37,808 nt of DNA, taken from assembly GCA_028277285.1 (NCBI GenBank), contig JANQGO010000090.1:1-37808 (forward strand). The letters run 5' to 3'. The number at the start of each line of letters is the position of its first letter. The first letter of the stretch is position 1. The position numbers and the translations under genes are program-made. The notes under the pieces were generated by a model. That model worked only from the letters and a program-made list of their open reading frames with translations. It had not been told where the DNA came from and searched no databases. This document shows positions 1-37,808 of the stretch, one piece after another. Origin of the DNA: Alphaproteobacteria bacterium. Lineage in GTDB: Bacteria; Pseudomonadota; Alphaproteobacteria; SP197.

Positions 1-101
1 TTCTGCTCTGCGTCCCTCGACGGACCGCCAAGATGGAAAGCACACGGTGTCTATGGCCCACCAAATTGTCGTGCGAGGCCATATGCAATTGCCCTGCCAG
101 C

Positions 102-250
102 GAGGGAGAGGGTTGCACAGGCTTGCCCCGGACTTGCTCCGGGGCTAGCCGGAGCTGGGTGAGGGGGACCGGCTCGATCAGAAAGACAGATTTCGCTTTG
201 CGCTGACGCGCGCACCCCTCACCCCGGCCCTCTCCCTCAAGGGGAGAGGG
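102..250. repeat. Intergenic REP-like element with inverted GAGGGAGAGGG / CCCTCTCCCTC arms and an internal 8-bp hairpin (GCCCCGGA-CTTGC-TCCGGGGC, 125-145)
   Basis: Direct reading: GAGGGAGAGGG near 102-112, GGGTGAGGGG near 157-165, CCCCTCACCCCGGCCCTCTCCCTC near 215-238; non-coding, just 3' of the minus-strand gene ending at 259. Confidence 0.6.
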
Positions 251-258
251 GGATTTAC

Positions 259-1380
259 CTAAGCGCCGGCGCGCAACTCGTCGACCATGTTGAGGTACTT
301 CTCGCGCCACGGCGATTCGATGGTCTCGAAGTAGACGCCGGTCGCGAGCGCCTCCTCAGGGTTGGCGATGCCGATACCTTCCAGCATCTCCTGATCGACC
401 AGCTCGAAAGATTTCCGGTTGGCGGCGCCGAAGCCATAGGTGTTCAAGAGCGCGACGCCGGCCTCGACCGAGATCACCGCATCCATGAAGTCATAGGCTT
501 TCTGCTCGTCGCCTGCGCTGCCTTCGACCAGACAATAGCCGTCGGTCCAGGTCAGGATGCCTTCGACCGGCACCATGTAGCCGGTCGGCACGCCGTGGTT
601 GGAGAGCGCGGCGGCGGTCGAGTTCCAGCCATAGGCGGCGACAACCTCGCCCGTCGCCATCGCCTGGGCGACATCCGTCTCGCTTTGCCAGTAGTAGCGT
701 AGCAAGGGGCGCTGCTCGACGAGGAACTCCTTAACTTGAGCGATCTCGTCGTCGGTCATGGCGAACGGGTTCTCGATGCCCAGCACCAGGGCGGCCGGGA
801 TGACGATCGAATCCATCTGGTCGTTGGTCGCCAGCCGGCCGGCATAGCGCTCGTCCCACAGGATCTTCCACGTGTTGTTCTCGATGTACTCGGGATCAAC
901 CAGGTCGGGCCGGTAGACGACCGAGGACGTGCCCCAGTCCCACGGCACGTACCAGGTTTGATCGCCGAAGACGGTGCCGTCGACGGTCTTCAAGCCGTCC
1001 AGCATGTCCGGCCAGTTCGACAGACGCGAGGTGTCGATCGGCTTGATGATGCCGGCATCGTGGAACTTCTTGACCAGCGGGTTGGACGGACAGACGAGGT
1101 CCGGGCGAAAACCCGCGTTGACCTTCTGAAACGCCTCGTCGTTGTCGGCATAGAAGCTGAAATCCGGATCGGAACCGTACTTCGCCGTATAGGCCTCATA
1201 AAACTCCGGCAGCTCATAGCCGCTCCAGGTAAAGACCGTGAGGTCGCCTGCCGCCGCGGCCGGGCGGCGCAGCACCGGCATGGAGACGGAGGCCAGACCG
1301 ACCGCCGACATGGCGGTCATGATGTCGCGCCGGCTCAGCTTGCCGTCGGCGAGGTCACGCAAGAACTGTTTGGTGTCCAT
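259..1380 (-). CDS. ABC transporter substrate-binding protein, PotD/spermidine-putrescine type, Tat-signal-like N-terminus
   Basis: 373-aa ORF; N-terminal KLSRRDIMTAMSAVGLASV twin-arginine-like signal; polyamine-binding-like body (LTVFTWSGYELPEFYEAY, VPWDWGTSSVVYRPDLV). Confidence 0.85.
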   Translation of the reverse strand: MDTKQFLRDLADGKLSRRDIMTAMSAVGLASVSMPVLRRPAAAAGDLTVFTWSGYELPEFYEAYTAKYGSDPDFSFYADNDEAFQKVNAGFRPDLVCPSNPLVKKFHDAGIIKPIDTSRLSNWPDMLDGLKTVDGTVFGDQTWYVPWDWGTSSVVYRPDLVDPEYIENNTWKILWDERYAGRLATNDQMDSIVIPAALVLGIENPFAMTDDEIAQVKEFLVEQRPLLRYYWQSETDVAQAMATGEVVAAYGWNSTAAALSNHGVPTGYMVPVEGILTWTDGYCLVEGSAGDEQKAYDFMDAVISVEAGVALLNTYGFGAANRKSFELVDQEMLEGIGIANPEEALATGVYFETIESPWREKYLNMVDELRAGA

Positions 1381-1488
1381 GGTCGGGGTCCCCCTGCTCT
1401 TATGAAGAAGTCAGTTAGACTAACAAGTTGGGATGGCGCCGCAAACCACACGTTTCGGTGACCCCGGTCACCATGTGCGAGGCCGGGC

Positions 1489-2289
1489 TCAGTCCAGGCC
1501 GTATGCCGCCAACAGGTCGGGCCATACGTCGACCCAGCAGCAGTTATGGGCCATGCCGTCGACCACGACGATCTCCGTCAGGGCGTCGTCGGGCATGCGT
1601 GCCAGATAGGCTTCGGCGACGACCACCGGCACGTTCGTATCGTCGGCACCGACGAAGTGGACCTGCGGCACCGCCGCAAGTTCGGCGGCGACACTGGCGG
1701 CGTTCAACGAGTCCCTGAGGCGCGAGATGCCGTGAAACGTGGTCCATGCCTCATGGTCCAGGTTCGCGGCAACCGTAACGATTTCCGCGACGTCATCACG
1801 GTTCGCGGCGACCAGCGCGGCGATCACGCCACCGCCGGAGTAGCCGAACAAGCGGACCTGCTCGCTTCGGGTCGTTCTGACGAAGTAGTCGACCATCAGG
1901 TCCATCGAGGCCACGACCTCCGGCGCGTAGCGCGCCATGAACCAGTAGTCCGGCGAACATTGTGCAAGCGATTCAGCATCCAGGAACTGGCAGGGCCGCG
2001 CGATGTAGACGCTGTTGGGCGAGGGATCACGCACCGCAAGCTCGAAGGTGCGCGGCACCCGGGGCGTTGGATCGACGGGCGGCTGGGTCGGCGACGGCCA
2101 CGCGGCGCCATCGCCGCCGATATAGATGGCGAGCGTCTGGTCGGCAGGATCGGTGATCCGGCTATAGGCGGTCAGCAGAAAGTCGCCGGCCTGCACGCGA
2201 TGGTACTTCCAGCCGTTCGTCTCCGCGAGCCGCGTCGCGGCGACCCGGCCGTCCTCGTCGGCTATGGCGCTGTCCGGCGCGATAAGCAC
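1489..2289 (-). CDS. alpha/beta hydrolase-like exported protein (start uncertain, probably upstream of 2289)
   Basis: 266-aa ORF with GYSGGG nucleophile elbow (LFGYSGGGVIAALVA) and C-terminal GMAHNCCW; a hydrophobic stretch before residue 1 suggests an N-terminal signal beginning upstream. Confidence 0.65.
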   Translation of the reverse strand: MLIAPDSAIADEDGRVAATRLAETNGWKYHRVQAGDFLLTAYSRITDPADQTLAIYIGGDGAAWPSPTQPPVDPTPRVPRTFELAVRDPSPNSVYIARPCQFLDAESLAQCSPDYWFMARYAPEVVASMDLMVDYFVRTTRSEQVRLFGYSGGGVIAALVAANRDDVAEIVTVAANLDHEAWTTFHGISRLRDSLNAASVAAELAAVPQVHFVGADDTNVPVVVAEAYLARMPDDALTEIVVVDGMAHNCCWVDVWPDLLAAYGLD

Positions 2290-2324
2290 CAGACAGACGA
2301 GAGCAAGGCGTGCAGATCGGCGAA

Positions 2325-3260
2325 TCAGGGTGCGCCTCTTGGCGGCACGACGCCGGTCGCCTCGACAATCAGGCCGTAGTGTTCCGGCCGGCGGTGGGCG
2401 GCGAAGTTGAAGACGCTGCTCTTCAGGTAGTTGCCCGCGTCCAGGTCGCAGTCAGCGATGATCAACTCGTCTTCCAGCGTCACCGCCTGGGCGGCGATCT
2501 CGCCATTTGGCGAGACGATGGCGCTGCCACCCATCAGATCGAAGCCGTCCTCGCGGCCCGCCTTCGCGATGCAGGCGACCCAGGTCGCGTTCTGATAGGC
2601 ACCCGCCAGCATGGAGAGCGTGTTGTGATAGGCGCGCAGATGCGGCGGCTCGAACGTCTGGCCGTTCAGCGTCGGTGTGTTGTAGCCGATCATCACCAGC
2701 TCGACGCCCTGCAGGCCCAGCGAGCGGAAGGCTTCCGGCCAGCGCCGGTCGTTGCAGATCAGCATGCCCAGCTTGCCGCCCATGACCTCCCATACCGGGA
2801 AGCCCAGATCGCCGACCTCGAAATAGCGTTTCTCCAGATGCTGGAAGTCGCGTTCCGGCTCGTACTCGGCATGACCGGGTAGATGAATCTTGCGGTACTT
2901 GGCGACGATCTCGCCTGCCTTGTCGACCAGGATCGCCGTGTTGAAGCGGTGCTCGCCGGCGATCTCCGCGTAACCCAGATGAAAGCCGATGCCGAGTTCC
3001 TTGGCCGTATCGAACAGCGGCTGGACATCGGCATTGGGCATGGTCGCCTCAAAACAGGCGCCGAGTTCCGCCTCGTCCTCGATCAGCCAGCGCGGAAAGA
3101 ACGTGGTCAGCGCAAGCTCCGGGTAGACAACGAGGGCGCAGCCGCGCCCCGCCGCCTGGCGCATCAGGTCGACCAGCCGCGCCACGGCGGATGCCTTGGT
3201 CTCGGCGCGCTGGATCGGCCCAAGCTGCGCGCCGCCGACCGTCAGAACCCTGGATGCCAT
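2325..3260 (-). CDS. nitrilase-superfamily amidohydrolase, N-carbamoyl-D-amino acid hydrolase type
   Basis: Glu-Lys-Cys triad visible (YPELALT, KYRKIHLPG, MLICNDRRWPE); GYNTPT and NFAAHRRPEHYGLI resemble D-carbamoylases. Confidence 0.88.
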   Translation of the reverse strand: MASRVLTVGGAQLGPIQRAETKASAVARLVDLMRQAAGRGCALVVYPELALTTFFPRWLIEDEAELGACFEATMPNADVQPLFDTAKELGIGFHLGYAEIAGEHRFNTAILVDKAGEIVAKYRKIHLPGHAEYEPERDFQHLEKRYFEVGDLGFPVWEVMGGKLGMLICNDRRWPEAFRSLGLQGVELVMIGYNTPTLNGQTFEPPHLRAYHNTLSMLAGAYQNATWVACIAKAGREDGFDLMGGSAIVSPNGEIAAQAVTLEDELIIADCDLDAGNYLKSSVFNFAAHRRPEHYGLIVEATGVVPPRGAP

Positions 3261-3271
3261 ACCCGTCTCCT

Positions 3272-3955
3272 CTACTGTGCCGCGCGGATCGCGCCGATCG
3301 CCATGGTCGTCGCCGCCTGGGTCGGGTCGATCACCGGAATGCCGAGATCGCCTTCAAGGCCGGCGCGGTATTGCGCCATGCCGGCGCACCCCATGACCAG
3401 CACGTCGCAGCCATGGCCATCGCGCAGTTCGGTGCCGACCTCCGTCATGCGCGCGCGCACCTTGTCGCCTTGATGCAGCTCGGTCACGCCAAGTTCGATC
3501 GCGATATCCGCACCCAGCCGGTCGAGCAGACCCAGTGACGCGATCTGCCGGCGATGACGCGCCACCGACCGCGACAGGATCGAGATGACGCCGAACCGGT
3601 CCCCGCGCGTCAGCGCGGTCGCATAACCGCTCTCGCCGATACCGAAGACGGGCACCCGGCTCGCCTCGCGCGCGGCATGGATGCCGGGGTCGGAAAAACA
3701 CGCGATGACGAAGGCCGACGTCCGGTTCTGCTCACGCTCGACCGTCTCGGTGAGTGGCCCGGTGACCTCGGCGATATGCCGGTCGGTTTCGATGCCGGGC
3801 GGGCCTTCGGCGAGCGTCATGCAGTCGACCACGGGTCCGTCCTCGAAACGCAATCCGTCGAGCGCTGCCGACATGCGCTCCGTGACGTCTTCGCTGCTGT
3901 TGGGATTGATGACCAGAATGCGTTCGCTCATGGAGACCTCATGACGGCCGGACAA
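3272..3955 (-). CDS. Asp/Glu/hydantoin racemase family protein
   Basis: 227-aa ORF with ILVINPNSSEDVTERM start and two catalytic-type Cys regions (ACFSDPG; MGCAGM). The first residues vary with start choice (MSERILVINPNS is an alternative). Confidence 0.87.
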   Translation of the reverse strand: MSGRHEVSMSERILVINPNSSEDVTERMSAALDGLRFEDGPVVDCMTLAEGPPGIETDRHIAEVTGPLTETVEREQNRTSAFVIACFSDPGIHAAREASRVPVFGIGESGYATALTRGDRFGVISILSRSVARHRRQIASLGLLDRLGADIAIELGVTELHQGDKVRARMTEVGTELRDGHGCDVLVMGCAGMAQYRAGLEGDLGIPVIDPTQAATTMAIGAIRAAQ

Positions 3956-5279
3956 AACGGCCGGTGCCGGCGGGCGCCGTCATGGCGTCGCCATCGAAAA
4001 CCTTGGTGCCGCGCAGCCAAACGTCGCCGACGCGGAAGCCGAGTTCGCGACCATGATAGGGCGTCCAAGGCGCGAGTTCACAGTGCAGCTTGTTTTCGTC
4101 CACCGTGTGGCGCTCGTTACGCAGGATGGCGAAGTCCGCGTCGCTGCCGACCCTGATCGCGCCTTTCTGCGGATAAAGCCCGAAATGGCGCGCCGGCGCC
4201 TCGCACAGCATGTCGGCGACGACACTGACGTCATGACCGCGCCGGATCATCGCCTCGTCGGCCATGACCGGAAACAGGCACTCGATACCGGGCGCGCCGG
4301 GCGCGGCCTGAAAGATGTCGTCGTCCGGCTTGCGCTCAAGCGGCCACGAGCAGTGATCCGAGGACACAAAGGCAACCTCGCCATCCAGAATCTTCTGCCA
4401 GATCAACTCCTTCTGGTCGGGCCGGATCGGCGGGTTCACCTTGCCGCGCGCACCCATCTCGATGACGTCGGCCTCGTCGAAGATCAGATAGTGCAGGCAC
4501 GTCTCCGCCGTCGCGTGATAGCCCTGGTCGCGATAGCTGCGCGCCATGTCGAAGCCGCGCGCCAGGGAGGAGTGCACGATATGGGCGCGCGCGCCGGTCG
4601 CCGCCCCGATCTCCAGGATGATGCTGTTGGCGACCAGCTCCGACAGCGGGGGACGCGACGGATGATGTTCATTCGCGCCCTTCTTGCCGGCTTCCTTGAA
4701 CCGCGCGATCGCATCGTCGACGATCTCCTGATCCTCGTTGTGCACGGCGACGGTCAGGCCGGTCTCGGCGATGGCGGCGAAGGCGCGCTCCATCTGGTGA
4801 TGAGGAATGCGCGGGAAGCGCGCGCTGGCGTGATAGGTCGACATCTTGAAAGCACATGCGCCGGCCTCGGTCTGGCGCGCGATCTCGTCGGTATCGACAT
4901 CCGGCTTCACGCCGCCATAAATCGCGACATCGCAATAGGCGACCTTGTCCGCCGTCGCCGCCTTTTCGGCCAACAGCGCGCCCGTCGTCACGGGGTCGGG
5001 CGAATCGAACGGCATATCGACGATGGTCGTCACGCCGCCCGCCGCCGCGCTGCGCGTGAGGTCTTCCAGACCCGAGAAACCGGCGATCGATCCGGCATGG
5101 GTCTGGCCATCGACAATGCCCGGAAAGATGAGGCCGTCGGCGGTAACGTGTTCGCCGGCATCCGGCATCGCGCCCTCGCCGATCGCGGCAATCTTGCCGT
5201 TGGTCACGGCGACCCATCCGTTTTCCTTGATACCGTCGGGCAGCACGAGAGCCCCCGCGATGACCAAGTCGAACCTCAT
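3939..5279 (-). CDS. dihydropyrimidinase/hydantoinase/allantoinase-like cyclic amidohydrolase
   Basis: 446-aa ORF; carbamylated-Lys region ACAFKMSTYH, AVHNEDQE, AHIVHSSLARG, SSDHCSW; usual first HxH is QTH (IVDGQTHAG). Confidence 0.85.
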   Translation of the reverse strand: MRFDLVIAGALVLPDGIKENGWVAVTNGKIAAIGEGAMPDAGEHVTADGLIFPGIVDGQTHAGSIAGFSGLEDLTRSAAAGGVTTIVDMPFDSPDPVTTGALLAEKAATADKVAYCDVAIYGGVKPDVDTDEIARQTEAGACAFKMSTYHASARFPRIPHHQMERAFAAIAETGLTVAVHNEDQEIVDDAIARFKEAGKKGANEHHPSRPPLSELVANSIILEIGAATGARAHIVHSSLARGFDMARSYRDQGYHATAETCLHYLIFDEADVIEMGARGKVNPPIRPDQKELIWQKILDGEVAFVSSDHCSWPLERKPDDDIFQAAPGAPGIECLFPVMADEAMIRRGHDVSVVADMLCEAPARHFGLYPQKGAIRVGSDADFAILRNERHTVDENKLHCELAPWTPYHGRELGFRVGDVWLRGTKVFDGDAMTAPAGTGRFVRPS

Positions 5280-5347
5280 GCTGCTCTCCTCCAGTTAAAA
5301 CCAGCCTAACAGGTCTTTGCCCGTTTCGGCATTAACGGCACATCACA

Positions 5348-6853
5348 CTAGGCCGGCGGCACCATGCGGTGCACGTGATAGGGCCGGCTCGAAAAACAGA
5401 TGCAATGATCGGCGACCAGCGGTTCCAGCGCCAGAACCAGGTCCCGGCGTTCCGCCGTTACCGCGTTGAGCCGTTCCATGGCGCGCTCGACGTCCAGTCT
5501 GAGTTTCTCTTCGTCGATGGTCGTGAACCGCCGGTCCCGGTAGACGAACGTTCCGCCCACCATGACCGACTGCACGGCCGCGCCGTCATCCGCATAGACG
5601 ATCTGATTGACCGGATCGTTCAACGGCACATAGGTGATGTCGGAGAGGTCCAGGAACACGATATCGGCGGCGTAGCCGGCTTCCAGTCGTCCGGTATGGT
5701 CTTGCATCCCGATTGTCCGCGCGCTGCCGGCGGTCGCCATGGTCAGCGCCTCGGCGGACGACACCCACTGCCTGAGGTCATGGGTCATCGCGCGCGAGAC
5801 ATAGGCGGCCAGTCGTGTCGCCTCGAACATGTTCTGGTTATCCGACGAGTTCGACCCGTCGGTCCCGATGCCGACATTGACGCCAGCCTCAACCATCTCG
5901 CGCACGGCGGCGATGCCGGAACCCAGCCGCAGATTGCTGCCCGGGTTGTGCGCGACCGAGGCACCGCGATCGGCCATGCGTTTCATGTCGTCGCTGTCGA
6001 GCCAGACGCCGTGGCCGGCGGTGAAGCGCTCGGTCACGAGGCCGAGGTCATCGAAGTGGGCTAGCAGCGTCTTGCCGTAGTGTCCGTGCCCGGCAAGCGC
6101 CTGCAGTTTCGACTCCGCCATGTGCGTGTGCACCGGACAGGCGAACTCGTCGGCCAGGGTCGCACAGGCGACAAGAAACTCGTCCGTGCAGTGCATGGGG
6201 ATGGTCGGCGCGATTCCGAAACACAGGCGGTCGGTGTCGAACGGCCAGGATTTCAGGAGATCGCGGCAGGCATCGAGGGCGGCCTGGAATGGATCGAGCG
6301 CGAGCTTGTCGACCTCCCGGCGCAAACCCTCCGTCAAGCTGTCGCGCAGACCGGGAACAATGTCATAGAACGACATGTCGGCCATCATCGGCGTGATCAA
6401 CGCGCGCATGCCGATATCGTCATAGGCGCGCGCCACCGCGTGCATGCCGTCGACGGTCGGCCGGGGCTGCTCCCAGGTGAGGTCATAAACGCCGGTCGCG
6501 CCGCGCCGGATCATATCGGCGGCGTTCAACAAAGTCGCCAGATAGCGGTCCTCGTCGTTGCGTCCGCCGCTGATCCACGGCCCCGCGTTCAACAAGAGCT
6601 CCAGCGACCACTGATCGCCGCGGCCCTTGCCAAAGCTGCCGTGACCGTGGGTGTGCGCGTTGATCATGCCGGGCATCATCAGCATGCCGTCGGCGCGATG
6701 TTCTTCAGCGTCCTCGGGTGCGGCCATGCCGGGATCGCCGATCGCGGCAATGCGGCCATCGGCGCCGATCAGCAGGTCACGCAACGGCGCGGCGTGACCG
6801 TCGATATCCAGAAGCCGGCCGCCGCGCAGGACGAGAGGACGTTCAAGGCTCAT
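5348..6853 (-). CDS. amidohydrolase, TRZ/ATZ (chlorohydrolase/cytosine-deaminase-like) family
   Basis: 501-aa ORF; MMPGMINAHTHGHG, VHTHMAES, GHGVWLDSDD, GIGTDGSNSSDNQNMFEATRLA. Confidence 0.88.
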   Translation of the reverse strand: MSLERPLVLRGGRLLDIDGHAAPLRDLLIGADGRIAAIGDPGMAAPEDAEEHRADGMLMMPGMINAHTHGHGSFGKGRGDQWSLELLLNAGPWISGGRNDEDRYLATLLNAADMIRRGATGVYDLTWEQPRPTVDGMHAVARAYDDIGMRALITPMMADMSFYDIVPGLRDSLTEGLRREVDKLALDPFQAALDACRDLLKSWPFDTDRLCFGIAPTIPMHCTDEFLVACATLADEFACPVHTHMAESKLQALAGHGHYGKTLLAHFDDLGLVTERFTAGHGVWLDSDDMKRMADRGASVAHNPGSNLRLGSGIAAVREMVEAGVNVGIGTDGSNSSDNQNMFEATRLAAYVSRAMTHDLRQWVSSAEALTMATAGSARTIGMQDHTGRLEAGYAADIVFLDLSDITYVPLNDPVNQIVYADDGAAVQSVMVGGTFVYRDRRFTTIDEEKLRLDVERAMERLNAVTAERRDLVLALEPLVADHCICFSSRPYHVHRMVPPA

Positions 6854-6857
6854 GCGT

Positions 6858-7811
6858 TCATCCCGCCTGAATCACCTGGGCGAGATAGTCGTCCCAGGTG
6901 TCGTTGGGTTCCCAGCCCAGCGCCTCGCGCGTCGCAGCGATGTCGTAGGCGCTGGCACGCGGGTCGTTGGCATAGAGCGCCGGCTGCTTGATATCGGGCA
7001 GGACGCCGCAGCCGCTCTCCACCGCCTCAAGCGTCGGCAGGCGCGTGCACGTGTCGCTGGACGTGACGAAGTAGACGCCATAGCGCAGGCCGGGCGCGGC
7101 GAGCGCGGCGCGAAACGCGCGCGCGACATCGCTGGGCGAGACGAACGCGCGGGTCGGCGACACGCCTTCGCGCAGTTCCCGCCATGCTGCACCCGATGCC
7201 GGCGGCGGCGGTTCCAGACTGTCGGTCCGGGCCACGATCTCGGCCATGCTGTAGACGATGTCGGCTTGCGCCACGAGACAGGGCCGCAGGCAGATCACCT
7301 CCAGCTTGCCGCGTTTCACGATACCCTGCGCCAGTAACTCGATGGTGCGTTTGCTGAGGCCATAAGCGCCCGTCGGCACCGCGGGATGCGCAACGTCGAC
7401 CGGCAAATAGGCCGGCGGGTTGTCGGCCGACAGGCCCACGGCCGCGGTGCTGGAGCAGATGACCGCGCGCTCCAGGCCCGATTCTTCGGCGGCCTGCAGC
7501 ACGTTCCAGGTGCCCTGGATGTTGACCTTGATGTAGTCCTCTTCGTTGTCGGCGACGCCATCGTCCAGTGCCGCCAGGTGGACCACCGCCTGCTGGTTCT
7601 TGAGGGCGGCGGTGACCGCATCGATGTCGAGTACATCGACGTTCGCAAACGCGAAACCTTCGTCGGCGGGCGGCGCGATGTCCATCACCAGAACCTCGGC
7701 ATCGCGGGCGAGCTCGCGCACGACGAAGCGCCCGAGCAAACCGCTGCCGCCGGTGACGCAGACGCGGTCGAAAGGGAGCGACGGATCAGACAAGGTCAAG
7801 CTCCTCGGCAA
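6858..7811 (-). CDS. NAD-dependent epimerase/dehydratase (extended SDR)
   Basis: VCVTGGSGLLGRFVVREL nucleotide-binding motif, YGLSK catalytic motif. Confidence 0.88.
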   Translation of the reverse strand: MPRSLTLSDPSLPFDRVCVTGGSGLLGRFVVRELARDAEVLVMDIAPPADEGFAFANVDVLDIDAVTAALKNQQAVVHLAALDDGVADNEEDYIKVNIQGTWNVLQAAEESGLERAVICSSTAAVGLSADNPPAYLPVDVAHPAVPTGAYGLSKRTIELLAQGIVKRGKLEVICLRPCLVAQADIVYSMAEIVARTDSLEPPPPASGAAWRELREGVSPTRAFVSPSDVARAFRAALAAPGLRYGVYFVTSSDTCTRLPTLEAVESGCGVLPDIKQPALYANDPRASAYDIAATREALGWEPNDTWDDYLAQVIQAG

Positions 7812-8901
7812 CGCGCCGGCGGAACCGCGCCTGTGAAATCTCCCAGCCGGGTGCAGGCGGCGGCAGGCCGCGCGCCGCCGGCGAATGCATCGTCGCCTGC
7901 AGATCGGCGAGCACGTCGAAGTCCTGCCGGTTGATGGCGTCCCACGCCTGATGGGTCATGCGGCGGCCTTCTTCGAGATCGGGATCATCGGCATCGTCGC
8001 CCAGGTAATAGAAACTCATCAGCTCGCGCGTGCGCGTCGGCGAGACCGGCTCGACCCGGAAGAACATGACGTGCTCGGGCACGAACTCCAAGAGCGTGTT
8101 GGGGAAGAGCATCGAGATATCCTGGTTCTTAAGCTGCTCGCCCTCGAAGCCGGGAAATGTATGGAACCCGGAATCGCCCTTGTTCTTGTCGGCGGCGCCG
8201 GAGAGGTAATGCACGCCGAAGACCCGGCCGGCCACATCGAAGTCGACGAAGTTCCGCGCCGCCTCGATCGGTCCGAGCTGCGTATGGATGAACGGCAGGT
8301 GATAGGTGTCGAGGTAGTTCTCGATGATAAGTTTCCAGTTGACCTCGAGCTCATAGGAGAGCGCGCCGCCGAACCGCAGCAGCGACAGATCCGCATGGGA
8401 CCAGCGCCGCGCCAATGGTTCGATGTGCTGCTCGAAGTCCGGACCGTCATCGTCGAGGCTCAGAAAGACTTGGTCGCACCAGACCGCCGAGCGCACAGGC
8501 TTGAGACTAAAGCCATCCTTTTCGAAATCCGCCGGCGCGGTGCCGTCTTCGGGCTCCCAGTGGGGTGTCGAGCGCAACGCGCCGTCCAGGCCATAGGCCC
8601 AACCGTGATAGGGACAGGTCACCACCGCCTTGGAATTGCAGGCCTCGCGCACGAGGCGCGCGCCGCGATGACGGCAGACGTTGTGGAACGCGGCGATACC
8701 ACCTGACCGTTGGCGCACCAGAACCAGCGGCAGTCCGGCCAACGTGATCGGGTGGCAGTCGCCGGCGTTGGGCAACTGATGACCGCTTGCGACGTGAACC
8801 CACGACTTCGAAAACAGCTTCTCGTTTTCCAGAGCGGCGAAGGCGTCGCTGCAATAGGCGTCGAGCGGCAATTCGACCGGTTGAAAGCCAAGCGGCGTCA
8901 T
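7786..8901 (-). CDS. Rieske [2Fe-2S] aromatic-ring-hydroxylating/demethylating oxygenase alpha subunit
   Basis: Rieske CRHRGARLVREACNSKAVVTCPYHGW; mononuclear iron motif NYLDTYHLPFIH. Confidence 0.9.
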   Translation of the reverse strand: MTPLGFQPVELPLDAYCSDAFAALENEKLFSKSWVHVASGHQLPNAGDCHPITLAGLPLVLVRQRSGGIAAFHNVCRHRGARLVREACNSKAVVTCPYHGWAYGLDGALRSTPHWEPEDGTAPADFEKDGFSLKPVRSAVWCDQVFLSLDDDGPDFEQHIEPLARRWSHADLSLLRFGGALSYELEVNWKLIIENYLDTYHLPFIHTQLGPIEAARNFVDFDVAGRVFGVHYLSGAADKNKGDSGFHTFPGFEGEQLKNQDISMLFPNTLLEFVPEHVMFFRVEPVSPTRTRELMSFYYLGDDADDPDLEEGRRMTHQAWDAINRQDFDVLADLQATMHSPAARGLPPPAPGWEISQARFRRRVAEELDLV

Positions 8902-11048
8902 GGGCCCCCAGCGACTTGCGGTTTTCGAGCACGCGGCACAACGACCGCGTCAACCGCCATGGTCTTTTCCGGACCGGCGATCAACGGATTGACGTCGAGT
9001 TCGGCGATCAAATCGCCATAGGCCATGGCCAGGCGCGACAGCGCGGTGAGGCTATGGCTTAGCCAGTCCAGTTCCACCGGCGGGGCGCCGCGCACGCCGG
9101 CCAGGAGACGGCTTACCTTGAGGCGGGAGAGCGCGCGCCTGGCATCGGCCATGTCGAAAGGCGGCAGAAGGAAGACACGGTCTTCCATCACCTCGATCAG
9201 CACGCCGCCGGCAGCGACCATGACCAGCGGCCCGAACTGCGGATCGTTGACGATGCCGGCGGCAAGCTCGACGCCCTTGGGCGCCATCTCGGCGATCAGC
9301 ACGCGCTCGCCGAGCCGGCCGGCGAGGTCGTCATAGGTCCGGCCGACCGCCTCGTCGCCTTCGACGTTCAGGCGAATGCCGTCGACCTCGGTCTTGTGCA
9401 GGATGCCGGGCGCGGCTGTCTTCATCGCCAGCGGACCGCCGATGTCTTGCGCGAACCGGACGGCTTCGTCGCGGTTGTAAGCGATCCGGCGCTGCGGTGC
9501 GCCCATGCCGAAGGTCGCGACAAGCGCCAGTGCTTCGTCCTCGTCGAACGGCTTGCCGGTCTTCAGGCGCTTGCGCCAGCGTTCGATGCGATCCTTGCCA
9601 ACCGTGTAGTGGTCGGTCTGGGGCTCGGCCTTCAGGCGGTCGCGGTAGTCCATCGCCCGGCGCACGGCCTTCAGGAACGTATGCGAGCCATCGAAGATCG
9701 GGATGCCGGCATCCGCCGCGGCGTCGAGAATGGGTTTGGGCGGTGTACGGCTCCAGTGCTGGCAGATGCCGACCGGCTTTTGCGTGTTGTCGTGAACGGC
9801 CTTGCAGATGTCGACCATCTCGGCCGTGATCGTGTCGGTCATGCCGAGGTCGGAGAACATCATGGCGACCGCCGTATCCGGATCGTCGATCAGCGCCTGC
9901 AGGCAGCCGCCAAAGACCTTGTCCCAGTCTTTGCCCGTGCCCCAGCAGTCGGTCGGGTTGACCGGATCCAGGCCGTACTCCAACAGCCCGGCAAGTTTCG
10001 CCGTCGTTGTCTCGTTGATGTCGGAGAACGGCACGCCTTCGCGGTCGGCAAGGTCGATCAGCATGCCGCGCGCCCCGCCGGAATCCATCGTGCCGGCCAG
10101 ACCCCCATCGGCCAGCGGCCGGTCGAGGGAGAGAAGCTGCGCCGTCGTCGCCAGCTCGTCGAAACTCTCGACGCGCAAGACGCCGTAATGGTCGAACACC
10201 GCCTCATAGGCGGCGTCGTTGCCGGCCATGGCGCCGGAATGGCTCTGCGCCAGGATCGCGCTCTTTTCCGTCCGCCCGACCTTCAAAGCAACCACGGGGA
10301 TGCCGCGATCCCGTGCCTTGCCGAGCGCCGCGCAAAAACCTTCGGGATCACGGACCGTCTCCAGGAACAGCATGATGACGCGAGTCGACTCGAGCTCCAG
10401 CGCGTAGTCGATGTAATCGGCCGCCGTCACCGTCATCTCCTGGCCGGCCGAGACGACGAGGTTGTAGCGCTTGCGCGGGTCGACGAACTGAAGCGTCAGG
10501 AACGCGACGCCGGAATGGGTGATGAAGGTCGCCGCGCCAGGGTCGGGCCATTCATGCATCATCGTCCAGGTCGCGCGCATGCCGGACGTCCGGTTCACCA
10601 CACCCATGCAGTTGGCGCCGCAAATCTTCAGGTCCGCCTCGCGCGCCATGTCGGTGACGCGCTGCTTCAGCTTCGGTTCGCCCGTGTCGCCTTCCAGGTA
10701 ACAGCTGGCGAAGATGGTGGCGGCGCCGACACCCGCCTCGATGACCTCGGCGATGGCCGCCTCCAGCCGGTCGTTGGCGATCGAGATGACCGCGTGATCG
10801 ACCGGCTCGGGTATCTCCGACAGGCGCGGGAAACAGGCATGGCCGTCGATGTCGTCGTGGTTGGGATTGACCGCGTAGACCGTGCCGGTGAACTCCGGAT
10901 TGGCGGCGTTGCGCAGGGTCCACAGACCGAACGAATCCTCGCGCGCCGACGCGCCGACGATTGCCATCGTCTTGGGTTCAAGCAGGGGACGGAGGGGATG
11001 ATCGCTCATGACGGCGGCGAGACTAGCACCGGAATCGCCCCCCGCCAC
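8898..11048 (-). CDS. acetate--CoA ligase (ADP-forming)-like acyl-CoA synthetase; likely start at 11009
   Basis: CoA-binding N-terminus [28 protein letters not shown]-terminal ATP-grasp-like domain ([23 protein letters not shown]). Confidence 0.88.
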
Positions 11049-11167
11049 CCCGATCTTCGGAGCCCATGGGGCCTGATCACGTCCCGATGATCACCGGTCA
11101 CAGCCCTTTCGGGACGGCCACGGCCCAGCTAGACTGCCGCCAGCGACACCGTGTGTGGAGCGCGCTT

Positions 11168-12558
11168 TTGAGTTTTAAGTCAGCTATTCCATCCGTCGAC
11201 CGGCTGCTCGGCCTGCCCGGCTTGCAAGCGCTGGCGGTGAGTCACGGCCGCACGTTGACGACCGATGCGGTGCGCCACGTGCTCGCCGGCCTGCGCGCCA
11301 TGCCGGACGATGCATCACCCGACCTGAGCGACGCGACGCTGGTGCGCCAGGTCACCGAATGCGCGCATCGCCGCGTCGCGCTGTCGTTGCGTCCCGTCTT
11401 CAACCTGACCGGCACCGTGCTGCACACCAATCTCGGCCGCGCGCCCTTGCCCGAAAGCGCGATCGACGCGATGGCGGCGGTCGCGCGTGGCGCCAGCAAC
11501 CTGGAGTACGCCATTGCCGCCGGCAAGCGCGGCGATCGCGATGACCACATCGAGGAACGCCTGTGCCGCCTGACCGGGGCCGAGGCGGCGACCGTCGTCA
11601 ACAACAACGCGGCCGCCGTCCTGCTGGCGTTGAACGCGCTGGCCGCCCGCAAGGAGGTGCCGGTCTCGCGCGGTGAGCTGATCGAGATCGGCGGCGCGTT
11701 CCGCCTGCCCGACATCATGCGCCGCGCCGGCACCCGTCTGGTCGAGGTCGGCACGACAAACCGCACCCACGCCCGCGACTACGAAGGGGCGATCGGCGAG
11801 CGCACCGCACTCTTGATGAAGGTCCACACCAGCAACTACGCGGTCGAAGGTTTCACCGCCGCGGTCGCGGAGTCGGAGCTGGCGGCCATTGCCCATGAAC
11901 ACGGTCTGCCGCTGATGACCGATCTGGGCAGCGGCACGCTGGTCGACCTCACCGCTTACGGCCTGCCCGCCGAACCGACGGTTGGCGGCATGATCGCAGC
12001 CGGTGCGGACCTCGTCACCTTCTCCGGCGACAAGCTGCTCGGTGGACCCCAGGCCGGCCTTATCGTCGGCCGGGCCGACCTGATCGCGAAGCTCAAAAAG
12101 AATCCGATGAAACGCGCCCTGCGCTGCGACAAGGTGACGCTCGCCGCGCTGGAAGCCGTGCTCATCCTCTACGAAGACCCGGACAGCCTACCCGATCGGC
12201 TGCCCGCCTTGCGTCTGCTCACACGTGCGGAAGAAGTCATACGGGCGGACGCCGAGGTCGTGCTGCCGGTCTTGGCGCGAGCCCTCGACGGGCATGCCGA
12301 GGTCGACATCGTCGCGGTCAAGAGCCAGATCGGCAGCGGCGCGTTGCCGGTCGATCTCCTACCCAGCGCGGCCTTGCGGCTGCGCAGCACCGCTTCAAAG
12401 AGACGCCAGGGCCGCGCGCTCAAGGAACTCGCCGCTGCCTTCCGCGGCCTGCCATGCCCGGTGATCGGACGGGTCGGCGACAACGCGCTGATGTTCGACC
12501 TGCGCTGCCTGGACGACAAGGCGGCGTTCACCGCGCAACTCGACCGCCTGGTCCTGCC

Positions 12559-12562
<4 letters not shown>
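11168..12562 (+). CDS. selA: L-seryl-tRNA(Sec) selenium transferase SelA (TTG start proposed at 11168; ORF extends to 11066)
   Basis: [17 protein letters not shown]-terminus; [25 protein letters not shown]-lysine region [19 protein letters not shown]. Confidence 0.95.
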
Positions 12563-14497
<1,935 letters not shown>

Positions 14498-14505
<8 letters not shown>

Positions 14506-15667
14506 GTCCTTTTCCGTCCAGGCACTCGCCGCCGGTTTGCTCGCCTCCTTTGTCGGCTTTGCCAGCTCGTTCGCGGTCGTGCTTCAGGGCCTGACGGCCG
14601 CCGGCGCCAGTCAGGCCGAGGCCGCATCCGGCCTGATCGCGCTCTCCATTTCCATGGGGCTGTGCGCGATCTGGCTCAGTCTAAAATCAAAGCTGCCGAT
14701 CTCGGTCGCCTGGTCGACGCCCGGCGCGGCGTTGCTGGCGACCTCCGGCGCCGTCGAGGGCGGTTTCGCCGCGGCGGTCGGCGCGTTCCTGGTCACCGGC
14801 GTGCTGCTGGTGATCGCCGGCCTGTGGAAACCTCTCGGCCGCTGGGTCGCCGCGATCCCCTCCCCGCTGGCCAACGCGCTTCTGGCCGGCGTGCTGCTCG
14901 GCCTTTGCCTGGCGCCGGTCAAGGCGGTCGCCGAGCTGCCTCTGCTCGCTCTGCCCATCATCGTCGTCTGGGCCGTCATGGCGCGCTTCACCCGTATCTA
15001 TGCGGTGCCCGCCGCCGTCGTCGTGACCGCCGTCATCATCGCCACGACCACCGACATGTCGGCGATGAAGATGAACGCGCTGTGGCCCGATCCGATCCTG
15101 GTCATGCCGGTGTTTTCGCCCGAGGCCATGATCGGCATCGCCCTGCCGCTCTTCATCGTGACCATGGCGTCCCAGAACATCCCGGGCATGGCGGTATTGC
15201 ACGCCAACAGCTATTACCCCAACCCCAGTCCGCTGTTCGCCACCACCGGCCTGTTCAGCCTGTTCTCGGCGCCGTTCGGCGGTCACGCGGTCAATCTGGC
15301 GGCGATCACCGCGGCGCTGTGCGCCGGCGACAACGCCCATGACGATCCGGCGCGGCGTTACTGGGCGGCCGTGGTCGCCGGCATCGGCTATATCTTCTTT
15401 GGGTTGATCGCGGGCGCGGCGACCGCGTTCATCGCCATCGCGCCGCCGCTTCTGATCCAGGCGGTCGCCGGCCTGGCGCTTTTGGGCGCGCTTGGCATGT
15501 CTTTGGTCAACGCGTTCAGCGACGCCAAGGACCGGGAAGCCGCCATCGTGACCTTCCTGGTCACCGCCTCGGGCCTGACGTTCTTCGGCATCAGCGGCGC
15601 GTTCTGGGGTTTGATCGCCGGCGGCGCGGTGATGGCGCTGGCGCGCTGGCGGCGCGGTACGGCGTGA
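14498..15667 (+). CDS. BenE-family (benzoate/H+ symporter-like) membrane transporter
   Basis: 389-aa polytopic protein; SVAWSTPGAALLATSG and TMASQNIPGMAVLHANSYYPNPSPLFATTGLFSLFSAPFGGHAVNLAAITAALC are BenE-like. Confidence 0.85.
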
Positions 15668-15690
15668 GACGAGGCCATGGTCATAGCTAT

Positions 15691-15785
15691 GGAAAGGGGT
15701 CGCATCCGGTGATGCGCCCGGTCTTCAAAACCGGTGAGACGCGTTCGACGGGTCTGGTGGGTTCGACTCCCACCCCTTTCCGCCA
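15691..15785 (+). tRNA. selC: tRNA-Sec, anticodon TCA, encoded CCA end
   Basis: 95 nt; 8-bp acceptor GGAAAGGG/CCCTTTCC, 6-bp D stem CGCATC/GATGCG, anticodon arm CCGGT-CTTCAAA-ACCGG, long variable arm, 5-bp T stem GTGGG-TTCGACT-CCCAC, discriminator G, CCA. The 8+5 architecture is typical of bacterial tRNA-Sec. Confidence 0.97.
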
Positions 15786-15803
15786 CCGCCGCCCGGCGGG
15801 CTC

Positions 15804-18011
15804 ATGACACCTGCGGAACCGGTTACCACGGACATCGTGCTTGTCGGCGGCGGCCACGCCCATGTCGAGGTGGTCCGCCGCTTCGCCATGGAACCCGAGC
15901 CCGGCGCGCGGCTGACCATTGTCGCGCGCGACACCTTCACGCCCTATTCCGGCATGCTGCCGGGCTACCTGGCCGGCCATTACGACCACGCCGCCTGTCA
16001 CATCGACCTGCGCCCGCTCGCGCGGATGGCGCGTGCCCGGCTGATCCATGCGCCGGCCACCGGCCTCGACCCGATCGCGGGTAACATCGCCATCGAGGGA
16101 CGCCCGCCGGTGCCCTATGACCTCGCGTCGATCGACATCGGCTCGGTGCCGACCACGTTGGGCATCGCCGGCGCCGACGACCACGCCATCCCGGTCAAGC
16201 CGGTCGACCGGTTCCTGGCCCGGTGGCAAGGCGTCGAAGCGCGCCTATCGGAGACCAGCGGGCCTTTCCGGCTGACCGTGGTCGGCGGTGGCGCGGGCGG
16301 TGTCGAGGTCGCGCTTTCCCTGCGCCACCGGCTGCGCCGTCACCTCGCCGAACAAGGCGGCGATCCCGACCGCGTTGCCGTCACCGTCGTAACCGACCGC
16401 CATACCGTTCTGCATCAGCATGCCATGCCGGTGCGCCGCGCCATGATCGGCGCACTTGGCAAACGCAACGTCACGATCGTCACCGGCCATAAGGTCGTCG
16501 CCTTCAACACCGACCGCGTCGTCTGCGACCCCGAAAAGGAGATCGTCAGCGACGCCGCCGTACTCGTGACCCACGCGGCCGCCCATCCGTGGCTCAAATC
16601 GACCGGCCTTGATCTGGACGACAGCGGGTTCATCAAGGTCGGCCCGACTTTGCAAGCCGTCTCCCATCCTGCGGTCTTCGCCGCCGGCGATGTCGCCGCG
16701 TTCACCAGCCAGCCATTGGCCAAGAGCGGTGTCTATGCCGTGCGCAAAGGCCCGGTTCTGGCCGAGAACCTGAGGCTTATGGCGCGCGGGTTGCGGCCCC
16801 GGCCCTATCGCCCGCAGGGCCGCACCCTGGCGCTCATCTCGACCGGCGACCAGAACGCCGTGGCGTCCTGGGGTCCGCTCGCGATCGAAGGCGCCTGGGT
16901 ATGGCGCTGGAAGGACCGCATCGACCGGCGCTGGATGGCGGTCTATCAGGACATCGAACCGATGCCCGAGGATCCGACGGATCCCATGCGCTGCGGCGGC
17001 TGCGGCGCCAAGGCGCCGGCGGCGGTGCTGGATCGTGCGCTCGCCCGTCTCGACGTCAAAGCCAACCCGTCGCTCGTCGCCGGACTGGATGCACCGGACG
17101 ATGCCGCCGTTTTCACACCGCCTGCCGGTGAGGTCGCCGTGCAGACGGTCGACCAGTTCCGAGCGCTGGTTGACGACCCCCACCTGTTCGGCCGGCTGAT
17201 GGCGGTGCATGCCCTGGGCGATCTTCATGCCATGGGCGCGACACCGGCGGTGGCGCTGGCACTGGTCGGCCTGCCGTTTGCCGATCCCGCACGCATGGAG
17301 TCGGATCTCGTCCAGGTTCTCGCCGGCGCGCTTCAGGTTCTGAACGAAGAAAACTGCGCGCTCGCCGGCGGCCACACCAGCGAGGCCCAGGAGTTCACCT
17401 TCGGCCTGTCGCTGACCGGCTTTGCCCGCGAAGACGCCCTCTTGACGAAAGGCGGCTTGCGGCCCGGCGACGATCTGATCCTGACCAAACCGCTCGGCAC
17501 CGGCGTCCTATTCGCCGCCGACATGCGCGGCGCGGCCAAGAGCGCCTGGGTCGAGGCGGCGCTCACCTGCATGCTGCAATCGAGCGCGGCGGCCGCGCGC
17601 TGTCTTCAGGCCCACGGCGCAAAGGCGGCGACCGATGTCACCGGCTTCGGTCTGGCCGGTCATTTGCTCGAAATGCTGCGCGCCTCCTCGGCAAGCGCCG
17701 ACCTGTGGCTCGATGCGCTGCCGGTGCTGGACGGAGCACGCGACCTTTTCGCGCGCGGTTTCGCGAGTACGCTGCAGCCCGCCAATGTAGAAACCGCCGC
17801 ACCTGCGCTTGACGACGGCAACGACTCCATCCTGTTCGATCCGCAGACCGCCGGTGGTTTGCTGGCCGGCATCGCGCCCGACAGGAGCACGGCCTGTCTG
17901 AAAGACCTGCACGACGCGGGCTATGGTTCAGCCCGCGTCGTCGGCCGTGTCACCGGCCCGGGTCAGGGCCGTATCGTCATCAAACGTGATAGGTCTCCGG
18001 CACCAGCATGA
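15804..18011 (+). CDS. selD: Fusion protein: N-terminal FAD/NAD(P)-binding pyridine nucleotide-disulfide oxidoreductase + C-terminal selenide, water dikinase SelD
   Basis: 735 aa; TTDIVLVGGGHAHVEVVRRF, TVVGGGAGGVEVALSL, VFAAGDVAAF, then MRCGGCGAKAPAAVL (SelD catalytic Cys/Lys), TVDQFRALVDDPHLFGRLMAVHALGDLHAMGA, ATDVTGFGLAGHLLEM. Confidence 0.95.
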   Translation: MTPAEPVTTDIVLVGGGHAHVEVVRRFAMEPEPGARLTIVARDTFTPYSGMLPGYLAGHYDHAACHIDLRPLARMARARLIHAPATGLDPIAGNIAIEGRPPVPYDLASIDIGSVPTTLGIAGADDHAIPVKPVDRFLARWQGVEARLSETSGPFRLTVVGGGAGGVEVALSLRHRLRRHLAEQGGDPDRVAVTVVTDRHTVLHQHAMPVRRAMIGALGKRNVTIVTGHKVVAFNTDRVVCDPEKEIVSDAAVLVTHAAAHPWLKSTGLDLDDSGFIKVGPTLQAVSHPAVFAAGDVAAFTSQPLAKSGVYAVRKGPVLAENLRLMARGLRPRPYRPQGRTLALISTGDQNAVASWGPLAIEGAWVWRWKDRIDRRWMAVYQDIEPMPEDPTDPMRCGGCGAKAPAAVLDRALARLDVKANPSLVAGLDAPDDAAVFTPPAGEVAVQTVDQFRALVDDPHLFGRLMAVHALGDLHAMGATPAVALALVGLPFADPARMESDLVQVLAGALQVLNEENCALAGGHTSEAQEFTFGLSLTGFAREDALLTKGGLRPGDDLILTKPLGTGVLFAADMRGAAKSAWVEAALTCMLQSSAAAARCLQAHGAKAATDVTGFGLAGHLLEMLRASSASADLWLDALPVLDGARDLFARGFASTLQPANVETAAPALDDGNDSILFDPQTAGGLLAGIAPDRSTACLKDLHDAGYGSARVVGRVTGPGQGRIVIKRDRSPAPA

Positions 18012-19188
18012 AGTCGCCGACGTCGTAGAGCTCGGGATCCTTTTCCTGCAACAGAGCCTTGCGCAGGGATTGCAGCATCTCGGCCAACGACGTCTCGTGC
18101 CACAGCCAGTCAGAGAGTTCCTGCTGGCCCACCGCGCCCGGCCGCGCGGTCGCCGCTTCCATGTAGAACGCCTTCAGGTCCTCCGCCGACAGGCGCAGGG
18201 CATCGGCGCTGCCGACGGTCTTGATCGGGCTCTCGCGGGTATCGCCGGCCAGCCAGCCGTCCAGAAACCGGGCGGCGTCGCTCATGGCTAGACCGCTTAA
18301 GCCAACGGCCGTGCGGCCACGCCGGTCGCGGCCGACCTCGTACCACGGCTGCAACTGGCCGATTTCCGCCAGCACGGCTTCGCGCAGGCCGGTCCGGTCT
18401 TCCGGCGCCGGCGGCTTCGGGAAGCTGACCGGGCAGACCCAGCCATCCATCGCCTCGTCGGCGACCTCTTCCGGCGCGTCTTCGGGGAAGTCCACCAGCA
18501 CGGGTCCTTCAGGTACATCGAACAGGTCGAGCGCCGCCTTCAGCACCTTGGTCTGGAACGCCGCGTCGTTCGGCACCCCGAACGGCCGGCCCAGCGCAAA
18601 CGGCACCCAGAGCGTGCGCGGCGGTCTGAGCTTTTCGGCGTGCTCGCGCACCAGCGCGACGATCACCGTCGCCAGGCCCTCGTCTTCCAGATACTTCGCC
18701 AGTCCGCCAACGGCGCACGTGCAAAGGGGTCAGACGGGGGCCAGAACGACCGTGTTGACGCCGTCGGCTTTCAGGATGCCCGCGAGATCGCGGACCGCCG
18801 GTTCCATCAGTTTCGGGTCGGTCGCGCCCATGAACGAATAATGGAAATCCGCCACCGATCCGATGGCGCCGTCATCCGCCAGCTCGTTCAGCCGATGCAG
18901 CGGGAACGCGATGTTCACGTCCTGATGAAAGCCGGTTCGGTCATGACTGGTCGACACGTGGTCCATGACGACGTCATCGACCTTGTCCGCCGGGATGACC
19001 CGGTAGTCCGCCGCGTCGGCCGCGAACGGCTGATCGCTCTTGAGTTTCAGACCGGCCGAGGAAACCAGCGCAACGCGCCGGTCGCCGGCAGGCGCCGGTT
19101 CTGTCCAGGGTTCCATCTCGATATCCGGTACCGGATGATCGATCAGAAAGTCTCGCATATCGGCGTGGAGATCCGCCAACCTCACCAT
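17980..19188 (-). CDS. Glycine/sarcosine/betaine/D-proline reductase selenoprotein B-like (GrdB/PrdB-like) protein; Sec at codon 153 encoded by in-frame TGA (18730-18732)
   Basis: ORFs 18730..19188 and 17980..18666 share a frame; the join reads ...GILKADGVNTVVLAPV-U-PLCTCAVGGLAKYLEDEGLATVIVALVREHAEK.... The DRTGFHQDVNIAFPLHRLNEL and HYSFMGATDP regions resemble this family; AAGGAG Shine-Dalgarno before ATG 19188; complete sel genes adjacent. Confidence 0.92.
18702..18718 (-). promoter_or_regulatory. Candidate bacterial SECIS hairpin 3' of the Sec UGA
   Basis: Minus-strand RNA GUG-CGCC-GUU-GGCG-GAC: 4-bp CGCC/GGCG stem, 3-nt loop beginning with G, 18 nt after the UGA; extends by 2 bp past a G-G mismatch. 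Confidence 0.6.
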
Positions 19189-19242
19189 TTCGTCACTCCT
19201 TCCCCGATCCGCGCGGCAGCCTCGTGGAGAAGCCCAGGTCTG

Positions 19243-20694
19243 TCAACTCACGGCTTCGCGGGTGGGCAGCATCATCGGCGCCATCTCGTCTGCCGTGCGG
19301 CCCGCCCAGTCGAGTTCCGGCACCCGTTCGAGCATGCGCGCCTGGGCGCGCTGCAGGCGCTCGGACTCCGCGGCAAGATCGATGGTGGTCAGCTCGCCGT
19401 CGCGCACCACCGCCTCGCCGTCGACATAGACGTCGCGCACCGCGCGTTCCGCGGCGACGACCAGCAGGCTGCGAAGCGGCTCGCGAACCGGCATCATCGC
19501 CGGGTGTTCGAGGTTGACGACAACGAAGTCGGCCCGCGCGCCTGGCGCCAGGCGGCCGATATCGTCACGGCGCAGCGCCCTGGCGCCGCCTGTGGTCGCG
19601 GCGTTGAAGATATCGAGATAGTCGAGGTCGGCGACGCTTTCGCCGATGACTCGCGCGGCGACCGCGGCCGTGCGCATCTCCTCCAACATGTTGTGGGGAT
19701 AGGTGTCGGTACCGATCCCCATGTTGACGCCACGCCGGACGTATTCGCCGAAGGTACGCAGCGTAATGCCGCGCCGCGAGAAGACGGTCGGACAGTGGGC
19801 GACGGTTGCGCCACGCTCGGCCATCAGATCGAGATCGCGGTTCGACGACCAGTGCAGCCAGGGATGGTGATCCAGGAAGATGCAGTGGGCGATGATGCTG
19901 CGCTCGTCCAGCACGCCCATGTCGGCCATCCACTCGATCGGCGTCTTGCCATGGCGGCGCTGCATCTCCAGGAACTCGGTCACCGACTGAGCGGCATGGA
20001 TGGTCCACGGCAGGTTGCGTTCGGTCGCATAGGCATGGCTGTCGCGCAGCAGCGACTCGCCGCAGGTATCAACCTGGGACGGCGACAGCATGCCGTCGAG
20101 CCGGCCCGAGGGGTGCTGGCGTGCCAGTTCGATCACCCGGCAGGCGGCGTCGAACCGTTCGCGCCCGGCCTTCTCGTCCCAGTCGTATTGCAGCTTGTAG
20201 CCATCGGACGTGTACCAGCGGGCATCGCGGAAGAACGGCGCGGCGACGGCGCGAATGCCGCTGTCGGCAAGCGCATCCAGCCAGCCGTCGAAGGCCGCCG
20301 ACAGATCGACCACCGTCGTCACGCCCGACAGCAGGAGCTCCGCCAAGGCGACCTTCAGGCATGCCATGCGTCCCTCGTCATCGGCCGGGTCGAAGACCGG
20401 CAGGTGCTCATAGAGCGAGCTGTGCCAAAACCCCGGCGAGTGGGTTTCGTCGGTTACGCCCTTGCGCATGGTTTCGCTGGTCGGATGACTGTGGACGTTG
20501 ATCAGGCCCGGCATCACCATACGCCCGGCCCCGTCGATCTCCGTCTCGGCCGGACCGTCATATCCCTTGCCGACGAAGGTGACGGCGCCACCGGAAAAGG
20601 CGAGGTCGGCATCGCGCAGATAGACATGGTGCGCCTCGGCGGTATCCCAGGCGACCAGCCAATCGATTCCACGGATAACGGTCGTCTCGCTCAT
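19243..20694 (-). CDS. amidohydrolase/deaminase, TRZ/ATZ family
   Basis: 483-aa ORF; MPGLINVHSHPTSE, TIHAAQSVTEFLEM, IIAHCIFLDHH, GIGTDTYPHNMLEEMRTAA. Confidence 0.87.
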   Translation of the reverse strand: MSETTVIRGIDWLVAWDTAEAHHVYLRDADLAFSGGAVTFVGKGYDGPAETEIDGAGRMVMPGLINVHSHPTSETMRKGVTDETHSPGFWHSSLYEHLPVFDPADDEGRMACLKVALAELLLSGVTTVVDLSAAFDGWLDALADSGIRAVAAPFFRDARWYTSDGYKLQYDWDEKAGRERFDAACRVIELARQHPSGRLDGMLSPSQVDTCGESLLRDSHAYATERNLPWTIHAAQSVTEFLEMQRRHGKTPIEWMADMGVLDERSIIAHCIFLDHHPWLHWSSNRDLDLMAERGATVAHCPTVFSRRGITLRTFGEYVRRGVNMGIGTDTYPHNMLEEMRTAAVAARVIGESVADLDYLDIFNAATTGGARALRRDDIGRLAPGARADFVVVNLEHPAMMPVREPLRSLLVVAAERAVRDVYVDGEAVVRDGELTTIDLAAESERLQRAQARMLERVPELDWAGRTADEMAPMMLPTREAVS

Positions 20695-20732
20695 AACGTC
20701 TCTCTCCCTGCCGCCGGCGCGCCGGCCAGCAT

Positions 20733-20747
20733 TGTCACCCTATGACA
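20733..20747. promoter_or_regulatory. Palindrome TGTCA-CCCTA-TGACA in divergent intergenic region
   Basis: Perfect 5-bp arms with 5-nt spacer between divergently oriented genes starting at 20694 (-) and 20803 (+). Confidence 0.35.
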
Positions 20748-20802
20748 CCGCGCGGCGCACCATTATGCTGCACCGCGCCGGTGTTGACAGGGAGGATAGC
20801 CG

Positions 20803-21759
20803 TTGACCCAGACCGATCTCTACCCCGTGCACGAACCGTGGGACAGTTTCGCGCTTCCGGTCGACGATCTCCACACACTCCATGTCGAGCAGGGTGGCAA
20901 AAAAGACGGCGTGCCGGTCGTTTTCCTGCATGGCGGACCGGGCGATATCTGGTCGCCGGCGATCTATCGCTTCTTCGATCCCGGGCACTACCGCGTCATC
21001 GCGTTCGATCAGCGCGGCGTCAACCGCTCGACACCAACCGGCGAACTGACCGACAACACGACGCCGCATCTGATCGCCGATATCGAAGCGATCCGGCAGC
21101 ATCTGGGCATCGAGCGGTGGATCGTCTTCGGCGGATCCTGGGGCAGCGCCCTGGCGCTCGCCTATGCGCTCGAACACCGCGACAGCGTGTTGGCGCTGGT
21201 CGTGCGCGGTATCTACATGGGCGATCCCGACGACGATATCTGGGGCTTCAGCCATTGCCGCAACCTCCTGCCGGAAGCCTGGGACGAGCTTGCGAACCAC
21301 TTTCCGGCAAGCGACCACGACAACCTCTTTGCCGCCTGCGCGCGCGATATCGATGACGACGACGAAGCACGCGCGATGGAGGTCGCCAAGGCCTTCGACG
21401 ATTTCTCCGGCCTGCTCTGCGGCAACACGACCAAGCGCGACGACATACCCCTACACAAGTCGACCGCCGCGGAGACGCTTGTGACGTCGCGCTTGTCGCT
21501 CGCCTATTTTGCGAACGACATCTTCCTGCCGCCCATGCACCTGCCGAACAACGTGCATAAGCTTGCCGGTATCCCCGGTGCCATTGTCCAAGGCCGCCGC
21601 GACCTCATCTGCCCGGCGCGCAACGCGTGGCTGCTGCACAAAGCCTGGCCCGATGCGACCCTGACGATCAGCGACGATGCCGGCCACGCGCCGTTTGAGG
21701 ACGGCAACCGTGAAGCGCTGGTCGCCGCCATGGAGACCCTGAAGGATCTGAAGCCATGA
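20803..21759 (+). CDS. alpha/beta hydrolase, proline iminopeptidase-like
   Basis: HGGPGDIWSPAIYRFFDPGHYRVIAFDQRGVNRSTP, GGSWGSALALAYALEH. Confidence 0.85.
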   Translation: MTQTDLYPVHEPWDSFALPVDDLHTLHVEQGGKKDGVPVVFLHGGPGDIWSPAIYRFFDPGHYRVIAFDQRGVNRSTPTGELTDNTTPHLIADIEAIRQHLGIERWIVFGGSWGSALALAYALEHRDSVLALVVRGIYMGDPDDDIWGFSHCRNLLPEAWDELANHFPASDHDNLFAACARDIDDDDEARAMEVAKAFDDFSGLLCGNTTKRDDIPLHKSTAAETLVTSRLSLAYFANDIFLPPMHLPNNVHKLAGIPGAIVQGRRDLICPARNAWLLHKAWPDATLTISDDAGHAPFEDGNREALVAAMETLKDLKP

Positions 21760-22841
21760 CGTCCTCGCGCGTGATCGAACCGGACGAGTTGGAGCCGCTC
21801 GCCACCGGCGCCTGGATCCTGGGCGCGGGCGGCGGTGGTTCGCCCTATGACGGCTATCTCAACCTGCGCCAACTTTATCGTAAGGGTACGCGGATCGAGC
21901 TGATGGATCCCATGGCGCTTGACAATGACGATCTGGTCGCCGTCGTCTCGACCATGGGTGCGCCCTTGGTCGGCCAGGAACGGCTGACCGACCCGACCCT
22001 GTCGGTCAAACCGGTGATCGCCATGCAGGAGTACCTGGGCCGCCGCTTCAACGCCGTCATGCCGGTGGAGATCGGTGGCGGCAACGGGCTCGAACCCATG
22101 CTGGTCGCCTCCCAGCTCGACATTCCGGTGGTCGACGCCGACGCCATGGGCCGCGCCTTCCCGGAAGCCCAGATGACCAGCTTCGCCATCCATGGCCTCA
22201 CGATGTACCCGATGGCGCTCGGCGATATCCGCGGCAACGCGGTGATCGTGCAGAAGGCGGAGAACCCGAAATGGGTGGAGCGCACCAGCCGCGCCGTCTG
22301 CACCGCGCTCGGCAGCACCGCGCCGACCGCCAAGGCGCCGCGCACCGGACGCGAGGTGAAGGATTGCGGCATCCTCTATTCGGTGACGCGGGCGATCAAT
22401 CTGGGCCGCACGGTGCACGATGCCCGCGCGCGCCATGCCGACCCCGTCACCGCGGTCTTGGACGGCGAAGGCGGGCGATTGATGTTCACCGGCAAAATCC
22501 AGGACGTCGACCGACGGACCACGGCCGGTTTCCTGCGCGGCGCGGCGCGCCTGGAGGGCCTTGATGGTGATCACGGCGCCACGTTCGAGGTCGACTTCCA
22601 GAATGAATACCTGATCGGCCGGCGCGACGGCGAGCCAACGGTCATGGTGCCGGACATCATCTGTTTGATGGATAGCGAAACCGGCGAAGCGGTGGGAACG
22701 GAGACGCTGCGTTACGGCCAGCGGATCTCGGTCATCGCCCTGCCCGCGCCGCCGGTCCTCTCGACACCGGCAGGCCTGGACCTGGTCGGCCCGCGCGCGT
22801 TCAACTACGATGTCGATTACCGTCCGGCCTTCATCGCCTGA
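21756..22841 (+). CDS. DUF917 family protein (S-methyl-thiohydantoin desulfurase-like domain)
   Basis: 361 aa; GAWILGAGGGGSPYDGYL, VMPVEIGGGNGLEPMLVASQLDIPVVDADAMGRAFPEAQMTSFAIHG. Confidence 0.82.
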   Translation: MTSSRVIEPDELEPLATGAWILGAGGGGSPYDGYLNLRQLYRKGTRIELMDPMALDNDDLVAVVSTMGAPLVGQERLTDPTLSVKPVIAMQEYLGRRFNAVMPVEIGGGNGLEPMLVASQLDIPVVDADAMGRAFPEAQMTSFAIHGLTMYPMALGDIRGNAVIVQKAENPKWVERTSRAVCTALGSTAPTAKAPRTGREVKDCGILYSVTRAINLGRTVHDARARHADPVTAVLDGEGGRLMFTGKIQDVDRRTTAGFLRGAARLEGLDGDHGATFEVDFQNEYLIGRRDGEPTVMVPDIICLMDSETGEAVGTETLRYGQRISVIALPAPPVLSTPAGLDLVGPRAFNYDVDYRPAFIA

Positions 22842-22849
22842 CGCCTCTG

Positions 22850-24007
22850 CTACGACGCGCCAGAACCGCGCGCCTGACGCACGCTGTCGCCGAGGCGGGC
22901 AATGCCGGCCTCGATCTCGTCGATGGTCGGATACCCGAAGGCGAGGCGGATGAAGGGGCCGGCGTCGTTGCGGATGTGGAAGTCGGAACCGTGGGCGATG
23001 CTGACCTCGTTTTCCGCCGCGATCTCCTGGACGCGCCCGGGATCGACATCGTCCGGCAGACGCACCCAGATGAACAAACCGCCGGACGGGTGCGAAAACG
23101 AACATTCGTTGCCCAGATGACGGTTGAGCGCATCCAGCATGGTGTCGCGCTTTGCCTTCAACGCGTCGTTGGCCATCTCGACATGCTGCCAGAGCTTGTC
23201 GTGCAGATACTCATAGGTAATCGCCGCCGCCAGCGTGTTGGGACCGGCGTCGTGGCGCCGCGCCAACACCCGTTCCAGAAGCGCGGGTGACGCCGTCAAG
23301 TAACCGAGCCTGACGCCGGGCGCGAAGATCTTGGAGAGCGAGGACAGGTAGATGTGCCGGGGGTCGTCGTCGAGGGCGTAGAGCGCTGGCGGTTTATCGC
23401 CGTCGAAGTGCACGTCGCCATAGCAGTTATCCTCGACGACGATGCAGTCGAACTGCCGCGCCAGTTCGATCAGCTTCAAGCGGCGCTCGCGCGACATGAC
23501 CGCGCCGGTCGGGTTTTGATAGGTCGCGAGCGTGTAGATGAAAGGCGTCGGGCGCCCCTCTTGTTTCAGGCGTTCCAGGGTGTCGGCCAGGGCATCCATG
23601 CGCATCCCCTCCTCGTCGAGCGGCACGCCGACCATCTCGATGCCCATGGCATCGAACGCCCTTATGCTGCCGACATAGGAGTACTCCTCCATCACGACGA
23701 GGTTGTTGCCTTGGGCGGCGGTTTCCGCGGCCAGCGTCACCGCCTGCATCGAGCCGTTGGTCAGAACGATGTGGTCGGGGTCGATGCGCACGCCCTCGCG
23801 CTCGAACTCGCGTTCCGCCATCAGCCGGCGCAAGCCCTCATGACCCAGCTTGCCGGGGTATTGGTTGAGGTCGGCCGCCATGGTCGGCAGGACGCGGGCC
23901 GCCGCCTCGCCGAACGCGTCGGCCGGGAAGGTTTCCGGGTTCGTGTTGCCGGTAGCAAAACTGTAACGGATCACGGCGCGGTGCCTCCCCTTCAGACGAT
24001 GATTCAT
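22850..24007 (-). CDS. PLP-dependent aminotransferase, class I/II (2-aminoadipate transaminase-like), without HTH domain
   Basis: YTLATYQNPTGAVMSRERR, VVEDNCYGDVHF, SSLSKIFAPGVRLGY (PLP lysine). Confidence 0.88.
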   Translation of the reverse strand: MNHRLKGRHRAVIRYSFATGNTNPETFPADAFGEAAARVLPTMAADLNQYPGKLGHEGLRRLMAEREFEREGVRIDPDHIVLTNGSMQAVTLAAETAAQGNNLVVMEEYSYVGSIRAFDAMGIEMVGVPLDEEGMRMDALADTLERLKQEGRPTPFIYTLATYQNPTGAVMSRERRLKLIELARQFDCIVVEDNCYGDVHFDGDKPPALYALDDDPRHIYLSSLSKIFAPGVRLGYLTASPALLERVLARRHDAGPNTLAAAITYEYLHDKLWQHVEMANDALKAKRDTMLDALNRHLGNECSFSHPSGGLFIWVRLPDDVDPGRVQEIAAENEVSIAHGSDFHIRNDAGPFIRLAFGYPTIDEIEAGIARLGDSVRQARGSGAS

Positions 24008-24099
24008 ACTGGCATTGTCGCGGCGCTTCAGCTAGCGATGGCTTTCGCGCGGCGCAAAGGCCGTTCTCATCAAAGACCTGGAACAAGGGAGATGACGCG

Positions 24100-25011
24100 A
24101 TGAAGGTCGGCTATATCGGGCTTGGCGTCATGGGCGGCCCCATGGCGCTGAACATTGCAAGCGCACGCTTCGATCTTGTGGTGAACGACATCGACCGCGC
24201 CAAGGCGGATCCGCAGATCGAGGCGGGCGCGGCTTGGGCGGCGACGCCGCGCGAGGTTGCCGAGGCCGCCGATATCATCCTGACGTCCGTGCCCGGCCCG
24301 CTCCAGGTCGCCGCCGTCGCTGACGGCGAAGACGGCCTCTTGGCCGGCCTCGGCGTCGGCAAGATATGGGCCGACATGACGACCAACCGGCCGTCCTTCG
24401 TCCGTGAGCTCGGCGACAAAGTGGCCGCCAAGGGCGCCGTCATGCTGGACGCGCCGGTGACCGGCGCGGTCGACGGCGCGCGCCGCGGTGCGCTCACCAT
24501 CTTTGTCGGCGGCGCGCCGGACTCGCTCGCCCGCTGCCAGCCGATCTTCGATGTCATGGGCAAAACCGCCGCCAGCGGCAAGCTCGGCGACGGCAATGTG
24601 GTCAAGCTGATCACCAACCAGCTGTGGTTCACCCATGCCCGCATCCTGGGCGAAGGATTGGCGCTGGGCGCCAAAGCCGGTGTCGACATTCTGGTTCTGT
24701 GGGAAGCGATCAAGGCAAGCGTCGGCGACAGCTTTGTCGCCCACCACGACGCGCCCTCCATCTTCGCCGGCCATTACGATCCCTCGTTCTCGATTGCCCT
24801 GTGCCTGAAGGATCTCGGCCTGACGACCGAACTGGCGCGCGATGTCGGCGTTCCCGTAGCGTTGACGGAGAAGGTCGAGGCACTGTTCGGTGATGCCGAG
24901 AGAGCCTATGGCGGCGATGCGCCGGAGTTGACCGTGGTCAAGCTGGTCGAAGACGCCGCCGGTGTCAGCCTGCGCGCCGACGGCGACTGGGTGCCGCACT
25001 GGGAAAAGTGA
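24100..25011 (+). CDS. NAD(P)-dependent beta-hydroxyacid dehydrogenase (3-hydroxyisobutyrate dehydrogenase/tartronate semialdehyde reductase family)
   Basis: MKVGYIGLGVMGGPMALNI, DAPVTGAVDGARRGALTIFVGG, GDGNVVKLITNQ. Confidence 0.9.
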   Translation: MKVGYIGLGVMGGPMALNIASARFDLVVNDIDRAKADPQIEAGAAWAATPREVAEAADIILTSVPGPLQVAAVADGEDGLLAGLGVGKIWADMTTNRPSFVRELGDKVAAKGAVMLDAPVTGAVDGARRGALTIFVGGAPDSLARCQPIFDVMGKTAASGKLGDGNVVKLITNQLWFTHARILGEGLALGAKAGVDILVLWEAIKASVGDSFVAHHDAPSIFAGHYDPSFSIALCLKDLGLTTELARDVGVPVALTEKVEALFGDAERAYGGDAPELTVVKLVEDAAGVSLRADGDWVPHWEK

Positions 25012-25021
25012 GGCTTTCGCG

Positions 25022-25522
25022 ATGTCCGGCAAATCCGACGTTGAGCTGCGCGCCGTCGATATCAACAACTTCCGCGAGGTCGGCCATCTGAAGGTCGGCA
25101 AGAAACAGGCGAAGTTCCTGTGGAGCGGCGGCAGCCCGGTGGTGAACTGGCAGTTCCTGGTCGACTGCGCTTACATCCCCGACTGCGAGCCGCGCGCGGC
25201 CTACGTGAAGGACAAACTGGTCGGCCTTATCGGCTGGTGCCGCCATCATCCCGAAGGCCGCTTCCTGGAGCCGGCCATCCCCGGCGAATACGCCATCGAC
25301 CACGTGATGATCGCCAAACGCCATCAAGGCAAGGGGTTCGGCCGCAAGATGATCGCGGCGGCGGTCGCCGAATTGATGCGGCAGCCGGACTGCCGGCGTA
25401 TCGTCTTGTCGGTCGATCCCGACAACAAGGACGCGATCAAGCTCTACAAACGCAGCGGCTTCCGCATCTATCATCGCGACGACGACGGCGACATCTGGAT
25501 GGAATACAAGTGGCATGAGTGA
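25022..25522 (+). CDS. GNAT family N-acetyltransferase
   Basis: IDHVMIAKRHQGKGFGRKMIAAAV acetyl-CoA loop; AIKLYKRSGFRIY. Start chosen at MSGKSDVEL rather than 24962. Confidence 0.85.
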   Translation: MSGKSDVELRAVDINNFREVGHLKVGKKQAKFLWSGGSPVVNWQFLVDCAYIPDCEPRAAYVKDKLVGLIGWCRHHPEGRFLEPAIPGEYAIDHVMIAKRHQGKGFGRKMIAAAVAELMRQPDCRRIVLSVDPDNKDAIKLYKRSGFRIYHRDDDGDIWMEYKWHE

Positions 25523-26012
25523 GACCCGCCGGGACGAACCGGCTCTCTATCTGCGCGACGTCGATCTCAGCAACTACTACCCCGTCATGATGCTGGAGCT
25601 GGCCGACGATCAGCGGGACTTCGTCTGGACCAACAGCGGGCCATTGGCGGAGGCCGCCTATGTGCCGGGCTTCAGGCCGCGCGCGCTCTACCTGGGCGAC
25701 GACCCGGTCGGCCTTGGGCTGTGGGGCCCCTACTATCCCGGCTATGCCTATGAGAGCGCGCCCGAACCCGGTGCCTACATCATCGACCACGTGATGATCG
25801 ACAGACATCATCAAGGCCGGGGCTTCGGGCGACGGCTGGTCGACATGATGATCGCCGAGATGCGCGGGATCGCCGACTGCCGACGCATCCTGCTCGCCGT
25901 GGAGCCCCGCAACACGAACGCCATCGCGCTTTATCGCAAGCTGGGTTTCGAGGATATCGGCCGCACCCACGAGGACGACATCCTCATGGAGTTGATGGCG
26001 CCGGCAACCTGA
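25515..26012 (+). CDS. GNAT family N-acetyltransferase, divergent paralog of the preceding gene
   Basis: IDHVMIDRHHQGRGFGRRLVDMM; AIALYRKLGFEDIG; overlaps preceding CDS by 8 nt. Confidence 0.85.
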   Translation: MSETRRDEPALYLRDVDLSNYYPVMMLELADDQRDFVWTNSGPLAEAAYVPGFRPRALYLGDDPVGLGLWGPYYPGYAYESAPEPGAYIIDHVMIDRHHQGRGFGRRLVDMMIAEMRGIADCRRILLAVEPRNTNAIALYRKLGFEDIGRTHEDDILMELMAPAT

Positions 26013-26015
26013 TCG

Positions 26016-26669
26016 TCACCAGGCGATCGACAGCGGCGTCTGTGGACCCAGATCAATCGACCGGCCCTGTCGTCCGCGATCAAGCTCGATATGAAGAAGC
26101 GGCGCCATCGCGACCTCGACCCGGCATAACTTGTTCTGCGCCAGCATGGTCAGGGCGGGCGAAACGGATGGCGCCACCGTCGAGGCGACCACGACATCGC
26201 TGACTGCCGTTGCGCCGCAGGCATGATCGGGACCGCTGCCGTGAGCCGGCAGACCGGGAGGCAAGACGAACACAAGCGGCGCGCCACGCGACGCCGGTTC
26301 ATCGGCCAGCAGAATGGCCGAAGGCTCGGGCAGATAGGCGGGGCGGTAGGGGACATAGGGAAAGGGAATGGCGCCGCCCGCGTCTGAATCGCCACGCAAT
26401 GCGATGCCGAACGGCGAGGCCGCCGTATCCTTCCACCGCGAACGCCCGTCGAGCTCGGTCGGCCGGGTGATCGCCGCGGTCACCTCGCCGCGGCCCGCCA
26501 CCCACAGGAACTCCAGATAGCCGTTCTCGAAAAAGACACACCGGTTGGCGGTGCCTTGTCCCGGATGATCACGCCGCGCGGCGACCGTGAAGCCGGCTTC
26601 CGACAAACGTCCGGCCGCAGCGTCATACGCGTCGGTCAGCACGAACACATGGTCAAGCCGGAAAGCCAC
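26016..26669 (-). CDS. VOC/glyoxalase-like domain protein
   Basis: MAFRLDHVFVLTDAYDAAAGRLSEAGFTVAARRDHPGQGTANRCVFFENGYLEFL. Confidence 0.75.
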   Translation of the reverse strand: MAFRLDHVFVLTDAYDAAAGRLSEAGFTVAARRDHPGQGTANRCVFFENGYLEFLWVAGRGEVTAAITRPTELDGRSRWKDTAASPFGIALRGDSDAGGAIPFPYVPYRPAYLPEPSAILLADEPASRGAPLVFVLPPGLPAHGSGPDHACGATAVSDVVVASTVAPSVSPALTMLAQNKLCRVEVAMAPLLHIELDRGRQGRSIDLGPQTPLSIAW

Positions 26670-26698
26670 GGCCTCGCGTCAGCCGGGCGGTGGGAGGG

Positions 26699-28351
26699 TC
26701 AAGACGTGCGCGCTTTGGCGTCGATCTCGAAGAGGTCGCCGCGCTCGCGCAGCACCGTATCCAGCCAGTCGGTGCGCATCTCCGGCACCGAGGCCAGCAG
26801 CTTGCGGGTGTAGTCCTCTTTCTGCGGCGGCGTGAAGATATCCTCGGTCGGCCCCTGCTCGACCACGCCGCCTTTCCACATCACCACGGTCCGGTCGGCG
26901 ATGTTGCGCACGATGCCGAGGTCATGGGTGATGAACATGTAAGCGATGTCGGTTTCCTTCTGCAGGCGCTCCAGGAGCTCCAGGATGCCGGCGGCGACAA
27001 CCTGGTCGAGCGCCGATGTCACCTCGTCGCAGATGATGAGCTCGGGGTCGGCGGCAAGGGCGCGTGCGATGCACACACGCTGCTTCTGGCCGCCGGACAA
27101 TTGGCCCGGGAACCTTTCGCCGAATTCCGGCGTCAGGTCGATCTGTGCCAGCAGTTCGGCGACGCGTTCGTCGCGTTTCTTGCCGGTCAGCCCGAAGTAG
27201 AAGGTCAAGGGGCGGCCGATAATCTCCGCCACCGTCTGACGCGGGTTAATCGCGACATCGGGCATCTGATAGATCATCTGGACCTTGCGCAGCTCGTCGC
27301 GCTTGCGGTCCTTCAGCGCGCGGCTGAATGCCTGACCCTCGTATTCGACAACGCCCTCGAACGGCGGCAACAGGCCGGTGACGACGCGGGCCAGGGTCGA
27401 CTTGCCGCTGCCCGACTCGCCCACCACGGCCACCGTCTCGCCCTTGGCGATGTGGACGTTGATGTTCTCCAGCACATTGGTCTTGCCGTCATAGCTGGCG
27501 GTCACGTCCTTGATCGCCAGCAGCGGCGGATCGGGCATCTTGACGTCGACCTTCGGTTTCGGCTCGCCCTTGCGCGCGGAGATCAGCTCCTTGGTATAGG
27601 GCTCGCGCGGATCCTCCAGGATCTGCTGGGTCTCGCCGACCTCGATCATGTCGCCATAACGCAGCACCATGATGCGGTCGGCGATCTGGGCGACGACGGC
27701 GAGGTCATGGGTGATGTAAAGCGCCGAGGTGTTGTTGTTGCGAATGAGATCGCGCACCGTCGCCAGCACTTCGATCTGCGTCGTCACGTCAAGCGCCGTG
27801 GTCGGCTCGTCCAGCACCAGCAGATCAGGGCCGCAGGTCATCGCCATCGCCGACATGACGCGCTGAAGCTGACCGCCGGAAACCTGATGCGGATACCGCA
27901 CGCCGATCGTGTCCGGCGACGGCAGATCCAGGCGCGTATAGAGTTCGATCGCGCGCGCGGTCGCATCCTTCTCGTGCATCACCTCGTGACGGATCGCGGT
28001 CTCGCACACCTGGTCGTTGAGACGCTTGGCCGGGTTGAACGACGCCGCCGCGCTCTGGGCGATATAGGCGGCGCGCACGCCGCGCATTTCGCGCCGCTGC
28101 TCCTCGTCCAACGTCATCAGGTCGGTGCCGTCGAAAAAAATCTTGCCGCCGGTGATCTTGCAGCCGGTCCGCGCAAAGGCCATCGACGCCAGGCCGATGG
28201 TCGACTTGCCGGCGCCGGATTCACCGATCAGACCGAGAACCTCGCCGCGTTTGAGCTGCAGGTCGACATCGTTGACGATGCGGTTGATGCCGCCTTCGCC
28301 ACCGCGCGCTTCGATCCGAAGCTTCTGCATATCGAGAAGGTGCTCGGTCAA
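26699..28351 (-). CDS. ABC transporter ATP-binding protein, dipeptide/oligopeptide type, fused double NBD (DppD-DppF like)
   Basis: Two Walker A motifs (GESGAGKST, GESGSGKST), two signature motifs (VSGGQLQRV, LSGGQKQRV). Confidence 0.93.
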   Translation of the reverse strand: MTEHLLDMQKLRIEARGGEGGINRIVNDVDLQLKRGEVLGLIGESGAGKSTIGLASMAFARTGCKITGGKIFFDGTDLMTLDEEQRREMRGVRAAYIAQSAAASFNPAKRLNDQVCETAIRHEVMHEKDATARAIELYTRLDLPSPDTIGVRYPHQVSGGQLQRVMSAMAMTCGPDLLVLDEPTTALDVTTQIEVLATVRDLIRNNNTSALYITHDLAVVAQIADRIMVLRYGDMIEVGETQQILEDPREPYTKELISARKGEPKPKVDVKMPDPPLLAIKDVTASYDGKTNVLENINVHIAKGETVAVVGESGSGKSTLARVVTGLLPPFEGVVEYEGQAFSRALKDRKRDELRKVQMIYQMPDVAINPRQTVAEIIGRPLTFYFGLTGKKRDERVAELLAQIDLTPEFGERFPGQLSGGQKQRVCIARALAADPELIICDEVTSALDQVVAAGILELLERLQKETDIAYMFITHDLGIVRNIADRTVVMWKGGVVEQGPTEDIFTPPQKEDYTRKLLASVPEMRTDWLDTVLRERGDLFEIDAKARTS

Positions 28352-29199
28352 TGGTCTGACTCCTCGAACGCTGCGGCCACCGAACGGTTCTGCTTGGCCA
28401 GGATGAAGTCGACGAGGAGGTTGACGCCGACGGTCAGGATACCGATCGCGGCGGCGGGATAGAGCGGCGCCGCGATGCCGTAGGTGATGGCGGCGCTGTT
28501 CTCACGCACCATACCGCCCCAGTCCGCGTAGGGCGGCTGGATGCCCAGGCCCAGGAAGCTCAACGATGCGATGAACAGGAAGGCGAAGCTGAAGCGCAAG
28601 CCGAACTCCGCGATCAGCGGCGTCACCGTATTGGGGAGCACCTCGCGGCGCATGATCCACCAAAGCCCCTCGCCGCGCAGACGCGCGGCCTCGACGAACT
28701 CCATCACCGCGACATCCATCGCGATGGCGCGCGACAGGCGGAAGACACGGGTCGAGTCCAGGACGGCGATGACCAGGATCAGGATATAGATCTCCGAACC
28801 CAGCACCGAGATCACGACCAGCGCCAGAATCAAGGTCGGGATCGCCATCAGCGCGTCGACGATGCGGCTTAGGATCTGGTCCATCGCGCCGCGTACGACC
28901 GCGGCGGTAAAGCCGGCCAGGATGCCCATGGTGAATGACAGGATGGTCGCGATCAGCGCCACCGTGATCGTCGTCTGCGCGCCATAGATCATGCGCGTCA
29001 GCATGTCGCGTCCCAGCTGATCACCGCCCAGCCAATGCTCGGCGCTGGGCGGCGCCCAGACGCTGGTGACCAGCGCGGTTTCGCCGTAGGGCGCTATCCA
29101 CTGCGCGGTGATGACGACGAAGACGTTGATCAAGATGATGATGACGCCGATCTTTGACGTGAGCGGCATTTCGCCGAAGAGAGCCAGTGCTTTTTTCAT
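28348..29199 (-). CDS. ABC transporter permease (DppC-like)
   Basis: GGDQLGRDMLTRMIYGAQTTITVAL; binding-protein-dependent permease pattern EAARLRGEGLWWIMRREVLPN. Confidence 0.9.
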   Translation of the reverse strand: MKKALALFGEMPLTSKIGVIIILINVFVVITAQWIAPYGETALVTSVWAPPSAEHWLGGDQLGRDMLTRMIYGAQTTITVALIATILSFTMGILAGFTAAVVRGAMDQILSRIVDALMAIPTLILALVVISVLGSEIYILILVIAVLDSTRVFRLSRAIAMDVAVMEFVEAARLRGEGLWWIMRREVLPNTVTPLIAEFGLRFSFAFLFIASLSFLGLGIQPPYADWGGMVRENSAAITYGIAAPLYPAAAIGILTVGVNLLVDFILAKQNRSVAAAFEESDH

Positions 29200-29206
29200 C
29201 GCGGGC

Positions 29207-30154
29207 CTACTTCGGATGCCTGAGGCGCGGGTTGGCCAGGATCGACAGGATGTCGGCGGTCAGGTTCAGCCCGACATAGGTCATGGCAAAGATCAGTCCG
29301 CAGGCCTGCACGATCGGCACGTCGCGTTTCGAGACCGCATCGACCATGTATTGGCCCATGCCGGGATAGGTGAAGACGACCTCCACGACGACAACGCCGA
29401 CGACCAGATAGGCCAGGTTCAGGACGACCACGTTGATGATCGGCGACAACGCGTTGGGCAGCGCGTGCTGCACGACGACGCGCCAGTTCTTGATACCCTT
29501 CAGTTGTGCCATCTCGATATAGGGAGAGTTCATGACCGAGATGACCGCCGCGCGCGTCATGCGCATCATGTGCGCCAAGACCACCAGCGTCAGCGTGATG
29601 GCGGGCAGGATCAGCGCCGCCAGCGTCTCGCCGAAATCCATGCGGTCGTTGATGTTCGACAGGCTGGGCAGCCAGCCGAACTTGACCGCCACGAACAGGA
29701 TAAGGATGTAGCCGACGAAGAACTCGGGCACCGAGATGATCATCAGCGTGGAGACCGAGATCGACTTGTCGAACGCCGTGCCCTGCTTGATCGCGGCGAT
29801 CAGGCCGAGGGTAATCGCGAACGGAACAGCGATGATCGCGGCCAATCCCGCCAGGGTCAGCGTGTTGCCGAATCGCTCGAAGACCTGCTCGGCGATGGGG
29901 CGACGATTGCTCAGCGAACTGCCGAGGTCGCCCTGCAAAAAGTTGCCGAGCCAGTCGAAATAGCGGAGGTAAGCTGGCCGGTCGAGGCCCAGGGACGAGC
30001 GAATCGCCGCCAGGTTTTCTTCGGTCGCCGCTTGCCCCAAGATCGCCGCCGCCACGTCGCCGGGAAGAATTTCCGTGCCGGCAAAAATGATGACCGAAAC
30101 AACAACCAGAGTCAGCAGACCAAGCGCTAAGCGCCTAACAATCAGGCCAAACAT
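29207..30154 (-). CDS. ABC transporter permease (DppB-like)
   Basis: N-terminal RRLALGLLTLVVVSVIIFAGTEILPGD; YIEMAQLKGIKNWRVVVQHALPNALSPIINV. Confidence 0.9.
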   Translation of the reverse strand: MFGLIVRRLALGLLTLVVVSVIIFAGTEILPGDVAAAILGQAATEENLAAIRSSLGLDRPAYLRYFDWLGNFLQGDLGSSLSNRRPIAEQVFERFGNTLTLAGLAAIIAVPFAITLGLIAAIKQGTAFDKSISVSTLMIISVPEFFVGYILILFVAVKFGWLPSLSNINDRMDFGETLAALILPAITLTLVVLAHMMRMTRAAVISVMNSPYIEMAQLKGIKNWRVVVQHALPNALSPIINVVVLNLAYLVVGVVVVEVVFTYPGMGQYMVDAVSKRDVPIVQACGLIFAMTYVGLNLTADILSILANPRLRHPK

Positions 30155-30451
30155 GGCGCCCCCGTCTCTCTAAAGGACGCAACCTGCGCATTGCGCGGCA
30201 CCAAGCGTGCGCGCCCACGCATACCGGCTGATACTCTCAAAACGCTCCCCCTTTTTATTCGGGGTCCCTCCGTTGCGGCACACTTTTTGAGCCCCATGAA
30301 CCGCGTCAGGACCTCTCGCTTGGCGATATTGAAGCCGATTGTCCAAACCTTGGGAACCCCAAATGTCAGCAGCGGCGATCCGCACCCACCCTGAAAGCCG
30401 CGGATTCCAAGGCGTTTGACGGCAATTTGACCGCCATCGCTGACAGGCTTC

Positions 30452-32071
30452 TCACGCTGTCACGGGAACGTACCATTCCTCGCCGCGCACGGTGGTGACG
30501 TATTCCGGCCAGTGGAATCCCACCGGCGGATCAAAGTCGGGTGGCAGCAAGGGCGGCACCCACTTAGCGCCGCCGCGCCCGCCGCCGGTTCGCTCCTCAA
30601 ACTCCGCGCGCGCCTTGTCGAGCTCTTCGGGTTGGGTCAACAGGTCGATGACGGTGGCGCCGATCGTCTTGGCGGCGCATATGACGGTCGGGTCGATGGT
30701 CGGCGCGTAACCGCCCAAGGCGTTCCACGACCACGCGGGATAGTCGTAGCCGGCCTTCGGCGCCTTCAGCGTGCAACGGCCGACGATCAAGCGCACCGTC
30801 GGCGTGTGCCAGGTCCAGTCGACATAGTCGTCCGACGTATAGTTCAATTGCCAGGGTGGCAATTGCTGCCTGAGTTGCGCCTCGCCGTCTTCGGGATCGT
30901 TCAACGTCACCATCTCATCCAGCAGCGGCTGTTCCATGGGTTCGAAACCCAGGTTCTCTTGCATCTCCCGGCAAAAGGCGATGGCGTCGTCGTCGAATTG
31001 CGGCGGGCCGACCAGTTCGAGATTGCGATAACACAACCGCGCCATCGCATGATTGGGCAGACCGACACGAGTCTTGGTGACCCACGCCTTGGTCACGCGG
31101 CAATGGGTCATGGCCGCCACATGTTCGGCGTTTTGATCCAGCACCTCGGCGATGCGCTGCTGCATCTTCAGGTCCGGCGAGCGCCAGGAGTACTGGATCT
31201 GGCTGAAGCGCGGCGCCAGGTTGTCCGACGTCGCGTCGCCGGTGCCCAGGATCGCCTCATTCAGCGTCCAGGTGCCGGTGTGCGGCAGCATGGATTCCTT
31301 GGTGTACTTCGTCGTCGTGTACATCAGGCACAGCGCGTCGTTGGCGCCCGGTGCGCGCGCCACCGTGTGCGCGCTGGAACCGCCGGTCGCCACCATGCCC
31401 CGCCATGTCTCCGGCTCTTCACAGTCGAAGGTGTAGATGCAGCTCCAGTAGCTGCCGCAATGGGTGTCCCAGATCGCGGTGTTGGCGCGCAACGTGCCGT
31501 AAGACGGATGAAACGACACGGCGGCATCCATGTCGTCGTAGTAGCCCTTCGCGGCATGGACGGGTTTCGAGCCGCAGACCTTTTCCGCCGGTTCGCCCAT
31601 GAACTTCAGCCTGCCCTTGATGCCGTGGCTCTCCATCGCCGCCTTGGCCGCCAGGATGCCGCCAAGCGCGGCCATGCCGAGGGCGGAATGGGGATCGGTG
31701 TGGCCGGCCGCGGCGCGGTGCACGCCGTCGCGGGGCTTCTGGTAGGGCACACGGTCCTGGCAGTTGCCGGGCACGGCGTCGTATTCCGCATAGGAACCGA
31801 TGGTCGGCCCGTCGCCGTTCTGCCAGGTCGCGCAGAAGGCGGTCGGCATGCCGCCGGATCCCTCTTCGACCTCGAACCCTTCCTGGCGTAGCCGGTCGGC
31901 ATACCAGGCCGCCGACTTGTATTCCCGCCACGCGGGCTCGTGGAAATCCCAGATCGTCGCATGCCAGTCCGACAGAGTCGCACGGTTGTCGTCGACCCAA
32001 GTGAGAGCTGATTGCTTTTCGTCGTAGATCGCCATGGCCCATTCTCCCCTGAAACGGATAACGACAAGCAT
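30452..32071 (-). CDS. M20-family amidohydrolase/peptidase (AbgB-like); likely start at 32035
   Basis: TIGSYAEYDAVPGNCQDRVPYQ, GHTDPHSALGMAALGG, GRLKFMGEPAEKVCGSKP. Confidence 0.82.
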   Translation of the reverse strand: MLVVIRFRGEWAMAIYDEKQSALTWVDDNRATLSDWHATIWDFHEPAWREYKSAAWYADRLRQEGFEVEEGSGGMPTAFCATWQNGDGPTIGSYAEYDAVPGNCQDRVPYQKPRDGVHRAAAGHTDPHSALGMAALGGILAAKAAMESHGIKGRLKFMGEPAEKVCGSKPVHAAKGYYDDMDAAVSFHPSYGTLRANTAIWDTHCGSYWSCIYTFDCEEPETWRGMVATGGSSAHTVARAPGANDALCLMYTTTKYTKESMLPHTGTWTLNEAILGTGDATSDNLAPRFSQIQYSWRSPDLKMQQRIAEVLDQNAEHVAAMTHCRVTKAWVTKTRVGLPNHAMARLCYRNLELVGPPQFDDDAIAFCREMQENLGFEPMEQPLLDEMVTLNDPEDGEAQLRQQLPPWQLNYTSDDYVDWTWHTPTVRLIVGRCTLKAPKAGYDYPAWSWNALGGYAPTIDPTVICAAKTIGATVIDLLTQPEELDKARAEFEERTGGGRGGAKWVPPLLPPDFDPPVGFHWPEYVTTVRGEEWYVPVTA

Positions 32072-32165
32072 GGGACGGCGGGCGCGACACGGTCAATCGG
32101 CGGTTGGGCGACTCGTGGCCGCTTGCTAGCATCGCTGGCGAGGGATCATCTTAAGGAGGCCGGCC

Positions 32166-33128
32166 ATGCCACAGGAACCGTTGAAACCCATCGGCAGCGA
32201 GGCGATCGCGCCCTTCACCTATCCCGACACCCTGCTGCGCGCGCAGCGCCGGGACGGACCGGAGGGTCTCGACATCGCGCTATTCGGCATGCCCTATGAC
32301 GGCGGCACGATTGCGCGCGACGGTGCGCGCCACGGCCCCGGCCAGATGCGCCAGATGTCGATCAACATCCGCGGCTGCAACATGGCGACCGGCGCAGCGC
32401 CCTTCGCCGATTGCCGCATTGCCGATATCGGGGATGCGCCGGTCAACTCCTTCGACCACGAACAGAGCGTCGATACGATGACGGCCTTCTGTAAGGAAAT
32501 CGCCGATGCGGGCGCCTGGCCGCTGGCCGCCGGCGGCGATCATCTGATCACCCTGCCCGTGCTCCGCGGCACCGTCGACTCGTCCGATCCGGTCGGCCTG
32601 GTGCATTTCGACGCCCATCCCGATACGCACGACGCGATCTTCGGCACCAAGTTGAACCACGCGACACCGTTCCGCCGCGCCATCGAAGAGGGTCTGGTCG
32701 ATCCCAAACGCCACGTCATGATCGGCCTGCGCGGCACGACGCGTGAGACCGATGCTGCGCTGGACTGGGCGCACGAGCAGGGCATCACCATGATCGATGC
32801 CGACATGTTCTTCGACCTCGGCGCCAAGGCGACGGCGGAGAAAGCCCGCGAGGTCGTTGGCGGCGGTCCGGTCTATGTCACGCTCGACATCGACGGCGTC
32901 GACCCCGCTGATATGCCGGGCACCGGCTCGCCGGAGCCGGGCGGCATGCGCATGCGCGACATGCAGGTTATTTTGAGGGGCCTGCGCGGCCTCGATATCG
33001 TCGGCGGTGACGTCAACGAGGTCTCACCGCCGCTCGACCCGACCGGTTACACGGCGCTCAACGCCGCCCACCTGATGTTCGAGATCCTCTGCCTGATGGG
33101 CGAGAACCGGGTGGCCCGCGAGCTCTAG
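32166..33128 (+). CDS. agmatinase/ureohydrolase family protein
   Basis: Metal motifs AGGDH, HFDAHPDTHD, LDIDGVDPADMPGTGSPEPGG. Confidence 0.9.
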   Translation: MPQEPLKPIGSEAIAPFTYPDTLLRAQRRDGPEGLDIALFGMPYDGGTIARDGARHGPGQMRQMSINIRGCNMATGAAPFADCRIADIGDAPVNSFDHEQSVDTMTAFCKEIADAGAWPLAAGGDHLITLPVLRGTVDSSDPVGLVHFDAHPDTHDAIFGTKLNHATPFRRAIEEGLVDPKRHVMIGLRGTTRETDAALDWAHEQGITMIDADMFFDLGAKATAEKAREVVGGGPVYVTLDIDGVDPADMPGTGSPEPGGMRMRDMQVILRGLRGLDIVGGDVNEVSPPLDPTGYTALNAAHLMFEILCLMGENRVAREL

Positions 33129-33141
33129 TCTAGGCGCTTCA

Positions 33142-33210
33142 CCGGCCCACTCCCCCGCCCGGCCACCCTGAGGATACTGCCATGGGTGGCCGGGCGGGGG
33201 AGTGGGCCGG
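33142..33210. terminator. 27-bp perfect inverted repeat with 15-nt loop between convergent genes; probable bidirectional terminator or other cruciform element
   Basis: CCGGCCCACTCCCCCGCCCGGCCACCC (33142-33168) and its exact reverse complement (33184-33210). Confidence 0.75.
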
Positions 33211-33232
33211 CGACGGCACGGCCTGCAAATCA

Positions 33233-34594
33233 CTAGCCGCTCAGCCACGCGAACTTGGCGATGAAGACGGCGGCCAGCACCAGGACCGCGGGCTTGGCGT
33301 CGCGGAAGCGGCCGGAGGCGAGCTTCAGGACCGCGTAGGTGACGAAGCCGAGCGCCAGACCGTCGGCGATCGAGAAGGTGAACGGCATGGCGATCGCCAG
33401 AACAACGCCGGGCGCGTACTCCGTCACGTCGTTCCAGTCGATCTGGGTCAGCGCCTGGGTCATCAGGCAGGCGACGAACAGAAGCGCCGGCGCGGTCGCG
33501 TAGATCGGCACCGTGTCGGCCAAGGGCGACAGGAAAAGCGCGAACAGAAAGAGGATCGCGACGACCACCGCCGTCAGCCCGGTGCGCCCGCCTGCCCGGA
33601 CGCCGGCGGCGCTCTCCACATAACTCGTTACCGGCGACGTGCCGACGAAGGCGCCGGCCACGGTCGCGGTCGAATCGGCGATCAGGGCGCGTTTCAGGCG
33701 CGGCAGCTTGCCCTCGGCATCCAGCAGATTGGCGCGGTAGGCAACGCCGATCAGCGTGCCAGAGGTGTCAAAGAGATCGGTGAACAGAAAGGCGATGATG
33801 ACGGCGATCAGCGCCACGTCGAAGGCGCCGGCGATGTCGAGCGCGAAGAAGACGGGCGAGGGATCGGGCGGCACGTCGGCGATCCCCTGGAAGTCGCTGA
33901 CGCCCATCGCGATACCGACGGCCGTGACCGCCAGGATGCCGATGATGATGGCGCCCGGCACCTTCAGCGCGTCGAGCGCGGCAATGACGATGAAACCGGC
34001 GAGCGCCAGGATCACCGTCGTCTGCGTCAGGTCGCCCATGGCGACCAGGGTGACGGGATCGTCGACCACGATACCGGCGTTCTTGACCGCGATGATGCCG
34101 AGGAAGAGGCCGATGCCGGCGGCCGTCGCCATCTTCAGCGATTTGGGGATCGAGTTGATGATCCACTCGCGCACCGGCAGGACCGAGATAACGACGAAGA
34201 TCACGCCGGAGATGAAGACGGCGCCCAGGGCGACCTGCCAGGTATGGCCCATGCCAAGCACGACGCCGTAAGTGAAGAAGGCGTTCAGCCCCATGCCCGG
34301 CGCCTGGGCGATCGGGTAGTTGGCGTAGAGCCCCATGATGGCGCAGCCGAGCGCAGCGGCAAGGCAGGTCCCGACAAAGACCGCGTTAAAGTCCATGCCG
34401 GCATCCGACAGGATCGCCGGATTGACGAAGATGATGTAGGCCATGGTCAGGAACGTCGTGATTCCCGCCAAAAGCTCCGTGCGCACGTTGGTGCCGTGCT
34501 CTTCCAGCTTGAAGAAGCTGTTCAGCATCGCTTGCCCCCCGGCTTGCGCCGCCTTCCCCAAGGCAGCCACGGACGGCACCGTAGAGCGGATCAT
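33233..34594 (-). CDS. NCS2 family nucleobase permease (AzgA-like)
   Basis: LNSFFKLEEHGTNVRTELLAGITTFLTMAYIIFVNPAIL; GMGLNAFFTYGVV; GTSPVTSYVESAAGVRAGGRTGLTAVV. Confidence 0.92.
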   Translation of the reverse strand: MIRSTVPSVAALGKAAQAGGQAMLNSFFKLEEHGTNVRTELLAGITTFLTMAYIIFVNPAILSDAGMDFNAVFVGTCLAAALGCAIMGLYANYPIAQAPGMGLNAFFTYGVVLGMGHTWQVALGAVFISGVIFVVISVLPVREWIINSIPKSLKMATAAGIGLFLGIIAVKNAGIVVDDPVTLVAMGDLTQTTVILALAGFIVIAALDALKVPGAIIIGILAVTAVGIAMGVSDFQGIADVPPDPSPVFFALDIAGAFDVALIAVIIAFLFTDLFDTSGTLIGVAYRANLLDAEGKLPRLKRALIADSTATVAGAFVGTSPVTSYVESAAGVRAGGRTGLTAVVVAILFLFALFLSPLADTVPIYATAPALLFVACLMTQALTQIDWNDVTEYAPGVVLAIAMPFTFSIADGLALGFVTYAVLKLASGRFRDAKPAVLVLAAVFIAKFAWLSG

Positions 34595-34698
34595 GGTTAG
34601 GTGGAACCGTCTTACGGTTCCACCTAACCATGTGAATCCGCTCTCTATCTAAGAATAGAGCGGATTCACCTGTCTCGTCGGAATCGCGAAGCGATTCC
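34583..34698. repeat. Nested palindromic intergenic repeat (REP/MITE-like)
   Basis: 18-bp perfect ATGGTTAGGTGGAACCGT/ACGGTTCCACCTAACCAT (34593-34631); 13-bp GTGAATCCGCTCT/AGAGCGGATTCAC (34632-34669); 8-bp GGAATCGC/GCGATTCC (34680-34698). Confidence 0.8.
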
Positions 34699-34869
34699 AC
34701 CAAAACAGGATCTGCTCTATCAGCCCGGCCGATGCCGTGCCCAGAGCTTGATCCACAGCCTCAAGCTGCTTATAGAGGGACGTACCAACTGGCACTTGGT
34801 CGTTTGTGAAGGGCCGCCGCCCGGCCGCATTCCCGGTCGCGCGGAACGCAAACGAAGGAGTTCGGTGCC

Positions 34870-35838
34870 ATGTTGCCGGTTATCGACATTTCCAATCTTT
34901 CTTCTGCCAATCTTGATGAGCGCCGCGCTGTCGCGCGCGCCCTGGGCGATGCCTATAGCGAAGCGGGTTTTGCCTATATCAGGGATCACGGCATTCCCCA
35001 GGCCGTCCTGGCCCGCGCGCAAGACGCCATGCGCGCCTACTTCGCGCGCCCGGAAGGCGAGAAACGTCTGCTGGCGCGCCGCGAAGGCGTCTATCGCGGC
35101 TATGTCCCGATCATGCCGTTCGGCCGCAACGCCAACGACGCGCCACCGGCTCTCTACGAGGCGTTCCTGATGGGCGCTGACCCGCACCCCGACGATCCGG
35201 AAGTCCACGCGACGAAGGGTCTTTACGGCCCCAATGTCTGGCCCGACGAACCCTCGGGTTTCCGCCAGGCGATGACGGACTATTGGAACGCCGTCAGTAC
35301 CCTGTCGGACGCTCTCCTGCGGGGTTTCGCCCTGTTCCTGGACCAGGACGAGACGGTGCTTGTGGACAAGTTCCGCAAGCCCCTCAGCAACATCTCGTTC
35401 CTCTATTATCCCTCGCGCCCCGACGCCGCGGGCCACCCGCCCGACGACATGAACGGCCACCGCGATACCAACGCGATCACGGTGCTGCTGCCCAGCGAAG
35501 TCGGCGGTCTCGAGGTCGCCACGGCCGACGGTGGCTGGATGGAGGCGCCGCCCAAACCCGGCTGCTTCGTCGTCAACATCGGCAACATGATGGAGTGCTG
35601 GTCCGGCGGTCGGCTGAAGTCGACCTATCACCGGGTGCACCCACCGCGCGACAAGGAGCGCTATTCGATCGGCTTTTTCGCGGTACCCGACCACGACACC
35701 GTCGTCGAACCGCTGCCCGGCCTGCCGGTGACGGGCGCGCCGGAAGACATGGCGCCACGGCATGCGGGCCACGATCTCGCCGATTTCGTCGCGGTTTTCG
35801 ACAACCACGACAAGGACATGCGGGACAGCGCGTCCTGA
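34870..35838 (+). CDS. 2-oxoglutarate/Fe(II)-dependent oxygenase, isopenicillin N synthase family
   Basis: VIDISNLSSANLDERRAVARALGDAYSEAGFAYIRDHG; iron motif GHRDTNAITVLL; STYHRVHPPRDKERYSIGFF. Confidence 0.9.
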   Translation: MLPVIDISNLSSANLDERRAVARALGDAYSEAGFAYIRDHGIPQAVLARAQDAMRAYFARPEGEKRLLARREGVYRGYVPIMPFGRNANDAPPALYEAFLMGADPHPDDPEVHATKGLYGPNVWPDEPSGFRQAMTDYWNAVSTLSDALLRGFALFLDQDETVLVDKFRKPLSNISFLYYPSRPDAAGHPPDDMNGHRDTNAITVLLPSEVGGLEVATADGGWMEAPPKPGCFVVNIGNMMECWSGGRLKSTYHRVHPPRDKERYSIGFFAVPDHDTVVEPLPGLPVTGAPEDMAPRHAGHDLADFVAVFDNHDKDMRDSAS

Positions 35839-36305
35839 CGGCAGCCGCGCCTGGCGAGCACCGGACCGGCATCGTTCACCACCGGCTACGCCGCAGAACG
35901 ACGCGCCGGTATTGAGCGCATTCACGCCATCGAGCCAGCCAGCCCGAACGGGCATGCAAGCCCCGCTCGGCGTGCCGCCGACGCGCCTTGACAACAACGA
36001 ACGATGTTGGTTCAAGTAGCGCAACGCACGCGCGTGTTGACGGCAATCGATCACCACGCGCCGAAACAAAGAAGAACGAAGGTTTATCCCACTCTCTTCA
36101 CGTTCGAGGCCCGTCCCAATCTGCCCATCGCCATGTCAGCCCGCGTCGCTGGCCCGTTCCGCCGCAAGTCCCGGCGGTCGTCGACGACTAAGGATCATGT
36201 GGATGGATGACGCGATTGCCGGGGGTCAAACGCGACCGTCGGTTTGATCTGACAGTCACCCTTGGGGCGTAAACTTGGACACGACACGAACCCAGCCAAG
36301 GCAGG

Positions 36306-37349
36306 ATGATGTTTGAAGAATTACTAAAAGTCACTCATGGCAGCGCAGCATTTCAACTGCTTCTGGCTGGTGTCCGCTTGGGCATCTTTTCTAAGATCGA
36401 CGAAGCCGGCGAGATCAGGCTCTCGGCGCTCTCCACAAACCTTCCATCGACCGAACCCCGCTCGGTTCTGCTGATCAAAGGCCTCGCGGCGCTTCACCTG
36501 CTGAAGACCACCGACGAAGACGATTGCATGATCTCGAACATCGACGCGGTCAGCAAACTGTTCAAGGACGGGGACTGGTCCGTCTTCGAGAAGCTGGTCG
36601 AGTTCCAGGCCCAGATCGTGAACCCCGGCCAGATGAACTTCGTCGAGTCCCTGCTGCATGACACCAATTCCGGCGTCAGCGCCTTTCCGGGTTCCGGCCC
36701 GACGCTCTATGACCGGCTGAACACGGACCCCGCCCTGACCGACGTTTTCTTCGGCTATATGCAGTCCTACACGACTTATGCGTCCAAGTACTTTCTGGAA
36801 GAAGTGTCCTTTGCCGACAGCAAGTACCTCATCGATGTCGGTGGCGGCGGCGGCGCGCTGGCGACCGCGATCATCGAGCGCTATCCCCACATCCGCATCG
36901 ACCTCCTGGATACCGACTTCCCCGACGGCACCTATAAGAGCCATGTCGAGTCGGTCGCCGCGGCGACGCACGAGAACCTCAATCACATTCAGACCGACAT
37001 TCTGAAGGACACGTTTCCGACCGGCGCCACCGATGTCGTCTTCGCCCATCAGCTCGTCATCTGGTCGCCCGACCAGAACCATCAGCTTCTCGAAAAAGCC
37101 TTCAACGCGTTGTCGCCCGGCGGCCGCGTCATCATCTTCAGCTCGGTGACCAACGAGGATCTGGAGAGCCCCCTGATGGCGGTTCTCGACACCGTCTACT
37201 TCCAGTCCGTCGCCAGCGGACACGGGCAGATCTATCCGTTCAGTTTCTATGACAAGACACTGCGCGATATCGGCTTCACCGACGTCGAGACAATCACGCT
37301 GAAGACCTGGACGCCGCACGGCGTGGTGATCGCCAAACGCCCTGCCTGA
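36306..37349 (+). CDS. SAM-dependent O-methyltransferase-like protein with N-terminal dimerisation domain
   Basis: SAM motif YLIDVGGGGGALATAIIERYPHIRIDLLD; HQLVIWSPDQNHQLLEKAFNALSPGGRVIIF. Confidence 0.85.
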   Translation: MMFEELLKVTHGSAAFQLLLAGVRLGIFSKIDEAGEIRLSALSTNLPSTEPRSVLLIKGLAALHLLKTTDEDDCMISNIDAVSKLFKDGDWSVFEKLVEFQAQIVNPGQMNFVESLLHDTNSGVSAFPGSGPTLYDRLNTDPALTDVFFGYMQSYTTYASKYFLEEVSFADSKYLIDVGGGGGALATAIIERYPHIRIDLLDTDFPDGTYKSHVESVAAATHENLNHIQTDILKDTFPTGATDVVFAHQLVIWSPDQNHQLLEKAFNALSPGGRVIIFSSVTNEDLESPLMAVLDTVYFQSVASGHGQIYPFSFYDKTLRDIGFTDVETITLKTWTPHGVVIAKRPA

Positions 37350-37358
37350 TCCGGCTTA

Positions 37359-37386
37359 GCGAGCCGTTCGGCAACGAACGGCTCGC
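37359..37386. terminator. 12-bp perfect hairpin with GCAA tetraloop between convergent genes
   Basis: GCGAGCCGTTCG-GCAA-CGAACGGCTCGC. Confidence 0.75.
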
Positions 37387-37389
37387 CTC

Positions 37390-37808
37390 TCAGTTGATCT
37401 TGGCGGAGTCCTTGAAGGCCTTCTTCAGCTTCTCCAGCGAGAAACCCGGTTTCCGGCAGGCGTCCAGGATGACGGCCTCGCGGCGCGCCTGAAGGCCGGC
37501 GGTCGAGACGACATCGCGCGCGACCGCTTCGGGGATGACGACCGCGCCGTGGCAATCGGCGTGCACCAGATCGCCGTCGCGTACCACCATGCCCAGCACG
37601 TTCACGTCGACGGCGAAATCGACCAGATGAATGTGGGCGTGCGACGGGCCGACCAGCCCGGCGATCGCCTGGAAACCGTCGGCGAAGGCATCGAGGTCGC
37701 GGATGCTGCCATTGGTCACCGTGCCCAGACAGCCGAACGCCTTGTGGATGGTGGAGTTCACCTCGCCCCAGAACGCGCCGAAGCCGGCTTGCGCGCCGTC
37801 CAGGTCCT
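37390..37808 (-). CDS. RraA-like/HMG aldolase-type protein, 5' end truncated by window edge
   Basis: GCLGTVTNGSIRDLDAF, VGPSHAHIHLVDF, GDLVHADCHGAVVIPEAVA are RraA-like; ORF appears to continue beyond 37808. Confidence 0.75.
   Translation of the reverse strand, partial: DLDGAQAGFGAFWGEVNSTIHKAFGCLGTVTNGSIRDLDAFADGFQAIAGLVGPSHAHIHLVDFAVDVNVLGMVVRDGDLVHADCHGAVVIPEAVARDVVSTAGLQARREAVILDACRKPGFSLEKLKKAFKDSAKIN

Follow-up and report, generated by a model that had tools for sequence, protein, structure and literature searches.

Hydantoinases and D-carbamoylases are in industrial use, and to our knowledge their natural substrates are largely unknown. The closest described systems are the hyu hydantoin-utilisation clusters of Agrobacterium, Arthrobacter and Pseudomonas, in which a racemase, a D-carbamoylase and a cyclic amidohydrolase are encoded in one operon, and the Ert ergothioneine-utilisation clusters, whose ring-opening enzyme is ErtD, a hydantoin-5-propionate amidohydrolase. 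A third comparison is offered by the creatinine deaminase/N-methylhydantoin route, where a cyclic guanidine is deaminated to a hydantoin before ring opening and decarbamoylation. Here we analyse a stretch of 37,808 nucleotides (the window) from an alphaproteobacterial draft genome, in which hydantoin-type genes are accompanied by an ATZ/TRZ-type amidohydrolase (ATZ). No paper on this gene set was found in the open-licence literature.

Gene content of the locus

An earlier note on this DNA had described nine minus-strand genes with overlaps or short gaps in a given order. The ORF listing of the whole window and the domain and family searches bore this out: all nine ORFs were present between 259 and 11048 in the order first described, and each gene name was backed by Pfam, NCBIfam or PDB searches (Table 1). 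The acyl-CoA synthetase (ACS) and Rieske genes overlap by 4 nt, and short gaps separate SDR from ATZ (4 nt), the racemase RAC from the carbamoylase CARB (11 nt), CARB from the alpha/beta hydrolase ABH (35 nt), ATZ from the cyclic amidohydrolase HYD (68 nt) and ABH from the binding protein SBP (108 nt).

Table 1 Features of the minus-strand gene cluster (positions in the window)
Feature	Position	Strand	Supporting observations
ADP-forming acyl-CoA synthetase (ACS)	8898..11048	-	ATP-grasp_5 + Succ_CoA_lig + CoA_binding_2; neighbouring backbone gene
Rieske non-haem iron oxygenase alpha subunit, accessory	7786..8901	-	Rieske + Ring_hydroxyl_A
NAD-dependent epimerase/dehydratase-type SDR	6858..7811	-	PF01370 1e-28; GGSGxxG and YGxxK
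ATZ/TRZ-type amidohydrolase (ATZ), predicted aminohydrolase/deaminase	5348..6853	-	Amidohydro_1 2e-56
ErtD-like cyclic amidohydrolase (HYD), predicted hydantoin ring opening	3939..5279	-	NF058538 515 bits vs cutoff 600
Asp/Glu/hydantoin racemase (RAC)	3272..3955	-	PF01177 2e-56; nearest PDB 3qvj
N-carbamoyl-D-amino acid hydrolase (CARB)	2325..3260	-	PDB 6lei, 413 bits, E 7e-123
Secreted alpha/beta hydrolase (ABH)	1489..2289	-	Below Pfam gathering; orthologues with signal peptides
PotD/PotF-like periplasmic binding protein (SBP)	259..1380	-	SBP_bac_8 2e-21; SRRD Tat-like signal

For two genes the true start probably lies downstream of the listed one, since ACS homologues begin at an internal ATG near 11009 and RAC homologues begin near 3931. 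The listed starts of ACS and selA lie 17 nt apart; because ACS homologues start further inside, the real gap is probably wider. The ABH frame runs on upstream of its listed GTG through a signal-peptide-like stretch, consistent with the signal peptides at the start of its orthologues. The ABH AF2 model had a middling pLDDT of 71, and a fold search with it returned generic esterase-fold matches only. SBP scored about 80 bits against putrescine-binding PDB entries, and no permease gene lies beside it.

The cluster is divergent from a sel operon, as the earlier note had it: the opposite side of the window carries selA-selB, then a BenE-type transporter, tRNA-Sec and a SelD fusion. A selenium dependence of the cassette was considered and rejected, one genome (G003) having SelB without ATZ and another (G005) having ATZ without a SelB match. 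The sel genes are neighbours of the cassette and not parts of it.

Conservation and boundaries of the cassette

The genome of the window (G000) is a draft of 5.26 Mb in 497 contigs with 7% contamination; a second genome, G001, agrees with it. The orthologous neighbourhoods of twelve more genomes from the window's alphaproteobacterial family were compared, and the set proved to be conserved, with a core of SDR-ATZ-HYD-RAC-CARB-ABH recurring in several genera. That the gene order recurs in other genera, with proteins 53-79% identical (43-53% for ABH), shows that it is not due to chance. The SDR gene is syntenic in 12 family genomes, window counted, and RAC is found in every cassette whose contig extends to that position. 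In eight genomes (G000, G001, G002, G006, G009, G012, G013, G015) the order starts with Rieske-SDR-ATZ and, on contigs that are long enough, continues through HYD, RAC, CARB and the genes after them. Four others (G007, G008, G010, G011) exhibit SDR-ATZ-HYD-RAC-CARB-ABH without the Rieske gene, the G010 cassette being split over two contigs. The binding protein was found in three family genomes, its orthologues being 76% identical in G009 and 98% in G001.

The boundaries were located by means of G003 (locus L252), in which SelDf-SelB-SelA and ACS, adjacent to selA, are followed by yaaA; the cassette is missing there, and about 0.2 kb separates ACS from yaaA. In G001, G008, G009, G010, G011 and G015, yaaA lies just past the distal end of the cassette. 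Given this empty site, flanked by the unchanged backbone on either side, and the position of yaaA elsewhere, the cassette sits between a fixed backbone (the selenium genes and ACS) and yaaA. Between genera, the cassette proteins are about as similar to one another as are SelA and ACS; this suggests that the cassette was probably inherited vertically and lost in G003. Since G003 keeps ACS and the same backbone without the cassette, ACS is probably an older backbone neighbour outside the cassette, an exclusion which rests on this one genome.

The Rieske protein is best described as a lineage-specific accessory of the cassette because it is missing from the four cassette genomes listed above. Its CxH/CxxH and ENxxDxYHxxxxH motifs are present in all 8 orthologues. 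As G000 alone gave 41 Rieske matches and a Rieske-seeded locus scan brought mostly other Rieske genes, ATZ, HYD and CARB were used instead as queries for related loci.

These observations bear on the proposal that the oxygenase, epimerase, amidohydrolase and CoA synthetase form one set with the hydantoin-type triad. The association of the triad with ATZ and SDR held up, whereas ACS probably lies outside the set and the Rieske gene is an optional addition to it. A single dedicated long pathway of all nine genes would be in keeping with the ACS/Rieske overlap in the window, where the two genes may be co-transcribed, and with the adjacency of ACS to the cassette in those family genomes whose contig shows ACS. 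However, ACS occurs without the cassette in G003, four cassettes lack the Rieske gene, and in most relatives other genes stand between ACS and Rieske: a LysR gene in G001, G002, G006 and G013 (the window is without it) and a family-2 glycosyltransferase in several genomes. We thus regard a nine-gene pathway as unlikely.

Racemase, carbamoylase and ring-opening enzyme

The earlier note had recognised in the triad the classic racemase-hydantoinase-carbamoylase route to D-amino acids. Two of its three enzymes are supported by motifs and homology. By both, CARB is a D-type carbamoylase: in the PDB its matches are N-carbamoyl-D-amino acid hydrolases (Table 1), and it keeps the Glu/Lys/Cys motifs and CNDRR, a Glu-Lys-Cys triad having been described for D-carbamoylase (PMC11503299). 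In RAC, which resembles hydantoin and allantoin racemases in PDB comparisons, both cysteine motifs, ACFSDP and GCAG, are kept in all orthologues.

The ring opener, in contrast, departs from the classic scheme. HYD missed the cutoff of 393 of the D-hydantoinase family TIGR02033 (220.8 bits) and that of 357.85 of allantoinase (294.4 bits), and its best NCBIfam family was ErtD, to which it is 44-47% identical and whose two cutoffs it also failed to reach (515/600 and 381/650); for comparison, the Ert-cluster gene at L172 scores 781 with the ErtD profile. The first metal-ligand His of HYD is replaced by Gln (Q59-x-H61) while K145, H180, H236 and D308 are kept, and this Gln-x-His motif is common to HYD and the genuine Ert-cluster enzymes. 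In the tree the family HYDs formed one clade (support 100/99) and the ErtD enzymes another (98/99), and the HYDs grouped loosely (83/98) with homologues adjoining racemases and/or D-carbamoylases, namely those of L256 (CARB-RAC-HYD), L174/L227 (RAC-HYD in L174) and L255 (CARB-HYD). HYD is accordingly assigned, on profile scores and phylogeny, to a sister clade of ErtD and not to the classic hydantoinases.

This kinship raises the question of ergothioneine or hydantoin-5-propionate degradation, with HYD acting as ErtD and glutamate as the product. Beyond the family assignment and the shared metal motif, such a route could draw on an S-Me-THD/DUF917 protein at 21756-22841 in the window and on locus L256, where HYD lies near a gamma-glutamyltranspeptidase, an enolase-superfamily protein and an N-formylglutamate amidohydrolase. 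Yet HYD falls below both ErtD cutoffs in a clade of its own, the DUF917 protein is 10 kb away and scores 107/450 and 73/440 bits against the desulfurase cutoffs, and the carbamoylase is a D-type CN_hydrolase, not an M20 ErtE. Ergothionase (trimethylamine lyase) was not matched in G000 at E<=1e-20, although absence from a draft is not proof. The thiourocanate hydratase query gave one 51% match in G000, and likewise in relatives, which could be an ordinary urocanase. Other alphaproteobacteria do carry genuine Ert clusters (L171-L173, L175-L177, L272), and several of these clusters unite ergothionase, thiourocanate hydratase, DUF917 desulfurase and M20 genes. Ergothioneine is consequently disfavoured as the substrate, and we hold it to be rather improbable.

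The ATZ/TRZ-type amidohydrolase and its relatives

ATZ reached no NCBIfam equivalog cutoff, the best score being 252.9 for a cutoff of 522. H67, H69, H244, E247, H281 and D332 are invariant in all 11 sequences aligned, and ATZ constitutes a subfamily of its own, with HTHGHG and G(T/S)DGSNSSDNQNM motifs in the family of the window. Outside the family, relatives of ATZ at 47-55% identity were detected in 18 of the 332 alphaproteobacterial genomes sampled (~5%), plus G342. We examined 19 such loci, from about 14 families and chosen through similarity matches.

Hydantoin-type genes adjoin ATZ at five of these 19 loci. L257 encodes a D-hydantoinase (562 bits, above the cutoff of 393), a D-carbamoylase and two hydantase-family amidases; L263 a hydantase amidase (418, above 204); L255 CARB and HYD; L265 a hydantoinase, CARB and RAC; and L267 an M20 protein and a hydantoinase. 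A D-carbamoylase homologue was found at 3 of the 19 loci, for which a rough binomial calculation gives a chance of ~1e-6, an approximate value given that the loci were picked by similarity and the window size is arbitrary. An NMT1-type ABC transporter accompanies ATZ at 9 or 10 of the 19, and neither SDR nor ABH was found as a shared neighbour at any of them. Often, the hydantoinases and carbamoylases beside ATZ are not orthologues of those in the window, and the five loci are scattered over the ATZ tree, which argues for a functional link between ATZ and the hydantoin-type genes rather than hitch-hiking. Since partners of several types adjoin ATZ relatives, we infer from the neighbourhoods that ATZ would make a cyclic ureide which hydantoinases then open. 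With hydantoin-type genes at only 5 of the 19 loci, ATZ may serve several pathways.

The same reaction logic would apply to a creatinine-like route, in which ATZ would be a creatinine-type deaminase, HYD would open N-methylhydantoin and CARB would hydrolyse N-carbamoylsarcosine, and creatininase-family genes do adjoin ATZ in L255 and L263. That family is functionally broad, however, CARB is of the D-amino-acid type, and N-methylhydantoin has no stereocentre and needs no racemase, yet RAC is part of every cassette whose contig extends to it. These discrepancies make a creatinine-like substrate quite improbable. An allantoin or purine route (RAC as allantoin racemase, HYD as allantoinase, ATZ as purine deaminase) is very improbable, for the resemblance of RAC to allantoin racemases, the allantoinase score of HYD and a xanthine/uracil-type permease at 33233-34594 in the window are set against the missed allantoinase cutoff, the better match to ErtD, the lack of allantoate amidohydrolase in the cassette and a D-carbamoylase that does not fit.

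Proposed pathway

We consider it probable, on balance, that the locus encodes a catabolic route for an exogenous N-heterocycle with its cassette bounded between ACS and yaaA, this grading covering route and boundary together. Of the substrates suggested by the earlier note, the triad and ATZ point to the N-heterocycle, whereas a quaternary amine is not favoured, the Rieske protein being only distantly GbcA-like (130.9 bits, cutoff 670).

In the proposed scheme, the secreted ABH and the binding protein would release or capture the compound, and the SDR, plus the Rieske protein where present, would trim its side chain. ATZ would then swap a ring amino group for a carbonyl, in the simplest case converting a 2-amino-imidazol-4-one (a cyclic guanidine) into a hydantoin. 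Judging from homology, RAC would equilibrate the 5-substituted hydantoin, HYD would open it to an N-carbamoyl-amino acid and CARB would yield the D-amino acid, CO2 and NH3. We infer the reaction order, the deamination, the D-amino acid product and the roles of the SDR, the Rieske protein, ABH and the binding protein from sequence data. Comparison with characterised proteins gave no close relative of ATZ, the SDR, the Rieske protein or ABH from which a substrate could be read. Taken alone, the deamination of a 2-aminoimidazolone is a tentative assignment. Equally speculative is the full proposal of an undescribed pathway, in which ATZ would deaminate a natural 2-amino-imidazolone to a chiral hydantoin and the ErtD-like HYD, the racemase and the D-carbamoylase would carry it to a D-amino acid.

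If true, this 2-amino-imidazolone pathway would give D-carbamoylases a natural role. The cassette is conserved and includes its own upstream amidohydrolase, which recurs beside hydantoinases from several families. This limits the natural substrate to a source of chiral hydantoin and can be tested with few purified enzymes.

Comparison with known systems

ATZ shares with the named ATZ/TRZ aminohydrolases (5'-deoxyadenosine, SAH/MTA and 8-oxoguanine deaminases, triazine hydrolases) the superfamily, the metal residues and the hydrolytic loss of ring substituents from N-heterocycles; it differs from them in scoring roughly half the best equivalog cutoff. The creatinine route resembles the cassette in the proposed deamination, ring opening and decarbamoylation, but its ring opener is an ATP-dependent amidohydrolase and it has no racemase. 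The likeness to Ert clusters lies in HYD, close to ErtD in clade, identity and metal motif, whereas a D-carbamoylase and a racemase take the place of M20 ErtE, ergothionase was not found in G000 and HYD stays below the family cutoff. With the hyu clusters the window has in common all three enzyme classes in one operon, and the same final chemistry is expected; the cassette differs by its ErtD-like ring opener, the extra ATZ/TRZ amidohydrolase and SDR, and the optional Rieske protein. By its gene content, the cassette is best seen as a variant of the hydantoin-utilisation clusters, from which ATZ, the SDR and the ErtD-like opener set it apart.

Gene neighbourhood of the acyl-CoA synthetase and Rieske oxygenase

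The acyl-CoA synthetase and Rieske oxygenase genes of the window overlap by 4 nt (8898-8901) with no LysR gene between them; at the sister-genome locus L118, a LysR gene (7850-8833) lies between the two. The Rieske alpha subunit had 41 matches in the 5.3 Mb draft genome carrying the window, and dozens were also found in other members of its family.

Other gene groups of the window

In the selenium gene run, tRNA-Sec is flanked by the BenE-type transporter and the SelD fusion. A prolyl iminopeptidase and the S-Me-THD/DUF917 protein adjoin the second ATZ/TRZ-superfamily amidohydrolase, and a group resembling this set was found at locus L119 of G001, a genome of the same family. The amidase, ureohydrolase and permease group is adjoined by a dipeptide ABC transporter.

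Additional features of the window
Feature	Position	Strand	Remark
selA-selB-BenE-type transporter-tRNA-Sec-SelD fusion	11066-18011		single run
Second ATZ/TRZ-superfamily amidohydrolase	19243-20694	-	chlorohydrolase-like; PRK06151 380 vs 416 bits
S-Me-THD/DUF917 protein	21756-22841	+	
M20-like amidase, agmatinase-family ureohydrolase, xanthine/uracil-type permease	30452-34594		

Comparison with ErtD and ErtD-like loci

At L256 (8400-19898), a gamma-glutamyltranspeptidase, an enolase-superfamily protein and an N-formylglutamate amidohydrolase were found near the carbamoylase, racemase and ErtD-like genes (in this order), hinting at a side chain of glutamate type at this locus. Gln occupies the first His position of the HxH metal motif in the majority of the ErtD and ErtD-like proteins at these loci (window, 5103-5105, minus strand; L171-L177, L256); L255 and L229 have His there.
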